Below are positions 1 to 64,000 of a DNA stretch of 64,000 nucleotides, piece after piece. The notes under the pieces are model-generated. The model had not been told where the DNA came from. It saw only the letters and a list, made by a program, of their open reading frames with translations, and did no database searches. The stretch lies in contig NZ_AP014637.1 in assembly GCF_000829415.1 (NCBI RefSeq), forward strand, positions 5,287,001 through 5,351,000, written 5' to 3'. Within the stretch, counting starts at the first letter, position 1. Each line of letters begins with the position of its first letter. Position numbers and translations under genes: made by a program. The DNA is from Pseudomonas sp. StFLB209 (GTDB lineage Bacteria > Pseudomonadota > Gammaproteobacteria > Pseudomonadales > Pseudomonadaceae).

Positions 1-658
1 CTGGCAAAACCAGGTGCCAAAAATAATCGACAACCTTTGCCGCTACCGACAGCTCGGCAAAGTTTTCCGAGACCAGCCCGCGCACCGGAAACCAGCTCAG
101 CAGGCTACCGCCACCGAACACCACAATGAGCATCAACGCGAAAAGAAACGCGGGCATGGCGTGGCCGATGATAATGACCGCGCTGCTCCAGATATCAAAG
201 CGGCTGCCGTGCCGAACCGCTTTGGCAATGCCCAGAGGGAGGGAAATCAAATAGGTCAGCAGCATGGCCCAGAATCCTAGCGACAAGGTTACCGGCAGCT
301 TTTCAAGGATCAGGTCGGTGACCTTCGCACCACGAAAGAAACTCTCGCCAAAATCCAGACGGGCATAGTTGCCCAGCATCAACCACAAGCGCTCATTCAA
401 GGGTTTGTCGAAGCCGTACTGGCGCTCGATCTCGGCGATCAACGCCGGGTCCAGGCCACGTCCTGCGCGTGACTCGCCACCCACGGTTTCCACTGCCGCA
501 CCGCCTGGAGCGCCCATGCCGCCAATCCCTTGCAAGCGGGCCATGGCCTGCTCTACCGGACCACCAGGCGCGGCCTGAACGATGAAAAAATTGACCAACA
601 GAATGCACAACAAGGTCGGCACCATCAGCAGCAAGCGCCGCACGCTATAAGCCAGCAT
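1..658 (-). CDS. yejB: YejB-like peptide ABC transporter permease (3' end outside window)
   Basis: Inner-membrane permease of a YejABEF-type (microcin C/oligopeptide) ABC importer. The reading frame begins at the ATG complementary to 656-658 and stays open to the window edge, giving about 219 residues of a normally ~350-residue protein. The start MLAYSVRRLLLMVPTL, the following NFFIVQAAPGGPVEQ, the RYGFDKP-like stretch and the SRFDIWSSA segment match the YejB family as I know it, including the long periplasmic insertion rich in glycine. It overlaps the end of the binding-protein gene by 14 bp, so the two are translationally coupled. The ATPase and second permease would be expected beyond the left edge. 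Confidence 0.88.
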   Translation of the reverse strand, partial: MLAYSVRRLLLMVPTLLCILLVNFFIVQAAPGGPVEQAMARLQGIGGMGAPGGAAVETVGGESRAGRGLDPALIAEIERQYGFDKPLNERLWLMLGNYARLDFGESFFRGAKVTDLILEKLPVTLSLGFWAMLLTYLISLPLGIAKAVRHGSRFDIWSSAVIIIGHAMPAFLFALMLIVVFGGGSLLSWFPVRGLVSENFAELSVAAKVVDYFWHLVLP

Positions 659-2498
659 GAGCAGACTCCCGATTCAAGCGAAGGGCTTGTGCAGTACTCA
701 GCGCGGTGGCGCTGATTTCCCACCAGGTATCGATGCCTACATCATTGCGTGGAGCAATCGCAGGTCGCCCAAACCGGTTCCACCACACCGTCGATGTTCC
801 TGGCGGGTAGTAGTTGGGAATCCAGTAGTGTCCCCATTGCAGAACCCGATCCAGCGCGTGAGCATGAGCGACCATGTCTGCGCGATCATTGGCCCGCACC
901 AGCCCTTCGATCAGTGCATCGACCGCAGGGTTGCGCAGCGCCATGTAGTTGTTGGAACCCGGGTCATCAGCACTCTCTGAGCCATACAAATTCATCAACT
1001 CCCGGCCCGGTGACGGGTTGACCGGATACCCGGTCACGATCATGTCGTAGTCTCGGGCGCGCAGCCGATGGGTGTACTGGGCGGAGTCGATCATCCGGAT
1101 ATGCAGCCCGATACCGATTTGTGCCAGGTTGCGTTTGTACGGCAACAGCAAACGCTCGAAGCCCTTCTGGGTCGCCAGAAAGGTGAACACCAGCGGCTCA
1201 CCACGGGCATTGACCAACCGGTCGCCCTGCGCTCGCCACCCCGCTTGCTCCAGCAACGCCAGCGCCTGTAATTGCTGACTGCGAACATTGCCGCTGCCAT
1301 CACTGGCCGGGGGGGCGAAAGCCTTATCGAACACCTCATCGGGGATCTGCCCGCGCCAGGGCTCCAGCAACTGCAGCTCACGTGTACCTGGCAAGCCCTG
1401 GGCGGCCAGTTCACTGCGGGAAAAGAAGCTGCGTTGGCGGATGTACATGCCCTGCATGATTTGCCGGTTGGTCCACTCAAAGTCCCAGAGCAGAGTCAGG
1501 GCCTCACGCACCCGACGGTCCTGGAAAACCGGCTTTTGCAGATTGAACACAAAACCTTGGGTACCCTGCACAGCCTGAGGGGCAAGGTGTTCGCGTTGCA
1601 GGCGTCCGTCGCGCAAGGCATCGGCGTCGTAGCCCACGGTGTAGTGAGTTGCCGAAAACTCGCGGTTGTAGTCATAGCCCCGCGCCTTGAGGATTTGCCG
1701 TGATACATCCGTGTCACCAAAAAACTCCACGCGCAGGCTATCGAAGTTGTACTGCCCGCGATTGACCGGCAAGTCTTTGGCCCACCAGTCCTTGACCCGC
1801 TCCAGAGTCACGCTGCGCCCGTTGTCGACGGCGCTGATCCGGTAAGGCCCGCTGCCCAGCGGCGGCTCGAAACCTGCCCCGTTGGCGAAATTGCGCTGTC
1901 GCCACCAATGCGCCGGCAAGACCGGCAACACGGCGATATCCAACGGCAAGGTACGATTGTCGGTTCGGGCAAAGACAAACTTCACTTGCCCAGGCGACTC
2001 GACGATGACCTCTTGCACATCGGAAAACTGCTGGCGGTACTTGAGGCTGCCCTGGGTCATCAGTAACTCGAATGTGTAGCGCACATCTTCTGCCGTCACC
2101 GGACTGCCGTCATGAAAGCGTGCCCGTGGGTCCAGGTTGAAGCGCAGCCAGCTACGATCGCTGGCCAGCTCCATTGATTGCGCCAGCAGCCCATACACGG
2201 TGTAAGGCTCGTCCTTGGAGCGGTACGCCAACGGGATGTAGAGCCAGCCATCGAGTTGGGTAATCCCGATACCTTTGTCCACATAAGGAATCAAATGGTC
2301 AAACTGGCCGTTCTCCATGGACGAGCGGCGAAAACTGCCGCCTTTGGGGGCATCAGGGTTCACATAGTCAAACTGCTTGAAGCCAGGTGGGTATTTGGCA
2401 GCCTCGCCATACACCGTCAAGGCATGGACCGGTTGCGCCGACGCGCCAGTCGCCCAGCCACTCAGCACCGCCACCAGCACAATCAAACGAAACAACAT
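645..2498 (-). CDS. yejA: YejA-like extracellular solute-binding protein (SBP family 5)
   Basis: Periplasmic peptide-binding protein that would deliver substrate to the YejB-like permease. About 617 residues. I chose the ATG at 2498 because AAGGAG lies about 9 bases upstream and the product then starts with a clean Sec signal peptide (MLFRLIVLVAVLSGWATGASAQ); a longer start at 2549 lacks this. SBP_bac_5 features include the ARFHDGSPVTAEDVRYTFE stretch and the late NYYPPGTSTVWWNRFG stretch typical of the YejA branch. It lies 76 bp downstream of a TonB-dependent receptor on the same strand, suggesting that outer- and inner-membrane steps of one uptake route are co-transcribed. Confidence 0.87.
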   Translation of the reverse strand: MLFRLIVLVAVLSGWATGASAQPVHALTVYGEAAKYPPGFKQFDYVNPDAPKGGSFRRSSMENGQFDHLIPYVDKGIGITQLDGWLYIPLAYRSKDEPYTVYGLLAQSMELASDRSWLRFNLDPRARFHDGSPVTAEDVRYTFELLMTQGSLKYRQQFSDVQEVIVESPGQVKFVFARTDNRTLPLDIAVLPVLPAHWWRQRNFANGAGFEPPLGSGPYRISAVDNGRSVTLERVKDWWAKDLPVNRGQYNFDSLRVEFFGDTDVSRQILKARGYDYNREFSATHYTVGYDADALRDGRLQREHLAPQAVQGTQGFVFNLQKPVFQDRRVREALTLLWDFEWTNRQIMQGMYIRQRSFFSRSELAAQGLPGTRELQLLEPWRGQIPDEVFDKAFAPPASDGSGNVRSQQLQALALLEQAGWRAQGDRLVNARGEPLVFTFLATQKGFERLLLPYKRNLAQIGIGLHIRMIDSAQYTHRLRARDYDMIVTGYPVNPSPGRELMNLYGSESADDPGSNNYMALRNPAVDALIEGLVRANDRADMVAHAHALDRVLQWGHYWIPNYYPPGTSTVWWNRFGRPAIAPRNDVGIDTWWEISATALSTAQALRLNRESAHAGL

Positions 2499-2574
2499 CA
2501 CGAAAAACACTCCTTGCCCGCATTCGAGCACAACCAGGTCAGCAGCCAATCAGCTGCCGAGCGGGCCGTGATCA

Positions 2575-5466
2575 TCAGAAGTTGTAAGTCACCCGGCCGT
2601 ACAGGGTGCGTCCGAAGGGGTCGGAGTAGCGCGGGTCATAGCCGCTCTGGAAGGTGGTGGTCTGATTACTGAAAGGCGGCTCGCGGTCGAACAGGTTTTG
2701 TACACCCAGCGTGAGTTGTGCGGTGTCACGCCAGGTGTAGGTGCCTGCCAGGTCCCACACGTTCCATGAACCTACCCGACCATGGCTGTCTCGGTCAGCG
2801 TCATGGTACCCACTGGTGTAGCGATTAGTGAGCGAAGCCCCCAAAGGCCCCTGGCTCCAGGTTCCGGTCAACGAGTGGCGCCAGCGAGCAACGGCGCCTG
2901 CGGAAGAGAAACTGCCACCGCGGAAATCACCGACCTTATCCAGATACTCACCGTCCAGTTGCTGCTGGAAGTCGTAGCGATTGACGTAAGTGCCTTGCAG
3001 GTTCAAGCCAAACTGCCCCAGTGCGGAGACTGGAAACCGGTAATCGACGCTGACATCCACGCCATTGGTCTTGACCTTGCCAAGGTTCGCCAACCCGGTG
3101 ACAACATGATCAATAGAGCCATCGGCGTTGCGCACGATGCGCTCAGGGTACAGATCCGGTCTGGCAAACACTTCAGACTCGGGGAACTCGGCAATCTGAT
3201 TGGCGATCTTGATCCACCACAGGTCAAGGCCCAACGACAGATCAGCCACCGGCTGGTAGACAAAACCGAAGGTCAGATTGCGAGCGGTTTCAGGATTGAG
3301 ATCAGGATTACCGCCATTGCGGCTGAAGAACTGTTGTGCACAGTCGCGGTTGGCAATACCTCCGTTACTGGGCGTACCGCCCGCGCATAGCCGCGGATCG
3401 TTGTAGTTGGCAACGGTAAAGGTGGTGGCCGTGGGGTTATACAGCTCATACAGTGAAGGCGCACGGAATCCCTCGCTGTAGGCACCGCGTACCACCAGCT
3501 CACGAAAAGGCTGGAAGCGGAACGAGTACTTGGGGTTGGTGGTGCTGCCAAAGTCGCTGTATTGGTCATGGCGTATGGCCGCCGACAACTCAAGGCTGTC
3601 GAGCACCGGCACGTTAACCTCGGCGTACTGGGCCTGTACCGAGCGTGAACCGGCGACACGGGCTGCCGGGTCAACGCCCAGGCTTTGCACGTTGGACGCA
3701 AAGTCGGCGAAGTCTTTGTGGAAATCCTCCTTGCGGTACTCGCCGCCTACGGCCAGTGCCGCAGGCCCTGCGCCGAACCAGTCGCCAATTTCACGACTGG
3801 CTCGCCCGTCGATGGTCTTGACCCGACCGACAGCGCTGCCGTAATCGCCGGTGACCGCGTTGGCGCCCAACAATGCCGCCCCGGCACTGGACTGTGCTCC
3901 GAAGGGATTGATGATGCCATTGGCAATGCCGTTGGCCACGGCGCGATCGTCGACATAACCGCCCAGAATGGTCTGCACCACTTTGTTCTGGTTCCAGGAA
4001 GCGCCCAGATTGTAGTCCCAACCGCCCAGTGTGCCGTCAAAGGCCAGCAGCAGACGCTGACTGACGTTGTCATCTTCGTGGCGGCGTGCGCCAACCTCGC
4101 TTTCACGCCAGTTCACATTGACCGGCTGACTCGGGTCCAGGGCAAACCCGGTAGGCCCTGGGGTGATGCCGTTGCCTGGATAAAACGCTGTGCCCGGGTT
4201 GACCTGCAGTCCGGTCAAAAGCCCAGGGCCAATTTGGGTAATGTTCTTGTTGCGTGCCAGGAAGTACTCAAAGCTGACGTTGTGGTCATCGGCCAGTTTG
4301 CCCGTGGCTTTGCCGAAGAACGAGGTTTTCTCGGTTTCCGGGACCAGGTCCAGATAATTCCATACGCTCTGGCGGCAGATGCCACTGCGTGAAATCAGGC
4401 CTGGTGCGTCACAGCCCGTGGCCGCCAGTGGATTGGTGGCATTGGAGCCTTGACTCCAGTTGGCAGGAGACGCTGTACCCGAGGAGTAATCCAGCCCACG
4501 TCCGGGCTGATAGTTATAGGTGTAGTCGCGGTCTTTGGCTTTAAGGCTTTGCTGCTTTTCGTAGCTCAGTACCCCGAAGATATTGAAGCGGTCGTTCTCC
4601 AAGTCACCGAATCCCCAACTGCCGCTGAGGTTGGTGGTATCACCGCCGCCATCATGGGTGGGGGTACTGCCACCCAGATTCAGCTGGCCGTCGGTCAGGC
4701 TCTTTTTGGTGATGAAGTTGATCACACCGCCAATGGCATCGGTGCCATATAGCGCCGAGGCACCATCGCGCAGGATCTCGACCCGTTCGATTGCTGCAAA
4801 AGGAATGGTATTGAGGTCGACACCGGAACCATCGTTGGCGTTGTTGCTTAAACGGCGCCCATTGAGCAGCACTAGCGTCTTGTTGGCACCGATTCCGCGC
4901 AAGTCAGCAAAAGCCGCCCCGCCACTGCTACTGCCTACCGAGCGGCCAGAGCCTACCGAAGACTGGTTGGCTGCAATACGGTTCACCAATTGCTCAGTGG
5001 ACGTCACGCCCTGCTTTTTCAGCTCTTCGGCACGCAATACGGTGACCGGCACCGCGGTTTCGGCATCCACCCGGCGGATCGCCGTACCCGTCACTTCGAC
5101 CCTTTGCAACTGGGGTATGGCACTGGCGTTCGAGGCGCTGGCCGGGGCTGCGCTCGCCACCGTCCCTGGCTGGGCTGTCAGCACGATGCCGCCCTGCTGT
5201 TGCTGCTCACGCAGGTGAGTGCCCTCAAGCGCCAGCTGCAGAGCCTGCTGCTGGGTCAGCTCACCCTTGATGGCAGGTGCCTGGTAACCCGCTACCAGGC
5301 TTTGATCGAAGGAAATCGGCTGACCGCCCTGGCGAGTAATGCTCAGCAACGTCTGATCCAGCGGCCCGGCCGGAATATCGAAACTGCTGGCGCAAGACAG
5401 GCCGCTGACAAGACTGGCAGCCAAGGTCATGACCAGCCGGGTTGACTCCACTTTTCTAATTCGCAT
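2575..5466 (-). CDS. TonB-dependent receptor with N-terminal STN signalling domain (1)
   Basis: Outer-membrane active transporter of about 963 residues. The order is a short signal peptide, a secretin/TonB STN domain (FDIPAGPLDQTLLSITRQGG, roughly residues 30-100), a plug domain (VEVTGTAIRR, then DLRGIGANKTLVLLNGRR and ERVEILRDGASALYGTDAIGGVINFI), and a beta-barrel ending in an aromatic FNF-type terminus (GRVTYNF). The STN domain is the part that, in FpvA/FecA-type receptors, touches a FecR partner in the periplasm, and a FecR/FecI pair is two genes upstream. I prefer the ATG at 5466 (GGGAG 11 bases upstream) over a GTG at 5478. Substrate unknown; the adjacent Yej-type genes suggest a peptide or peptide chelate. 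Confidence 0.88.
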   Translation of the reverse strand: MRIRKVESTRLVMTLAASLVSGLSCASSFDIPAGPLDQTLLSITRQGGQPISFDQSLVAGYQAPAIKGELTQQQALQLALEGTHLREQQQQGGIVLTAQPGTVASAAPASASNASAIPQLQRVEVTGTAIRRVDAETAVPVTVLRAEELKKQGVTSTEQLVNRIAANQSSVGSGRSVGSSSGGAAFADLRGIGANKTLVLLNGRRLSNNANDGSGVDLNTIPFAAIERVEILRDGASALYGTDAIGGVINFITKKSLTDGQLNLGGSTPTHDGGGDTTNLSGSWGFGDLENDRFNIFGVLSYEKQQSLKAKDRDYTYNYQPGRGLDYSSGTASPANWSQGSNATNPLAATGCDAPGLISRSGICRQSVWNYLDLVPETEKTSFFGKATGKLADDHNVSFEYFLARNKNITQIGPGLLTGLQVNPGTAFYPGNGITPGPTGFALDPSQPVNVNWRESEVGARRHEDDNVSQRLLLAFDGTLGGWDYNLGASWNQNKVVQTILGGYVDDRAVANGIANGIINPFGAQSSAGAALLGANAVTGDYGSAVGRVKTIDGRASREIGDWFGAGPAALAVGGEYRKEDFHKDFADFASNVQSLGVDPAARVAGSRSVQAQYAEVNVPVLDSLELSAAIRHDQYSDFGSTTNPKYSFRFQPFRELVVRGAYSEGFRAPSLYELYNPTATTFTVANYNDPRLCAGGTPSNGGIANRDCAQQFFSRNGGNPDLNPETARNLTFGFVYQPVADLSLGLDLWWIKIANQIAEFPESEVFARPDLYPERIVRNADGSIDHVVTGLANLGKVKTNGVDVSVDYRFPVSALGQFGLNLQGTYVNRYDFQQQLDGEYLDKVGDFRGGSFSSAGAVARWRHSLTGTWSQGPLGASLTNRYTSGYHDADRDSHGRVGSWNVWDLAGTYTWRDTAQLTLGVQNLFDREPPFSNQTTTFQSGYDPRYSDPFGRTLYGRVTYNF

Positions 5467-5524
5467 TGCCTCGATCACTCCCTATCAGATTCATGCATCT
5501 GCCAGGTTGTGCGGCGAAGCTCGC

Positions 5525-5547
5525 GATTTTATAGGGCTTTTTTTAGA
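5525..5547 (-). promoter_or_regulatory. Shared promoter/operator motif upstream of receptor 1
   Basis: Read on the minus strand this is TCTAA, five bases, then GCCCTATAAAATC, about 58 bases before the receptor start. The same two blocks with the same five-base gap occur upstream of the neighbouring receptor at 8578-8600. The likely reader is the FecI-type sigma factor of this locus; a repressor site is the alternative. Confidence 0.55.
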
Positions 5548-5573
5548 ACGTTGCTTTATTAGCTTATGCTTCT

Positions 5574-8522
5574 TCAGCCGCCAAAATGGTAGCTGACGTC
5601 CAGCCATACCTGGCGGCCATAAGGGTCGTAATTACCCGTGGGGTAATTGGGCCAGCCCGCTGAATCGTCTTTCTTGACCTTGTCGAGCACGTTGTTGACG
5701 GTGAGCCCTACGGTAGCCTGCTTGTTCAAGCGATAACGTGCACTTGCATTAAACGTCGTCCAGGGTGTCAGTCGCCCATCCCCTGCCGAATTGGTCACAC
5801 TGCCATAACGTACGCCCAGCAGCGTGGCGGTAAAGTCCTGATAGTCCCAGGTCAGGCTGGCGTTGACCTTGCTGCGCCAATCATAGTTGTTGCTACTGGA
5901 GCGCAGGTTATCGGTTTCGGCCTCCTGCGACTCCTTGTAATAATGCGACAGCACCAGGCTGTAGCCCAGGCTGGAACTGAACGCTCCGTAACGCCCAGCC
6001 CCCCAACGGATGTTGCTGCGCAGGTCCAGACCACTGACCCGCTCGCTGGCCGCATTGATTGCGTTGATCTGCACCCGTTGCAAACGATTGGGGTCGACAG
6101 CTGCACTGCCTGCATTACGCTGGATGCGCGCCAATACCTGCTGGCAAGTGGACGAATCAAGCTGCCCGGTGAGGCATTGATCTTCCTGTTGGAGCAGGCG
6201 ATTGATATCCAGGGTGGTCAAAAGGTCGTCAATCTGGACCCGCCAGTAATCTGCGGAGAAATCAAACTGGCTGGAAGGCGACCAGACAAACCCGTAAGTC
6301 CAGGACTTGCCACGCTCTGAAGCCAGGTCCGGGGTGCCGCTTTGGGTGTAGTCGACACGCCCCCGCTCACAGGCGCTCTCCACCCCTTGCCGGCAACCGT
6401 AGTAATCGACTTGGGCCGGTGTATAGCCATTGGTGTCGGCCTGATACAGGTAATTGAGGTCCGGGGCACGGAAACTGGTGCCATAACTGCCACGCACCAA
6501 CAGGCTCGACACCGGGCGCCACTCAAGCCCGAGGTTATACGTCTTTTGTTGCTCGGTACGGCCACTGAAACGGTACTGGTCCCAGCGTCCGGCAGCTGAG
6601 GCCAGCAGGCTGTCGTTTATCGGGATGCTCAGTTCGGCCCCTGTCGCATAACGATCTCTTGAGCCTCCAGCGTCGGAGGCTGGCGAGGTGGCGTAGAAAC
6701 TGCCATCGCTGAGCCCGTCATCGACGTTGACCTGGTAAGACTGCTTGCCCACTTCCGCGACCCCGGCAAAGCCTACCGGGCCTGCTGGCAAATCGAACAA
6801 CTCGCCATTGAGACTGGCACTGAATGTCTGTGACACTGACTTGCTTTTCTGCACCAGGCTGCCGCGTAACCGCTGCCACTCATCTTCGCTCAATGGCCGG
6901 TCCAGCCGCGAGGCATCCGGTGCATACACCGGATAACCATCCTGCGTGCCCAGTTGCGGCCCGAGATAAAAATCACTGATGCTGCTCAAGGGCGTATAGC
7001 GCGTGGTCCGATTGCTGATGTATTCGGAACGGTTGGCTGCGACCTGGTAGCTCCAGCCACTGTCCCCGATGCTGTCCTCCAGCCCCAGCGTACCGGTCCA
7101 CGAAACCTCCCGCCATTTGCTGTTATTGGTGCTCTTGCCGCCAATCTCTTCACTGGCAAAGCTGCGATACCAACGCTCCAGATCACCGGTGTTCTGGTTG
7201 ATGAAGTCAGGCGAGGTGAAGCTTGGACCACGAGTATTGTTCTGGGTATGGTCAAAACCGAACATCAGGTCGGCAAAGACCTTGCCGGTGTCGCTGAAAT
7301 GCCAGGTACCCCGGGTATAGCCATCGTAGTTTTCCTTCTGTGTCTGGAGTGTCCAGTAATCGTTGTAATACTGATCGGTGGTGCAACGCCCGCCGCTGCC
7401 AGTCAACTGACCATTGAAAATTCCGCCATAGCCAGCACAACCTGGCCCCAGATACTGGCCCGTGCTCAGGTTGCGACGGTAGCCCACATCACGTTGCGCA
7501 CTACGGTCCATGAAGTCGCGCTGGTTGCCCCAGATTGGCTGGCGCTTGGTCAGTTCCAGACCGAAGATGCCATCGAAGTCGCCCCAACTGTCACCACCGG
7601 TAATCTGTAACCGTTGATTGTCACCGCCACCGCGTTCGACATAGCCACCGCGCAGGTTGACATCCACGCCCTGGGTCTTGTCCTTGAGAATAATATTGAC
7701 TACCCCGGCGATGGCGTCAGAACCATAGACCGCCGAGGCCCCGCTGCTGAGGATCTCGATCCGCTCGATCATCATCGAAGGGATGTTCGCCAGGTTGGTA
7801 AAGTTGACGCTGCCGCCATAAGCGGTGGGGTAATCTGCGACCCGTCGGCCGTTGATCAGCACCAGCGTATGATTAGGACCCAAGCCACGCAGATTAAGCG
7901 CGCTGGCCGCAGGCTGAAAGGTATTGCCGTAGTCCTCGCCCTGGGTCATGCCGGTGTTCTGCGTCTGAGACGCGACGGCATCATAGACATTGCGATAACC
8001 CCGGGCCGCGATTTCCTGGCTGCTGATAACCGTCACCGGTGAAGGCCCTTCGTTCTGCGCGCGCGGAATCCGCGATCCGGTGACCGTTACCCGCTCCAGT
8101 TCGACATCCCCAGGGACCTGAGGGCGCTGGCTGGATGCCGAGGAATTGGACGGGCTGGCCGCTGTCCGACGCAACACCCAACCACCCTCACCCGGCACAG
8201 CCTCCAGACTGGCGCCGTGCAATGCCTGGCGCAGCGCCTGCTCGACCGTCAGGACGCCATGCACAGGCTGGCTGCCGACCCCTTGTACCAAGGTTTGGGA
8301 AAACGACACGTTCACGCCGCTTTGCCGGGAAATGCCGAGCAAGACCTGATCCAGAGGACCACCAGCAATATCGAAATCGTAGGTCTGTGCCTGGTAGGCA
8401 GGCGCAGCAGGTGATGATGCCTTGGTCTGCGCCTGCAACCCACTGGCCTGCCCGGCAGCAACCAGCCCGACCGCCAGCGCCAGTGCTGCATATGCGGTAT
8501 CGCGAGATATTTTTTTGGTCAT
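5574..8522 (-). CDS. TonB-dependent receptor with N-terminal STN signalling domain (2)
   Basis: Second large outer-membrane receptor of the locus, about 982 residues. After the signal peptide there is an STN domain (YDFDIAGGPLDQVLLGISRQ, roughly residues 45-125), a low-complexity Ser/Pro linker, the plug (VTVTGSRIPRAQNEGPSPVT, then LNLRGLGPNHTLVLINGRR and SGASAVYGSDAIAGVVNII) and a barrel ending in LDVSYHFGG. The GSRIP-type plug resembles the large receptors common in Xanthomonas and Caulobacter as well as pseudomonads. The ATG at 8522 has GGGGAG nine bases upstream and is preferred over a start at 8567. It lies between the FecR gene and receptor 1, all on one strand. It is not a recent tandem duplicate of receptor 1: the two share fold and motifs but little continuous sequence. 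Confidence 0.88.
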   Translation of the reverse strand: MTKKISRDTAYAALALAVGLVAAGQASGLQAQTKASSPAAPAYQAQTYDFDIAGGPLDQVLLGISRQSGVNVSFSQTLVQGVGSQPVHGVLTVEQALRQALHGASLEAVPGEGGWVLRRTAASPSNSSASSQRPQVPGDVELERVTVTGSRIPRAQNEGPSPVTVISSQEIAARGYRNVYDAVASQTQNTGMTQGEDYGNTFQPAASALNLRGLGPNHTLVLINGRRVADYPTAYGGSVNFTNLANIPSMMIERIEILSSGASAVYGSDAIAGVVNIILKDKTQGVDVNLRGGYVERGGGDNQRLQITGGDSWGDFDGIFGLELTKRQPIWGNQRDFMDRSAQRDVGYRRNLSTGQYLGPGCAGYGGIFNGQLTGSGGRCTTDQYYNDYWTLQTQKENYDGYTRGTWHFSDTGKVFADLMFGFDHTQNNTRGPSFTSPDFINQNTGDLERWYRSFASEEIGGKSTNNSKWREVSWTGTLGLEDSIGDSGWSYQVAANRSEYISNRTTRYTPLSSISDFYLGPQLGTQDGYPVYAPDASRLDRPLSEDEWQRLRGSLVQKSKSVSQTFSASLNGELFDLPAGPVGFAGVAEVGKQSYQVNVDDGLSDGSFYATSPASDAGGSRDRYATGAELSIPINDSLLASAAGRWDQYRFSGRTEQQKTYNLGLEWRPVSSLLVRGSYGTSFRAPDLNYLYQADTNGYTPAQVDYYGCRQGVESACERGRVDYTQSGTPDLASERGKSWTYGFVWSPSSQFDFSADYWRVQIDDLLTTLDINRLLQQEDQCLTGQLDSSTCQQVLARIQRNAGSAAVDPNRLQRVQINAINAASERVSGLDLRSNIRWGAGRYGAFSSSLGYSLVLSHYYKESQEAETDNLRSSSNNYDWRSKVNASLTWDYQDFTATLLGVRYGSVTNSAGDGRLTPWTTFNASARYRLNKQATVGLTVNNVLDKVKKDDSAGWPNYPTGNYDPYGRQVWLDVSYHFGG

Positions 8523-8577
8523 GCCTGCAAGCTCCCCATCGTTAGAGTGTTCGATGGGAATGAGCAATCAGAGCAGT

Positions 8578-8600
8578 GATTTTATAGGGCAACCGTTAGA
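8578..8600 (-). promoter_or_regulatory. Shared promoter/operator motif upstream of receptor 2
   Basis: Minus-strand TCTAA-N5-GCCCTATAAAATC, about 55 bases before the receptor 2 start and matching the copy at 5525-5547 in both blocks and in spacing. It lies in the 225-bp gap between the FecR gene and receptor 2, where a FecI-dependent promoter would be expected. Confidence 0.55.
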
Positions 8601-8747
8601 TTGATCGGCTCTGTGCTTAGAACAGGTATCTGCTCATTTGCTGTGACTCAGATGCGCTCCACGGCCAGTTTCTACTCAACCCGCTTGCCTGACTGTCAAC
8701 CCGTTTCAGTTGACAGGCCTCTACGATTACCCAGTACTCAAGAGTCG

Positions 8748-9704
8748 TTAGTCCTTCAGCAGATCGATACTGACCCAATAGGGCGTGTGGTAATCCACCC
8801 TGATCGGCAGCGAGCGTTGCAACAGTCGCAACGACAAGTCGGTATCGTCCAGCGGGTAGATCCCGCTCAGGCGTTGGGCAGAGGCTTCGGGGCTGACGCG
8901 GATGATGCCGGGGCGGTAGTTGCGCAAGGTTGCGATCACTTCGCCCAACGGCCGGTCGCGCACTTCCAGCAAGCCGTTGGTCCAGGCTGCCTCGTCGCCC
9001 GCCGCCGGCGCCAGATGCAGGATTCGCTCAGCGTCGAATGTCGCCCGCTGGCCCTCACGCAACAGCTGCACCGTGCCGTGACGGGTGGTGATTTCGACTT
9101 CGTTGTGAAGCATGACAATGTGCGTGCGCTGCCCATCCTCGCGGACCAGAAAGCGCGTGCCCAAGGCGCGCATCTGCCCTTGTGCGGTCTGTACCACGAA
9201 GGGCCGAGCCGGGTCCTTGGCCACATCAACCCAAAGCGCCCCTTCGAGCAGTTGCAGGCTACGCAGGTTTTGGTCGAAGCGTGTCAGCACACTGCTGCGT
9301 GCGTCGAGGGTCAGCGCACTGCCGTCGGCCAGGGTCAGGCTCGTACGTTGCCCCGTGCCGGTGACGAGCCTGTCAGGTTGCAGCCAACTTGCGGGGAATC
9401 GGGTCACCAGACATGCGGCGACTGCCAGCCCTGCCAGGGCCAGACTGTTGCGCAGGAAGCGACGACGCCCGGAAGGAGCGTTGAGCGTGTGCAGCAAACT
9501 TTCGCGGGACATGCCACGCACTTTAGGGCTCTGCAGAACAGCGATACCCGCCCCCATGCTATCGAAGATCTCGGCGCGGCGTGGATCCTCACGCCACTGG
9601 TTGAATGCCTGAAACTCCTGTGGGCTGACATGCCCAGACTGCAACAAAGCCATCCACTGGGCGGCCTCATCAATGATGACTTCATCCACGAGCGAAGCTT
9701 TCAT
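8748..9704 (-). CDS. FecR-family transmembrane sigma regulator
   Basis: Inner-membrane anti-sigma/regulator that relays the receptor signal to the ECF sigma factor. About 318 residues. There is an N-terminal DUF4880-type segment (DEAAQWMALLQSG, then FNQWREDPRRAEIFDSM), a single membrane helix after a Gly/Arg-rich stretch (SLALAGLAVAACLV), a FecR domain (SLTLADGSALTLDARSSV, then ALGTRFLV) and a C-terminal STN-like domain (LSGIYPLDDTDLSLRLLQRS) that would dock with the receptor. The ATG at 9704 overlaps the stop of the sigma gene as ATGA, indicating coupled translation in the usual fecI-fecR order. Confidence 0.9.
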   Translation of the reverse strand: MKASLVDEVIIDEAAQWMALLQSGHVSPQEFQAFNQWREDPRRAEIFDSMGAGIAVLQSPKVRGMSRESLLHTLNAPSGRRRFLRNSLALAGLAVAACLVTRFPASWLQPDRLVTGTGQRTSLTLADGSALTLDARSSVLTRFDQNLRSLQLLEGALWVDVAKDPARPFVVQTAQGQMRALGTRFLVREDGQRTHIVMLHNEVEITTRHGTVQLLREGQRATFDAERILHLAPAAGDEAAWTNGLLEVRDRPLGEVIATLRNYRPGIIRVSPEASAQRLSGIYPLDDTDLSLRLLQRSLPIRVDYHTPYWVSIDLLKD

Positions 9705-10291
9705 CCTGACAAGCGGGCCATATAGCAACGCTTGAAGCCCTCTGCCATGTACTGCTGCACGCGACTGGTAGAGACCTGCAACAACTCGCCAATCTGTGCG
9801 TAAGTCAGCCCGTCCAGTTGGTGATAGAGAAATGCCGCCCTGGCCTTGGCGGACAGTCCACTGAGCAACCGGTCAATTTCCAGCAGGGCCTCAATCAGCA
9901 CCAATCGCTCTTCCGGCGAAGGGTGCAAAGCTTCGGGGGCGTGAGCCAAGGTCTCCAGGTAGGCGCGCTCGAGGTCCTGTCGCCGCCAGCCTTCGTACAT
10001 CAGACGCTGAGCGATGATAGTCAGCATCGCCCTCGGTTCCTTGATTGCCGAGGGATCCGCCAGGTCAAGAACCCGTACGAAGGTTTCCGAGGCGATGTCC
10101 TGAGCGCCATGCGGGCAGCCCATCGCTCTCGCGACTCTGGCGCAGAGCCAGCGGTAATCACTTCTGAACATCTGATCAATCAGACCATAGCGCAGGTTCT
10201 GATCAATGCCCATCGAATGCTTCATACCAGCGCTCAACTGCAATCTGTTTGCGATGGAGTTTTCCATTCGCTTGAACGGCGCACTGTGCAT
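9701..10291 (-). CDS. FecI-type ECF RNA polymerase sigma factor
   Basis: Extracytoplasmic-function sigma factor with region 2 (DYRWLCARVARAMGCPHGAQDIASETFVRVL) and region 4 helix-turn-helix (LDGLTYAQIGELLQVSTSRVQQYM). The segment DLERAYLETLAHAPEALHPSPEER is typical of the FecI group in pseudomonads. The start is uncertain: ATGs at 10291, 10267, 10225 and 10213 are in frame and none has a strong ribosome binding site; 10225 or 10213 would give the more usual length (about 170 residues). It is followed without a gap by the FecR gene. The predicted targets are the two STN receptors downstream. Confidence 0.88.
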   Translation of the reverse strand: MHSAPFKRMENSIANRLQLSAGMKHSMGIDQNLRYGLIDQMFRSDYRWLCARVARAMGCPHGAQDIASETFVRVLDLADPSAIKEPRAMLTIIAQRLMYEGWRRQDLERAYLETLAHAPEALHPSPEERLVLIEALLEIDRLLSGLSAKARAAFLYHQLDGLTYAQIGELLQVSTSRVQQYMAEGFKRCYMARLSG

Positions 10292-10308
10292 GAAGACTGG
10301 AAGTCAAC

Positions 10309-10331
10309 GGAAGTAATAAAAGATTACTTCC
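10309..10331. promoter_or_regulatory. Perfect inverted repeat upstream of the ECF sigma gene
   Basis: GGAAGTAAT and ATTACTTCC form a perfect 9-bp inverted repeat around a 5-bp AT-rich centre. It lies in the 95-bp gap between the sigma factor gene and the LOV kinase gene, just upstream of the longest sigma start. The size and spacing suit a dimeric repressor. No run of T follows, so it is not an intrinsic terminator. Confidence 0.4.
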
Positions 10332-10386
10332 ATATACAAAAAATGAATATCAGCATAAACGCTACCGCGCCTCACTGATGGCCGAA

Positions 10387-11988
10387 TCAGGCAATCCCGT
10401 TCGGCCCATCCAGCACCTGCCGGACCTTGCGCGCCAGGTCGTGGGGCATGCACGGTTTGGACACCACATCGAACTCCGAGCCGCCAATGTCGGTGCGCTC
10501 GATGGAGTTTTCCGCGTAGCCGGTGGTGAGCAGGACCTTGACTCCCGGATAACGACGCCTCACCTCGCGGGCCAGCATCACGCCGTTCATGCCGCCGGGC
10601 ATGATCAGGTCGGTAAACAGCAGATCATAGCGGGCGCCGGATTCGAACTTGCTCAACGCTTCGCGGGCGTTGTAGACGATTTCGGTGGTGTAGCCGTAGT
10701 CGTCCAGCACCATACGCGCCAGTTCTGCGACGTCCGGGCGGTCTTCGACGATCAGGATGCGTTCGCTGCCCTGGCGCCGCTCGGGCACGTAATGGACTTC
10801 ATGGTGAGCGACGCTGGCCTCATCGACCGGGAAGTACAGACGCAAGGTGGTGCCAACGCCCTCTTCGGTGTAGATGCGCGCGGCACCGCCGGACTGTTTG
10901 GCAAAGCCATAGACCATCGACAGGCCGAGGCCCGAGCCCTTGCCTTCGTCCTTGGTGGTGAAAAACGGGTCCATGACCCGCTCACGGATGCTGGCCGGCA
11001 TGCCGATGCCGTTGTCGGTGATCGCAATGCTCACGTAATGCCCCGGCAGCAGACCGTCATGGGACATGCCGGCCAGGTCATGAATTTCCAGGTTGCGGGT
11101 TTCGATGAAGATTTTCGGCTCAGGCCTGCCGACCAGCGCGTCGCGGGCATTGGCGAAGATGTTGAGCAACGCGACTTCGGCCTGGGTCGGGTCGATCCGG
11201 CAATTGCCCAAGGTCGGGTCAAGATCGGTTTCCACCTGCACATCGGCACTGAAGGTGCGCTCGATCATCGGTTGCATGGCGCCCACCAGGCCATTGAGGT
11301 TGAGCACCCGACCATGCAGTTTCTGCTTGCGGGCGAAGGCCAGCAATTGCTTGGTCAGGGTGCTGGCGCGCTCCACGGCGGCCTTGGCGTGGTAGACGCT
11401 GCGCTGCACGCGCTGGCTGTCAATCTGAGGTTTCTCGGCAGCGCTGCCGATCAGATCGATGTAGCCGCCCATGACCTGCAGCAAGTTATTGAAGTCGTGA
11501 GCAATGCCGCCGGTGAGTTGCCCGAGGGCTTCCATTTTCTGGGACTGGCGCAGCGCGTCTTCGGCATCACGGCGGCGGCTGACATCCAGTTGCGAGGCGA
11601 AGAAATAGATCAGGTCGCCGTTCTCGTTAAAGATCGGCGAAATAAACAATGCGTTCCAGAAACTCGAACCGTCTTTGCGGTAGTTAAGAATCTCGGTCGA
11701 CACGTCCTTGCGCTGAGCAATCGCCTCGCGCACGCTGCGGACCATTTCAGGGTCGGTTTCAGGCCCCTGCAGGAAGCGGCAGTTGTGCCCCAGCACCTCC
11801 TCGCTGCTGTAGCCGGTCATGTTCAGGAAGGCTTTGTTGGCAAACAGGATCGGATTGTCCGGCCGGTTCGGGTCAGTGACGATCATCGGCATGCGGGTGG
11901 TTTCCACGGCAGCGAAGAAGATGTTCTTGCCCAGCTGGGATATGTCCCCGGTGGCCGCATTGTCGACCCGTATCTTGTTGTCCGCCAC
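10387..11988 (-). CDS. LOV-domain hybrid histidine kinase with C-terminal receiver (blue-light sensor)
   Basis: Cytoplasmic sensor of 533 residues: LOV/PAS domain (about 25-140), PAC segment, HisKA and HATPase domains (about 150-390) and a receiver domain (about 408-525). The flavin-binding LOV signature GHNCRFLQG is intact, placing the photoactive cysteine at residue 70. The phosphoacceptor histidine is in [10 protein letters not shown] at 164, the N box is NARDAL, the G boxes are DNGIGM and [10 protein letters not shown], and the receiver aspartate is 460 ([10 protein letters not shown]). No membrane segment. The architecture matches the LOV-HK-RR proteins known from Pseudomonas syringae and relatives. 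The next gene downstream on this strand is the ECF sigma gene, 95 bp away; whether light feeds into that locus is unknown. Confidence 0.92.
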
Positions 11989-12140
11989 GCTGTGTTTCCC
12001 CGATGTCTGTTCGTCTTACTGGCTACGACTTGTCGAGCAGTAAAAGAGTTCGCTCAAGTGCCAGCATGACGTGACGCCAGCCGCCGGCCCGGCATCGAAT
12101 GACCATCCCTTTTTAGTTTATTGTCCCAAGGAACCCTGCG

Positions 12141-14264
12141 ATGCGTGTGCAGCCTGCCCTTCCCCTTGCGCTCAGCGCCACGTTGCTTGGCGCGCCTTGC
12201 GCACTGGCGGCAGAGGGTGCCGTGACCCTGTCGGGCATTGCCGTCAATGCCACGGCCGCCAGCCCCGTCGAAACCGCCCAGGAGCAATTGCGCCAGGTGG
12301 CGGGCGCCACCAATGTGGTGGACATGAGCCAGGTCGATCAGGGCCGGGTCAGCAGCAGCGAAGATGTGTTCCGCTATCAGCCGGGCATCTATGCGCGCAC
12401 CGCGCATAACGAAGGCAGCAAGATTTCCATTCGTGGCTCGGGCCTGAACCGTGCCCCTGGCGGCCATGCCTCGGGGCTGTTCGAGATGCTCGACGGTCTG
12501 CCGCTGACCGGCCCCGGCGGCACCCCTTATGAACTCAAGGAACCGCTGTGGCTGAGCCGGGTCGAGGTGTATCGCGGCGCCAACGGTTTCGACCAGGGCG
12601 CGCTGTCGCTGGGCGGTGCGATCAACTATGTAACCCGCACCGGCCGTGATGCTTCGCCGCTGCAACTGCGCTACGAAGTTGGCAGCCATGGCTACAGCAA
12701 ACGGCAGATCAGCTCCGGTCAGGTGCTGGGCGATCTGGATTACTACGTCAGCCTGACCGACTCCAGCACGGACGGTTTTCAGGACCAGACCGCAGGTGGC
12801 AGCAAGGGCATCGCCGCCAACCTCGGCTACCGGCTCAGCCCGAACCTGGAAACCCGGTTTTATTTGCGTTACCGGGAAAACGACTACGAGACGCCAGGAC
12901 GCCTGACCCGCGAGCAGATCCGTCACGACAGCCGCGCGGCCAGCCCGCTTAATGTGGCCCGCGACAACAAACGTATTCAGCCGGGCAGCACCTGGCTGGC
13001 CAACAAGACCACCTATTACATCGATGACAGCTCACGCATCGAGGCCGGGCTGGTCTATCACGACTACCCCATGGACCTGCGCGAAGGCACCAACCGCCTC
13101 AAGGTGGCCTACACCGACATCAGCGGCACCCTGAACTATGTACGCCAGGACACGCTGCTGGGCATGGCCAGCCAGACCACCGTCGGCCTGCGCCATACCA
13201 AAGGCCTGCCGAACAATGGCAGCTCGGAGTTCGTGCGCATTCCCACCGGCAATACCGCCGGCTACGCACCGGGCACCCGCACCCGCGACTTCAGCTATCT
13301 GGGCTCGGACACCACGCTGCATATCGCCAATGAGCTGGAGCTGGCACCGGACCTGTGGCTGAGCACCGGGGTTGCCGCGCTGTACACCCGCCGCGAGACC
13401 GAAGTCACCTACCCCGACGCCCGCGACCCGCTGAGCATGAGCGAGTGGGACTACGCCGCACGGCTCAGCCTGCGTTACCAGATCAACCCGGACCTGCAGG
13501 TGTACGGCAACCTGAGCCGCTCGGTGGAGCCGCCGCACGCCTGGTCGATGATCTGGGGCTCGAACAAGTACTTCCCGGCCGGCAGCGGCGCCTCAACCGG
13601 CCTGCAAAGCGGCGGCGTGAAGCTCGACAACCAGACCGCGACCACTCTGGAACTGGGCAGCCGCGGCGACAGCCGGTTCGGCCAGTGGGACCTGGCCTGG
13701 TACTACTCGCAGGTTCGTCATGAACTGCTCAGCGTCGAGATTCAGGCGGCGACCCAGACCACCTCGTCGATCATTGCCGAGAACAACGCCAGCCCGACCG
13801 TGCACCAAGGCATTGAGCTGGGCCTGCACAGCCCGCTGTGGCAAGGTCCGGCCGGCAAGGTCGAACTGCGTCAGGCCTACACCTGGAACGACTTCCGCTA
13901 CCGTGATGACCCGCGGTTCGGCGACAACCGCCTGCCGGGCATCCCACAGCACTACTACCAGGCCGAAGTGCGCTACACCCACCCCAGCGGCGTGTATGTC
14001 GGGCTGAACACTGAGCATGCGGCGAAAGTGGCGGTGGACTACGCCAACTCGTTCTACGCCGACCGCTACACCCTGATTGGCGCGACGCTGGGCTACAACT
14101 CGCCGGACCAGAAATGGCAGACCTGGCTGGACCTGCGCAACCTGACCAACCAGCGCTACGCCACGACCGTGACGCCAGGCTACGACGATCGCGGGGTTGA
14201 TACCGCCCGCTCGACACCGGGCGAAGGCGCCGGGGTTTATGCCGGGGTTTCGTGGAGTTTGTAG
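12141..14264 (+). CDS. TonB-dependent receptor without STN domain (siderophore/FecA-like)
   Basis: Outer-membrane receptor of 707 residues transcribed away from the LOV kinase. AAGGAA lies about 9 bases before the ATG and the product opens with a signal peptide (MRVQPALPLALSATLLGAPCALA). The plug follows (VFRYQPGIYARTAHNEGSKISIRGSG, then SRVEVYRGANGFDQGALSLGGAINYV) and a barrel ending in VYAGVSWSL. Unlike the two receptors at 2.6-8.5 kb there is no STN domain, so it cannot signal through FecR. It carries ordinary methionines, in contrast to the receptor at 45.0-47.4 kb. The likely ligand is an iron siderophore, but nothing nearby identifies it. Confidence 0.85.
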   Translation: MRVQPALPLALSATLLGAPCALAAEGAVTLSGIAVNATAASPVETAQEQLRQVAGATNVVDMSQVDQGRVSSSEDVFRYQPGIYARTAHNEGSKISIRGSGLNRAPGGHASGLFEMLDGLPLTGPGGTPYELKEPLWLSRVEVYRGANGFDQGALSLGGAINYVTRTGRDASPLQLRYEVGSHGYSKRQISSGQVLGDLDYYVSLTDSSTDGFQDQTAGGSKGIAANLGYRLSPNLETRFYLRYRENDYETPGRLTREQIRHDSRAASPLNVARDNKRIQPGSTWLANKTTYYIDDSSRIEAGLVYHDYPMDLREGTNRLKVAYTDISGTLNYVRQDTLLGMASQTTVGLRHTKGLPNNGSSEFVRIPTGNTAGYAPGTRTRDFSYLGSDTTLHIANELELAPDLWLSTGVAALYTRRETEVTYPDARDPLSMSEWDYAARLSLRYQINPDLQVYGNLSRSVEPPHAWSMIWGSNKYFPAGSGASTGLQSGGVKLDNQTATTLELGSRGDSRFGQWDLAWYYSQVRHELLSVEIQAATQTTSSIIAENNASPTVHQGIELGLHSPLWQGPAGKVELRQAYTWNDFRYRDDPRFGDNRLPGIPQHYYQAEVRYTHPSGVYVGLNTEHAAKVAVDYANSFYADRYTLIGATLGYNSPDQKWQTWLDLRNLTNQRYATTVTPGYDDRGVDTARSTPGEGAGVYAGVSWSL

Positions 14265-14287
14265 GACCCGGCGATCCGCTTTAGCCG

Positions 14288-14426
14288 CAAAACTGTTCAG
14301 ATAAGCACTGCGGACCAAGGTGGGAGATTCTATGGTCCTGTGCAAGCCCGTTATTTCAGTTGTGAACGCAACATCGCATTCGTCGGCTGACCGGGGCGCC
14401 GGCCGGCCACTCCCACCGAGGTGGCG
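14288..14426. repeat. Degenerate copy of an intergenic repeat family
   Basis: Begins with AACTGTTCAGATAAGCACTG and ends near GGCCACTCCCACCGAGG. The opening block recurs at 31425 and, inverted, at the right end of the better-preserved element at 22386-22557. The right terminal repeat is not recognisable here. With the REP-like sequence that follows, it fills the gap between the receptor gene and the IS element. Confidence 0.5.
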
Positions 14427-14458
14427 TGATGCCTGATACTTGAGCACGACGCAAACCC

Positions 14459-14487
14459 GGTGGGAGCGAGCTCTGCTCGCGAAGAGG
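14459..14487. repeat. REP-like palindrome
   Basis: GGTGGGAGCGAGCTCTGCTCGCGAAG is a hairpin-forming sequence of the GTGGGAGC type scattered between Pseudomonas genes. It sits between the degenerate repeat and the right end of the IS element. Confidence 0.5.
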
Positions 14488-14525
14488 CCAGTAAAAGCAA
14501 TACATCTGCTACGAGTGGTGGCCGA

Positions 14526-15848
14526 TTACCTGATCGAACTGTTCGAGTAGCGTGTATCGAACTCGATCCGGCCCATTAAGCGTTGACATCCTCCCCGGCC
14601 TGAAGGCCGGAGATTCCTACGGCGCTCAGGCGCGGCATCGGCCGCCCCCGAGTCGCTTCGGTGGGTTCCTGCTGCTGGCGCCATGACCTCTGCGCTCACT
14701 TCACAGGCTAACCGGGCGTGTCCCGCCCTTAGTACATTCATCGCGCCGACCACATCGGCGTTGCCTTCGAAACCACATCCCACGCACCCGAACAGCGCTT
14801 GCGTCTGGCGGTTGGCCGCCGACACATGGCCGCAACAGGGGCACGTGCGGCTGGTATTTTGCGGCGGCACGGCAATCAGCCAGCCGCCGCGCCACGCCAG
14901 CTTGTAGTCCAGCTGGCGGCGGAACTCGAACCAGCCCTGATCGAGGATGGCCCTGTTCAGGCCAGATTTGGCACGGACGTTTCTTCCCGGTGCCTCTGCC
15001 GTGCCTGCCGCCGACCTGGACATATTCCGTACCTGCAAGTCCTCGATACACACCATCGCGTGGTTTTGGCTGATCGTGGTCGAGCACTTGTGCAGGTAGT
15101 CGCGGCGGGCATTGCCGATGCGCGAGTGAATGCGCTGGACGCAGGCTTTCGCCTTCTTCCAGTTGCGGCTGAATTTGACCTTGCGGCTCATCGCCTGCTG
15201 CGCTTTGCACAGCGCGGTTTCATGGCGTTTGAAGCTGTTCAGGGGTGCGTAGAAGGAGCCATCCGAAAGCGTGGCGAAGCGGGCAATGCCCATGTCGATG
15301 CCGACTGCCGCCCCCTGTGCCGTGGGTTGCTCATCGACCTCGCGTTCGGTCTGGATGCTCACGAACCACTTGCCACACGACTGGCTCACGGTGATGTTCT
15401 TCACCGTGCCAGGCACCTCGCGGCTGTTGCGGTAGCGCAGCCAGCCCAGTTTTGGCAGAAACAGGCGGCTGTTGGTCTGGTCGAGCTTGATCTGTTTCGG
15501 GTCGGGATAGCGAAAACTGTCGCGCTGCCCCTTCTTCTTGAATCGGGGAAAATCGGCTCGCTTGGCGAAGAAGTTGGTGTAGGCCCGCTCCAGATCCTTG
15601 AGGCTCTGTTGCAATGGGTGAACAGGCGCATCGGCCAGCCATGCGGTTTGCGGGCTATGGCGCCACTCGGTCAGCAACTTGCAAAGGCCCGCATAGCCGA
15701 GCTTCTTCTCGCCTTGCTCGTGGCGCTCCTTCTGCAACGCCAGCGCCTTGTTGAAGACGAAGCGACAGGAGCCCGCAAAGCGGCGCATTTGCCGCTCCTG
15801 CTGGCCGTCTGGCATGAGTTCGTACTTGAAGGCTTGAAGTCGTTGCAT
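14526..15848 (-). CDS. tnpB: IS605 OrfB/TnpB-type RNA-guided nuclease
   Basis: TnpB of 440 residues, the ancestor-type of Cas12 effectors; it uses an RNA made from the right end of its element to cut sites that carry the element's target motif. The N-terminal OrfB_IS605 helical part is followed by a split RuvC: Asp185 (VGIDMGIAR), Glu269 (MVCIEDLQV) and Asp365 (GNADVVGAM). A zinc ribbon (CPCC at 336-339, CVGC at 355-358) lies before the last catalytic residue. All three acidic residues are present, so the nuclease looks intact. The frame runs through the right end of the element: the last 18 or so residues are encoded by flanking host DNA. Divergent from the tnpA relic. Confidence 0.9.
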   Translation of the reverse strand: MQRLQAFKYELMPDGQQERQMRRFAGSCRFVFNKALALQKERHEQGEKKLGYAGLCKLLTEWRHSPQTAWLADAPVHPLQQSLKDLERAYTNFFAKRADFPRFKKKGQRDSFRYPDPKQIKLDQTNSRLFLPKLGWLRYRNSREVPGTVKNITVSQSCGKWFVSIQTEREVDEQPTAQGAAVGIDMGIARFATLSDGSFYAPLNSFKRHETALCKAQQAMSRKVKFSRNWKKAKACVQRIHSRIGNARRDYLHKCSTTISQNHAMVCIEDLQVRNMSRSAAGTAEAPGRNVRAKSGLNRAILDQGWFEFRRQLDYKLAWRGGWLIAVPPQNTSRTCPCCGHVSAANRQTQALFGCVGCGFEGNADVVGAMNVLRAGHARLACEVSAEVMAPAAGTHRSDSGAADAAPERRRNLRPSGRGGCQRLMGRIEFDTRYSNSSIR

Positions 15849-16102
15849 GCTGCTCTAGAGCCATGAGCAATGAAGGCGACATTAGGCGCGGACGGCACGG
15901 TGTTTTCAAGGTGCATGCCCATGGGGTCTTTGTAACGAAATACCGCCGTATAAGGGCATCTGTGTCGCCATGTTACTTCGCCTCATCCTGTGGCGGTGCG
16001 TACACCGAACAGTTGCAGCAGCCCCCACTGCGACCGAGGACGGCTACGCCGTCCGCGCTATCCTTCCCCGCCCTGAACGGCGGGGCTTGTCGCGCCCCGA
16101 TG
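14583..16102 (-). mobile_element. IS200/IS605-group element 1 (intact tnpB, collapsed tnpA)
   Basis: An element of about 1.5 kb oriented with tnpB on the minus strand. The right end on the minus strand has a GGCCTTCAGGCCGGGGAGG hairpin and ends GATGTCAA. The left end has a hairpin of CCCCGCC arms next to GGCGCGACAAG. Both ends correspond to those of element 2 at 23769-24959, which is how I placed the borders. The base next to the left end follows TTGAC, whose TGA is the stop codon of the hydrolase gene at 16104. No long terminal inverted repeats and no target duplication, as expected of this group. The tnpA relic implies it can no longer move on its own. Confidence 0.75.
15863..16102 (+). pseudogene. 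tnpA (Y1/HUH transposase) relic with internal deletion
   Basis: The frame starts MSNEGDIRRGRHGVF and reads HAHGVFVTKYRR, the conserved N-terminus of IS200-type TnpA, then jumps straight to SPCYFASSCGGAYTEQLQQ, which corresponds to the family's C-terminus (SPSYFxxSCGGA...YIEQQ). About 80 codons between are missing, including the HUH metal-binding motif, so the product cannot be an active single-strand transposase. The frame happens to remain open across the junction and past the element's left end. Divergent from tnpB by 14 bp. Confidence 0.75.
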
Positions 16103-16103
16103 G

Positions 16104-16853
16104 TCAATCAGCCAGCCACTCCTGCAGCAACTGCGTGGTGCGCTCAGGATGTTCCAGCGGCGGTAGATGCCCACACTCGGCAAGTGTCACCAACCGTGAG
16201 CCGGCGATTTGTTCATGGATGAACTGTGCCTCAGCCGGCGGAGTGATCTGGTCGTCCTCGCCCACGACCACCAGGGTCGGCACCTTAATGTGCGCCAGTA
16301 ACCCTGAATAGTCGGCACGCTCGATGATCGCCTGCTGCTGGCGAATGAAGCCGTCGCGGCCAACCTGTTGCGCCATGTCCCTGACCTGTTGCGCGGCAGC
16401 TGTACCCAGACTGTTGCGGTGGATCAGCTTGGGCAGCAACTGCGGCGTGACGCCCTTGAAGGTGCCCATCTGCGCCAGCTCCAGCAAGCCGCGACGTACC
16501 CTGGCCCGGTCGGCACTGTCGGGCCGCGCCATGGTGTCAAACAATGCCAGGCGCACTACGCGCTGCGGCGCCTGGCGCAGAATCTCCATAGCCACATAAC
16601 CGCCCATGGACAACGCCGCCAGGGCGAATTGCGGTGGCGCCGCTTGCAGCACCCGTGTGGCCATCGCCGCAACCGAAGTGTCTTGGGTCAGGTCGGGGAT
16701 CTGCACATGGCGGTCGCGAGCGATCAGCGCCTGCTGCTGCGCCCACAGGCGGGCATCGTTGAGCAGGCCGGGGAGCATGACGAGAGGAAGAGTCAAAGGA
16801 GCAGTCCAGTCGGGCGAAGGGCCACAGTTTAAACCGCCTGTGCAACAGAGCAA
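16104..16853 (-). CDS. Alpha/beta-fold hydrolase
   Basis: Soluble alpha/beta hydrolase of at most 249 residues. The nucleophile elbow is ALSMGGYVAME, the acid is in the VVVGEDDQITPP loop and the catalytic histidine in AECGHLPPLEHPE, so the Ser-Asp-His triad is complete. A lid region rich in charged residues lies between. The real start is uncertain: the frame opens with a TTG at 16853, and the first ATG is at 16778 just before LPGLLND, with no clear ribosome binding site for either. The stop codon is part of the TTGAC next to IS element 1, so that insertion left the protein intact. Substrate unknown. Confidence 0.8.
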   Translation of the reverse strand: MLCCTGGLNCGPSPDWTAPLTLPLVMLPGLLNDARLWAQQQALIARDRHVQIPDLTQDTSVAAMATRVLQAAPPQFALAALSMGGYVAMEILRQAPQRVVRLALFDTMARPDSADRARVRRGLLELAQMGTFKGVTPQLLPKLIHRNSLGTAAAQQVRDMAQQVGRDGFIRQQQAIIERADYSGLLAHIKVPTLVVVGEDDQITPPAEAQFIHEQIAGSRLVTLAECGHLPPLEHPERTTQLLQEWLAD

Positions 16854-16947
16854 CCGTCTGGCCTGCCCTTTTCAGCGCCTTTGAGCAGGCACGCAGAAAA
16901 GACCCTTGATTGCTCAAGAGCCTTTTGCGCAATTGAATTGACGCGGC

Positions 16948-17034
16948 TTACAGCGGCGGCGGGATGGTCGCCAGCAAGCCAATCAAAATGGTCACAGCCA
17001 AGAACCCAAGCATGAAAAACGCCATCTTGCCCAT
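16948..17034 (-). CDS. 28-residue single-helix membrane peptide
   Basis: Small reading frame too short for most gene callers. The product, MGKMAFFMLGFLAVTILIG then LLATIPPPL, is one hydrophobic helix with a positively charged N-terminus and a proline-rich end, so it should insert in the inner membrane. GGGAG lies seven bases before the ATG, a good ribosome binding site, and this is the main support. It lies between the hydrolase and the amino-acid-synthesis-family gene. Family and role unknown. Confidence 0.5.
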   Translation of the reverse strand: MGKMAFFMLGFLAVTILIGLLATIPPPL

Positions 17035-17126
17035 CAGATTGCTCCCATAGCCCTAAAAGATCATGGGGCCATGATGCCGCAGCCACTGATCCGGTTACAG
17101 ATTCAGAAACCTGAATAAAAACCGGA

Positions 17127-17720
17127 TCAGATGGCCGACTGTTCTGCGGCCAGTTCCTGCTGGTCCAAGTAGCGGTTGCCGATCCGCGCATGGGGCCGGC
17201 CACCATCGGCGGCGCCCAGCACCACCACGATTTCGTCGGCGCGTGGCGCGTCGTCGATGCGCAACTCCAGGGTCAGATAGTGGGAGCGCAAGCCCTCATC
17301 GTCCTTGTGCATCATCGGCACCTGAATGGAGGTGCCCGCCCCGCCGCGCTTGTTGGTGAACACCAGGTAACTCTTGGCGTCCACCGCCTCACGAAAGTGA
17401 TTGCCGAAGCGCAAGGTGTGGATCACCGCCGAGGCATGCTCGATTTCGCCCGCCTCCCCAACCACTGCGGCCTTGCCATAGGCCTCAATGCGCGCAGCAC
17501 CACCGATGGCCTGGGCCAGTTGCGCAACGATCAGTTGCCCAAGGTCCGAACAATGCTCACGAATCTGCGGTTTGAAGTCCTCGACAAAGCCGCGACCGTG
17601 CCAGGGGTTAGTGATGATTGCCGCCACCGCGACCATGTTCAGTGGCGTCTGCACTGCTTTGCCACCTTCGATGAAGATCTGTTCTTTATACGTGACGAGT
17701 TTGCGGATCTGAAATGCCAT
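17127..17720 (-). CDS. Amino acid synthesis family protein (DUF1185/PF06684-like)
   Basis: Protein of 197 residues that I recognise as the family labelled amino acid synthesis (PF06684), from features such as MVAVAAIITNPWHGRGFVEDF, EAYGKAAVVGEAGEIEHASA and a C-terminal LGAADGGRPHARIGNRY. The biochemical role of the family is not firmly established. The divergently transcribed neighbour is a MocR-type regulator, and the 234-bp gap contains a short perfect inverted repeat, so regulation of this gene by the MocR protein is plausible. Confidence 0.75.
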   Translation of the reverse strand: MAFQIRKLVTYKEQIFIEGGKAVQTPLNMVAVAAIITNPWHGRGFVEDFKPQIREHCSDLGQLIVAQLAQAIGGAARIEAYGKAAVVGEAGEIEHASAVIHTLRFGNHFREAVDAKSYLVFTNKRGGAGTSIQVPMMHKDDEGLRSHYLTLELRIDDAPRADEIVVVLGAADGGRPHARIGNRYLDQQELAAEQSAI

Positions 17721-17740
17721 GGAGCCTCCGATTTATGAAC

Positions 17741-17753
17741 ACCGTATTACGGT
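17741..17753. promoter_or_regulatory. Inverted repeat between the MocR gene and its divergent neighbour
   Basis: ACCGTA-T-TACGGT is a perfect 6-bp inverted repeat around one base, 21 bp upstream of the amino-acid-synthesis-family gene. A MocR/GntR-type dimer could bind here. The rest of the 17721-17954 gap is AT-rich with no other feature I can support. Confidence 0.35.
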
Positions 17754-17954
17754 ATACCAATGTTCTGTAATCCATAGGCACGGATAACAGGCTCAGATCC
17801 GGGCGTTTTTTGCAGAGCAGCGTCTTCAATGCCTCCGATTCAGCTTCATGCCAAACAAGTCATCTGATCCGTAAATAAATATCGAAAATGCATCTGGTGT
17901 CGTTTTTTTCCCGCAGGCATGCTGACGCCTCGATCCGCATGACACGACCTGCCC

Positions 17955-19364
17955 ATGAAGCGCTACGAACAACTTGCCGAAGACATCGCCCAGATGATCC
18001 GCAACCGGACCCTCAAGGGCGGTGAGAAGCTGCCATCGGTGCGGGTCGCCAGCCAGCGCTTTGCGGTCAGCCCCTCAACCGTGTTCCAGGCCTATTACCG
18101 GCTTGAAGACCGCGGGCTGATCCAGGCGCGGGAGCGTTCGGGCTATTACGTGCGTGAACATGCCAGCCGCTCGCTGAGCGAACCGGCCATTCATCTGAGC
18201 CCTTCACTGGGCACCGAGGTGGATGTCAGCGAGCTGGTGTTTTCGGTGCTGGGCAGCTTGCAGGACCCGCAAACCGTGCCGTTTGGTTCGGCGTTTCCCA
18301 GCCCGGACCTGTTCCCCCTGCCGCGCCTGGCCCGCTCCATGGCCCACAGCGTGCGCGGGCTGCTGCCCCATGCGGTGATCGCCGACATGACCAGCGGCAA
18401 CCAGGAACTGCGGCGCCAGATCGCGCTGCGCTACCTCAACAGCGGCGTGCACCCGGAACGCGAAGAACTGGTCATCACCAATGGCGCGATGGAAGCCCTG
18501 AGCCTGTGCCTGCAAACCGTGACCCAGCCGGGCGACCTGGTGGCTATCGAGGCTCCGGCGTTTTATGCCTGTTTGCAGATGCTCGAACGCCTCAAGCTCA
18601 AGGCCGTGGAAATACCGGTGCACCCGCGTGACGGCGTGGACCTTGAGCAACTGGCCGACCGCCTCGGGCAATTGCCGATCAAGGCCTGCTGGTTCATGAG
18701 CAGCCTGCAGAACCCGCTGGGCGCGAGCATGCCCGATGCCAACAAACAGGCGCTGTACGAGTTGCTCAAGACCCATCAGGTGCCGCTGATCGAAGACGAT
18801 GTCTATGCCGAGCTGTATTACGGCAGCCGCGCGCCACGCCCGGTCAAGAGCCTGGACACCGAAGGCCTGGTGATGCACTGCGGTTCGTTTTCCAAATGCC
18901 TGGCACCGGGTTACCGGGTCGGCTGGGTGGCGGGCGGACGCTATGCGCAAAAAATCAGCCGCCTGAAACTGATGACCAGCATTTCGCCCTCGGTGCCCGC
19001 GCAAGCGGCCATTGCCGATTACCTGCAACACGGCGGTTTCGACCGGCACCTGCGCAAATTGCGCCATACCCTGGAGATGCAACAAGGCGCGATGCTCGCC
19101 TCGGCGGCCCGGCACTTTCCGGAACAAACCCGGGTCACCCGGCCAACCGGCGGATACTTTCTGTGGTTTGAGTTTCCCGAACGGGTCGACTCGCTGAAGC
19201 TTTACCAAATGGCGCTGGCGCAGGGCATCAGCATCGCGCCAGGGCCAATGTTCTCGGCGCAGCGCGGCTTCAGCCACTGTGCGCGGCTCAACCATGGCTA
19301 CCCGTGGACCCCGCAGCGCGAAGCGGCGATGGGGGTACTGGGGCGGATTCTGCAGGCGTTCTGA
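17955..19364 (+). CDS. MocR-type (GntR-aminotransferase fusion) transcriptional regulator
   Basis: Regulator of 469 residues with an N-terminal GntR winged helix (QLAEDIAQMIRNRTLKGGEKLPSVRVASQRFAVSPSTVFQAYYRLEDRGLI, residues 5-60) and a fold-type I aminotransferase domain (about 110-465). The PLP-binding lysine is in GSFSKCLAPGYRVGW, with SSLQNPLGASM and IEDDVYAELYY corresponding to the cofactor-contacting motifs. In such proteins the PLP domain senses an amine or amino acid and rarely catalyses. It is divergent from the amino-acid-synthesis-family gene, its most likely target. Confidence 0.88.
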   Translation: MKRYEQLAEDIAQMIRNRTLKGGEKLPSVRVASQRFAVSPSTVFQAYYRLEDRGLIQARERSGYYVREHASRSLSEPAIHLSPSLGTEVDVSELVFSVLGSLQDPQTVPFGSAFPSPDLFPLPRLARSMAHSVRGLLPHAVIADMTSGNQELRRQIALRYLNSGVHPEREELVITNGAMEALSLCLQTVTQPGDLVAIEAPAFYACLQMLERLKLKAVEIPVHPRDGVDLEQLADRLGQLPIKACWFMSSLQNPLGASMPDANKQALYELLKTHQVPLIEDDVYAELYYGSRAPRPVKSLDTEGLVMHCGSFSKCLAPGYRVGWVAGGRYAQKISRLKLMTSISPSVPAQAAIADYLQHGGFDRHLRKLRHTLEMQQGAMLASAARHFPEQTRVTRPTGGYFLWFEFPERVDSLKLYQMALAQGISIAPGPMFSAQRGFSHCARLNHGYPWTPQREAAMGVLGRILQAF

Positions 19365-19373
19365 GCTGATTTT

Positions 19374-20150
19374 TTATGCGTTGAGCATGCCTTCGACCTG
19401 CGCCAGGCTGACCTTGGGAATCACCCGCTCGGGGATTCGCGAGCGTGGCGACAGGTTGTACACCGCAAAGTCCTCGCCCACCACCTTGTCAGCCATGATC
19501 TGCAACGACGGCAAAATTCGCCGCTGAAAATGCTGGTCCAGGCCGCAGGGTGAATTGGCCGGATCGTTCGGGCTGGCCTCGTAAAAGCGCCCGGCCGACT
19601 GATCCAGATCCACGCCCACCAGAAAGACCTTGCGAAACCCCGAGTGATAGGCGATTTGCAGCGCCAGATACGCCACCGTGCGCGCATCAAAAAAGCCTTG
19701 CGACAGGTCCTTGCTGAACCCCAGCGAACGGGCACGGCGGCTCCAGAAAGCGCCGCTGCGCACCAGGTTGCGCTCGCGGCGCAGCAACGTACGCAACAGC
19801 GACGGCGGCCCGGCCTTCTTCAGAGGCAGGACTTTATCTGCCGACAGCGCAGGCAGGTCGTCCAGCAGCTCGTCCCATACAGCCAGGCGCTGGCTACGCT
19901 GAACGGCCTCGTTGAACAACTGCGGTTGCTGGCGTGGAAAATCCTTGTCGGTGCAGGCGTAACAGAAAGGTCGGATGCTGGTGCGGGCGAACATCGAGAT
20001 CGCGCCGTTCATGGTAATCATCGGCACCTTGGCAAAACGCTCAATAGGAAAGTCCCGCGCCGATGGGCCGGAGGCGACGATAAATACGGCGTTGTGCTCG
20101 CCGCTGCCTGTGCTACGCCGTACAAGCGGGTGGTTGCTGGCCAATGGCAC
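19374..20150 (-). CDS. LPS core biosynthesis-like protein (DUF115/MptE-like fold)
   Basis: Protein of 258 residues starting at a GTG with GGGAG eight bases upstream. The opening HNAVFIVASGPSARDFPIERF followed by MITMNGAISMFA is the Rossmann-like phosphate-binding start seen in DUF115/MptE-like proteins and in pseudomonad LPS core genes; FRKVFLVGVDLDQSAGRFYE follows in the middle. No membrane segment or signal peptide. It probably acts at the cytoplasmic face in surface-sugar assembly, but the reaction is unknown. It is convergent with the MocR gene, the stops 9 bp apart. Confidence 0.6.
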   Translation of the reverse strand: MPLASNHPLVRRSTGSGEHNAVFIVASGPSARDFPIERFAKVPMITMNGAISMFARTSIRPFCYACTDKDFPRQQPQLFNEAVQRSQRLAVWDELLDDLPALSADKVLPLKKAGPPSLLRTLLRRERNLVRSGAFWSRRARSLGFSKDLSQGFFDARTVAYLALQIAYHSGFRKVFLVGVDLDQSAGRFYEASPNDPANSPCGLDQHFQRRILPSLQIMADKVVGEDFAVYNLSPRSRIPERVIPKVSLAQVEGMLNA

Positions 20151-20295
20151 GATGCTGCTCCCTGGTCTGGCCGGATACCCGACGCTTCAAATCTGGCCGA
20201 CAGGTATAAACGTCATTCTTTTCCGGGCAATCGCCGCTTGGTAGTGCTCTGCTACACAGCTGACACATTCGCTGATCTGCCTGCGCGACCGACCT

Positions 20296-20347
20296 CGTAG
20301 GAGCGGCTTTAGCCGCGAAAAGCTTCGCTGCTAAAGCCGCTCCTACG
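20296..20347. repeat. REP-type hairpin, 16-bp perfect stem
   Basis: CGTAGGAGCGGCTTTA and its exact complement enclose a 20-base loop. This is the GTAGGAGC-type Pseudomonas REP arranged as a pair. It covers the TAG stop of the LysR gene (20343-20345) and could act as a terminator or mRNA 3'-end stabiliser for that gene. Confidence 0.75.
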
Positions 20348-21257
20348 AATCAAGCGCAACCCGGTCCCAAGGTGCAACATCGCCGCCAAATCGCTCGGCC
20401 AGAAACTCGATAAGCAAGCGCAGCGGTAACGGCTGGTGGCGCCGCGACAGGTAGACGGCGTGGATATTCATGGTATCGAGTGCATAGTCGGGCAACACCA
20501 CCTGCAGTGTGCCGCGGGCCAGCGCCTCGCCCACGTAATAGGTCGGCAGCATCGCAATCCCCGCACCCGCCAGTGCGGCGGCCAACACGATGGAGGTTTC
20601 GTTCGCCGTCAGGCTGCCTCGCGCTTGTACGACTGTCAGTTGCTCGCCCTTGCGCAGGTTGTAACTGGTCGCAAAGCCATGACTGTGCAGAATGCTTTTA
20701 TGCGCCGCCAGATCCTCGGGGCTTAAAGGCGTACCGACCCGGGCCAGATAAGCCGGCGACGCGCACAGGACCGATCGGCAGACCGCCAGACGCCGAGCGA
20801 CCAGTTCGTCATCGATGCGCTGGCTGAGGCGAATGGCCAGATCGATGCGGTCCTGGACCAGATCGACCGTCCTGTCGACCATCACCAGGTCAATCTCGAC
20901 TTTGGGGTGCAGGGCCTGAAACTCCACCACCGCTGCGGTCAATTGCGCCTGCGCGAACGACGGCGCCGAGGTCAGCCGCAGCCGCCCCTGCACCTCGCCG
21001 GCCTGACTGGCTTGCGAAACAATGTCGCCGGCCAGGCTGACCATTTCCCGGCAGCTCTTGAGCGCCTGCTCACCGGCATCGGTCAAGGCCAACCTGCGCG
21101 TGGTGCGGTGTAGCAGACGCACGCCCAGCCAGGCTTCCAGCCCTTCAAGGTAGCGGCTGGTCATGGCCCTGGACATGTCCAAAGCCTCGGCGGCAGCGCT
21201 CATGCTGCCCCGCTCGACAATCTCTACAAACACCCGCATGGCGGTAAGACGATCCAT
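20343..21257 (-). CDS. LysR-family transcriptional regulator
   Basis: About 304 residues. The N-terminal helix-turn-helix is MDRLTAMRVFVEIVERGSMSAAAEALDMSRAMTSRYLEGLE, followed by a substrate-binding domain (VQGRLRLTSAPSFAQAQLTAAV onward). I prefer the ATG at 21257 to a TTG at 21281 because it gives the standard LysR N-terminus. It is divergent from an MBL-fold gene 121 bp away; ATTGA-A-TCAAT at 21314-21324 in that gap is a possible binding site. The gene ends inside the REP hairpin. Effector unknown. Confidence 0.87.
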   Translation of the reverse strand: MDRLTAMRVFVEIVERGSMSAAAEALDMSRAMTSRYLEGLEAWLGVRLLHRTTRRLALTDAGEQALKSCREMVSLAGDIVSQASQAGEVQGRLRLTSAPSFAQAQLTAAVVEFQALHPKVEIDLVMVDRTVDLVQDRIDLAIRLSQRIDDELVARRLAVCRSVLCASPAYLARVGTPLSPEDLAAHKSILHSHGFATSYNLRKGEQLTVVQARGSLTANETSIVLAAALAGAGIAMLPTYYVGEALARGTLQVVLPDYALDTMNIHAVYLSRRHQPLPLRLLIEFLAERFGGDVAPWDRVALDS

Positions 21258-21378
21258 TGATATGCTCGATCCGGTTGACAAACTATTGCCTGAAGCGAAG
21301 TTTATCTGCGCCTATTGAATCAATACAGTGCTCTCCACCCGCAGCAGCCGCTGCAATCCAGCTTGGAGAACACCTTTG

Positions 21379-22257
21379 ATGACGATCCCGCGCCTTTTCA
21401 CCCGTCTGGCTGCCGTCGCCGCACTCTCGCTGTCGGCCGCTGCGGCCGCTCAAGCCGACCCACTGGACCTCAAGGTCTACCATGCCGATGCCAACAGCTT
21501 TAACGTCAACGCCGTGCTGGTCACCGGCAAGACTGACGCGCTGCTGGTCGACACCGGTTTCACCCGCGCTGACGCGCTGCGCATCGCGGCCATGGTGCTC
21601 GACAGCGGCAAGACCCTGAAGACCATCTACATCAGCCAGCCTGACCCGGACTACTACTTCGGCATTGATATCCTCAAAGGCTACTTTCCGGATGCCCAAG
21701 TAGTTGCCACTGCGCCAACGATCAAAAAGATCGAGGCGACCCTGCCGACCAAGCTGAGCTTCTGGCCCGCGAAAATGGGCGCCAATGCCCCCGCACATGT
21801 CAGCCTGCCTGCCGTGCTTGAAGCCAACGCGCTGACGCTGGAAGGCCAGACCCTGGAAATCCGTGGCGCCGACGGCCGCCTGCCGCATCGCAGCTATGTG
21901 TGGATTCCCTCGATCAAAGCCGTGGTCGGCGGGGTCAATGTGTACGCCGGGCTGCATGCCTGGACCGCCGACGCTGCCAGCGCTGAAGACCGCGCGGCCT
22001 GGTCGGCCAAGCTTGCGGACATCGCCGCCCTGAAACCGGCCATCGTGGTGCCAGGGCACGCTGCACCGGGCGCCGCGCAGGACGTTTCGCAAGTGACCTA
22101 CACCCAGCAGTACCTGCAACGCTGGGACACCGAACTGAAGAAAGCCAAAGACAGCGCCACGCTGATCAAGGCCATGCAAACCGCTTATCCCAATGCCGGG
22201 CTGGGCATCGCCCTGGATATCGGCGCCAAGGTCGCTACCGGCGAAATGAAGTGGTAA
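21379..22257 (+). CDS. Exported MBL-fold protein with degenerate metal-binding motif
   Basis: About 292 residues. The ATG at 21379 follows GGAG by 10 bases and gives a clear signal peptide (MTIPRLFTRLAAVAALSLSAAAAAQA), so the mature protein is periplasmic. The fold is recognisable from NAVLVTGKTDALLVDTGFTRADA. Where active metallo-beta-lactamase-fold hydrolases have HxHxDH, this protein has QPDPDY (ISQPDPDYYFG), and the later VVPGHAAPG histidine is kept. Loss of the first metal ligands suggests altered or absent hydrolase activity. Similar sequences are annotated simply as MBL-fold hydrolases in pseudomonads. Divergent from the LysR gene, its probable regulator. Confidence 0.75.
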   Translation: MTIPRLFTRLAAVAALSLSAAAAAQADPLDLKVYHADANSFNVNAVLVTGKTDALLVDTGFTRADALRIAAMVLDSGKTLKTIYISQPDPDYYFGIDILKGYFPDAQVVATAPTIKKIEATLPTKLSFWPAKMGANAPAHVSLPAVLEANALTLEGQTLEIRGADGRLPHRSYVWIPSIKAVVGGVNVYAGLHAWTADAASAEDRAAWSAKLADIAALKPAIVVPGHAAPGAAQDVSQVTYTQQYLQRWDTELKKAKDSATLIKAMQTAYPNAGLGIALDIGAKVATGEMKW

Positions 22258-22375
22258 GGGAGCGCGCATCACGCGCCAGTCAGGCGTCAGCTCTTAATCG
22301 ACGCTGCTGTATATCGATGGCAATCCCGCACACCCCTTGCCGGGCACCGGCGCGACGCTGGCAGAGCTTGATTCG

Positions 22376-22567
22376 CAGCTAGACGCAATACTGTTCTATT
22401 AAACCTGTGGGAGCTAGCTTGCCGGGGTGCCGGACCACAGCGAAGGCGGCGGCACATTCGCAGCAGATGCTGTGACTTTCCTGGCCCTTTCGTCGGAGTG
22501 CCGCCCAGACCAAGGTCGCTCCCCCAGAGATCTGTGGTGCTTATCTGAACAGTATTGCAGCTAGACG
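22376..22567. mobile_element. MITE-like element with 11-bp terminal inverted repeats and 10-bp direct repeats
   Basis: A non-coding 172-bp element (22386-22557) begins CAATACTGTTC and ends GAACAGTATTG, a perfect 11-bp inverted repeat. It is flanked by CAGCTAGACG on both sides (22376-22385 and 22558-22567), the signature of a target-site duplication. Inside are REP-like blocks (TGTGGGAGCTAGCTTGC). Related but worn copies lie at 14288 and 31425. It occupies most of the 376-bp gap between the MBL-fold and YVTN genes; I see no gene in that gap. Confidence 0.7.
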
Positions 22568-22633
22568 CGCATTCGGTGGGAGGCAGCTCAGTTGGCGAAT
22601 CCAGTCCATTGCCCGGCCAATCCGCCCCTCGTG

Positions 22634-23662
22634 TCAATCGCGGATGATGGCCAGCGCATCGGGCTCCGGCCCGGCCTTCCAGCGCTGCTGAATAGTCCAT
22701 GTAGCGGTGTCGATCACCGCCACATGGTCACCGCCACTGACCGCCACAAAGGCGCGCTTGCCATCGGGAGCAACAATCGCACCGATCGGCAATGCCGCTT
22801 CACCGAGCATGGTCTTGCGGTAGCTCACGCCCTCCTGGGCCAGGGCGATGCGCTTGATTTCCTTCTTCTGTGCTACATCAATAACCGACAGTTCAGCCGA
22901 ACGCGCATTGGTGACCAGCGCGTGTTTGCCATCCGGGGTCATGACGATGCGGATCGGAAACTGGCCGGTCTTGATCCGCTCGGTGACCTTCAGACTCTGC
23001 GTATCAACAAACACCACTTCATCGGCTTCGCGGTTGCTGACCAGCACTTCGCGGCCATCCTTACTGATCGCAATACCTTCACTGCCTTTGCCGGTCTCGA
23101 CGTCGGCGATCTTCTGGTACTGCTCAAGATCCACCACCGACAGGCTGCCGCCGTCAACATGGGTCACATAAGCACGGCTCGCATCCGGCGACAGCTCGAC
23201 CATATGTGGCTTGCCACCGCCAATGGCGATGCGTTGCACCACCTCGCCCTGTTTCAGGTCCACCAGCAACAGGCGCTCGCTGCCCTCGGTGGTGACTGCA
23301 ATGCGCTGGTTATCCGGCAGAAAGCGGATGCCGTGAGGAAAGGTGTTCTCGCCCAGGTCCACGGTGCGCTGCACCTTGCGCGTCGGCCAGTCGATCACCG
23401 TCAGGCTGTTGTTGGGCTTGCCCGGCGCACCGTAATTGCCAACCACAGCCAGTTTATTGTCACGCGACACGATGACCTCATGAGGACCGGTGCCCACCGG
23501 CAGACGCAACAGTTCCTTGCCATCGGCCATGCTCAGCGCCGAGACGCTGGCGCCGTCCTTGTTGCCGACCAACAGCACCTCGGCAGCCTGGGCCAGTGGC
23601 GCGCCCAGCAACAGGCCGGCCAGGCAGGCACGACGCAGGAATGGGGGGATTGAATGCAACAT
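22634..23662 (-). CDS. Periplasmic YVTN-family beta-propeller protein
   Basis: About 342 residues. The ATG at 23662 has AAGGAG eight bases upstream and yields a signal peptide (PPFLRRACLAGLLLGAPLAQA). The mature protein is a series of about 40-residue propeller blades with recurring units such as VIDWPTRKVQRTVDLGENTFPHGI, VVDLEQYQKIADVETGKGSEGIA and VIDTATWTIQQRWKAGPEPDALA, each ending near a G-P/F-x-x-I motif. These proteins bind partners or cofactors; some are found with PQQ/quinoprotein systems, none of which is visible here. Function unknown. Confidence 0.8.
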   Translation of the reverse strand: MLHSIPPFLRRACLAGLLLGAPLAQAAEVLLVGNKDGASVSALSMADGKELLRLPVGTGPHEVIVSRDNKLAVVGNYGAPGKPNNSLTVIDWPTRKVQRTVDLGENTFPHGIRFLPDNQRIAVTTEGSERLLLVDLKQGEVVQRIAIGGGKPHMVELSPDASRAYVTHVDGGSLSVVDLEQYQKIADVETGKGSEGIAISKDGREVLVSNREADEVVFVDTQSLKVTERIKTGQFPIRIVMTPDGKHALVTNARSAELSVIDVAQKKEIKRIALAQEGVSYRKTMLGEAALPIGAIVAPDGKRAFVAVSGGDHVAVIDTATWTIQQRWKAGPEPDALAIIRD

Positions 23663-23768
23663 CGACAGTCTCCTTGCAGCAGTGAAATTCCATGATTGAA
23701 AAGCCGGATTTCGACTCGCTGCCTGCACTGTGAGTTCGCGACTAGAGCGTTTGCGGATGTTGCAGAGG

Positions 23769-24959
23769 TTGACATCCTCCCCGTCCTAAAGGGCTGGGAT
23801 TCCCACAATTGGACGCTCATGCCCGAGCGCGAGAATGTTCTTTGCGGCGTTGACGTCGCGGTCGTGGGTGACACCGCACCCACAACAAGTCCATTCCCTT
23901 ATTCCAAGCCCTGCGATACCTCTGGGCCTCGAGTCCGGCAATTGCTTGCAGCTCGAACAGGTTTGGGTGGTGTTTCTCTCGCTGACAACCTTGAAAACCG
24001 TGCCTGCGTGATCGCATTTGTATTCCAGCATGGTTTTCAATTGGCCCCAGCCGGCGTCCAGCACCGACTTGGCCATCCTGGTTTTCGCGAGTTTCAGTGA
24101 GTTCACATCGCCCACCACAATGACGCCACAACGCGCGACCAGCGCGTTGCTGAACTTGTGCAGGGCATCCTTGCGGCGGTTCGCAATTTTGGCGTGAATC
24201 GCCCGCACACGGGCCTTCTTGCCGGCGCGCTGGGCCGTGCCCAGCGACTTTTCAAGGTCTCGGTAGAAGCGTCCGCTTTCGAGCCTGTCACCGTCGCTGC
24301 AAGTGGCCGTGGTTTTCAACCCAAGGTCGATACCCACGGCATCCTGGCCCGGCGACAGCTGGCGGTCGACCTCGACCACGACGTTGAAATACCAGCGTCC
24401 ACGGCTGTCCTCGTTGAAGCTACCGGATCTGAATTTAAAACCCGCCAGGCCGTAGCTGTCCCAGACCTTGAAGTGCTGTTTGTTAAAGACGACCTGGCCG
24501 TTTTTCCAGACAGCAGCGCCGGCCTTGAGGGGCACCCAGCCCAGGCTGCGCCGAGCACCGCCCGAGCAGCGCCAGCGGAGCTGGCGCTTTTTGAACTGCT
24601 TGCGCCGTGTGACATATTCGTCGGCAACAGCCTGCACCGATTGGCTGTGCAGTCCCAGGTCTTTGCCAGCCCCGTTGGTGTACTTGTGAATGTCGAACGC
24701 CGACAGAAAACGACCATGCTCACGAATCGAGCGACTACTCAACTCGTTTACGTAGTTCCACACAAAATTCACAGCACGAGAAGCTTCACGCAGTTGCGCT
24801 GCATGCTTGTCTCGCACTCGAATCTTGAGGGTTTTGGTCGCTTTCATTTCAGTCATGAAACACAGGATGGGGCGGTTTTATGGATGTTAACCCCTATGAC
24901 CGCTTCGCGGTGGCGCTTTCATCCCCCACCTGAAGGAAGGGGCTTTTCGCGCCAGCTTG
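23769..24959 (-). mobile_element. IS200/IS605-group element 2 (tnpB only)
   Basis: About 1.2 kb. The minus-strand right end has a CAGCCC...GGACGGGGAGG hairpin and ends GATGTCAA; the left end has the GGCGCGAAAAGCCCC hairpin block. Both match element 1. The left border follows CTTAC, which together with the TTGAC of element 1 suggests a target of the TTAC/TTGAC kind. No tnpA is present, so it is of the tnpB-only type. It lies between the YVTN gene and the HIT-like gene, nine bases past the stop codon of the latter. Confidence 0.75.
23786..24856 (-). CDS. tnpB: TnpB-type RNA-guided nuclease, variant RuvC site
   Basis: TnpB of 356 residues, only distantly related to the one at 14.5-15.8 kb. RuvC-I Asp177 (VGIDLGLKTTA) and RuvC-III Asp334 (THDRDVNAAKN) are present, with a zinc ribbon CSSC (300-303) and CCGC (324-327). 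At RuvC-II, where a glutamate is expected (as in IEDL), the sequence is VVGDVNSLK: glycine 249 replaces it. The motif SERNTTQTCSSC has a glutamate (293) that could take over the role, as proposed for TnpB lineages with rearranged sites; this is inference. The gene ends just before the right end of the element. Confidence 0.87.
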   Translation of the reverse strand: MTEMKATKTLKIRVRDKHAAQLREASRAVNFVWNYVNELSSRSIREHGRFLSAFDIHKYTNGAGKDLGLHSQSVQAVADEYVTRRKQFKKRQLRWRCSGGARRSLGWVPLKAGAAVWKNGQVVFNKQHFKVWDSYGLAGFKFRSGSFNEDSRGRWYFNVVVEVDRQLSPGQDAVGIDLGLKTTATCSDGDRLESGRFYRDLEKSLGTAQRAGKKARVRAIHAKIANRRKDALHKFSNALVARCGVIVVGDVNSLKLAKTRMAKSVLDAGWGQLKTMLEYKCDHAGTVFKVVSERNTTQTCSSCKQLPDSRPRGIAGLGIREWTCCGCGVTHDRDVNAAKNILALGHERPIVGIPAL

Positions 24960-24967
24960 GTAAGCCC

Positions 24968-25450
24968 TCATTCTTCGAAAGCACGACGAAGTATGGCAAC
25001 GACCTGCTCACGCCCTGGCCCGACAACCGGTGGTTTGGTCGGGTTCTCCCCAAACTCGCGCCAAATGAACAGAGTCAGTTCGGCACCGTCGGTCTTCGGG
25101 CTGGCAGCGGGAGGGTAATCGAACGCTCTGAGCGCCCGGTAGCGCTCATCCTTCCAGAACAGTTCTTCGACCCAGGCATAGACAGGGATGCAATGAAAAT
25201 GAATAGGCCAGCCCGCCTCATGACCGTAACGGCTGATATACAACTGCTCAGGTTGCAACTCGCTCTGCATGATTCGCTGAACCTTGGCGAGCAGCACACC
25301 CAGTTCAGCCTGGGCGATCTCAGGCAAATCGCCCAAGGCACCTGCAGTTTTGGCACCGAGCATCAGATAGCCTGGCAGCGCAGAAGCCATGTGATGGTTG
25401 AGAACCCAGTGCCCGGTTTCAAAAATGATCAGGTGTTCAGGAATGTGCAT
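24968..25450 (-). CDS. HIT-like (histidine triad-related) protein
   Basis: About 160 residues from the ATG at 25450. MHIPEHLIIFETGHWVLNHH and PGYLMLGAK near the start, and a WPIHFHCIPVYAWVEELFW block at the expected place of the histidine triad, resemble HIT nucleotide hydrolases/transferases, although the triad is HFHC rather than the classical HxHxH. A longer frame from a GTG at 25537 would overlap the YciI-like gene; I prefer the shorter one although its ribosome binding site is weak. IS element 2 lies directly downstream without damaging it. Confidence 0.6.
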   Translation of the reverse strand: MHIPEHLIIFETGHWVLNHHMASALPGYLMLGAKTAGALGDLPEIAQAELGVLLAKVQRIMQSELQPEQLYISRYGHEAGWPIHFHCIPVYAWVEELFWKDERYRALRAFDYPPAASPKTDGAELTLFIWREFGENPTKPPVVGPGREQVVAILRRAFEE

Positions 25451-25485
25451 CGCGGACCAGAAGGAGCTATGGGGTTGGCAGAATA

Positions 25486-25809
25486 TCAGCAGTTGTTCGA
25501 GGGATGATGCCCAGCCGCATCGAACTGCCCCAGCCACCAGCGCAACCGCCAGGGTATGATTTGCACCTCGGCGCGAATGCCCGCTTTGGCGTAAGGATCT
25601 TCTGCCTCGAAGCGTTCAGCCTCTTGCCGGTTTTCGGTGTCGATCAACGAAGCACCGCCGATGATCCGGGTGCCAGTCTCATCCAGCAGCGCGCCGGATG
25701 ACAGCAACTTGCGGCCATAGGTCGCCAGGTACTGGCGGTGCGCATCACGCACCTGCTCACGTGCCTGGTCCTTGCCCGGATGGTCATAAGCGATGATCAA
25801 GTACGGCAT
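25486..25809 (-). CDS. YciI-family protein
   Basis: 107 residues, starting at the ATG at 25809 with GGAGG five to six bases upstream. The YciI fold (ferredoxin-like, dimeric) is indicated by MPYLIIAYDHPGKDQAREQVRDAHRQYLATYG, GALLDETGTRIIGGASLIDTE and the typical ending AEDPYAKAGIRAEVQIIPWR. The family is uncharacterised or has putative hydrolase/dehydrochlorinase-like roles. It precedes the HIT-like gene closely and may be co-transcribed with it. Confidence 0.82.
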   Translation of the reverse strand: MPYLIIAYDHPGKDQAREQVRDAHRQYLATYGRKLLSSGALLDETGTRIIGGASLIDTENRQEAERFEAEDPYAKAGIRAEVQIIPWRLRWWLGQFDAAGHHPSNNC

Positions 25810-25844
25810 ACCGTCCTCCATTTCGTTGCGGCTGATTCGCCCGC

Positions 25845-26267
25845 TCAGGCACTGCGCCTGTTACGGCCAGCGTTGAGCAGCAAGCCGGCCAGCCAGGCGG
25901 CCCCCAGCAGCGGCCAGAGCATGAACAACTGCCCGGTGATGACCAGCAGGACCACACTGCACAGTGTGCCGCTGAGCAAACCGGCCCAGGCCCATTTGGA
26001 CCACCGCGGATACCCGAATGATTTTAAAAAATGATAGTAAAGCCGCCAGCCCGTTACGATGCCGAACCAGCCGCCACCGAGCAAAACCGCCAGCCCCACG
26101 CGGCGGAGCATGTCCTCGATAGACAGCACAGCCTCTTCAACGACAAAGGACACCAGCAGACCCAGCGCCAGCAGGCCATAGACCCCGGCCAACAGCGTCA
26201 CCGGGAGCATGACCACAATGGCCACGACTCGCAGCATCAGCACGGTGAAAACCGAGCGTTGCCTCAT
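25845..26267 (-). CDS. Small inner-membrane protein, unknown
   Basis: 140 residues, largely hydrophobic, with about four predicted helices (roughly residues 10-42, 56-72, 92-112 and 113-130) and an Arg-rich C-terminus. No family recognised. The ATG overlaps the stop of the phosphodiesterase gene (ATGA at 26264-26267), so the two are translationally coupled and probably share a promoter. Confidence 0.7.
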   Translation of the reverse strand: MRQRSVFTVLMLRVVAIVVMLPVTLLAGVYGLLALGLLVSFVVEEAVLSIEDMLRRVGLAVLLGGGWFGIVTGWRLYYHFLKSFGYPRWSKWAWAGLLSGTLCSVVLLVITGQLFMLWPLLGAAWLAGLLLNAGRNRRSA

Positions 26268-26725
26268 GAAGCCAGCAACGCCACCAGCCGCGCCTCGATA
26301 CCCGAATCCAACACCTCCAGCAGCGCCACGGTCACCGGCAATTTGAAGCGTCGCGGCCCGGCACTGCCGGGGTTAAGGAACAGCCGCTCGCCGCGCCAGT
26401 CAATCAAGGGTTTGTGCGAGTGGCCGGTGATGACCAGTTTTATCGCCGGATCAAGCGGCGCAGGCACATCAGCGATATCGTGAACCAGCAACACCTGCCA
26501 CGGCCCCAGATCGAACAGTGATTGATCCGGCAGGTTCTGCGCCCAGGCAAAGTCCAGGTCGTTATTGCCGCGCACCACATGCAAGGGTGCGTTACGCGCC
26601 AGGTGTTCCAGCACTTCGGGCTTGCCGATATCCCCGGCGTGGATGATCCGCTCACAGCCCTGCAAGGCCGCCACGGCCTCGGGACGCAGCAGGCCGTGGG
26701 TATCGGAAATGACGCCGATTTTCAT
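26264..26725 (-). CDS. YfcE/MJ0936-type metallophosphoesterase
   Basis: Cytoplasmic phosphodiesterase of about 153 residues. All calcineurin-like motifs are present in order: IGVISDTHG, IIHAGDIGKPE, VVRGNNDLD, VLLVHD and ITGHSHKP, giving a two-metal site. The ATG at 26725 is preceded by GGAGAA; a frame opening further upstream lacks family support. Followed by the coupled membrane-protein gene. Natural substrate not known for this family. Confidence 0.88.
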   Translation of the reverse strand: MKIGVISDTHGLLRPEAVAALQGCERIIHAGDIGKPEVLEHLARNAPLHVVRGNNDLDFAWAQNLPDQSLFDLGPWQVLLVHDIADVPAPLDPAIKLVITGHSHKPLIDWRGERLFLNPGSAGPRRFKLPVTVALLEVLDSGIEARLVALLAS

Positions 26726-26744
26726 GGGTTCTCCATCATCAGGA

Positions 26745-27143
26745 TCAACCGCGCCAGACCTCACGTTTGGCCAGGGCACACTTGAATTGCATATGGATCT
26801 CATCAGGCCATTCAAAGCTTGGCTGGTCAAGTTGGCGCATGGTGGCCTTGATGAAAGCCTGCCCTTCAACACCGGTGCGACACACCCAGTTCAGGCCAAT
26901 CACACGGGTGACCTTGCCTTCGTCGTTCACGCTAATGCGGTAGTCAGCTTCAACATCGCCACCAAACTCGGCCTTGAGGCGCAGGTTGAGCCGCTCGACT
27001 GTTGCACGGTCGGGCAGGCTGTTCGAAAACTGCTGGTAGCCGGTGTACATTCTCCAGGGGTACGACCAGTCGAGCCGGGTCCCAACGGCAAACAGTGCCA
27101 CCAGCACCAAAAGAGTCAGTAACAAGCGCGTCCTGCGAGGCAT
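26745..27143 (-). CDS. Exported or membrane-anchored hypothetical protein
   Basis: 132 residues. MPRRTRLLLTLLVLVALFAVG at the N-terminus is a signal peptide or anchor, and the rest is soluble (TGYQQFSNSLPDRATVERLNLRLKAEFGGDVEADYRI). Two cysteines (VCRTG and FKCAL) could pair in the periplasm. GGAG lies eight bases before the ATG. It is 19 bp upstream of the phosphoesterase gene on the same strand and may head that small operon. No family recognised. Confidence 0.65.
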   Translation of the reverse strand: MPRRTRLLLTLLVLVALFAVGTRLDWSYPWRMYTGYQQFSNSLPDRATVERLNLRLKAEFGGDVEADYRISVNDEGKVTRVIGLNWVCRTGVEGQAFIKATMRQLDQPSFEWPDEIHMQFKCALAKREVWRG

Positions 27144-27282
27144 AACGAAGTCTCCATGACAAAGACCTGGGTGTATCGGCTTGCGGCAATGGGGCTTGAG
27201 CGCTTGCGGATTTCATGAACTGGCTGCAGAAACAGGCTATCTTCACGCCCTCTTCCATTGCTGACAGGCAGCGTCGCTCTCT

Positions 27283-27780
27283 ATGCCATCCATCCTGAAA
27301 AAACCGGCTTTCGCCATTGTTGCAGGCATCCTGTTCGTGCTGTTCGACCAGTGGGTCAAACTTGTCGCCCTCGCCCGCCTGCCCTACGAGCACTTTCGCT
27401 ACGGCTCCGACAGCCTATGGCTGGACGTCGCTCTGAGCCTGAATCCCGGCGCCTTTCTGAGCCTGGGCGCCAGGCTGCCGCCGATGCTCAAACAAGGCAT
27501 TTTCATCGTCGGGGTGGGTGTGGTGGTGGCCTGGGCGCTCTGGTGGGCGTTGTCGCGCTGGCAGGCTGCACCTGCCAAAGCCGCAGCGGTGTACCTGATT
27601 GCTCTGGGCGGTGCTTCAAACCTGTTCGACCGCGCCTGGCGCAACGGCCATGTGGTGGATTACCTGGTGCTGAACGTTGGCAGCCTGCATACCGGCGTGT
27701 TCAATATTGCCGACATGGCCATTATGGCCGGTGCGTTTTATCTGCTATTTGCAGGTTTCGGCAAACCCCGTACAGCCTGA
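27283..27780 (+). CDS. LspA-like lipoprotein signal peptidase (second, divergent copy)
   Basis: Inner-membrane aspartyl peptidase of 165 residues with four hydrophobic segments. LspA motifs are present: DQWVKL near the start, LNPGAFLSLG, GGASNLFDRAWRNGHVVDYL and GVFNIADMAIM, so both catalytic aspartates (in VVDY and IADM) are kept. The usual housekeeping lspA sits beside ileS, which is not here, so this is likely an extra copy. No lipoprotein gene is adjacent to hint at a dedicated client. The stop is one base from the stop of the convergent cyclase gene. Confidence 0.82.
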   Translation: MPSILKKPAFAIVAGILFVLFDQWVKLVALARLPYEHFRYGSDSLWLDVALSLNPGAFLSLGARLPPMLKQGIFIVGVGVVVAWALWWALSRWQAAPAKAAAVYLIALGGASNLFDRAWRNGHVVDYLVLNVGSLHTGVFNIADMAIMAGAFYLLFAGFGKPRTA

Positions 27781-27781
27781 G

Positions 27782-29320
27782 TCAGGAAACCCGGTACACC
27801 CTGGGCCCAGCCTGGCAGACCCGGTTTCTGCCCTGCTGCTTGGCCTGGTACAGCAACTGATCGGCGCTGGCCAGCAACTGGGCAGCGTTACTGGCCTGAA
27901 GACTGTCGCTGCTGACCACACCGGCACTGATCGACACATGGCCGAGCGGGCTGGCAGCGTGTTCCAGGCAGTCGGCAGCAATCGCTGCGCGAACCCGCTC
28001 GGCGACAGCAGCGGCATCGGCCAGTGCGCTGCCGGGCAGCAGGATCACAAACTCTTCACCGCCGTAACGCGCGGCCATATGATCGGGGCGTTCAAGGTTG
28101 TCACGCAGCAGGCGGGCGACCCGTTTCAGGCACTCATCGCCTTGCAGATGGCCGTAGCGATCGTTGTACTGCTTGAACCAGTCGATATCCAGCAGGATGA
28201 CACCCAGCGGCAGCCGGTTGATCCTGGCATGAGCCCACTCGCGCTCCAGCGCCAGGTCGAACGAGCGGCGGTTGGCAATGCTGGTCAGGCCGTCGGTGCG
28301 GGCAATCTGTTCCAGTTCACGGTGCGCAGCACTGAGGCTGTGCTCGGCACGCAACAGCCGCTGAATCTGTTGCCAGATCAGGTAGCCGAGCAAAGCCACT
28401 ACCGTCACCATCAAACCGGTCAGGGCGAAGGAACGCCACACATAGTTCCACCACTGGGCGTACACCGCATCGAGCGACAGGCCCGCAGCCGTTACCAGCG
28501 GCAAGCCGGGAATACGCTGATAGGCATACAGCCGCTCGACCCCGTCAACCACGGAAGTGACCACGGCGCTGCCATGATCAGCCAGCGGCAAGTACCTGCT
28601 GAAGATCTCGCCCTTGGCGATATTGGTACTGATGATCTTTTCCAGCGTCGGGCGACGTGCCAGCAGGTCGCCATTTGCCAGGGCCAGGAAAATCACGCCC
28701 TTGCCATCAACGTCCAGCCGTTCAAAGAAGCTCTGGAAATACGCCACCGGCACAGTGGCCAGAACCACGCCGGCAAAGCTGCCATCGTCATGATTGAGGC
28801 GTCGGCTGATCGGTACGATCAGATCGCCTGTCGTGCGGCTGGCGACAATCGAGCCGATATGGACCGCCGCACTGGGGTTGTCCCGGTGCCAGATGAAGTA
28901 GTCGCGGTCGCTGTTGTTGCGGCTGCTCTGGGTCTGGGTGAACGAGTTGGCGATCCAGTTGCCGTGTTCATCGTAGATGAACAGCCCCTGCACGCCCTCC
29001 ACATCCACCACGTTGCGGGCCATCAGTTGTGAAAGACGCAGCCGCTGCGGCGCACCCCAGCCATCGACCTCGATGCGTTCAGCAATGTTCTTCAGAGTGC
29101 TGTCAGCCTGGCGCACGGTGTCGGTAGCGTGTTGTTCGGCCGCCCGGACGATGTTGAACACCGCACTGCGGGCATTGGCCAGACGCTCATCCGCCGACTG
29201 TTTGACCTGCCAGAGCGTGGCCAATAGCAGCGAGACACAGACCAGGCAGATGAAGACCACGATCCACATCGACAGCGCTTTGGGCGTCAGGCGTCCAGAC
29301 AGGAAGGCAGTTGGGTTCAT
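27782..29320 (-). CDS. Membrane-bound diguanylate cyclase (Cache sensor + GGDEF)
   Basis: 512 residues: a first transmembrane helix (residues 17-38), a large periplasmic dCache-type domain (about 45-290), a second helix (about 295-320) and a GGDEF domain (about 345-505). The catalytic loop is ARYGGEEFVILLP, so c-di-GMP synthesis is expected. The inhibitory I-site position reads RPDH in place of RxxD, which should weaken product inhibition. No HAMP or EAL domain. It would couple an extracellular small-molecule signal to biofilm/motility control. Confidence 0.9.
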   Translation of the reverse strand: MNPTAFLSGRLTPKALSMWIVVFICLVCVSLLLATLWQVKQSADERLANARSAVFNIVRAAEQHATDTVRQADSTLKNIAERIEVDGWGAPQRLRLSQLMARNVVDVEGVQGLFIYDEHGNWIANSFTQTQSSRNNSDRDYFIWHRDNPSAAVHIGSIVASRTTGDLIVPISRRLNHDDGSFAGVVLATVPVAYFQSFFERLDVDGKGVIFLALANGDLLARRPTLEKIISTNIAKGEIFSRYLPLADHGSAVVTSVVDGVERLYAYQRIPGLPLVTAAGLSLDAVYAQWWNYVWRSFALTGLMVTVVALLGYLIWQQIQRLLRAEHSLSAAHRELEQIARTDGLTSIANRRSFDLALEREWAHARINRLPLGVILLDIDWFKQYNDRYGHLQGDECLKRVARLLRDNLERPDHMAARYGGEEFVILLPGSALADAAAVAERVRAAIAADCLEHAASPLGHVSISAGVVSSDSLQASNAAQLLASADQLLYQAKQQGRNRVCQAGPRVYRVS

Positions 29321-29490
29321 AAATCGTCGTCAAAGTTCTGGCAGTTACGCTACGCACTGCAGGTTTCATACCCTGCGGCATCTGAACGAAAAAAAATCTG
29401 CGCACGCATACGGGCCTGTTGGCGGCTAATGTGCTGACGACTTCAAGAGCGATTATTTAGAGATTCGGCCCGGCTGAGCCTGAGAGAAAA

Positions 29491-29565
29491 TGGCAGGGGC
29501 GGCTGGATTCGAACCAACGCATGGCAGGATCAAAACCTGCTGCCTTACCGCTTGGCGACGCCCCT
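29491..29565 (-). tRNA. tRNA-Gln (anticodon TTG)
   Basis: A complete cloverleaf can be drawn on the minus strand: acceptor AGGGGCG pairs with CGCCCCT, the D-arm region is CGCCAAGCGGTAAGGC, the anticodon loop is TTTTGAT with anticodon TTG, the T arm contains GGTTCGAATCC, and the CCA end is encoded. 75 bases. It stands alone, with no phage gene or integrase beside it. Confidence 0.95.
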
Positions 29566-29775
29566 GTAGCGACGAGTGCGAAACACTCTGCTGAAGATTC
29601 CTGCAAGCCTGTTTGGCGGGCTGTGCTGGAATGAGCGGCAATTTACCAACATTATTTACGTCTGTGAAGCCCTTTGTTTAAAAAAATTACTTTTAAAACA
29701 GCTGGTTACTGTTTAACCAGCTGTATGCACAGGCTTTCACAGGAATTTGGCCGCTGCAACCAGGCCAATCGCCCT

Positions 29776-31335
29776 TCAACTGACAGCGGGCGCCAGGGTC
29801 TTCTCGAACACCGCGACCCCGTCCAGATCCCTCAGGGTTACGGTCAGCGCGGCGCTTTGCCCGTCAATATTGACCTCCCCGAAAAACTGAAAGCCGGCAA
29901 ACGGCGAGGTGTTCTGCGCTGGTGGGGCCTTGTGGAATACCAGTTCCGGGCCAAAGGTCTTGTCCAGCGGGTTGGGGCCGAAGCTGCCAGCGTTCAGGGG
30001 ACCGGCGACAAACTCCCAGAACGGGTCGAAATCCTGGAACACCGCGCGCTCAGGCTGGTAATGGTGAGCCGCGCAGTAATGCACGTCGGCGGTCAGCCAT
30101 ACGCAATCGCGAACCTGCTGGGCCTTGAGAAAGCCAAGCAGCTCGGCGATTTCCAGCTCCCGTCCGGCCGGCGCACCGTCCTGCCCGTTGGCAATGGCTT
30201 CCCAGCGCGGTACGCCGGGGCTGACTTCGCCGTCCGGCACACCCAGCCCAATGGGCATGTCGGCCGCAATGATCTTCCACTGCGCTTTAGAGGCTTTGAG
30301 TTCGCGCTTGAGCCAGTCCAGTTGCTCGCGCCCTAAAAAAGCCGTGCCTGAGCCAGGCTTTTCACTCAGATTGGCGTCGTTGGCATCACGGTAACTGCGC
30401 ATGTCCAGCACGAACACATCAAGCATCGGGCTATAGCCAATCTTGCGATACACCCGCCCGCCGTTGTCAGCCTGCTGCAGGCGCATCGGCGCGTATTCGA
30501 GAAACGCCTGACGACCGCGCGCCGCCAGCAGCTTGATGTCCTTGACCTTGTAGCGGTCATCGAGCTGCTTGCCCGGTGACCAGTTGTTGGTCACCTCATG
30601 ATCGTCCCACTGCCAGATCTGCGGCACCTGGGCATTGAAGCGGCGCAGGTTTTCATCGATCAGGTTGTAACGATAATTGCCGCGGTACTCGTCGAGGGTC
30701 TCGGCCACCTTGCTTTTCGCCTCGGTGGTGATGTTGCGCCAGATCCGCCCGCCTTCGGTACTCAGTTGCGCCGGCACCGGACCGTCGGCGTAAATGGTGT
30801 CGCCGCTGTGAATAAAGAAATCCGGCAGACGCAGGCGCATCGCTTCATAGATACGCATGCCGCCGATGTCCGGGTTGATACCAAACCCCTGCCCCACCGT
30901 GTCGCCACTCCAGACAAAACGCAGGTTGCGCCGTTGCTGCGGGGTACTGCGCAAGTGGCCAAACTCCGGCTCGCTCAGCACACCGGACTGCGCATCCTCG
31001 AACTGCACGCGATAGAAGATCGCCTGATCGGCCGGCAATTCGCTCAGGTCGACCCTGGCGGTGAAGTCACTGCGCGCATCGGCCAGCGCCGAGACCAACC
31101 GGCGCGGGTTGCTGAACATGCTGCGGGTGTCCCATTCCACAATCAGCCGCGCAGGCCGGTCACAGCGACTCCAGACCACGGCACGGTCGCCGGAAATGTC
31201 GCCGGACTGCACGCCATCGGTGATCTTCGGTCGGTCCCGATTCGAAGCGATCACTGCCGGTGCCAGGCCCGGCAAGAGCAGACCGGCACCGGCCACTTGA
31301 ATGATGCGACGGCGTGTGGGGTCGAACAGGGTCAT
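29776..31335 (-). CDS. phoD: PhoD-family alkaline phosphatase/phosphodiesterase
   Basis: 519 residues with a twin-arginine export signal (TRRRIIQVAGAGLLLPGLAPA), an N-terminal Ig-like part (GVQSGDISGDRAVVWSRCDRPARLIVEW) and a metallophosphoesterase domain: FVWSGDTVGQGF, FFIHSGDTIYADG, QWDDHEVTNNW, LDMRSYRDAN and WLTADVHYCAAH. PhoD enzymes act in the periplasm on phosphodiesters and use Ca and Fe. AGAGG precedes the ATG by about eight bases. The Pho-box question cannot be settled by eye: no clear 18-bp box is visible in the gap upstream. Confidence 0.9.
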   Translation of the reverse strand: MTLFDPTRRRIIQVAGAGLLLPGLAPAVIASNRDRPKITDGVQSGDISGDRAVVWSRCDRPARLIVEWDTRSMFSNPRRLVSALADARSDFTARVDLSELPADQAIFYRVQFEDAQSGVLSEPEFGHLRSTPQQRRNLRFVWSGDTVGQGFGINPDIGGMRIYEAMRLRLPDFFIHSGDTIYADGPVPAQLSTEGGRIWRNITTEAKSKVAETLDEYRGNYRYNLIDENLRRFNAQVPQIWQWDDHEVTNNWSPGKQLDDRYKVKDIKLLAARGRQAFLEYAPMRLQQADNGGRVYRKIGYSPMLDVFVLDMRSYRDANDANLSEKPGSGTAFLGREQLDWLKRELKASKAQWKIIAADMPIGLGVPDGEVSPGVPRWEAIANGQDGAPAGRELEIAELLGFLKAQQVRDCVWLTADVHYCAAHHYQPERAVFQDFDPFWEFVAGPLNAGSFGPNPLDKTFGPELVFHKAPPAQNTSPFAGFQFFGEVNIDGQSAALTVTLRDLDGVAVFEKTLAPAVS

Positions 31336-31424
31336 GGAGAAGCCTCTTGCAGATGTGAGGCTTCACGCTAACAGCCAGGCTTGGCAGGGATGTGACAGTG
31401 TTTCGTTGCGCTCTGGCCTACAGG

Positions 31425-31574
31425 CAATACTGCTCAGATAAGCGCCGCAGCCCTTGTGGGAGCTAGCTTGCTAGCGAAGACGGCGGCGTGTTCGCAGCAG
31501 ATGCGGTGACTTTACCGGCCTCTTCACGTGCGACCGGAACGCCGGCCGGCTGCTCCCACAGAGACTTGCAGTGC
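31425..31574. repeat. Second degenerate copy of the MITE-like repeat family
   Basis: Starts CAATACTGCTCAGATAAGC and runs through TGTGGGAGCTAGCTTGCTAGCGAAGACGGCGG and TTCGCAGCAGATGC, all shared with the element at 22386-22557, to CTCCCACAGAGACTTGCAGTGC. The right terminal repeat is missing. It fills most of the 274-bp gap between the phoD and oxidoreductase genes; no gene is seen there. Confidence 0.55.
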
Positions 31575-31609
31575 CTAAACGCCCTCCCACAAGACCGCGC
31601 TCCCGACAA

Positions 31610-32716
31610 TTATTCCGTCGGCATCTCGGTGTCGATCATCTCCGGCACCTTGGCCAGCGGGAACTGCCGCGCCTGGCCGGGTTGTGGTCCGCGCCTGGCC
31701 GGCAACGGCTCCAGCACCTGTGGGTGCCCGGTCTGCAAGGCGCGCTCGATGGCCGCGACCACCCGAACATCGCGCCAGCCTTCCTGGCCATCGGCCTCCG
31801 GTACTTCGTTGTTAAGTATGCAGTCAGAAAAATACGCAGTTTCACCGGCAAACTGATCCACCACCGGATGGGTGACCCTGCGGCTCTCGTCCTGCAAATG
31901 GGCACGGTAAGCAATGCCGACCCCTTCGCCGTAACCGAAACAAGGTGAAGCCTCGACCTCGCCTTCGCTACCGATCAGCTGGAAGCGCTCGCTGTCCGGC
32001 AGGCTGTAGCTGACCGTGAACTGCGCCAGGCGCTCATCCGGAAAGCGCAATGAAACGGTCACCGTGTCCCAGGTGCCGATATCACGGCCCGGCGTCTTGA
32101 CGCCCACTGCACTGACCTCAATCGGCTCGGCCGCGAACAACTGGCGCACCATGTTCAGCGGGTACGGCCCCATATCCGGCACGGGACCTGCGCTAAAGCC
32201 ATGTTGGGTACGGTGATTACTGAGTTTGACGGTCTGGGTGAAGGTCGAGGTAAACAGCCGAGGCACACCGAACTCCCCTGCCCGCACCCGCTCGATGATC
32301 TCCAGCGTGCCCGGCTCGCTGTGCAGCCGGTATGCGATCATCAGCTTGCTGCCAGTACGGTTGGCCGCTTCGATCATCGTGTGGCAGTCAGTCTCATTGG
32401 TGGCCATGGGCTTTTCCAGCAGCACATGGATGCCCGCCTCCAGAGCCGGCAGCACGAACTCCAGATGGCGAAAGTTGGGGGTGGCCACGTAGACCGCATC
32501 AATCTCGCCGGACTTGAGCAGCTTGCCATAGTCCTCATAACGGTAGGCCTTGATGCCATACAGCGTCGCCAGCCGATCAGCCTTGTCCGGGTCACCGGTC
32601 ACCAGCGCCGTCAGCGTCGAATTACCGGTCTGGCCGACACCGGGCATGAATGCCCCTTGAGAAATCGACCCGCCGCCTACCACACCGTAGCGAATCTTGC
32701 CGTCTTCACTTGGCAT
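31610..32716 (-). CDS. Gfo/Idh/MocA-family NAD(P)-dependent oxidoreductase
   Basis: 368 residues. The N-terminal Rossmann fold (IRYGVVGGGSISQGAFMPGV, then AVYVATPNFRHLEFVLPALEAGIHVLLEKPMA) contains the family's EKP catalytic-lysine motif, and the C-terminal alpha/beta domain begins near residue 135 (KLMIAYRLHSEPG). AGGAG precedes the ATG. Enzymes of this family oxidise or reduce sugars and related compounds; the substrate here is unknown and no sugar genes are adjacent. Confidence 0.88.
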   Translation of the reverse strand: MPSEDGKIRYGVVGGGSISQGAFMPGVGQTGNSTLTALVTGDPDKADRLATLYGIKAYRYEDYGKLLKSGEIDAVYVATPNFRHLEFVLPALEAGIHVLLEKPMATNETDCHTMIEAANRTGSKLMIAYRLHSEPGTLEIIERVRAGEFGVPRLFTSTFTQTVKLSNHRTQHGFSAGPVPDMGPYPLNMVRQLFAAEPIEVSAVGVKTPGRDIGTWDTVTVSLRFPDERLAQFTVSYSLPDSERFQLIGSEGEVEASPCFGYGEGVGIAYRAHLQDESRRVTHPVVDQFAGETAYFSDCILNNEVPEADGQEGWRDVRVVAAIERALQTGHPQVLEPLPARRGPQPGQARQFPLAKVPEMIDTEMPTE

Positions 32717-32884
32717 CCTGACTCTCCTGGATCGCGGGCATCCGGTTGGCTGCCCTGTCTTGAATGGGGCCAGTGATGGGCGGGGAAGTTCAGAGAATCT
32801 TGTCGGCGGCTGGATATGCGGCGATCACAGCATTTCAACCAGAAGCCTGCGAACAGCCAGGTTCACAGGCTTCTGCTCAAGTCA

Positions 32885-33133
32885 TCAGGCGTCGAGGCGC
32901 TTGGCCTGCTCCACCCCGGCACTGCTCAGTTTGATAGGAAAGGTGATCTGCGGCTCGTCCTGTTCGGACGTGACCGGCTGACCATGGATCAGGTTACGTG
33001 CCTGCAAATCCTTGAGGGTTTGGGCGACGACCTTCTCACCCCGGTAGTTGTCCAGAATTTCCTTGCCCAGCCCGGCCGGGTGGGCGTGCAGTAGACGGGT
33101 AAGAACTTCGCGCTCCAGTTCGTTATTGCTCAT
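32885..33133 (-). CDS. Hypothetical winged-helix-like small protein
   Basis: 82 residues (MSNNELEREVLTRLLHA at the start, then GLGKEILDNYRGEKVVAQTLKDLQARNLIHG). The pattern of a short helical repeat followed by a beta hairpin resembles a winged helix, but I cannot name a family. AGAGAGG precedes the ATG by about seven bases. A 10-bp stem (CAGAAGCCTG/CAGGCTTCTG, 32840-32875) follows the stop codon and may end its transcript. Confidence 0.65.
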   Translation of the reverse strand: MSNNELEREVLTRLLHAHPAGLGKEILDNYRGEKVVAQTLKDLQARNLIHGQPVTSEQDEPQITFPIKLSSAGVEQAKRLDA

Positions 33134-33251
33134 GGTGACCTCTCTGGTTGCAATCGACGTTTGTACACCTTCGATGATCGGGTGCCACATCAGGTCTGAC
33201 CCGAGCGGCCAACAGAGATTCAGACAGATTGCCGCAGGTTTGCCGTACACA

Positions 33252-33277
33252 GAAAAACGCCCGCACATGCGGGCGCT
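33252..33277 (-). terminator. Intrinsic terminator after the ydiJ gene
   Basis: Read on the minus strand: GCGCCCGCATGTGCGGGCG followed by TTTTTC, a GC-rich stem with a four-base loop and a U run, 20 bp past the stop codon. Confidence 0.85.
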
Positions 33278-33296
33278 TTCAAAGGCTCGGTTTGCG

Positions 33297-36200
33297 TTAT
33301 TGGGTATTGCTGCCACGCAAGTGCGCCAGCAGTACCTGCAGCGGATGCAGTACCACCTTGCCATCCTGGCGCTTGACCTGGCTGCGGCACGAGTAGCCGT
33401 CGGCGACCAGCCCGCCATCTTCGCCGTGTTTGGCGACCAGTGGCTGCCAGGACTGTTGGTAGATGATCGCGGAGGTCTGCACGTTACGGGTTTCGTGGCC
33501 GTAGGTGCCCGACATGCCACAGCAGCCGCTGGGCAACACGTCGAGCTTCAGGCCCAGGCGGCTATAGGCTTTCTGCCACAGGCCGACGCTGCCCGGTTCG
33601 TTGGTTTTCTCGGTGCAGTGCGGCAGGAAGCGGAACACCTGGCCTGACGCTTCACGCTCCGGCAGTTGGGCATCGACCAGCCACTCCTGAGGCAGCAATA
33701 CCGTCGGTGCCTGTTCGCCGAGGGTTTTGCTGTATTCCTGGCGATAGACCAGGGTCATCGCCGGGTCCAGACCGACCAGCGGGATGCCGTAGGCCTGCAG
33801 AGTCCGCAGCGACTGGCTGTTGTAGGCAGCGGCTTTTTCAAAGGCAGCCATGAAACCCTGCACCTGCAGCGGCTTGCCGTTCGGCGCGAACGGCGCCAGG
33901 TACACCTGATAACCCAGGCGGCTGATCAGTTCCAGCCAGTCGGCAGCCAGATGGGTTTCGAAGTACCGGGTGAAAGCGTCCTGCACCACAATCACGGTGC
34001 GCTGGCGCTGTGCGTCGCTCAGCCGCGCCAGGCGTTCCGGGGTGGCGATGGCCACATTCCAGCGCGCGCAGGCGGCGCGAAAATCCATCAGGCTCAGCAG
34101 CGGGCTGTCGACCATACCGGCCACGTGTTCCAGCAGGTAACGCACCGGTTTGGCGGCCATGATGGCGTTGTACAGCTTGGGGAAGCGCGCCATGTACGGA
34201 ATGGTGAATTCCAGCGAACCGATCAGGTAGTCCTTGAGCGGGCGCAGATAACGGGTGTGGTACAGCTCCAGAAACCGCGAGCGGAAGTCCGGCACGTTGA
34301 CCTTGATCGGGCACTGGCCCGCGCAGGATTTGCACGCCAGGCAACCGGCCATGGCCTCGTACACCTCGTGAGAGAAGTCCTGCTCGCCACGGCGTCGGCC
34401 CAGGCTGTTGCGCACCTTGCTGACCAGCCCGGTGAAGAAACTGGCCGACCGCGCCCGCACGCTGGCAGCCAGCACGTCGATGTTTTGTTCGCCTTGCAGG
34501 CGCAGCCATTCGCGGATCAGCGAGGCACGGCCCTTGGGCGAGTGGATGCGGTTGCGGGTGGCCTTCCACGACGGGCACATGGCGTCGTTGGGGTCGTAGT
34601 TGTAGCAGGCACCGTTGCCGTTGCAGTGCACGGCGCTCTCGTAGTGCTGCCAGACCCGCTCGTCAATGGTGCGGTCCAGGTCGCCACGCAGTTGCACTTC
34701 GTCAACCAGGGTCAGTTTTGCCTCCGGGCGCGTGGCCGGGGTCGCGATCTTGCCGGGGTTGAGCTGGTTATGCGGGTCGAAGGCCGCCTTGAGCGCCTGC
34801 AACGACGGGTAAAGCTCGCCGAAGTAACCCGGCACATACTGCGAGCGCAGACCCTTGCCGTGCTCGCCCCACAACAGGCCGCCGTGTTTCTGGGTCAGTG
34901 CGGCAACCTGATCGGAAATCGGCCGGATCAGGGCCGCCTGGGCCTGGTCTTTCATGTCGAGGATCGGCCGCACGTGCAGCACCCCGGCATCAACATGGCC
35001 AAACATGCCGTATTGCAGGCCGAAGCTGTCGAGCAGGTCGCGAAATTCCTGAATGAAATCGGCGAGTTTTTCCGGCGGCACGGCGGTGTCTTCCACGAAC
35101 GGCTGCGGGCGTGCTTCGCCCTTGACGTTCCCCAGCAGGCCCACCGCACGTTTACGCATGGCATACACGCGGTTCACCGCCGCGCTGCCCACCGCCAGGG
35201 TGTGGCCGAGGCGTACCACCGAGGTATCCGTTTGCAGGTGTTCGATGAACTCATGTACGCGGCGCTCGACGTCGTCCAGCTCATCACCGCTGAATTCGAT
35301 CAGGTTGATGCCCAGTGTCGGGGTGTCGGGGTCAGCCGGGAAGTATTCAGCCACGCCGTGCCAGACGATGTCTTGCATGGCCAGCATCAACACCTTGGAG
35401 TCCACGGTTTCGATCGACAGCGGCTTGTGCGCCATCAGCGCCTTGGCATCGCGCAGCGCTTCCATGAAGCCGGCATAACGCACGTTGACCAGAATCGAAT
35501 GCTTGGGAATCGGCAACACGTTCAGGCGCGCCTCAACGATGAAGCCCAGCGAACCTTCCGAACCACACAGCACGCTATTGAGGTTGAAGCGGCCATCCTG
35601 CTCACGCAGGTGCGCCAGATCGTAGCCGGTCAAGCAACGGTTGAGCGGCGGAAAAATGTCCTTGATCAGTTGCGCCTTTTCATCGGCGATACCCTGGGCG
35701 CAGCGGTACACCTCGGCGGCACGGCCGCTGCCGGCTTTGGCGGTGTTGAGGGTGTCTTCGTCAATCACATGGCTGTACACCGAGCCGCCGCCGAGCAGGA
35801 CGGTGTCCAGGTCCAGCACGTGGTCACGGGTCTTGCCATAGGTGCAACTGCCCTGGCCGCTGGCGTCGGTGTTGATCATGCCGCCGATGGTGGCGCGGTT
35901 GGAAGTCGACAGTTCAGGGGCAAAGAACAGCCCGTGGGGCTTGAGCGCCGCGTTGAGCTGGTCTTTGACCACCCCGGTCTGGACCCGTACCCAGCGCTCT
36001 TCGACGTTGATTTCCAGAATCCGGTTCATGTGCCGCGACAGGTCGACCACCAGCCCGTCGGTCAGTGACTGGCCGTTGGTGCCGGTGCCGCCGCCGCGTG
36101 GGGTGAGGACGATCTGCTGGAATTCCGGGCTGCCGGCCAGGCGGGCAACGATCTCGACGTCATCGCGATCACGGGGAAATACCGCTGCCTGGGGCAGGCG

Positions 36201-36347
36201 CTGATAGATCGAGTTATCAGTGCCCAGTACGGTACGTGAGCCATGATCCCTGGCAATTTCTCCGGCAAAGCCTGACTGGCCAAGGGCGGTAAGGAAGCGC
36301 TCGTAGAGATCGGCCTGTCCGGTGGCGGGTTTGAGCTGGGCAATCAT
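33297..36347 (-). CDS. ydiJ: YdiJ-type D-2-hydroxyacid (D-2-hydroxyglutarate) dehydrogenase, FAD/Fe-S fusion
   Basis: 1016 residues, the usual YdiJ length. N-terminal FAD-binding PCMH domain (ILTPRGGGTGTNGQSLTDGLVVDLS, then GGMINTDASGQGSCTYGKTRDHVLDL), a vanillyl-alcohol-oxidase-type C-terminal flavin domain (MFGHVDAGVLHVRPI, then GEHGKGLRS), then an Fe-S half: CLACKSCAGQCPI binds a cluster, and CCG motifs (LPSGCCGMSGTYGHE) follow in a GlpC/HdrB-like tail. E. coli YdiJ oxidises D-2-hydroxyglutarate to 2-oxoglutarate and passes electrons on; I assign this by architecture. It is divergent from a LysR gene that probably controls it. Confidence 0.88.
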   Translation of the reverse strand: MIAQLKPATGQADLYERFLTALGQSGFAGEIARDHGSRTVLGTDNSIYQRLPQAAVFPRDRDDVEIVARLAGSPEFQQIVLTPRGGGTGTNGQSLTDGLVVDLSRHMNRILEINVEERWVRVQTGVVKDQLNAALKPHGLFFAPELSTSNRATIGGMINTDASGQGSCTYGKTRDHVLDLDTVLLGGGSVYSHVIDEDTLNTAKAGSGRAAEVYRCAQGIADEKAQLIKDIFPPLNRCLTGYDLAHLREQDGRFNLNSVLCGSEGSLGFIVEARLNVLPIPKHSILVNVRYAGFMEALRDAKALMAHKPLSIETVDSKVLMLAMQDIVWHGVAEYFPADPDTPTLGINLIEFSGDELDDVERRVHEFIEHLQTDTSVVRLGHTLAVGSAAVNRVYAMRKRAVGLLGNVKGEARPQPFVEDTAVPPEKLADFIQEFRDLLDSFGLQYGMFGHVDAGVLHVRPILDMKDQAQAALIRPISDQVAALTQKHGGLLWGEHGKGLRSQYVPGYFGELYPSLQALKAAFDPHNQLNPGKIATPATRPEAKLTLVDEVQLRGDLDRTIDERVWQHYESAVHCNGNGACYNYDPNDAMCPSWKATRNRIHSPKGRASLIREWLRLQGEQNIDVLAASVRARSASFFTGLVSKVRNSLGRRRGEQDFSHEVYEAMAGCLACKSCAGQCPIKVNVPDFRSRFLELYHTRYLRPLKDYLIGSLEFTIPYMARFPKLYNAIMAAKPVRYLLEHVAGMVDSPLLSLMDFRAACARWNVAIATPERLARLSDAQRQRTVIVVQDAFTRYFETHLAADWLELISRLGYQVYLAPFAPNGKPLQVQGFMAAFEKAAAYNSQSLRTLQAYGIPLVGLDPAMTLVYRQEYSKTLGEQAPTVLLPQEWLVDAQLPEREASGQVFRFLPHCTEKTNEPGSVGLWQKAYSRLGLKLDVLPSGCCGMSGTYGHETRNVQTSAIIYQQSWQPLVAKHGEDGGLVADGYSCRSQVKRQDGKVVLHPLQVLLAHLRGSNTQ

Positions 36348-36514
36348 GGCGGTATTTCCTGATGCTAAGACTTTTTATATGCAGAACACGTAGCCCGGGA
36401 CCAAGCCCGGATACGCTGCTATTCACGGTTAGCCGCGATTTTGCGTAAGATCCATGCGCACGGCAAATGTAAATCCTGGCCGTTTTGCATGACTTTTATG
36501 AATGAGCCCTGTGC

Positions 36515-37405
36515 ATGAATCCGCGTCGTCTTACCCCGTCCATGTCATTGCTGATCGCTTTCGAGGCGGCGGCCCGGCATGGCAGCTTCACCAAGGCCGC
36601 CGATGAGCTGGCGCTGACCCAGAGTGCGGTGAGCCGTCAGGTTCAGGCACTGGAGGCGCAGCTGGAGGTCGAGCTGTTCAAGCGCGATGGCCGGCGCATC
36701 GAACTGACCACCGCAGGCGCGCTGTACCAGCATGAACTGGCCGCCGCACTGGGGCGCATCCGCAGCGCCACCTTACAGACCATCGCCCACAAGTCGCAAA
36801 GCGGCACCTTGAGCCTGGCAGTGCTACCGACCTTTGGCTCGCGCTGGCTGCTGCCGCAGATGCATGACTTTTATGCCCGGCACCCCGGCTCGGTGGTGCA
36901 TATCCATTCGCGCATTGCCTCAGGCGACCTGAGCGCCGCTTCGGCGGATATGAATGCGCTGATTTGCGTCGGTAACGGCAGTTGGCCGGGGTACATTGCG
37001 CATCCGCTGATGGCCGAGGAACTGCTGGTGATTGCCAGCCCGAGCGCCCTGCCCGACCATGCCGGCATGCGCCCTGCGGATGTCGCCCAGCGTTCGCTGC
37101 TAAGCGTGGTATCGCGGCCCAACGCCTGGTCGGACTGGTTTGAGCATCATGGGCTGGACCACCACATCATGCGCCCGGGGCCGAGTTTTGAGGTGACCTC
37201 GCATTTGATTCAGGCGGTAGCGGCCGGGATTGGCATTGCGCTGGTGCCCAGTGTGCTGGTGCGCGATGAGCTGGCACGTGGCGAGCTGGTCAGCCTGTTT
37301 GCACCGATGGACAGCGGACGCCGCTATTACCTGGCCTATCCGACCCGCTTCCAGAACCTGCCGGCGTTGGTGGTGTTTCGGGATTGGCTGTTGAATAGTT
37401 TGTAG
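36515..37405 (+). CDS. LysR-family regulator (GcvA-like)
   Basis: 296 residues. The helix-turn-helix is LIAFEAAARHGSFTKAADELALTQSAVSRQVQALEAQL, typical of the GcvA/AmpR branch, followed by a periplasmic-binding-like effector domain (LPTFGSRWLLPQMHDFYARHPG, then VTSHLIQAVAAGIGIALVPS). It is divergent from ydiJ with a 167-bp gap, the classical arrangement for a LysR regulator and its target. Its 3' end faces the end of the dehydrogenase gene at 37424. Confidence 0.88.
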   Translation: MNPRRLTPSMSLLIAFEAAARHGSFTKAADELALTQSAVSRQVQALEAQLEVELFKRDGRRIELTTAGALYQHELAAALGRIRSATLQTIAHKSQSGTLSLAVLPTFGSRWLLPQMHDFYARHPGSVVHIHSRIASGDLSAASADMNALICVGNGSWPGYIAHPLMAEELLVIASPSALPDHAGMRPADVAQRSLLSVVSRPNAWSDWFEHHGLDHHIMRPGPSFEVTSHLIQAVAAGIGIALVPSVLVRDELARGELVSLFAPMDSGRRYYLAYPTRFQNLPALVVFRDWLLNSL

Positions 37406-37423
37406 GAGCGAGTCTGTCTGTTT

Positions 37424-38374
37424 TCAGTACCCACGCTCAAAATCCACTACATCACCCAGCGGCTGGTCTTTGTGATACCGCAGCAGGTTGGCGACGAAGT
37501 GTTCGACGATGTTGTGCCAGATCACGCCGCTGGCCGGGGATACGTGGGGCGACAGGCGCACTTTGGGGTGTTTGTAGAAGGGGTGGTCAGCCGGGGTCGG
37601 TTCTACGGCGGTGACGTCGAGGGTGGCGCGGCTGAGCTGGCCGGCGTCCAGCGCGTCGAGCAGCGCGGCTTCGTCGATCAGGCTGCCGCGGGCGATATTG
37701 ACCAGGTGCAGGCCCGGTTTGGCGTGGCTGAGCAGAGCCTTGTCGACCAGTTGCCGGGTGGATGAGGTGGCCGGTGCGGCCAGTACCACGTGGTCGGATT
37801 CGGCGAACAGTTTTTCCAGGCTTTCGGCGCGTTCGACTCCCGGTACATCGAAGGGTTTGCCCGAACGGTTCACCGCGATCACCCTGACCCCAAGCGCTTG
37901 GGCCCGCACTGCCAGGTCACGGCCGATGGCCCCAAAGCCGACGATGCCCAGCGTGCTGCCGCTCAGTTGTTGCAGCGGGAAGCGCTGCCACTGTTCGGCG
38001 CTGTCGATCCAGACCTGCGGAAACTGTTTGACCTGGGCCAGGATCGCCGCCAGGGCGAATTCGGCCACCGCCACCGAGGCTGTGCCGCGCGCCGACGACA
38101 CCGGCAATTGATCGAACAGCCAGGCCGGGTAGCCGTCGATGCCCGACGAGGTCAGTTGCACCCACTTGAGGTTGAACGGCCAGCCCGCCGGCTGCTCCGG
38201 CAGTTCCTGAGTGAGAAAATTACCGAAGAACGGCCGGGTCAACAGAATGCTCGCCTCGGGCGGCACCTGCGGCGCGCCCTGGCCGATGGCAACGATGGTG
38301 TACTCCGGCAGGCGCTGGCGCAGCAGCGCGTTGATTTCTTCATCGTGCTGGCTGGCGATCACGGTGTGGGACAT
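37424..38374 (-). CDS. D-isomer-specific 2-hydroxyacid dehydrogenase, free of Cys and internal Met
   Basis: 316-residue NAD(P)-dependent dehydrogenase. The nucleotide-binding motif is GIVGFGAIGRDLAVRA, followed by NIARGSLIDEAALLDALD (catalytic Arg region), VTAVEP (Glu) and LSPHVSPASG (His), so the Arg-Glu-His triad is complete. CAGGAA lies upstream of the ATG. The only sulfur amino acid in the protein is the initiator Met, a composition shared with other genes of this cluster and typical of proteins made during sulfur starvation. It is 81 bp downstream of the ABC ATPase gene on the same strand. Confidence 0.88.
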   Translation of the reverse strand: MSHTVIASQHDEEINALLRQRLPEYTIVAIGQGAPQVPPEASILLTRPFFGNFLTQELPEQPAGWPFNLKWVQLTSSGIDGYPAWLFDQLPVSSARGTASVAVAEFALAAILAQVKQFPQVWIDSAEQWQRFPLQQLSGSTLGIVGFGAIGRDLAVRAQALGVRVIAVNRSGKPFDVPGVERAESLEKLFAESDHVVLAAPATSSTRQLVDKALLSHAKPGLHLVNIARGSLIDEAALLDALDAGQLSRATLDVTAVEPTPADHPFYKHPKVRLSPHVSPASGVIWHNIVEHFVANLLRYHKDQPLGDVVDFERGY

Positions 38375-38455
38375 GGATCAGTTCCTGTTTGATTTGCTTG
38401 ATAAAGCGATGCTAGCAATCCGCGCGTGATGCCGAAAATGAATTAAAAATCTAAG

Positions 38456-40105
38456 CTAATATGCATTTCCATAATTAAGCGCCAACGCAGCTTCAGGTAC
38501 TTGAGTATCGAGCCAGAGCCTTCCCGGCACATCAGCGAGCAACTTCGCGGTGTAGTCGGACGACGGCGCCTGAAACACCTGCTCGCAGGCGCCCTGCTCC
38601 ACCACCTTACCGTCGCGCATCACCACGACATGATCGGAAATCTGCCGCACCACGGCCAGGTCATGGGAGATGAACAGATAACTCAGGCCCAGACGCTGCT
38701 GCAATTGCCCCAGCAGCTTGAGGATCTGCGCCTGCACCGAGGCATCCAGCGCCGACAGCGCTTCGTCGAGCACCAGCAGCTCCGGCTCCAGCGCCAGGGC
38801 ACGGGCAATCGCCACGCGCTGGCGCTGACCGCCAGACAACTCGCCGGGCTTGCGCTGCAACAGATGGGCCGGCAGTTCGACCTGCTCCAGCAGACTCGCC
38901 GCACGCGCCCGGCGTGCAGCGCGCTCGCCAATGGCAAACGCATGCAGCGGCTCGCTGATGATCTGCTCCAGGGTCCAGCGCGGGTCAAGTGACGCATAAG
39001 GGTTCTGGTAGACGATCTGAATGCGCTGGCGCAGGGGCTGCCAGGCGCGCCGCGACAGGCGGCTCAGGTCTTGCCCGGCAAACAGCAGTTGGCCACGGTC
39101 GGCCCGCTCCAGGCCGAGAATCAGCCGCGCCGTGGTCGACTTGCCCGACCCCGACTCGCCCACCAGGCTGGTGGTGCCATGGCGTAGCACATTGAAAGAC
39201 ACCTCATCGACCGCTGCGCGCCCAGGCACGCGCCAGTTGGAGAAATCCTTGCGCAGCAGATGCACCTGCAACAGCGGCTCGGCACGCAACACCCTGTCAC
39301 GGCGCGCTTGCGGTGCATCGCTCAGGGTCGGTGCCGCATCGAGCAATTGCCGGGTATAGGCGTGCGCCGGGTGCTGGAAAATCTGCTGCGCCGGGCCGCT
39401 TTCAACGATGCGCCCGCGCTGCATCACGATCAGCCGGTCAGCGCGATCCAGCGCCACCCCAAGGTCGTGGGTAATCAGCAATACCGCTGTGCCGCGCTGG
39501 CGGGCCAGGGTTTGCAGACGATCAAGCACCTGGCGCTGCACGCCGACGTCCAGCGCACTGGTGGGCTCATCGGCAATGATCAGCGGTGGGTCGTTGGCCA
39601 GCGCAATGGCGATCAGAATGCGCTGGCGCATGCCGCCCGACAACTGATGCGGATAGCTGCGCGCCACCCGCTCGACTTCATTGAGGCCAACCTGCGCCAG
39701 CAACGCTGGCACCCGTGCGCGGGCCTCGCGGCGCGCTACACCGTGTACGGTCATGGCCTCGCTGAGTTGCTGGTCGATGCGTTTTACCGGGTCCAGCGAC
39801 AGGCCGGGGTCTTGCGGCACAAAGCCCACCAGCCGGCCGCGGCGCTGACGCCACTGGCGCTCGCCCAGGCCGACCAGCTCTTCGCCGGCCAGGCGAATAC
39901 TGCCGGCTTCAATCACCGCGTTACTGGCCAACAGGCCAATCAGCGCCCCGGCCGTGGTGGACTTGCCCGAACCGGACTCACCAACCACTGCGACGATTTC
40001 CCCCGGATGGATGGCAAAACCCACCTGATCAATGCCCTCGACCCGCCCGGCGGTGCTGCAGTAACCGATGCGCAGACCTTCAACCTGCAAGATTGGCTGG
40101 CTCAT
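38456..40105 (-). CDS. Dipeptide/nickel-type ABC transporter ATPase, two fused ATPase domains
   Basis: 549 residues with two complete nucleotide-binding domains, equivalent to DppD and DppF in one chain. Walker A motifs are [14 protein letters not shown] and [14 protein letters not shown]; signature motifs are LSGGMRQR and LSGGQRQR; Walker B regions are [12 protein letters not shown] and [12 protein letters not shown]. The ATG at 40105 overlaps the preceding permease stop as ATGA and has GGAGAA upstream; an upstream frame extension to 40390 is rejected. The import substrate is set by the binding protein at 42.1 kb. Confidence 0.92.
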
Positions 40106-40968
40106 GGGTGTTCTCCCTGAATGTCCTGAATGGCCCGCGCCAACTGGTTGGCCGCCAGCACCACCGAAGCCAGCACCAGCCCCGGCAGCGTGGTGTACCA
40201 CCAGGCCGCGACCATATAGTTGCGTCCTTCGGAAATCAGCAGCCCCCACTCCGGTTGCGGCGGCGGCGCGCCAAAGCCGAGAAAGCTCAAGGCCGACACC
40301 GACAGCACTGCCGCACCAAACTCCAGCGCCGCCAGGGCCAGTACCGGCGCGGCGGCATGGGCAAGGATATGCCCACGAATGATCCCCCATGGCCCGACCC
40401 CGCTCACCAACGCCGCCTCGACAAACAACCGGCTGCGCCAGTGCAGCACTTCGCCGCGCACTAGGCGGGCAAAGGTCGCCACTGACGACAGGCCCACCGC
40501 CAGGGCGATGTTCAGGGTGCCGAAGCCCAGTACGGTGATGATCGCCATGGCCAGCAACAGCGACGGAATCGCCATCAACACCTCGACCATGCGCATCAAC
40601 AAGGCATCCAGCCGACCACCGAAATAGCCGGCGACCGTGCCCAGTAAGATGCCCACCAACAAGGCGATCAGCACCGCCAGCGCGGTGGCTTGCAGCGATA
40701 ACGCCGCCCCATGCACGGCGCGGCTGTAAAGGTCGCGGCCCAGATGGTCAGTGCCGAACCAGTGCTGCGCGCTGGGCGGTTGCAGCGCTTCGGCCGGCAG
40801 CCCCAGCAACGGGTCCTGGGTGCTGAATAAAGTCGGCCAGAGCGCCCAGGCCAGGGCCAGGCTCAGCACGACGATGCCCAACGGCAGCAACGGCCGTTTG
40901 CGCAGCACCGGCCGCACGCGGGCCAGCCAACCGGTACCGTTTGCGGCATATAGAACGGTGGTAGTCAT
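40102..40968 (-). CDS. ABC transporter permease, DppC/OppC type
   Basis: 288 residues, about six helices, with N-terminal WFGTDHLGRDLYSRAVHGAALSLQ typical of the OppC N-domain and an EAA-like loop (EAALVSGVGPWGIIRGHILAHAAAP). Overlaps the upstream permease and the downstream ATPase genes by 4 bp at each end (ATGA), so the three are translated as a unit. Confidence 0.9.
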   Translation of the reverse strand: MTTTVLYAANGTGWLARVRPVLRKRPLLPLGIVVLSLALAWALWPTLFSTQDPLLGLPAEALQPPSAQHWFGTDHLGRDLYSRAVHGAALSLQATALAVLIALLVGILLGTVAGYFGGRLDALLMRMVEVLMAIPSLLLAMAIITVLGFGTLNIALAVGLSSVATFARLVRGEVLHWRSRLFVEAALVSGVGPWGIIRGHILAHAAAPVLALAALEFGAAVLSVSALSFLGFGAPPPQPEWGLLISEGRNYMVAAWWYTTLPGLVLASVVLAANQLARAIQDIQGEHP

Positions 40969-41972
40969 GGGGCACCTGCGCGGATACGTGGATCAAGCAA
41001 CGGATACAGCAGGTCCACCAGCAGGTTGACCAGAATGAAGATCACCGCGGCGAGCAGCACCACGCCTTGCACCATGGGAATGTCCTGATTGCTCACCGCC
41101 GCCTGAGCCAAACGCCCGACGCCCTCACGGGAGAACACGGTTTCGGTGACCACCGACCCCGCCAGCAGATTGCCCACCAACACTCCGGACAGGCTCAACA
41201 CCGGCACCGCCGCGTTGTGCAGCAGGTGCACGAACAGCAAGCGCCGGCGGCTCAGCCCCTTGGCCAGCAGGCTTTCGGCGAACGGCTGGCGCGAGACATT
41301 GACCAGTGAGCGCAGCAGCACCTGGGCAATCACCGCCGCGGTGGGAATGGCCAGGGTCGAAGCTGGCAACACCAGCGCAGCAAAACCCTGGTTACCCATG
41401 GCCGGAAACCAGTGCAGCTTGAACGAGAAGCCTTGTAACAGCAGCAGCCCGACCCAAAACGTGGGCAACGACACCGACAACGCCGGCAGCCCGAGCAAGG
41501 CGTCGCGCAGCCAGCGCCAACGCACCAGGCTGGCGGCCAGCGCCAGACCGATACCGCCCAGTAACGCCAGGCACAACGCCAGCAGGCTCAACTGTGCGGT
41601 GGCAGGCAATGCCTGGAGCAAAGCCGCCGCCACCGGCTCGCCGCTCTGGATCGAATGACCGAAGTCCAGTTGCAGGGCTTTGTACAAGGCAATGCCGTAC
41701 TGCACCGCCAGCGGCTCGTCCAGATGGTATTCGGCGCGCAACGCCAGAATCTGCGCCTGATCCGCCGCCGAGGGTTCACCACTCTGGTTAAGCATGATGC
41801 TTACCGGGTCACTGGGCAGCGCATAGAGAATCACGAACGACACCGTGAACGCTGCCCACAGCACCACTGCGCTCTGCCACAGACGGTGCAACGCGGCAGC
41901 GATCGTCTGACGCCAAAACAATCCCTGGCCTGGCGCGCCAGGGCTGGCGGTTATCGTTGAAAGGTCAGTCAT
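40965..41972 (-). CDS. ABC transporter permease, DppB/OppB type
   Basis: 335 residues with six helices. LWAAFTVSFVILYALPSDPVSIML and the region LDEPLAVQYGIALYKALQLDFGHSI are typical of DppB-type proteins, as is the cytoplasmic loop AKGLSRRRLLFVHLLHNAAVPVL. Followed with 4-bp overlap by the DppC-type gene. The 81-bp gap before it contains half of a REP-like sequence (GCTGAAGCAGCTCCTAC). Confidence 0.9.
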   Translation of the reverse strand: MTDLSTITASPGAPGQGLFWRQTIAAALHRLWQSAVVLWAAFTVSFVILYALPSDPVSIMLNQSGEPSAADQAQILALRAEYHLDEPLAVQYGIALYKALQLDFGHSIQSGEPVAAALLQALPATAQLSLLALCLALLGGIGLALAASLVRWRWLRDALLGLPALSVSLPTFWVGLLLLQGFSFKLHWFPAMGNQGFAALVLPASTLAIPTAAVIAQVLLRSLVNVSRQPFAESLLAKGLSRRRLLFVHLLHNAAVPVLSLSGVLVGNLLAGSVVTETVFSREGVGRLAQAAVSNQDIPMVQGVVLLAAVIFILVNLLVDLLYPLLDPRIRAGAP

Positions 41973-42053
41973 TGGGTTACCTATTGGAGAGCCCCTTGGA
42001 GAGCCGTGGCCCGTTCGCTGCTGAAGCAGCTCCTACGGAGGCGCGTACGGCGT

Positions 42054-43652
42054 TCATGGCATCTGCAGCCAGGTATCGAAGAACTGCAAGCGCGACGAAG
42101 CCTCGTAATGCAGGCCATGTACCCGTTTGCCATGGGCGATCACCGTGGCCAGTTCGATCAGCGGAATCACCTGGCCCTGTTCGATCAACTCACGGCTCAC
42201 CGCGTCGACCCGTTGCTGGCGCAGCGCCGGGTCGAGGGTGGCCGCCGGAGCTTCGAGCTGTTTGTCCAGCTCGCCTGGCTGACGCTTGCCATAGTTACGC
42301 CCGTTCACATGAAACAGCGTGCGCAGCACATCCGGGTCAGCGCGGGTCAGGTTGTAGAAATGCAGGCTGATATCGCCGCTGTTCATCAGTGCGGTGACCT
42401 GGCTGATGGTGGTACGGTTCAGCCGCAGCTCAACCCCGACGCTTTTCAGTTGCTGCTGGATCAGCTCCAGAATCGGCGTGTTCTGCCAGTAATCGACCTT
42501 CAGGCTCAGGCGCTGGCCGTCCTTCTGCCGGATGCCGTCAACGCCCGGCAGCCAGCCGGCCTCATCGAGCAGCCGCTTCGCGCCGTCAGGGTCATAGGTC
42601 AGCAGCGCGGAAAAGTCCGTATAGAACGGCGTACTGCTGGCCAGCACCGAGGTCGCCGGGCGCTGGTAACGGGAAATGATGCTGCGCAGTTGCTCGCGAT
42701 CAATCGCCTTGATCAGCGCCTGACGCACCCGCAGGTCGCGGTACAACGGGTTGTTCAGGTCGGGGGTGAGGTTGTACACCACCCCAGGGTTGGCGCGGGT
42801 CAGCAAGGGGATGCCCTGAGCCTCCAGGGTTTTCTCGTTCTGCGCCACCACCCCGGTATCGACGTCGATCTGCCCGGACAACAGGCTGCCCAGCCGCACC
42901 CCGGACTCAGGCACGATGATGAACTCGATGCCGTCCAGCCAGGCCTTGCCGGTGTGCGCCGCCAGTGACGAGCCCCAGTTGTAGTCGTCACGGCGCGACA
43001 GGCTGACCTTCTGGTTGTGCACAAAACTGTCGAGTTTGAACGGCCCGCTGCCAATCAACTTGCCTTGGCAACGCTCGGCCGGGTCGCTGGCCAGCGTGGC
43101 CGGTGCCAGCAATCCCAGGCTCATGGTCGAGGTGGCCTGCAGGAACTGCGCATTGGGTTGTTTGAACTCAATGACCAGGGTACGGCTGTCGGGGGTGTCG
43201 ATGCGCTGCAGGCCCGTCAGATACGTACCGGCCAGGATCGAGCGGGCGCCCAGGGCGATGATCTTCTCGAAGTTGGCCTTGACCGCCTGGGCATCCAGTG
43301 GCGAGCCATCGCTGAAGCTCACCCCGTCGCGCAGGTAAAAGGTAAAGCGCCGGGACTCGGCGTCGATCTCCCAGCGGCTGGCCAGCCACGGCACGATCTC
43401 GCCAGTCTGTGGGTCCTGGTCGGTCAGCGAATCGACCAGTTGCCGACCGACATTCAACGCGGTGTTATTGCCGGCCTGATGCGGATCGACACAATTGGGG
43501 TCGCCATCCAGCGCGACCTTCAGCACCCCGCCACTGACCGGCGTGCCGACCGCCGCCTGGCTGGCAGGCGGCGGCGACTCGCCACAGCCGGCCAGCAGCA
43601 AGGCTAATGCCAGCGCGGCGGGTTTGAACAACGTTTGCACCGGTTTGCTCAT
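42054..43652 (-). CDS. Dipeptide-type ABC transporter substrate-binding lipoprotein
   Basis: 532 residues of the SBP_bac_5 family. The N-terminus ends in a lipobox (ALLLAGC, Cys23), so it is a lipid-anchored binding protein. Family features are RFTFYLRDGVSFSDGSPLDAQAVKANFEKI and LIKAIDREQLRSII. Only four Met and three Cys including the lipidated one, so it is also poor in sulfur. Its ATG overlaps the monooxygenase stop (ATGA). The family takes peptides, opines, glutathione and similar molecules; an organosulfur ligand is likely from the context but not shown. Confidence 0.88.
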   Translation of the reverse strand: MSKPVQTLFKPAALALALLLAGCGESPPPASQAAVGTPVSGGVLKVALDGDPNCVDPHQAGNNTALNVGRQLVDSLTDQDPQTGEIVPWLASRWEIDAESRRFTFYLRDGVSFSDGSPLDAQAVKANFEKIIALGARSILAGTYLTGLQRIDTPDSRTLVIEFKQPNAQFLQATSTMSLGLLAPATLASDPAERCQGKLIGSGPFKLDSFVHNQKVSLSRRDDYNWGSSLAAHTGKAWLDGIEFIIVPESGVRLGSLLSGQIDVDTGVVAQNEKTLEAQGIPLLTRANPGVVYNLTPDLNNPLYRDLRVRQALIKAIDREQLRSIISRYQRPATSVLASSTPFYTDFSALLTYDPDGAKRLLDEAGWLPGVDGIRQKDGQRLSLKVDYWQNTPILELIQQQLKSVGVELRLNRTTISQVTALMNSGDISLHFYNLTRADPDVLRTLFHVNGRNYGKRQPGELDKQLEAPAATLDPALRQQRVDAVSRELIEQGQVIPLIELATVIAHGKRVHGLHYEASSRLQFFDTWLQMP

Positions 43653-44995
43653 GCCACCTGCCCCGCTGTATGACGGTTGCGAATGTACGGCAAGCCCAGA
43701 TTGTCGCGCAGGGTCTGGCCTTGGTATTCGGTGCGAAACAGCCCGCGGCGCTGCAACTCCGGCACCACCTCTTTGGCGAAGCCTTCGATGCCTTGGTGCA
43801 GCCCGGAAAACATCACATTGAAGCCGTCGGCAGCATCGGCCTCGAACCAGCCTTGCAGGTCGTCGGCGATGCTCTGGGCGGTGCCGATCAGAATCCGGTG
43901 GCCGCCGGCGGTGAGCTTGTTGAACAGCTCACGCACGGTGGGCCGTTCACGGCGAATCAGCTCGAACACCAGTTTCTGCCGGCTCTTGTGAGTATTGGTG
44001 TCGAACTGCTCCGGCGGCAGCGGCACCACTTCGTCGAACGGCAGCTCGGACAAATCAAAGCCCAGGCTGGCGAACTTCGAGATGCTGCGCAGAAAGGTTT
44101 TCGGTTCCAGCAGTTCCTGCAACTGGTCATAGCGGGCCTGCGCCTCAGCCTGGGTCTTGCCGACCACCGGAGAAACGCCGGGCAGGATCTTCAAGTGATC
44201 GGGGTCGCGGCCGAATTCTGCCGCCCGCGCCTTGATCTCGCGGTAGAACGTCTGGCCCTGCTCGATGGTGTGCTGGGCGGTGAAAATCAGCTCACCGGCC
44301 CGCGCCGCCAAGGCACGCCCGGAGTCCGACGAGCCGGCCTGGGCGATCACCGGATAACCCTGCACGGGACGTGCGGCATTGAGCGGGCCACGGACCTGAA
44401 AGTGCTTGCCGTGGTGGTCGAGCACATGCAGCTTGGCGGTGTCGAGAAAACGCCCGCTGGCCTTGTCTTGCACAAAGGCATCATCGGCGTAGCTGTCCCA
44501 CAGGCCAGTGACCACGTCGTAAAACTCTTCGGCGCGCTGGTAACGATCAGCGTGCAACACATGGGCGTCGAGATTGAAATTCTCACCGCCGCCCAGCGAC
44601 GTCACCAAGTTCCAGCCGACCCGGCCACCGCTGAGGTGGTCGATATTGGCCAGTTTGCGGGCCACGTTGTAAGGCTCGTTGTAGGTGGTGCTGGCGGTGC
44701 CGATCAGGCCGATATGCCGGGTGACCAGGGCCAGTGCCGGGAGCAGGATCAACGGGTCCCAGCGCACGCTGTTGGGGCCGCGCTCCAGCACCGCCAGGTC
44801 CGGTTCGACATTGACCGTGTCATTGAAGAACAGCGCATGAAAGCGCGCTGCTTCGAGGGTCTCGGCGATCCAGCGAAAGTGCCCGAAGTCGCGAAACGAG
44901 TCAGGTGCGGCGCTCTCGTGGCGCCAGGCCGAACCCATGATGCCGGCGCTGGGGATGAAGGCGCCGAGCAATAGTTGTTTCTGCGTTGTGCTCAT
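43649..44995 (-). CDS. FMN-dependent monooxygenase, NtaA/SnaA/DszA family (LLM class)
   Basis: 448-residue flavin monooxygenase with a luciferase-like TIM barrel. Family motifs include AWRHESAAPDSFRDFGHFRWIAETLEAARFHALFFND, GRVGWNLVTSLGGGENFN and PVIAQAGSSDSGRALAARAGELIFT. Relatives cleave C-N or C-S bonds (nitrilotriacetate, dibenzothiophene sulfone, sulfides) using FMNH2 from a separate reductase, which is not in the window. No Cys and only three Met. AGGAG precedes the ATG. Placed between the TonB receptor and the lipoprotein genes, so it likely attacks what these import. Confidence 0.9.
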   Translation of the reverse strand: MSTTQKQLLLGAFIPSAGIMGSAWRHESAAPDSFRDFGHFRWIAETLEAARFHALFFNDTVNVEPDLAVLERGPNSVRWDPLILLPALALVTRHIGLIGTASTTYNEPYNVARKLANIDHLSGGRVGWNLVTSLGGGENFNLDAHVLHADRYQRAEEFYDVVTGLWDSYADDAFVQDKASGRFLDTAKLHVLDHHGKHFQVRGPLNAARPVQGYPVIAQAGSSDSGRALAARAGELIFTAQHTIEQGQTFYREIKARAAEFGRDPDHLKILPGVSPVVGKTQAEAQARYDQLQELLEPKTFLRSISKFASLGFDLSELPFDEVVPLPPEQFDTNTHKSRQKLVFELIRRERPTVRELFNKLTAGGHRILIGTAQSIADDLQGWFEADAADGFNVMFSGLHQGIEGFAKEVVPELQRRGLFRTEYQGQTLRDNLGLPYIRNRHTAGQVA

Positions 44996-45010
44996 GAAAG
45001 CTCCTACAGA

Positions 45011-47443
45011 TCAGAAGTCATAGCTCAGGCGCGTGTACCAGAAGCCGCCATAAGGGTTGAACGGTGAGGCGTTGCCGAATTTCGGGAAGCCGTTGACGTC
45101 ACCGGCCGGGTAGCCGTTGTTGTCGGCACGCACGTCGAACAGGTTGTTGGCGCCCACGGCCACGCCCAGCTGGTCGGTGACCGCATAGGCGACTTCCAGG
45201 TCGGTGATCCACTTGGCGCCGAAGGTCGAGTCGAAGTTGGGGTTGGCATCGCGCACCGTGACCTTGTCGTAACGGGTTACGCCGAGGTTGATGTCGAAGC
45301 GGTCGATCTTCCACTGGCCGCTGAGAATCAGCTTGGTCTCCGGGTTGGCCACGGTCAGGTAACCCTGGGCAACCCGGTCGAACAACTCCAGCCCGCTGCC
45401 GGATAACGCAGCCGGCGTCGACTTGATGCTGTCCAGCTCGGTCTTGTTGTAGTTGAACGCCACGCCGTACTTGACGCTGCCAAAGCGCCCGTAATCGACC
45501 CGATAGTCGGTAACCAGATCCACGCCACGGGTGGTGGTGTCTGCGGCGTTGGTGAAGTACTTGACCCGGTAACCGGGCGTATAACCCAGTTGCTGCAGCA
45601 CCTGGTTAACCCCGCTGCCAAACAGAAAGCCGGTCAGCGCCACCCGGTCCTTGATCTCGATCTGGTAGGCATCGAGGGTCACGTTGGCTTGCGGCAATGG
45701 CTTCCAGGTCAGGCCCAGGCTGATGTTGCGCGACTTTTCCGGGTCGAAGTCTTCGGCGCCCAGGGCGCGAGCCAGCGGCGAGTCGACCCGTGCGGTCTTG
45801 GCTTCGACGAACTGCGCCACACCGTTGACCAAGGTGTACTGGTTAGAGGTCTGGGCATAGGTCGATTGCGACAGCGACGGCGCCCGAAAGCCATTGCTCA
45901 GCGTGCCGCGCAGGGCGAACTCCGGGGTGAAGTCGTAGCGCACCGAAACCTTGCCGCTGGCGGTGTTGCCCGAGCTGTCGTCATATTTTTCGAAGCGCCC
46001 GGCCAGGCCCAGGTACAGCTTGTCAGTGGGGTTGATGCCCAGGTCCAGGTAAGTGGCGTAGCTGTTGCGGCTGTTCTGCCCGGCGTCTTCCGGGGTCAGG
46101 GTGATCGCGCCTTGAGCGCCCACGGCGGCGGGCTGGCCGGCCAGCGGCCCGCTCGGGTAGACATAGCCACCGTTGATCCAGGCTTCGACATCTTCGGACT
46201 GGGTCTTGTAGCGCTCGTGACGATGCTCGGCACCCCACGACACTTGTAGCGGCTTGGCGAGCCCCACATCAAAGGCGCGGGTCAGGTCGAGGTTGCTGGT
46301 CCACTGATCGAAGGTGTTGGTGTAACTGTCGAAGCGGGTCGGGCTGCCGGGGCCCAGCGAGGCGTTAAGGCTCTCGTCCGAGCCGGCCAGCGACTTGGCG
46401 CGGCCAAAGGTCGAACTCAGGTCCCAGTTCCACTCGGCGAGCTGGCCCTTGGCACCGGCAGCGGCCTGAAAGTCGGTCTCGTCCAGGGTGTAGAACGGTG
46501 CGGTGCCGTCCGGGTAAATCTGCGGGATGATGTTGGTCGAGTTGGGCCGCCGGAAGTTCTGCCCGCCCCTGGCGTCGCGCTGGCTGTAGGTTGAGAACGA
46601 GTACAGGGTCAGGTCGTCATTGACTGGCAGTTCGGCGTTATAGCTGAGGTTGTAGCCCTTGATCTTCGGCAGACCGTTGCGCTGCGGCTGGCGGTCGGCG
46701 CCGGCCTCGCGTGCATCGCCGGGAAAGTAGAAGTTACCGGTCGCGTCCCTGGAGCGCACCGCCGTCTGTTGCGATTTGGCATCCACCGAGACGTTGAAAA
46801 AGCCATCGTTGGGCAAGGCAAAGCCGGAGTTGACCGCACTGCGAATCGTCCCGCCGTCGCCGCCTTCGTAGTATTCGCCATACTGGGTGCTGACCGAGCC
46901 GCCATGGTCGGTCTGCTTGAGGATGATGTTGATCACCCCCGCGATGGCATCGGAGCCGTACTGCGCCGAGGCACCGTCGCGCAGCACTTCCACATGGTCG
47001 ATGGCGCTGACCGGAATCAGGTCCAGGTCCACCGGGTTGGTGCCATAGGCGGCAGTGGAATCGAGGTTGATCACCGAGCTGTTGTGGCGCCGCTTGCCAT
47101 TGACCAGCACCAGCACGTTGGAACCGTTCAGGCCGCGCAGGCTATAAGGCCGGGCAATGCTGTCGTTGGAGCTACCCGACGGCCGCTGACTGAACGACGG
47201 CAAGGCCTTTTCCAGCGCGCCGCGCAAGCTGGCCTGGCCGGTTTTTTCCAGTTGCGCGCCACTGACCACGTCAATAGGCGCCGGGCTGCTGGTCACGGTG
47301 CGGGCTTCACTGCCGCGTGAGCCGGTGACCACCACGGTTTCCAGGCTTTCAACAGGTTCGGCGGCATGCACCGGCAACAGCGTGAAGCCAGCCAGCAGCA
47401 TCGGTGCCAGCGCCAGGGAGGGCTGAGGGAACGTCAGTTTCAT
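45011..47443 (-). CDS. TonB-dependent receptor with no Cys or Met in the mature protein
   Basis: 810 residues. Signal peptide (to about residue 27, VHAA), plug (ETVVVTGSRGSEARTVTSSPAPIDVVSG, then LRGLNGSNVLVLVNGKRRH and DHVEVLRDGASAQYGSDAIAGVINII) and a barrel ending YTRLSYDF. No STN domain. After Met15 in the signal peptide not one Met or Cys occurs, an extraordinary composition for a protein this large. That points to expression under sulfur limitation and to uptake of a sulfur source. The gene is 6 bp from the SsuA-like gene upstream and 15 bp from the monooxygenase gene downstream. Confidence 0.92.
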   Translation of the reverse strand: MKLTFPQPSLALAPMLLAGFTLLPVHAAEPVESLETVVVTGSRGSEARTVTSSPAPIDVVSGAQLEKTGQASLRGALEKALPSFSQRPSGSSNDSIARPYSLRGLNGSNVLVLVNGKRRHNSSVINLDSTAAYGTNPVDLDLIPVSAIDHVEVLRDGASAQYGSDAIAGVINIILKQTDHGGSVSTQYGEYYEGGDGGTIRSAVNSGFALPNDGFFNVSVDAKSQQTAVRSRDATGNFYFPGDAREAGADRQPQRNGLPKIKGYNLSYNAELPVNDDLTLYSFSTYSQRDARGGQNFRRPNSTNIIPQIYPDGTAPFYTLDETDFQAAAGAKGQLAEWNWDLSSTFGRAKSLAGSDESLNASLGPGSPTRFDSYTNTFDQWTSNLDLTRAFDVGLAKPLQVSWGAEHRHERYKTQSEDVEAWINGGYVYPSGPLAGQPAAVGAQGAITLTPEDAGQNSRNSYATYLDLGINPTDKLYLGLAGRFEKYDDSSGNTASGKVSVRYDFTPEFALRGTLSNGFRAPSLSQSTYAQTSNQYTLVNGVAQFVEAKTARVDSPLARALGAEDFDPEKSRNISLGLTWKPLPQANVTLDAYQIEIKDRVALTGFLFGSGVNQVLQQLGYTPGYRVKYFTNAADTTTRGVDLVTDYRVDYGRFGSVKYGVAFNYNKTELDSIKSTPAALSGSGLELFDRVAQGYLTVANPETKLILSGQWKIDRFDINLGVTRYDKVTVRDANPNFDSTFGAKWITDLEVAYAVTDQLGVAVGANNLFDVRADNNGYPAGDVNGFPKFGNASPFNPYGGFWYTRLSYDF

Positions 47444-47449
47444 AAGGGA

Positions 47450-48424
47450 TCAGGCTTCCAGAATGGTTTTAAAATCGTCGCGCCACAGCGGTCGTACATC
47501 GACGCGCTGGCGAATCAGGCGATGCTCGAAAAAGCTGTCAGCGACCTGCTGCGCCGAAACGATGGCCGGCTCGCTGATCGACTCCAGGCGGATCGGCGCA
47601 CCGCGCTCACGAAACTGGCGCAGGTACAGGTCGGCGCTGATACCGGTCAGTTCGGCACTGTGTTGTGCCCAAGCCTCGGGGTTGGCGGCAACCCAGGCCC
47701 AAGTCGCCCGCTCGCGGCGCAGAAAATCTGCGATCTGCGCCCGTTTGAGCGGGTCATCCAGGGTGGCGCGGCGGGCGGCAATCACCGTATTGCCCACAAA
47801 CGGGCTGGCGTTTTCCAGGCGCAGCGCCGGCACGCCGGCGTTGCTTTGTTCGGTGGCTTGCAGGGCACTGATACCACCGGCCACCAGCGCATCCAGGTGG
47901 CCGCTGCGAAAGGCAATCAGCGCCTCCTGCATCGGCATGGGCACCGGTTTGATGTCTTGCAGGGTCAAGCCGTGACGGCTGAGCAAGTCGAGCAGGTAAT
48001 ACTGGGTGTTGGTGCCGCGCACATAACCGACACTGCGGCCTTTGAGATCGGCCACCTGAGCGATACCGGTGTCGCCACCCACCACCAGCCCCAGGTCCTG
48101 GCGGGCGCCAGGCAGTACCGCGACCACCGCCAGCGGCACTTGGGCCAGCGCTGCAAAAATTGGCGGCACTTCACTCATTTGGGTGTAATCCAGACTGCCG
48201 CTGCGCAGCGCCTCAAGCACGATATTGCCCCCGGCAATGTCGACCCACTGCACCGGATACGGCGTGTCAGCCTGGCCGGCCAGCTCGATGAACGACGCCG
48301 CCGAGCCCTTATAGCGCCAGACCCGCAGCGGTTCCTGCGTAGCCGCCAGTGCCGGAGCCAGCAGCCCGGCGGCGCCCAGCGCGGCCGCGCCACGCAGCAG
48401 CTTGCGTCGTGTCAGGTCGGTCAT
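47450..48424 (-). CDS. SsuA/TauA-type aliphatic sulfonate-like substrate-binding protein
   Basis: About 324 residues with a twin-arginine-like signal (LTRRKLLRGAAALGAAGLLAPALA). The NMT1/SsuA-type fold is indicated by LRVWRYKGSAASFIELAGQA, GSLDYTQMSEVPPIFAALAQ and VADLKGRSVGYVRGTNTQYYLLDLLSRHGL. No Cys and four Met. The ATG at 48424 has GAGG nine bases upstream. There is no SsuB/SsuC partner here, so it may pair with a distant transporter or play a receptor-side role. Relatives bind sulfonates, taurine or nitrate. Confidence 0.83.
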   Translation of the reverse strand: MTDLTRRKLLRGAAALGAAGLLAPALAATQEPLRVWRYKGSAASFIELAGQADTPYPVQWVDIAGGNIVLEALRSGSLDYTQMSEVPPIFAALAQVPLAVVAVLPGARQDLGLVVGGDTGIAQVADLKGRSVGYVRGTNTQYYLLDLLSRHGLTLQDIKPVPMPMQEALIAFRSGHLDALVAGGISALQATEQSNAGVPALRLENASPFVGNTVIAARRATLDDPLKRAQIADFLRRERATWAWVAANPEAWAQHSAELTGISADLYLRQFRERGAPIRLESISEPAIVSAQQVADSFFEHRLIRQRVDVRPLWRDDFKTILEA

Positions 48425-48435
48425 GATCAACCGCC

Positions 48436-49266
48436 TCAGTCGAGCAAGTCAGGCTGTTGGGCGATGATCTCGTCCCACAGCGGCTGGAAGTTCAGCCACG
48501 AAAACAGCTCGTTGCGGGCGCGGCTTTGCGCAGTGACCGGGTCGGTTTGCGGCACCACCGGCACACCGGCAGCACGGGCCAGCAAATGCGAGCGCGCCAC
48601 GTCCTCGGCCAGAATGAAGCGCCAGGCAGCGCTCTCGACCGTCTCACCGACCGTCCAGACCCCGTGGTTCTGCCAGAACAGCAAGTTGTTGTTGGCAAAG
48701 CTGTCGACAAACGCTGCGGTCACTCGATCACGGTCGTTGTCGAGGCGGCCGTCGCCGCTGCGCAGCTCATGGCGGCGGAAGATCGCCTGATCGGCAACAA
48801 AGGCACCGGCTTCGGCAGTAATAGGCTCGAACAACTGGCCAAGCGCTGACCAGGTGCGGCCATAAAAGCCGTGCAAGTGGGCGATGCCGACCACCTCAGG
48901 GCGCGCATTCTGGATACCGTCGTGCAGCTCCAGCGCGCTGGTGTTAAGCAGGCCTTCGCCCTCCACCACCTGCCCCTCACGGTTGACCCGCAACAGGCTG
49001 GACACGCTGATTTGCGAGAACGGCACACCCAACGGGTTGATCCAGTAATGCTCCGGTTCGATCGGGTCGCGGGCAGTGAAATGCCCGGCCAGCCCGACTT
49101 CGAACCCGTAGCGGGCAAACAATCGATAAGACGCCGCCAGACGCTGCTTGCGGTGCAGGCGCTCCTGCTGCAGGTCGTCGTGGTGCGGCACCGCCTCAAG
49201 GTTCAAGCGGTTATTGCCATGGGGCAGGCTCAGCAAGCTGTTGGAATAAGGTTGTCTCTGGCTCAT
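48436..49266 (-). CDS. Class II aldolase/adducin-family protein, free of Cys and internal Met
   Basis: 276 residues. The metal-site histidines are in LAGHFTARDP and HLHGFYGRTW, with a further His in FWQNHGVWTVG, as in fuculose-phosphate-aldolase-type enzymes. The only sulfur amino acid is the initiator Met. It is the first gene of the minus-strand cluster, so its promoter must lie in the 584-bp gap shared with the divergent binding-protein gene. Role in the pathway unknown: it could cleave a carbon backbone after the monooxygenase step. Confidence 0.87.
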   Translation of the reverse strand: MSQRQPYSNSLLSLPHGNNRLNLEAVPHHDDLQQERLHRKQRLAASYRLFARYGFEVGLAGHFTARDPIEPEHYWINPLGVPFSQISVSSLLRVNREGQVVEGEGLLNTSALELHDGIQNARPEVVGIAHLHGFYGRTWSALGQLFEPITAEAGAFVADQAIFRRHELRSGDGRLDNDRDRVTAAFVDSFANNNLLFWQNHGVWTVGETVESAAWRFILAEDVARSHLLARAAGVPVVPQTDPVTAQSRARNELFSWLNFQPLWDEIIAQQPDLLD

Positions 49267-49850
49267 GCCGGTTACTCGTGCTGGCGCTCGGCTTGGCGAG
49301 CTTTATTCAGAGCGAACACAGGCGCAAAGCGCCGTGCAGGGCTCAGATTCGGGTTCGGACTCGGGGTCGATAAGGAGGATCTACGTCTGGGGCGACGGAT
49401 CGGCAGGCGGTGTCAGGTGCTCATGTACAGGAACCCTCGCATGGAATCGATATGGCTACAGCTCTCCTCCACCGTGCGAGGGGTCGGGTCGAGCGCGATC
49501 TTGTTGGGCCGGAATGTCAAAACCGGCCTGGTGACCAGAGTGCGTGGCGATCCTGCCACGCGGCAAACGCACATCCATACTGTGGCCGAGGATGCAGGGG
49601 AGCGTCATGAACGGCCATGGCTAGAACATAAACGCAGGTTGGTTGATCTGTAAAATTCCTTAATCGCATAACCTAATATTAATATTTGTTATTTATCGTT
49701 AATTTATTTATCTAAAAATCGCATAAGAAAGCACATTCGCCCGGCAGCGCTTCGAAACTATCGTTATTCAATATCGATATTTAAAAAATATTTTTAATAC
49801 CTATAAGATCCATGCATCGAATGCCACCACTGCCGAACACCGGAGCATGC
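49267..49850. promoter_or_regulatory. Divergent control region with repeated AATCGCATAA and AT palindromes
   Basis: 584 bp between two divergent, sulfur-poor genes. The left 380 bp is GC-rich with no convincing gene. The right part is very AT-rich for this genome and has a direct repeat of AATCGCATAA (49662-49671 and 49717-49726), the palindrome AATATTAATATT (49675-49686) and AATATCGATATT (49770-49781). These are candidate activator sites for both directions; a CysB-type or other sulfur regulator is the obvious suspect, but I cannot match a known consensus by eye. Confidence 0.45.
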
Positions 49851-50891
49851 ATGAACAAATCCACCCGCTTTCCTCGCCTCAGCCGCCTGGCCACCACACT
49901 GGGCCTGTGCACCAGCCTGCTGGCCGGCGCAGCCATGGTGCCTGCCACCGCCCAGGCTGAAGGCGAGATTCGCATCGCCGAACAGTTCGGCATCGTCTAC
50001 CTGCTGCTCAACGTGGTGCGTGACCAGAACCTGATCGAGAAACACGGCAAGGCCGACGGCCTGGAGATCAAGGTCGACTGGACCCAGTTGTCTGGCGGCT
50101 CGGCGGTCAACGACGCGCTGCTGTCTGGCTCGATCGACATTGCCGGTGCCGGTGTCGGCCCGCTGCTGACCATCTGGGACCGCACCAAGGACCGCCAGAA
50201 CGTCAAGGCCGTGGCCTCGCTGGGCAACTTCCCGTACTACCTGCTCAGCAGCAACCCCAACGTGAAGACCATCGCGGACTTCACTGAAAAAGACCGCATC
50301 GCCGTACCGGCAGTCGGCGTCTCGGTGCAGTCGCGTTACCTGCAGTACGCCGCTGCGCAGCTGTGGGGCGACAAGGAATTCAACCGCCTGGACAAATACA
50401 CCGTCAGCCTGCCGCACCCGGACGCCACAGCCAGCCTGATTGCCGGCGGCACCGAACTGAACGGCCACTTCTCCAACCCGCCGTTCCAGGATCAGGCACT
50501 GGCGAAAAACAAAGACGTGCACGTGGTGCTCGACACCTACAAACTGCTCGGCCCCAACTCGCCGACCGTGCTGTTCGCCACCGAAAAATTCCGCGCCGAG
50601 AACCCCAAGACCTACAAGGCGTTCATCGAAGCACTGGGTGAGGCCGAGGCCTACATCAAGAAAGACATCAGCGGCGCCGCCGACACCTACATCCGGGTCA
50701 GCAAGGCCAAGATCGACAAGGCCGAACTGCTGAAGATCATCGACAAACCCGAGTTCCAGTTCACCACCACCCCGAAGAACACCTACCCGCTGGCTGAATT
50801 CCTGTTCCGCGTGGGCGCGATCAAGAACAAACCGGCCTCATGGCAGGACTACTTCTTCCAGGACTCGTTCAAGCCGTTGCAGGGCAGTTGA
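49851..50891 (+). CDS. SsuA/NrtA-type ABC substrate-binding protein with sulfur-free mature chain
   Basis: 346 residues. The ATG at 49851 has GGAG six bases upstream and gives a signal peptide ending near ATAQAEG. NMT1-type fold: IRIAEQFGIVYLLLNVVRDQNLIEKHG, SGSIDIAGAGVGPLLTIWDR and AVPAVGVSVQSRYLQYAAAQLW. From residue 30 onward there is no Met and no Cys, as in other sulfate-starvation-induced periplasmic proteins. The gene is alone on its strand and followed by a strong terminator, so its transporter is elsewhere or it shares the minus-strand cluster's partners. Confidence 0.9.
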   Translation: MNKSTRFPRLSRLATTLGLCTSLLAGAAMVPATAQAEGEIRIAEQFGIVYLLLNVVRDQNLIEKHGKADGLEIKVDWTQLSGGSAVNDALLSGSIDIAGAGVGPLLTIWDRTKDRQNVKAVASLGNFPYYLLSSNPNVKTIADFTEKDRIAVPAVGVSVQSRYLQYAAAQLWGDKEFNRLDKYTVSLPHPDATASLIAGGTELNGHFSNPPFQDQALAKNKDVHVVLDTYKLLGPNSPTVLFATEKFRAENPKTYKAFIEALGEAEAYIKKDISGAADTYIRVSKAKIDKAELLKIIDKPEFQFTTTPKNTYPLAEFLFRVGAIKNKPASWQDYFFQDSFKPLQGS

Positions 50892-50910
50892 TGGCGGGTT
50901 AGCGATAGAA

Positions 50911-50946
50911 AAAGCGCAGCCTGTGGTGAGCAGGCTGCGCTTTTTT
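50911..50946 (+). terminator. Intrinsic terminator after the binding-protein gene
   Basis: AAAGCGCAGCCTG and its complement enclose a 7-base loop, followed by TTTTTT. It starts 19 bp past the stop codon. The A-rich left side would let it work for the converging SGNH hydrolase transcript too. Confidence 0.9.
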
Positions 50947-50978
50947 ATATTTGCTCGATATAGCCCACGATCTACAGT

Positions 50979-52298
50979 TTATTTCGCTCCAGGGTTTAGA
51001 AGCATTTCAAGATCTATCGCCTTTCCCATCGCCTGATAACCTGCTCTGTTCGGATGGACTCCGTCGCCCGGGCCGCCGATCGTGCTGTCTGGCACGAATT
51101 GCTTTTGCAATTTTCCCGAGGCGGGATCGCGGGTAGCCAGGTCAAAATCAACATAGCCGTCGAATAACTGACTCGACCGGATAAAGTCATTTAACGCTTT
51201 GCGTTTATTGTCTTGCTCGAGACTTCCATGGGCAGCGCTGGTACTGCCGTAAGCCGTCGTTAGGGTTGCACCGATGATACGAACACCGCTTACACACTCA
51301 CGCAATTTTGCAATCGCGCCCGTCATTCCCTGGATGACGTCATCTAGCGAGGCCCTGCCGTTCTCGCTAAAGTCATTTATACCTTGCATCCAGATCACCG
51401 TCGAAACGCCAGACAGCTTGACAATGTCCGTGTCAATTCGTGATACAGCGGCCGGTCCGCCCCGAAAGGCCTGCTGCGCAGTATAGACACTTGGGCCAAT
51501 GATCTGATTGCCACCCATCCCAAGGTTTACAACCGAAAATTTATCGCCGTAGGCGGCATGTAAGCGCTGGTTCAGAACATCCGGCCAGCGATCATCACCA
51601 TTTAACGTTGACCCCACACCGTCGGTGATTGAGTCACCCAATGCGACGACAACTTGTGCATCGCCAGGCATACGCATATCCACAACATCAAGAAAGTAAG
51701 TGGATATCGTGCTGTAAGGCAGCTCCAGCCCGGCGTCATCATTCGCAGACGCAACGGTGTTGGGGTTGCTTAGATAGGAAGTGCTCAGCGACTTGGCATG
51801 CCATGTCATCGGCCCACTCGAACCTACGACAGCGAAACTGACGGCTATTTTCCTTCCCTCCAGCAGAGGGAATGCCTGTTTATGAATCGGCAGCTCAACA
51901 GCATCGCTCCAGACAGACTCCCCGGCGGGAATGATCACTTTACTTTGGCCCGCGAACAAAACCGGTCGACTGCTGCCTGCCACGATTGAAGACCCGTAAG
52001 CATGCAAGCCGACAGAGACTCCCTCAAACACCACCGACTGTGTACCAAATGAGTTTGATAGTCGAATACGGGCATGTGAGCCCCAGCGACTGGGCCGAAC
52101 GATGAGGCGGAAACTCTGGTTGTTCGCCCCGCTCGCCTCATCTGGAAACGCATACTGTAAATCAGGCTGAGCGGCAGGATTTCCAACCGGATAAGGGCCC
52201 TGCTCGGCTGCCGCCCATACGGAAATCCATTTGCTGTCAGGTTCCGGACTTGAGTGAGCGCCAGGGCTCAACATATTGCTTGGTAAGATCATGGCCAT
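50979..52298 (-). CDS. SGNH/GDSL-family hydrolase
   Basis: 439 residues. The N-terminal beta-rich domain (FRLIVRPSRWGSHARIRLSNSFG) is that seen in GDSL-family lipase-like proteins acting on carbohydrates or lipids. The SGNH domain (about 200-430) has block I VVVALGDSITDGVG, block II NLGMGGNQI, block III MQGINDF and block V GDGVHPNRAGYQ, so the Ser, Gly, Asn and Asp/His residues are present. ATG at 52298 or 52292: AAGG suits the latter. No signal peptide from either start; an in-frame stretch upstream encodes a hydrophobic segment but has no usual start codon. Codon use is less GC-biased than in the neighbours to the left. Confidence 0.85.
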   Translation of the reverse strand: MAMILPSNMLSPGAHSSPEPDSKWISVWAAAEQGPYPVGNPAAQPDLQYAFPDEASGANNQSFRLIVRPSRWGSHARIRLSNSFGTQSVVFEGVSVGLHAYGSSIVAGSSRPVLFAGQSKVIIPAGESVWSDAVELPIHKQAFPLLEGRKIAVSFAVVGSSGPMTWHAKSLSTSYLSNPNTVASANDDAGLELPYSTISTYFLDVVDMRMPGDAQVVVALGDSITDGVGSTLNGDDRWPDVLNQRLHAAYGDKFSVVNLGMGGNQIIGPSVYTAQQAFRGGPAAVSRIDTDIVKLSGVSTVIWMQGINDFSENGRASLDDVIQGMTGAIAKLRECVSGVRIIGATLTTAYGSTSAAHGSLEQDNKRKALNDFIRSSQLFDGYVDFDLATRDPASGKLQKQFVPDSTIGGPGDGVHPNRAGYQAMGKAIDLEMLLNPGAK

Positions 52299-52390
52299 CC
52301 TTGTTATGTTTATTCGGCGTATATCATTGACCTGGTTTTTCGAGCAGACCGAGGCCGCGATGAGCGAGCCCGCAACACAGGTTTTTACTG

Positions 52391-52861
52391 TTAGTTTGCC
52401 TGCCCACCTTGCAGATAAGGCCCCAGATCCTCGCCAGCCTGCTCTTCAAGCAAGCCAACCGTAACCGCTATCCCCGCCTGCTGAAGAATCGCGATACCCG
52501 CGCCAGCATTACGCGGGTCAGGGTCCAGCATCGCGACATGCACCCGCTTGATTCCCGAACTGACCAGAGCCAGCGCACAGGAAGGCGTACGCCCCGCAAA
52601 CGAGCAGGGTTCCAGCGTCACATAGGCCATCAGCTCATCGAGGTCTGGCGCCAACCGGGACAGCGCCATTGCCTCCGCATGATGCTGCCCCGGCGGTTGC
52701 GTGTAGCCGCTGGCGACAACAACGCCATGGCGCACGATGACGCAACCCACTGGCGGGTTCGGCTGGCAGCCCGGCAATGCGCGCCGACCCTGCTCCAGTG
52801 CCTGGCTCATGAACAGGCTGTCTGATTCCGAGAATATAGAGTGCTCAGCGGTTAGCGACAT
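52391..52861 (-). CDS. RibD-type cytidine/deoxycytidylate deaminase domain protein
   Basis: 156 residues, equal to the deaminase half of RibD without the reductase half. Zinc-site motifs are HHAEAMAL and EPCSFAGRTPSCALALV, with GCQPNPPVGCVIVRHG before. As a stand-alone protein it may act in riboflavin/pyrimidine-like metabolism, or on another heterocycle. It ends 92 bp before the SGNH hydrolase start and may be co-transcribed with it. Confidence 0.85.
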   Translation of the reverse strand: MSLTAEHSIFSESDSLFMSQALEQGRRALPGCQPNPPVGCVIVRHGVVVASGYTQPPGQHHAEAMALSRLAPDLDELMAYVTLEPCSFAGRTPSCALALVSSGIKRVHVAMLDPDPRNAGAGIAILQQAGIAVTVGLLEEQAGEDLGPYLQGGQAN

Positions 52862-52917
52862 GGCTGAATCCTTGTGTTGCGGGATTGGATTGAGGAATGA
52901 AACAACTGCGCTCAGGA

Positions 52918-53865
52918 TCAGGATTTAATCCGGCCGCGAATCGCGATATCCAGACACCGCCAGACGATAAAGCCAATCAGCAGCACCTCACCAATACCGA
53001 ACAGCAGGTTGAATAAAAAAGACCAGGGCTGCTCGAACAGGTAATAGATGATCGGGCGGGATCGAAAGCCGCTGACACTGAGCCTACCGGTAAAAAACGC
53101 AGGCACCAGATTCATCACGCGGGTCAGTTCCAGCACCGCCATGAAGGCGGCCACCAGGGTGAGTACAACACGTGCCGGAACCCCTATTGCCCCGGCCAAC
53201 TCCGTTGACTGTTCAGGCTTATCGCCTTTGCGCTGTTTTACATTTTTTGCAGCCATCTTGCTTGCCGTTGCCGGCGCAGTTATCGCAGTTGTAGCCGCTC
53301 CGCAGACCGGCTCAACAACCTCCGTGGGCACGGCCACCTGCAGATAATCGGCAAGTTCATGCAGCCACACATCAGTGCGCTTGCTGCCCGGCACTACCGG
53401 AACATTCTGGCTGGTCAAACGCTGCTCAACGCCATCGCGCATCACCAGCCACAGCTGGGTATCGCGGACCTTGGCGCCTTTGCTGCGGCGCAGTTCCAGC
53501 TGTTTGGGGGATTTGACACTGAACACCGCCTGCACACGTTCGCGGCGTCCAAACAGGTTTCGGGTAATGCGCTGAACTTCACCCTTGACTCGCGAAAACA
53601 CAAAGGTCTCACGGGCAGCGGTGTAGACCAGCATCAACAGCGCAAGGGCGGGAATCAACAGCATCAGGACGCCGAACATCAGCGCATGCAGCGGATGCAT
53701 ATCTGCCAGCGTCGAGCTTTCATCGGTGACCGCGAACACGACACCCGCAATCGGCAGGCTCAAGGCAATGGCGCACACCAATAGCACGACAGCGACCTGC
53801 ACCTGATTGCGAGAGTGGATGTGCAGATCATCCTGCGCAGAGCGTTCGAACCGGTAGCCAATCAA
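52918..53865 (-). CDS. Multi-pass membrane protein, unknown
   Basis: 315 residues with two N-terminal helices (about 26-48 and 60-82), a cytoplasmic domain containing a beta-rich stretch (FVFSRVKGEVQRITRNLFGRR, then QLWLVMRDGVEQRLTSQNVPVV), an Ala/Thr-rich linker and two C-terminal helices (about 230-255 and 275-305). I recognise no family. Probably its own transcription unit, 56 bp from the deaminase gene. Confidence 0.7.
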   Translation of the reverse strand: MIGYRFERSAQDDLHIHSRNQVQVAVVLLVCAIALSLPIAGVVFAVTDESSTLADMHPLHALMFGVLMLLIPALALLMLVYTAARETFVFSRVKGEVQRITRNLFGRRERVQAVFSVKSPKQLELRRSKGAKVRDTQLWLVMRDGVEQRLTSQNVPVVPGSKRTDVWLHELADYLQVAVPTEVVEPVCGAATTAITAPATASKMAAKNVKQRKGDKPEQSTELAGAIGVPARVVLTLVAAFMAVLELTRVMNLVPAFFTGRLSVSGFRSRPIIYYLFEQPWSFLFNLLFGIGEVLLIGFIVWRCLDIAIRGRIKS

Positions 53866-53885
53866 TATGCGCTACTCCTGGGTAA

Positions 53886-54047
53886 TTTCGCCGACTTGAC
53901 CAAGCAGTTGCATCGGCGCTGGGCAGTTTACTGGGTATCGATGACCAGAAAGATTGGGTTAAAGCGATCATCGGTGCGCGTAGGTTTGTGGCCGATTCTG
54001 TTGAAAAAATCGGCTTCGGTTTCTATGGCAGAAAAGTACGCGTCTGA
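53886..54047 (+). pseudogene. C-terminal gene fragment without a start codon
   Basis: A 53-codon open stretch between a TAA and a TGA, with no ATG or well-placed GTG/TTG. The translation (LDQAVASALGSLLGIDDQ, then DWVKAIIGARRFVADSVEK and FGFYGRKVRV) looks like real protein rather than noise, with regular amphipathic helices. It probably is the tail of a gene cut off when the accessory block to the right arrived. Family unknown. Confidence 0.3.
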
Positions 54048-54176
54048 GATCGAAAATCTGTTTTCTGCGCAGAAGGTTCAGGGCTCAGATTTGACGTAGT
54101 AGCGTGCAAAAAAGGCGTTTTCACCGCTCAATGCATGGGTACTCAGGCCGGGTCGGCTTTTTCAACACAATCGGCC
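53990..54176. repeat. 19-bp inverted repeat pair at the edge of the accessory block
   Basis: GGCCGATTCTGTTGAAAAA at 53990-54008 is matched, inverted, by TTTTTCAACACAATCGGCC at 54158-54176 with one mismatch. The 187-bp interval has no gene. The arrangement looks like the two ends of a worn insertion sequence or MITE. It marks the left side of the block that starts at 54240. The rest of the 53866-54239 gap holds the gene fragment listed separately. Confidence 0.45.
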
Positions 54177-54239
54177 AGCAGTTGCCCTCAGCAAAGTAAC
54201 TCCGAACACTCGTTGCTTAAGATGCTTCCACTCCAGTTG

Positions 54240-56096
54240 CTACTGATCAACATCCGGATATGGCCAGATCTGAATCGCAGACTTGGCCAGCGACGCTCCC
54301 CTAGCGAGAATCTCCTGCTCCGACCATTCTCCATGGTCATGCAAGGCACGACTGAGATTCAGCTTGCTCCACTTCAAGAGTTCCGGCTTCTTGGCTAGCC
54401 AAGCGCAGTTGGACAATGCAGGGTTCAAGCTGCTGGTCACCAGTGTCAGATTGCCCAGCGTATGCTTGATTCGATCACGACGCTGGCTGAATTCCATCTT
54501 AGCCTGGGGATCATTCTGCACCTCTGCGGGCAGCGGCCAGTGCTCCTGCCACTTCACAGGCAGAATATGCTCGATGGTCAACCCCTTCGGCAAGCTGATA
54601 GCCTCGCTTTTAGCATGCGCCAGCGCCCCCTCTAAGGCTTTGAGCACCGCCCGCACACGGTATTGAGGCCACCACTGGTACAGTGGGTAATCGAGTAACG
54701 CCTTGCCCAGCTCGCCATCTTTTGGGAAGCGCACACTTTCCCCTTCGCTGGAGAGCAGGAACGCGCCAACCACCTGGGCGGTGATGTGCTTTTCACGCTC
54801 GAGATGACGAATCAGATCGAGGAATAGTCGGTTGTAATTTTTGGTGGTCAGGCTACAGATCATCCGACGGAACAGATAAGACTCAATCACCGTCAGGATC
54901 GCCTCAAACTCGGTTTGCTGCTGCGGCCGCAGTCGCTGACTACATAGCAGTAGCAGCGGATAAACCGTCGAAGTATCGATCACCACGAGGCGCGCCAGAA
55001 AACGAGCTAGACGAGATCCTGTCGCAAGCGAAGAGAACTGCCGAAAATGCTCGGCATAGGTCTTGAGCAGCGCCATATGCTCACTGGCAGTGTCGGCCTG
55101 GTCTATGAAGCAAGAGCTCCAGTCGGCCGTGTACTGCACGTAATTCTTATATTCGTTAAAGATGTGACCAACACGAATATCGCGGCGCATCGTCAGGGTT
55201 AGAAAATGGCGGATGAAGATGTCAATGCGCGGACGGTTTTCACGTCCCTGCTTGACCTCTTGGCGCCAAAACTCTCCATCGAACTCTGCCCAATGCTCTT
55301 CGTACAGCGTATCGATATCACAGCCTTCGCTTTGAGCACGCTGGAAGAGAAAGTTCTTGATCAAGTCCGCCGGCAGCAACTGCGTGCCACGTGCATTGAG
55401 CGTCTCAAAGATCACTTGCGATTCGTCGTCTTCGCCGAGATCGATCACCACCAACTGCAAGCCATTGCGAACCACAGCCCAAAGGGCGTCCAGCTGTTTA
55501 TCCGGCGACTCTTCGGCTTCTGCAGCCTCCGGCTGCAACCACTCCTCGAACTGCCCATAAAAGTACAGGTAGGCTCCTACGATGCCCTGATCGTGGCTGA
55601 AGTCCACTCCCTTCTTACTCACCTGCTGCAATAACGCATCCGGACTGCCCGCGCCATGTACCAAGGTAAAGGCGTGACGATCGGCATTGGTTGGCAACAG
55701 TTTGGGCACCTCTGACGGGTCATCGACCATCGTGTCGCTGTTTGAGACCATTGACTCAAAGCGCCCGGCAAAGCGCTCGCTACCCCGGCTGCGGCACAAG
55801 TCGCGAGCGGCGATCAGCAGCAGCTGCAAGGTGGTGAAACGCTGCTGCCCATCAATGACCTGGCGGCCCTGCACAGAACCGGTGTCATTGCGCAGTTGCT
55901 CAAGCACAACGGCACCGAGGAAGTGCGGGCGCAACTTCTCACCAGCCAGCACCACACCGAGCAGGCGCTCGAAGTCCTCCCATAGCGGTTGCCAGTTATC
56001 CTCACGCTTCCAGACATAGGGCCGCTGGAACAGCGGAATCTGGTAGCAGACCGTGGGTTCGAAGATTCTTAGCAGAGGACGGCTGTTGGCTTCCAT
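54240..56096 (-). CDS. DUF262/DUF1524 protein (GmrSD-like, type IV restriction-related)
   Basis: 618 residues. DUF262 at the N-terminus has PLFQRPYVWKREDNWQPLW (about residues 20-40) and QVIDGQQRFTTLQLL (about 78-95), the ParB-like nucleotide-hydrolysing motifs of GmrS; FETLNARGTQLLPADLIKN follows. The C-terminal DUF1524 is an HNH-type nuclease: LTIEHILPVKW (about 506-516) and IKHTLGNLTLVTSSLNPALSN. This is the single-chain form of GmrSD, which restricts modified phage DNA. 25 bp downstream of the helicase gene on the same strand, so the two likely form one unit. Confidence 0.85.
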   Translation of the reverse strand: MEANSRPLLRIFEPTVCYQIPLFQRPYVWKREDNWQPLWEDFERLLGVVLAGEKLRPHFLGAVVLEQLRNDTGSVQGRQVIDGQQRFTTLQLLLIAARDLCRSRGSERFAGRFESMVSNSDTMVDDPSEVPKLLPTNADRHAFTLVHGAGSPDALLQQVSKKGVDFSHDQGIVGAYLYFYGQFEEWLQPEAAEAEESPDKQLDALWAVVRNGLQLVVIDLGEDDESQVIFETLNARGTQLLPADLIKNFLFQRAQSEGCDIDTLYEEHWAEFDGEFWRQEVKQGRENRPRIDIFIRHFLTLTMRRDIRVGHIFNEYKNYVQYTADWSSCFIDQADTASEHMALLKTYAEHFRQFSSLATGSRLARFLARLVVIDTSTVYPLLLLCSQRLRPQQQTEFEAILTVIESYLFRRMICSLTTKNYNRLFLDLIRHLEREKHITAQVVGAFLLSSEGESVRFPKDGELGKALLDYPLYQWWPQYRVRAVLKALEGALAHAKSEAISLPKGLTIEHILPVKWQEHWPLPAEVQNDPQAKMEFSQRRDRIKHTLGNLTLVTSSLNPALSNCAWLAKKPELLKWSKLNLSRALHDHGEWSEQEILARGASLAKSAIQIWPYPDVDQ

Positions 56097-56121
56097 CGTT
56101 CATTCAATCCTTAGTTATCTA

Positions 56122-59082
56122 CTAGCGCAGCCGACTCATCAGCAACTGCTGTCTCGCTCGCGTACAACCTACATACAACCGGTTGCGGAATACCGGCTGA
56201 CCAAGATCGTACTGGTCGATCATTGGCAACAGCACAACATCGAACTCCAGCCCCTTCACATGCAACACCGACGTGAAGTGCACCAAGTACTTTTTCGACA
56301 GATCGATCTGCTCTGATACGCTCATCTTGCGGAAACTGCCCTCCAGCTCCTGCTCACATAAAGCATGCAGGGACCGAGCGGTTACCTGATCAGGCAACAC
56401 TACAGCAACCGAATGATTCTCAGGGATAGCGGCGATTACCTCGCACAGATACCTGAACTCTTCTTCACGTTCGGCAAAGCAACGCATCATGTAAGCACCT
56501 TGCTCGCTAACCTGATCATGCAGAACGTCAGCGTCTAGCTGCTGTACATCCGTATCGGCTCCGCGCTCAAACAACTGCCGAAGTACCGTACTCAGCGCGA
56601 CTAGATCCGGCTGCCCTTTCTGCCGCAAATTCTCATCCAACGCCACAAACTCTGGGCGTTTGCCAATCGGGAAGCAGTCCGCAATGTGCATTTCTTCATT
56701 GTGCAGCAACTGCTGCGAACGGTCTCCCACCACCGTGATCGCGCTATAACGCGGATCAGCCTGGGAGGTCATTAAATAGATCTGCTGCTCGCTAAAGTCC
56801 TGCACTTCATCGACAAAAACGCTCTGATAGAAAGGGGCCTCGCGTAGGCTGGTGGGGAGCGTGGCTGTTACTCCAGCACTCAGGTCGTGAGCCAGGCATA
56901 GCAGCAAGTCGATATCGGTCTCGCACAGGCGTTGCTCTTCAAGACGCTCCAGTACCTGCCATGCAATGGCCGCGTCAGGGAAGATGTCGGCATGTTCATA
57001 CAGCGCCTTCGCATACAGCCCGGCGAAGTTCTTCAGCGGCTTGGCCAGATAATCCAACGCTGTCTGCAGGAATATCTTGCGTACCGAAGTTCGCGCCTGC
57101 TCGTCCTCGCCAGGCAGCACCTGACTACCGATCCCACTGCTGACCTTCAACCACTTCAGTCCCTCACCATCCAGATAGAGCAAGGACCTGGGCGTACCAA
57201 GCGCAATGAACAGCTCATTGACTAGCATGAATTTTGCTTCATACCCTTCAACAGTTACTATCGATGGCAGTAGAGCGCGGACGCTCAAGCCCGCCAGTGA
57301 GGCCTGCACAGCATCATTGAAGGATAAGGGGTGGTTATCCGCCGAGAGGTATTGGTATCGACTGCTCGATACACAGGGCAATGCCTCAGCCCCCTCGGCC
57401 TCGGCCCTGTATAGCACCAGAACCTGATTGGGTTGCTGGAACAAATCGACGGGCAACTCTGCCAGCCTTTGCGCCAGTTCCGGAATGCCCTCGCCATAGG
57501 CCATTTGCTCCCCCAGATGAATACTCTGGGTTGACGGACCAAGAATGCGCTGAGCCAGCGCCTGAATCTTCTCCAACAATCTGGCCGCCAACCGATACAA
57601 GGCTCGTTCCGCATTCAAAGGCGAGAGCAGCTCTTGCACCAGTTCATCAATACTTGCTACAAGCGCTTGGCGGGCAGCGGTGAACTGACTGCGCTGCTGG
57701 GCAGTAAACCGTCGCAGATGCTCGCTGTCGACCTCAACTAGCGGGCTCTGCAAGTCGGCGGCAATCACCCGCGCTAGCGCAAGCCGGGCGGCATTGAGCC
57801 AGGCCAGCGTCGTGGTCAGAGAAGGCCCCTCGTCGCTACTGCGTTTGAAGCGCTTACCAGAAGCCGCCGAAGACTCTAGATTGCGATAGTTGCGCAGCTT
57901 GAAGCGCAACTCGTGATACTCAAGCACCGGCAAACCGGGCATACCTAAACGGCTGCAGGTTTCCTTGAGGTACTGAATCAGCTCGCCAGTGCGCACAAAA
58001 CCGACGCTGCCGTCCTGAGAAAACTTGCCAGCAAACTCGCCCTCCCAGTAGTCGAAGTCGTCACCGAGAATGGACCGGAACGTCTCACGATCTGTCACTT
58101 CATTCGAGTTGAAGTCACAGAGCATCTTGGTCCTCCCAAGGGCAGCCGAGGTCTTGCCTGAGCCCGCAACGCCCTCGACCCACATTGGCCCAACTGGTGC
58201 ACGGGAAATGATCTTGTCCTGATTAGGGGTTCGATTAAGAAAAAAGTGCTCATCCAGGCTCATGCGCTCAATTAGCTCACCGCCAACGTCATCTTCCACA
58301 TCATCGAGATCAGCAATCGACAGTGCCGAATCTTCTTCCTCGTCATCATCGAGAATTTGCAGCTGCGGCGCAGCAGGGACGGACGGTGTCAGCTCTAGCG
58401 GGTCGTCCGCTGACTGTCCGTCGTCTGGCAGGTGCGTAAAAACCTCTGTCACCGGTATGTCTGGAAACCCGGCATCTTTAAATGCTTGCTCGGCAGGCTC
58501 AAGCAGCTCCCTGCGAATGGGCGGCACAATGGCGACAGGTTGCTCTACGCTATTGGACTTTGCAGACTTTTTACTCGGTTCAGTGGTTTGCTTGCCGGCA
58601 ATTGGCTGGTCTTTCGAATTAGTCTTTGTCAAAAAGGCCCGCAGATCCATGACCTTTCCTTGGCCGTTCGCATTCTCTACGCCCACCGCCAGAAAGTTGC
58701 GCGCATGACGCTCCAGCTCTTCAAAATCATGGCGACGAAACTGGCGAGCCTCAGTGACCCGGTATTCACCCCAGGCCTTAGAGAAGCTCTCAAAGCCCAT
58801 CCCTGCCACAGCGCAAAGGCGGCCCACTGGTGAGTGGGGAGTGGTATAGCCCGAGCTGGCTTTGGGGTATACCAGCGAGTCCATACCCAGCCGGAATGTA
58901 GCAACCCCCTCGTTCTCACGTTCGATTACCAGCGCCTTGCCGTAGGCATTGCGCTTAAGACTCCGGTAAGCCAAATCGCCCTCACGGATCATCCGCTCGG
59001 CGTAATCAATAATCCCCTCAAGAACCTCCAGCTCTTCATGGGCAACCTTGCGCAGGGATGCTTCACTAATCTGCCTTGCCAT
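56122..59082 (-). CDS. UvrD/HelD-like superfamily I helicase with novel N-terminal half
   Basis: 986 residues. The helicase core has Walker A GVAGSGKTS (304-312), Walker B SVFVDEVQDFSEQQIYLM, motif III VVGDRSQQLL and motifs V/VI VKGLEFDVVLLPM and RLYVGCTRARQQL. The first 150 residues contain a helical hairpin, then TTPHSPVGRLCAVAGMGFE, reminiscent of the GreA C-terminal motif and of HelD-type RNA-polymerase-associated helicases. An acidic, poorly ordered linker (about 155-270, with DDDEEEDSALS) joins it to the core. Probably acts with the GmrSD-like gene that follows. The 256-bp gap upstream (59083-59338) shows no gene; an imperfect GC-rich hairpin near 59307-59335 lies just past the stop of the preceding gene. 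Confidence 0.82.
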   Translation of the reverse strand: MARQISEASLRKVAHEELEVLEGIIDYAERMIREGDLAYRSLKRNAYGKALVIERENEGVATFRLGMDSLVYPKASSGYTTPHSPVGRLCAVAGMGFESFSKAWGEYRVTEARQFRRHDFEELERHARNFLAVGVENANGQGKVMDLRAFLTKTNSKDQPIAGKQTTEPSKKSAKSNSVEQPVAIVPPIRRELLEPAEQAFKDAGFPDIPVTEVFTHLPDDGQSADDPLELTPSVPAAPQLQILDDDEEEDSALSIADLDDVEDDVGGELIERMSLDEHFFLNRTPNQDKIISRAPVGPMWVEGVAGSGKTSAALGRTKMLCDFNSNEVTDRETFRSILGDDFDYWEGEFAGKFSQDGSVGFVRTGELIQYLKETCSRLGMPGLPVLEYHELRFKLRNYRNLESSAASGKRFKRSSDEGPSLTTTLAWLNAARLALARVIAADLQSPLVEVDSEHLRRFTAQQRSQFTAARQALVASIDELVQELLSPLNAERALYRLAARLLEKIQALAQRILGPSTQSIHLGEQMAYGEGIPELAQRLAELPVDLFQQPNQVLVLYRAEAEGAEALPCVSSSRYQYLSADNHPLSFNDAVQASLAGLSVRALLPSIVTVEGYEAKFMLVNELFIALGTPRSLLYLDGEGLKWLKVSSGIGSQVLPGEDEQARTSVRKIFLQTALDYLAKPLKNFAGLYAKALYEHADIFPDAAIAWQVLERLEEQRLCETDIDLLLCLAHDLSAGVTATLPTSLREAPFYQSVFVDEVQDFSEQQIYLMTSQADPRYSAITVVGDRSQQLLHNEEMHIADCFPIGKRPEFVALDENLRQKGQPDLVALSTVLRQLFERGADTDVQQLDADVLHDQVSEQGAYMMRCFAEREEEFRYLCEVIAAIPENHSVAVVLPDQVTARSLHALCEQELEGSFRKMSVSEQIDLSKKYLVHFTSVLHVKGLEFDVVLLPMIDQYDLGQPVFRNRLYVGCTRARQQLLMSRLR

Positions 59083-59338
59083 ACCTGTCGATCCTTATCC
59101 TTAGCAGAAAACGTCCACACCCCGAGGTAATCATCTTCCCAATCTGACGTTAAGAAGAGTGTGCGGTATTCGATGGCAGCTGCTCAGGGCAGCAGTTTGC
59201 AGCACTCAGGGTCCATGTCTAATGATGTCGGTCACAGGCCCAGACGGACTTATGTGGCACTGGTGAGCGCCCCTACCGCTGGCGAACCGGCTGTTGCAAG
59301 CTTACGCCCGGCCTCACCCCAGAGGCGGGCCGGTTCCA

Positions 59339-62300
59339 TCACTTGACCTGGCGGACGAAGGTGCCGACCCGCAGGTAGGTTTCGTGGGCGTCAGGCGCGT
59401 AGACGCACAGCGCGCCTTGGTCGTTGGCCGCGAAGTATTTCCAGCTCCCTTTCTCAAGCATGATTTCCTTAAACACCTGCCCGTCTTGGCTGACGTGGAT
59501 GCGTTGGTGGTCGTTGCGCGACGGGAACAGGCTCAAGTCTTCGAGGTGGTAGCAGGTATCGACACTGAGTCCGTCTGACTGACGCTTCCAGTCGTAGCCC
59601 TTCTGCGAAGTCAGCAGATTGCCCCAGGAGAAGCACATCAGTGTGCCGTCCATTGCGGTGACGACCGGATCATGGAAGGTGAGGTCATCTTCAGGCCAGG
59701 TGCAATTGCGCCAGCCCTTGCCCTGTATGTAGTACATTACCGACGAACTGGTGTTGGTCTTCTTCTTCACCATGGTGTAGAAACCGCTGTACTTGCAGTA
59801 CGCCAGCAGACACGATGTGCCCGGTATTGCGCGCAGATACTCCACTTCCTCACCCTCAGAGAGGCTCAGGCGACTCTCCCAGCGTTCCCAGACATCGCCC
59901 AGCTCCTTGGCGCAGAAGAAAGCGGGCTTTTCGTAGTTGGAGGTCTTGGTCGAGTCGAACAGGAAGCCTTTGTCGGTGTATTCGAACTCGGCGCGCTCGG
60001 TGAAACGCCACAGCCACTGGCCATTGAAAAAGACAAGGTCTTCGGTGGCGGAAAACGCGTAGTTGTCGCGCACGTCCGGGTACTGAGAACGTTCCCAGTT
60101 CAGTGCGTCACGGGAGTAGTAGAAGCCCTCGGAGCCCACCATCAGTATCCAGGTGCCGCCAATCACCTCAAGGCGGCGAATCCAGATGCGTTCATCGTCG
60201 ATATTGGGTTTGACCGCCTGCCAGTTCTCGCCGTCTTCGCTCCGGTAGAATTGTTCGTCGTTGTCCACGATCAGCCAGACCTTGCCATCGGTCTTGATAT
60301 GGCGAATCTCTTCTGGGTCGCAGGGCGGGTTCTGCATGTCATGCCAATCGATGGCAAACAAGTGTCGCTTACCGTCGTGCTCAAAGGTAACGGATTGCTT
60401 TTCCAAGGCCTCGCGCAATTTCTGCTGTTCCTGCTCTTCACGCTTGCGCACGCGGGCCAACACTACCGAGCTGTCGAAATCGCCCTTGCGGAAGTAGCCG
60501 AGCTGATCATCCGCATCGGAGCAGGCATCGGAGAATGCCGTGAGCGTCCGGTCGATCTGGCGCTCGCAGTCGTTCAGTTGGTGGTACCAGTCATCGTTCT
60601 CCGCCGCGTTGTCCAGGTCGTAGTCGGACCAGGATATCTCGTTCTCGAAATCGATACGCGGCAGGCCCCACTGGGAGATCACGCGGTTGGCGGAACTCAG
60701 TGCCGGGCTATTGGCGGCGATAAAGTCCTGTGCCTTGCGGCGCATGTCGTTAAGGCTGGACAGCACCGACTTGCGGCCGATGGTATAGGCTGCGCTACCG
60801 GCAGCCGTTGCCATTTTGCCAAGGAATCCTTCATCGAACGAACCCATGAAAGATGACCAGTCGGTGGCCTTATTGGTGGCGGTCATGAGGTCCATGGTCA
60901 TGTTCGAGGCGTCCATGCTGGCGGCATAGAGCTGCTTCTCCGTGGAGATCCAGGACTGCTCGAAGCGCAACGCGCGATAGCGCACGACGTTCTTCCATCC
61001 TTGGGTCAGCATGGCTAGGCTTGCCGCCGCTTTCACCAGCAGCGCTTCGTCACCCTCATTGAGCAACGCCTGTACCTGCGGCAGGTTTTCTTTGAAGTTG
61101 CCTGGCTTGAGGGCGAGCAAAATCCGCAGCATACGCGGGTTCTCAACCTTCTTGCGGCACAAGGTCAGGAGGAAGAAGGCGTCGATGAGCCATGTGTAGG
61201 CCTTGTCATCGTCTTTGAGCAGCGCCTGCAACGCTGGCAGGTGCTCACGCTCCTTCAGCGGATTGTCGGCGATGCCGAGAATCTGCGACACCACCTCCGG
61301 GCAGCCACTGTGTTCGGCCAACTGGCTCAGAAATTCTTGGCCTGCGGCGTCCAGCGAGGCCGCATTATCGAAGCACAACGCGAACAGGCGCAGGTAAGTG
61401 TGGCTCGCTTCGTCGTCGGCTTTGTCGAGAAAGCTGTGGGCCTTGATGTCTGGCAGTTCAGAGGTCAGCGACAGGGTTTCGGGTTGTTCCTCATCCAGGG
61501 GCGTATCAGCGCTGACGTTGAAGCCGTTCTGTTCCTTGTAGATATCCAGCGCTACTAGGCTGCCGCCAATTACTTCGCCGATTAGATCACGAACACCATA
61601 GTTGGAGTAGAGCCCGCCAAACTCGTTGCCGAAGAAGCGTGAGATGATTTTCTCCCGAGCCGCGTCGCTGTTGCACAGCTCATCGTCGGTGAGGTCGATG
61701 ATCTTTTCGTACTGTTCTGAGAGGAAGTACAGCGCGTTGAAGCCAAGTCCCGAGATGTTTTTCTGGATGAAGTGCGAGTCCAGCACGTGGCCTTCGTCGA
61801 CAGCCAGCTCGATCATGCTACGGTAGCGATCGATGCCGAATACCTCGATCTGGTCGATCAGTTCGATGATGAACCCCAGCATCTCGACTTCGTCATCGCA
61901 GTTGACTCCGAGTTTTTCCAGGGTAACCACGAGATGATTGACATCGCGCTCGGTCAGTTCGATATCGCGATGGGCGCGCAGGAAGTCATAGGTCAGGTGC
62001 AGGATCAGCAGGTTGCCTGGAATGGATTTGAAGCGGCGCTTGTTGGCCTCGATGTTCAGTGACCAGTTGTGGAAACTGGCGCTGTTCTCGACGGTCTTCA
62101 ACCGGCTGTTGATGCGGTCGATGGCGGTTTCCAGGAAGTCACGGGTCTCGATGATATAATCGTTCATCGTACCCAGGTTGTTGCGGATGACTGCGATGCC
62201 CTGCGCGTTGATCAGGTTCTGCTGTTGTAGCTGCTTGAGGTAGTGCCAAGCGTACTTCTGCATTTGCAGGGTGTCGGCTTGGTTCAGCAACTGGTTTTCG

Positions 62301-62533
62301 CTGGTCTTGCCGGTCAGGCTATTGGCGAAACGCTTGAAGAAGCCGGCGCCCGACTGTTTTTTCAATCGCTCCTGGCTACTGGTAATCAGCCGCGAGGCAT
62401 CCAGAGCCAGTTGCTGGGTCAGGGCAGCATTGGCTTTGTGGCGGTTGACGAGTGTGGTCACAGCCTCAAGCTCGGGTCCCTGCAGCGGCTCATGGAAAAT
62501 TTGCTCTTGCAGCGCTGTCGTTGTCTCGCTCAT
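59339..62533 (-). CDS. Large helical protein with C-terminal Asp-box-like propeller, unknown
   Basis: 1064 residues from the ATG at 62533 (10 bp after the stop of the preceding gene, GGAA upstream); a frame opening at 62692 would overlap that gene. Residues 1-700 are mainly helical, with a glycine-rich hydrophobic patch near 465-485 (KMATAAGSAAYTIGRKS) after a helical repeat-like region. From about 721 there are at least four Asp-box-like units: SEDGENW (765), SRDALNW (807), SQKGYDW (976) and SQDGQVF (1015), each in a WxxV/Y setting, indicating a beta-propeller. No nuclease or ATPase motif seen. I do not recognise the family. It forms a pair with the upstream gene; a sensor or scaffold role is a guess. 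Confidence 0.75.
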   Translation of the reverse strand: MSETTTALQEQIFHEPLQGPELEAVTTLVNRHKANAALTQQLALDASRLITSSQERLKKQSGAGFFKRFANSLTGKTSENQLLNQADTLQMQKYAWHYLKQLQQQNLINAQGIAVIRNNLGTMNDYIIETRDFLETAIDRINSRLKTVENSASFHNWSLNIEANKRRFKSIPGNLLILHLTYDFLRAHRDIELTERDVNHLVVTLEKLGVNCDDEVEMLGFIIELIDQIEVFGIDRYRSMIELAVDEGHVLDSHFIQKNISGLGFNALYFLSEQYEKIIDLTDDELCNSDAAREKIISRFFGNEFGGLYSNYGVRDLIGEVIGGSLVALDIYKEQNGFNVSADTPLDEEQPETLSLTSELPDIKAHSFLDKADDEASHTYLRLFALCFDNAASLDAAGQEFLSQLAEHSGCPEVVSQILGIADNPLKEREHLPALQALLKDDDKAYTWLIDAFFLLTLCRKKVENPRMLRILLALKPGNFKENLPQVQALLNEGDEALLVKAAASLAMLTQGWKNVVRYRALRFEQSWISTEKQLYAASMDASNMTMDLMTATNKATDWSSFMGSFDEGFLGKMATAAGSAAYTIGRKSVLSSLNDMRRKAQDFIAANSPALSSANRVISQWGLPRIDFENEISWSDYDLDNAAENDDWYHQLNDCERQIDRTLTAFSDACSDADDQLGYFRKGDFDSSVVLARVRKREEQEQQKLREALEKQSVTFEHDGKRHLFAIDWHDMQNPPCDPEEIRHIKTDGKVWLIVDNDEQFYRSEDGENWQAVKPNIDDERIWIRRLEVIGGTWILMVGSEGFYYSRDALNWERSQYPDVRDNYAFSATEDLVFFNGQWLWRFTERAEFEYTDKGFLFDSTKTSNYEKPAFFCAKELGDVWERWESRLSLSEGEEVEYLRAIPGTSCLLAYCKYSGFYTMVKKKTNTSSSVMYYIQGKGWRNCTWPEDDLTFHDPVVTAMDGTLMCFSWGNLLTSQKGYDWKRQSDGLSVDTCYHLEDLSLFPSRNDHQRIHVSQDGQVFKEIMLEKGSWKYFAANDQGALCVYAPDAHETYLRVGTFVRQVK

Positions 62534-62543
62534 GGTTCCGGCC

Positions 62544-63959
62544 TTAAAGATTGTTGATCTTGTTGCTGAGTCGTTTGCTTTGCGCTTCCAGAGTCTTGAC
62601 CTGAGCGGCGAAGTGCTTCTCCGACAGATACAGGCCCTTGTGGAAGTCACCATAGAATTGTTGCGAAACCTGCAGGTATTCCAGGGCTTCATGAACGACG
62701 ACGCCGTTGCTGAGCACGCGTTCCGTGGCGACCAAGGTCAGCTGGAAGCTCTTCTCGATGTGATTGTCCAGGGCAATGTTCATCGCCAGCGTCGTGATCA
62801 GGCCACCGACGATGCTGCCCACCAGCGCACCCGCAGGACCGCCCAAGGCGCCAATCGCTGCGCCCACCGAAGCACCGCTCACGCCCGCGCCGGTCAGCAG
62901 CAACCCCTTGCCGGTGCGGGTTTCAAGTTCTTCGCCGGTGATCTTGCCGGCGGCGAACAACACTAGGTTCTGCACCACGTCCACCGCGCAGACGGCCGCC
63001 CCGGCAATACCGCCATTGGCGAAGGTGCGCTTGAACACTGAGCCGGCGAACAGACCAGGCATCGAGCGGGCTGCGATACTGACACTCGCGGAGGCCACAC
63101 CAGCCTTTAGTGCGCTGTCGCCGGCGGCGATGGTCGTGTTTTGTAGGATCAGCACGGTGGCCCGTTCGGCAGTTATCTCGCCATCCCTGACCTGACGGAT
63201 GTACTGGAAGGTATTGATACTGCCGGCGATGACAGTAGTTACGACGGCCGCCGACCCTGCCGCGCGCATGCTTTGCTGAAAAGTCGCCTTGTTCAGGTAG
63301 CCCGTCTGCATGCTCTCATGCAGCTCTTTGCCGGAGGCCGATCCCGATCCGACGTGCTCAGCATCGCGCTTGCTCAACTCTGTGGACTGCCCCCCCTCGG
63401 CGTCGAGGCGGCCAGCGCCCTTGTCATGCACTTTCTCCGCGGCCCGGGCGACCTCGGGGCGGGAGTCCCGGTTTTTCAGCATGTCCTTGTGAGCAGACAG
63501 CTTGATGCCTTCAATCTGGTCGGACGGACCGAGGAACACATCGGCGTTCTCGTAACGGTGAACCCCGTCCTTGCTTGAACGAAACGCCTTCTGAGTGGCA
63601 TCGGCGTTCTTGAAGTATTTCAGCTGTGCGCCCTGCAGTTGGGTATCGCCTTTCATGATGACGATGTCGTGAATCATGTCGTTCTTCGCCAACGGCGTTT
63701 TGGCAAAGTTATCGGTAAAGGCTCGCACATCCTTATCCTTGAGGATGGCGTCCAAGTTGAACGACTCAGCGTGCCAGGTCTCCGCCGCGAAACCGCCCTT
63801 AATCGCTTTGTTCTGGGCGGTGGAAGCGATCTTGGCCATGATGTCATTGGCCTGGATGATCTCGCCGACCATACGGCCGATCTTTTCCGAGGTTTGGGTG
63901 GGCCAGATCGGGCAAAGGCTAACCGAATGACTGATAAGTTTGTTTTCCTGCTTATCCAT
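62544..63959 (-). CDS. Protein with N-terminal alpha/beta domain and glycine-rich membrane segments, unknown
   Basis: 471 residues. The first 160 residues form a soluble alpha/beta domain (GGFAAETWHAESFNLDAIL, DMIHDIVIMKGDTQLQGAQLKYF) that recalls restriction-endonuclease-like folds, where E..H, D and QxK line the site; this is a resemblance only. Residues 230-400 contain glycine/alanine-rich hydrophobic stretches (GLLLTGAGVSGASVGAAIGALGG, GALVGSIVGGLITTLAMNIAL) like glycine zippers, which insert in membranes. The C-terminus is a coiled coil (VKTLEAQSKRLSNKINNL). The gene reads from close to the right window edge, so upstream partners may be cut off. Possibly the effector of the pair. Confidence 0.75.
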   Translation of the reverse strand: MDKQENKLISHSVSLCPIWPTQTSEKIGRMVGEIIQANDIMAKIASTAQNKAIKGGFAAETWHAESFNLDAILKDKDVRAFTDNFAKTPLAKNDMIHDIVIMKGDTQLQGAQLKYFKNADATQKAFRSSKDGVHRYENADVFLGPSDQIEGIKLSAHKDMLKNRDSRPEVARAAEKVHDKGAGRLDAEGGQSTELSKRDAEHVGSGSASGKELHESMQTGYLNKATFQQSMRAAGSAAVVTTVIAGSINTFQYIRQVRDGEITAERATVLILQNTTIAAGDSALKAGVASASVSIAARSMPGLFAGSVFKRTFANGGIAGAAVCAVDVVQNLVLFAAGKITGEELETRTGKGLLLTGAGVSGASVGAAIGALGGPAGALVGSIVGGLITTLAMNIALDNHIEKSFQLTLVATERVLSNGVVVHEALEYLQVSQQFYGDFHKGLYLSEKHFAAQVKTLEAQSKRLSNKINNL

Positions 63960-64000
63960 GAGAGAGCCTCAGACGTTGTGCTGAACGACGGCAGTGCCGA

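Follow-up and report, generated by a model that had tools for sequence, protein, structure and literature searches.

What role does a run of genes whose products contain almost no methionine or cysteine play in Pseudomonas sp. StFLB209? The run occupies positions 49266–37424 on the reverse strand of the window, the 64,000-nt stretch of DNA analysed here. It begins with a NovR/TqaM-like protein of class II aldolase fold (276 aa; 48436–49266), an SsuA-like substrate-binding protein with an RR-type signal by inspection (324 aa; 47450–48424) and a TonB-dependent receptor (810 aa; 45011–47443). These are followed by an FMN-dependent monooxygenase of the NtaA/DmoA family (448 aa; 43649–44995), a family-5 (dipeptide-type) binding protein related to TIGR04028 (532 aa; 42054–43652), ABC permeases B (335 aa; 40965–41972) and C (288 aa; 40102–40968), a double-domain ABC ATPase (549 aa; 38456–40105) and a D-2-hydroxyacid dehydrogenase (316 aa; 37424–38374). 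A divergent NMT1/SsuA-like binding protein (346 aa; 49851–50891, with a longer start at 49812) lies on the forward strand. Organosulfur scavenging is the best reading of this cluster, and a probable one.

Seventeen of 25 loci keep the eight-gene core in order, as do 17 of 19 further loci, some of them from genomes already counted; among the latter, L160 has split frames and L166 has no labelled SsuA-like binder. Outside this core stand two accessory genes, for the dehydrogenase and the divergent binder, which a preliminary description of the locus had listed with the rest. No SsuC-type permease was recognised beside the two SsuA-like binders, and no flavin reductase within the operon. A LysR gene (36515–37405) was considered as a regulator and set aside; it is divergent to ydiJ, is nearest to the GcvA model but under its cut-off, and shows no tie to the cluster.

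Across the ten cluster proteins, 29 Met and Cys residues were found in 4,214 residues, whereas 121 were expected (binomial P = 4e-24 on the assumption that residues are independent) from the pooled Met+Cys content of 2.87% in 214 genes of at least 200 aa; these were sampled across the same genome, in 20 stretches of 20 kb at even spacing. With the start Met excluded, the dehydrogenase (316 aa) and the aldolase-like protein (276 aa) contain neither residue; Cys is also absent from the TonB receptor, the monooxygenase and the SsuA-like binder (read from its ATG start), which have one Met in 810 aa, two in 448 aa and three in 324 aa, respectively. The 346-aa form of the divergent binder has one Met and one Cys and, as previously described, neither beyond residue 30. 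The importer genes are richer, with six Met+Cys in the ATPase, five and four in the permeases and six in the family-5 binder. The counts and coordinates of the preliminary description were borne out on recount: three Met in the monooxygenase and four in the SsuA-like binder are right if the start Met is counted, the figure of about 1,700 residues without Met or Cys follows from 315 + 275 + 795 + 317, and ydiJ, which adjoins the cluster and had been called rich in both, has 3.35% Met+Cys.

Comparison within families gave a graded picture, clear for the dehydrogenase and weak for the monooxygenase and the family-5 binder. The dehydrogenase (0%) compares with 1.87–6.57% Met+Cys in 20 other dehydrogenase-family matches of the same genome, which include weak matches and two below the Pfam cut-off, and the aldolase-like protein (0%) with 0.41–3.30% in four others of the genome. 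The family-5 binder is the fourth lowest of 18 in the genome, and the monooxygenase is the fifth lowest among 15 loci compared out of 18 matches (0.66% if read from the longest frame and 0.45% from the start that gives 448 aa). The receptor has 0.12%, against a range of 0.57–2.43% in the 30 of 64 genome receptors examined; values below that range occur in one more of the 64, from island L054 (0.35%), and in a receptor-like protein of L049 that is not on the list of 64 and whose start was assigned by inspection (0.23%). TonB receptors are sulfur-poor as a class, a point against a scavenging reading. Orthologues are poor too, with 0.02% Met and 0.06% Cys over 20 aldolase-like ones. Over the full-core loci other than L003 (16 of 17), mean Met+Cys is 0.90% for 129 cluster genes and 2.36% for 117 other genes of the same loci (Mann–Whitney P = 2e-13, the genes being related by descent). 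The family-matched dehydrogenases and the orthologues show that protein family alone does not explain the poverty. Many further sulfur-poor islands occur in the same genome, and the depletion is therefore of a known kind; the poverty noted earlier is present in the cluster but is not special to it, being general in the scavenging islands of this genome.

The monooxygenase scored 527.8 bits against TIGR03860 (NtaA/DmoA; cut-off 279.7), about 329–330 bits against the YtnJ/MoxC entries, which we take to be CmoJ, and 281 bits against DszA. The CmoJ-type C–S monooxygenase cleaves alkylcysteine sulfoxide and has its CmoO partner nearby. Other NtaA/DmoA members take non-sulfur substrates (nitrilotriacetate, EDTA, alkanes), which speaks against scavenging. 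The SsuA-like binder matches the aliphatic-sulphonates-binding protein 2x26 (E 4e-23), but its 120.4 bits lie under the 163.5-bit cut-off of TIGR01728 (SsuA aliphatic-sulfonate binder); the family-5 binder scored 349.3 bits against TIGR04028 (E 3e-104; cut-off 468.5) and is therefore not a member by that test. That each binder misses its family cut-off also counts against the scavenging reading. For the aldolase-like protein, the top four Foldseek matches were NovR (E 7e-23 to 4e-22; 33–35% identity), followed by 4xxf and TqaM, with POD at 4e-16 and FucA at 2e-11. The three metal-binding His residues of the NovR/CloR/TqaM fold are conserved (H130, H132 and H201). In an alignment with E. coli FucA, Glu73, given as the catalytic residue in a section of PMC5216522, is replaced by Ala, at odds with a class II sugar aldolase. 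The protein earlier called a class II aldolase is probably a three-His, non-haem iron oxygenase/decarboxylase of the NovR/TqaM kind.

Related genes recur elsewhere. Sister loci carry relatives of the dehydrogenase, the aldolase-like protein, the SsuA-like binder and the receptor together with a thiol dioxygenase and a multi-rhodanese protein; in L173, the locus in which these families were checked, they are of the CDO_I family and a four-rhodanese protein, and a membrane dipeptidase, a flavin amine oxidase and a Rid-family protein lie beside the relatives. In L025, the monooxygenase and aldolase-like genes stand in another setting, which is less sulfur-poor and lacks the 22-nt leader element described below, both points against the scavenging reading; they are followed by a relative of 3-mercaptopyruvate sulfurtransferase (140.9 bits, cut-off 250).

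Two other accounts of the poverty were weighed against sulfur scavenging. Chance or a bias in base composition is hardly credible: although 2 of the 214 background genes also lack Met and Cys altogether and the depletion of permease C alone is not significant (P = 0.17), the deficit over the ten proteins refutes it at the level of these counts, and neither ydiJ nor the other genes of the orthologous loci share the low values. It is unlikely, if less so, that the cluster degrades an aminopolycarboxylate or another sulfur-free compound for carbon or nitrogen, its low Met and Cys being a by-product of periplasmic and outer-membrane families. The best solved match of the monooxygenase is 3sdo, named nitrilotriacetate monooxygenase, an EDTA monooxygenase matches as well, and the receptors examined in this genome are generally low. 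Yet both proteins free of Met and Cys belong to soluble-enzyme families and have no signal-type start by inspection, none of the 20 other dehydrogenase-family matches falls below 1.87%, the aldolase-like orthologues keep their poverty, and the leader is common to SsuA-like, TauD-like and monooxygenase-type genes. The preliminary description is supported in part: the orthologues, the monooxygenase family, the shared leader and the neighbours in sister loci speak for its sulfur-scavenging reading, while corrections concern the two accessory genes, the probable nature of the aldolase and the spread of the poverty beyond this cluster.

The leader is a 22-nt element, CCGACCCC-TCGCAC-GGTGGAGG, at 49466–49487 on the reverse strand. 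The form CCGACCCC-N6-GGYGGAGG was found in 39 of 40 upstream regions, one of the 39 being diverged; the 40 include the window, several genomes occur twice across collections, and 31 leaders are distinct. Searched for exactly, this pattern gave 102 sites, spread over 61 of 249 Pseudomonas genomes (reversed control, 0), and none in 273 other genomes of the same class. No Rfam 15 family matched window positions 49200–49860 up to E 5, or the element in seven further sources up to E 1. The genes that it precedes are mostly sulfur-poor and of scavenging type (SsuA-like, TauD-like, monooxygenase-type); 50 of 55 downstream genes have at most 1.2% Met+Cys (median 0.30%); some are not sulfur-poor (L239, L276, L290 and L214, 2.7–3.5%), which weighs against the scavenging reading. 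The StFLB209 genome has three exact places, one of them at 4702617. Of 14 stretches scanned around monooxygenase paralogues, L054 alone has the element, and 11 sister loci have no exact copy; the element therefore does not define the whole sulfur regulon, and as a general signal of that regulon it was rejected, 13 of the 14 paralogue stretches being without it. When the window and 34 genome stretches were scanned with a weight matrix for intergenic sites, the two above 11 bits lay in the window and L054; the exact copy at 4702617 falls outside the scanned stretches. A candidate second copy at 945373, with three mismatches and surroundings that read as coding, was attributed to chance.

The statistics behind the weight-matrix scan and the −10 analysis used 65 of 70 sites; L285 was left out for its atypical centre, and L231, L237, L248 and L291 for an atypical centre within coding sequence. 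Of 56 intergenic sites, 55 are followed on their own strand by a coding start no more than 300 nt away, and 14 have one on the opposite strand on their other side, less than 600 nt of upstream DNA being covered at 30. At 21 of 34 non-redundant sites (the kept sites minus near-identical upstream sequences), the element lies 9–13 nt past its best −10-like hexamer, as judged with weights chosen after the sequences had been seen and shuffles that preserve single-base composition only. The window copy, without a clear −10, has a putative −35 hexamer, TTGACA, upstream of it at 49515–49520 (reverse strand). The exact search fixes both arms by construction; in a looser search, 25 of 30 loci were linked to the operon or other scavenging genes and kept both arms. 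As exceptions among leaders, the loop has five bases in L005, L007, L009, L152 and L155, and L009 also has one arm altered. Of the four changed-arm loci in the looser search, three (L181, L193 and L202) fall within predicted frames and the fourth, L188, has no gene found behind it; L199, whose arms are intact, likewise has none within 300 nt.

The element may act as RNA or as DNA. One serious candidate, to which we give slightly less than an even chance, is an operator in the DNA, placed immediately after the promoter and recognised by a repressor or activator: the element is an imperfect dyad that lies close behind its best −10-like hexamer at those 21 of 34 sites and, because the sites were found with fixed arms, covariation lends no support to RNA. 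However, every exact site shows the same differences between its two arms, the orientation is one-sided, and a hairpin with tandem G·A mismatches can be drawn by hand, although four cores folded by program came to about −6 kcal/mol with pairing that was not uniform. A second, operon-specific hairpin is predicted from a 5′ arm, CCCTCGCA (49475–49482), that overlaps the element and a 3′ arm, TGCGAGGG (49434–49441), both on the reverse strand. It pairs in 96.9% of cells compared with 33–66% when slid, but an attempt to prove it by covariation failed, with one compensatory change and 48 of 500 shuffles reaching the same level. A mini-ORF, ATG AGC ACC TGA (49413–49424, reverse strand), follows, and its form ATG-NNN-ANC-stop is kept in 29 of the 40 upstream regions.

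In the scavenging reading, the run would be one operon that obtains sulfur from an organosulfur compound of low abundance under shortage of sulfate and cysteine. Judging by their families, the TonB receptor and the dipeptide-type ABC importer would admit a fairly large or peptide-like substrate, the monooxygenase may oxidise at a C–S bond, like CmoJ/YtnJ and DszA, and free the sulfur group, and the aldolase-fold protein and the dehydrogenase could process a 2-oxo or 2-hydroxy acid portion. The near-absence of Met and Cys would then have been selected, presumably because these proteins are made when sulfur is limiting. The operon would be one of a set of Pseudomonas scavenging operons that carry a near-constant 22-nt element, with a putative regulatory role, at the apparent mRNA 5′ end. 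A more specific and, taken jointly, rather doubtful proposal is that CCGACCCC-NNNC(C/A)H-GGYGGAGG is a new sulfur-starvation element forming a 5′-end RNA hairpin, with a competing hairpin and mini-ORF and a NovR-like C–S route. The tandem G·A-mismatch hairpin would conceal GGAGG, as a rule without a start codon of its own, and in this operon would compete with the second hairpin, whose 3′ arm would feed the three-codon mini-ORF; translation of the sulfur-poor proteins would then follow the supply of sulfur or Met. In what would be a new route, the NovR-like enzyme would hydroxylate an S-substituted 3-mercaptopyruvate beside the sulfur, the resulting hemithioacetal yielding a thiol and glyoxylate, which the dehydrogenase would reduce.

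The 22-nt leader is what is new here, and it offers a sequence handle on Pseudomonas organosulfur-scavenging operons whose substrates are not evident from their genes. Should it work at the RNA level, it would be a sulfur-responsive leader that the searched RNA library lacks; and an iron oxygenase that acts on a thio-oxo-acid, if that is what the aldolase-fold protein proves to be, would provide a new way to break a C–S bond.

The ssu, msu, sfn and tau clusters of Pseudomonas, which are induced by sulfate starvation, share a flavin monooxygenase and an SsuA-type binder with this operon; part of PMC12581299 describes how cys, ssu, msu and sfn genes respond to starvation. Unlike those clusters, the operon has a dipeptide-type importer, a TonB receptor, a NovR-like protein and a D-2-hydroxyacid dehydrogenase. 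CmoJ/YtnJ and DszA belong to the same family as its monooxygenase, for which C–S cleavage is predicted; unlike in the CmoJ system, no CmoO partner, acetylase or deacetylase was recognised in the operon. NovR/CloR, TqaM and pyruvic oxime dioxygenase are among the closest folds to the aldolase-like protein and have the same three metal-binding His residues; in contrast to NovR, its genomic setting is sulfur scavenging rather than antibiotic synthesis, and its use of iron and oxygen is predicted. The family-5 binder is related to the TIGR04028 (KPN_01854) family, though under its cut-off. Depletion of sulfur from sulfur-assimilation proteins is described for E. coli, yeast and cyanobacteria in part of PMC5513900. 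The cluster proteins resemble these in having Met+Cys far under the genome background and, most clearly for the dehydrogenase, the family background; here, by comparison, whole enzymes have no Cys and no Met past the start, and the depletion extends over several islands of one Pseudomonas genome.

The genome is a single contig of 6.33 Mb, of which the window covers positions 5,287,001–5,351,000, and the cluster within the window comprises nine minus-strand genes from 49266 to 37424 that are spaced by at most 81 bases or overlap briefly, with gene starts predicted by our own caller. These genes encode, in order, an aldolase-fold protein, an SsuA-like binder, a TonB receptor, an NtaA/DmoA monooxygenase, a family-5 binder, two permeases, a double ATPase and a D-2-hydroxyacid dehydrogenase. 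Divergent from this run lies the gene for a second SsuA-like binder. By monooxygenase, the closest named matches, each at 88%, are Pseudomonas ovata and a single isolate of P. viridiflava, among matches that may omit records very near the window's own. A LysR-type regulator gene at window 36515–37405, divergent from ydiJ and with GcvA as its nearest model, probably lies outside the cluster. About 40 kb from the cluster, at the window start, is a second import cluster (window 645–8522 and G000:C1:5281044–5287000 of the StFLB209 contig; genome stretches L028 and L053) that combines ABC genes and a family-5 binder with a 49% paralogue of the monooxygenase. Its two TonB receptors are very large, one of 958 aa with 0.63% Met+Cys and the other of 982 aa with 1.12%.

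Comparison of upstream regions uncovered a constant 22-nt block, ACCCGACCCC-TCGCAC-GGTGGAGG (window 49466–49487, minus strand), a form of which precedes the aldolase-fold gene in 39 of 40 regions (31 distinct leaders); the region without it is that of L025, and the L009 leader carries a diverged form. The block is followed in 29 of the 40 regions by the GAGGG of a hairpin partner and a mini-ORF, ATG-NNN-ANC-TGA/TAG. This mini-ORF (window 49413–49424, minus strand) sits downstream of the hairpin, and its second codon varies among those 29 regions. Across 398 genomes, 41 sites match the block with up to three mismatches, against 2 for the reversed control; 12 of the 30 with surrounding loci belong to the same operon, and 13 of the remaining 18 precede other scavenging-type genes. 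Of 249 genomes, 61 carry exact matches to the generalised pattern CCGACCCC-N6-GGYGGAGG, 102 sites in all, and the reversed control has none; a stricter exact form, CCGACCCC-NNNCMH-GGYGGAGG, gave no site in 273 other genomes of the class. We examined 70 distinct exact sites, namely all 30 with loci and 40 of the 72 others, and by our caller 56 are intergenic and 14 lie inside a predicted frame. The in-frame sites of L231, L237, L248 and L291 were taken as chance coding matches, and most of the other in-frame sites as over-long starts of the same gene.

At 55 of the 56 intergenic sites the next 300 nt downstream contain a coding start on the site's own strand, whereas a coding start on the other side and opposite strand was found at 14 (flanks were short at 30). 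The genes behind these 55 sites have a median Met+Cys content of 0.30%, with 50 at or below 1.2%, and from our reading of protein starts they encode SsuA-like binders, two monooxygenase types, TonB receptors, TauD-like dioxygenases, old-yellow-enzyme-like and amine-oxidase-like proteins, and the present operon. The clear exception is an FAD protein of normal sulfur content. A third exact copy in StFLB209 (G000:C1:4702617–4702638, in L214) lies before an FAD-binding-type protein with 3.5% Met+Cys, and similar FAD-type genes carry the element in other genomes (L239, L276 and L290).

Position statistics were computed on 34 sites after five atypical sites and near-identical sequences were dropped. 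A strong −10-like hexamer ends 9–24 nt before the element in 24 of the 34 (shuffles, mean 9.0; 0 of 1,000 reached 24), the best such hexamer ends 9–13 nt before it in 21 of the 34, and in 27 of 33 the distance from the element to the start codon is 24–41 nt. With the hexamer before it and the start codon after it, the element appears to lie at the 5′ end of the mRNA. The two arms of the element, CCGACCCC and GGYGGAGG, can be paired by hand through a tandem G·A/A·G step and a C·Y mismatch around a six-base loop, and with up to three mismatches allowed anywhere, the 25 sites tied to the operon or to other scavenging genes keep both arms, although the L009 leader does not; exact searching alone does not explain the constancy of the arms. 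Their covariation is uninformative because the search held the arms constant. Four cores folded with a modest energy of about −6 kcal/mol, not all of them in the hand-drawn pairing; a second, operon-specific hairpin overlapping the element has 96.9% of cells paired, yet no significant covariation. Rfam gave no match for the leaders tried, and a search of titles and abstract openings, with subscription papers mostly beyond its reach, found no naming of the element. A DNA operator is at least as likely as an RNA element.

The best match of the monooxygenase is 3sdo (338.7 bits), named nitrilotriacetate monooxygenase, followed by YtnJ/MoxC entries (about 330 bits), 7e36, DszA (281), EDTA monooxygenase (220) and DmoA (207.6 bits). 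We take the YtnJ entry to be CmoJ. CmoJ cleaves an alkylcysteine sulfoxide by a Pummerer-type route, according to a portion of PMC10863075. Family membership suggests that the cluster monooxygenase may likewise catalyse C–S cleavage. For the aldolase-fold protein, the best solved matches by sequence are NovR (142.5 bits), 4xxf (132.9) and TqaM (94.4). Its structure model (mean pLDDT 92.5) has NovR as its top four fold matches, with E-values between 7e-23 and 4e-22; 4xxf and TqaM come next, with weaker matches to pyruvic oxime dioxygenase (4e-16) and FucA (2e-11). A sugar aldolase would agree with the score of 4xxf, an aldolase by name, just below that of NovR. All members of an alignment of 31 sequences share the three metal His, and the position of FucA Glu73 is Ala in the cluster protein. 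CloR/NovR are three-His iron oxygenases using a 2-oxo acid substrate (part of PMC13111500), and pyruvic oxime dioxygenase is an iron enzyme of the same fold that lacks the FucA active residues (an extract of PMC5216522). For these reasons the protein more likely oxygenates or decarboxylates a 2-oxo or 2-hydroxy acid, a sugar aldolase being the less likely reading, and such an oxygenase or decarboxylase fits the adjoining D-2-hydroxyacid dehydrogenase.

An eight-gene core, from aldolase-fold gene to ATPase, is conserved in order in 17 of the 25 loci retrieved by the monooxygenase; of 19 further loci, whose genomes overlap with the first set, 17 have it in order too. The dehydrogenase and the divergent binder are accessory to this core: the dehydrogenase adjoins it in L003 and the divergent binder is present in L001 and L003, the L001 stretch stopping short of the importer genes; in L012 a 52% dehydrogenase lies nearby on the opposite strand. 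The cluster is patchy, since aldolase orthologues (at least 66% identity) occur in 19 of 398 Pseudomonas genomes. In one Pseudomonas genome (L160) the frames for the monooxygenase and the ATPase are each split in two and the SsuA-like binder is truncated, perhaps through decay or assembly error. A sister set with 44–48% aldolase relatives occurs in 18 other genomes. The 11 sister loci examined (L168–L178) group a dehydrogenase, aldolase-fold protein and SsuA-like binder, with a receptor next in 10 by script labels; within 20 kb each, no monooxygenase of the cluster's kind was labelled, and the exact leader element is absent. L172 and L174 hold leader-like strings with one mismatch and a five-base loop. 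By Pfam, neighbours in L173 include a protein with four rhodanese domains, a CDO_I thiol dioxygenase, a membrane dipeptidase, a flavin amine oxidase and a Rid-family protein, together with an acyl-CoA-dehydrogenase-like protein whose nearest NCBIfam model, SfnB, scores under cut-off. In P. reidholzensis (L025:666–12196), monooxygenase and aldolase-fold genes lie beside a binder–permease–ATPase set and a relative of 3-mercaptopyruvate sulfurtransferase that scores under cut-off. Two TldD/PmbA-type proteins, one of them weakly matched, also stand there; this variant is less sulfur-poor than the cluster. The sister and L025 settings suggest that the substrate belongs to the thiol- or peptide-like organosulfur compounds.

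The preliminary description held that the cluster is stripped of sulfur amino acids, and its counts were borne out: among the cluster's 4,214 residues are 29 Met+Cys, versus 121 expected from 214 genes in 20 evenly spaced stretches of the StFLB209 genome (pooled, 2.87%). A family effect is ruled out for the dehydrogenase by family-matched controls from the same genome, as none of 20 other family matches falls below 1.87%. Such controls weaken a family effect for the receptor (0.12%, versus at least 0.57% in 30 of 64 genome receptors and 0.35% in one more). Among same-genome paralogues the monooxygenase ranks fifth lowest of 15 and the family-5 binder fourth lowest of 18, so that neither stands out. 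The poverty is retained in orthologues: 20 aldolase-like proteins average 0.02% Met and 0.06% Cys, 19 receptors 0.18% and 0.01%, and across 16 loci 129 cluster genes average 0.90% Met+Cys versus 2.36% for 117 non-cluster genes 150 aa or longer; these orthologue counts, like the site counts, are related by descent and not independent. Sulfur-poor genes are also numerous in stretches chosen for monooxygenase paralogues; from protein starts we read them as encoding binders, receptors, dioxygenase-like proteins and monooxygenases, some without any Met or Cys after the start. Elsewhere in StFLB209, monooxygenase-like proteins of 393 and 448 aa and a 273-aa protein have none after the start (L048:16473–17654; L054:11534–13698). 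The cluster is thus one among many sulfur-poor sets in the genome. Because depletion of sulfur in sulfur-assimilation proteins is established for E. coli and yeast, as stated in a section of PMC5513900, the principle is known, and the cluster is a strong case of it.
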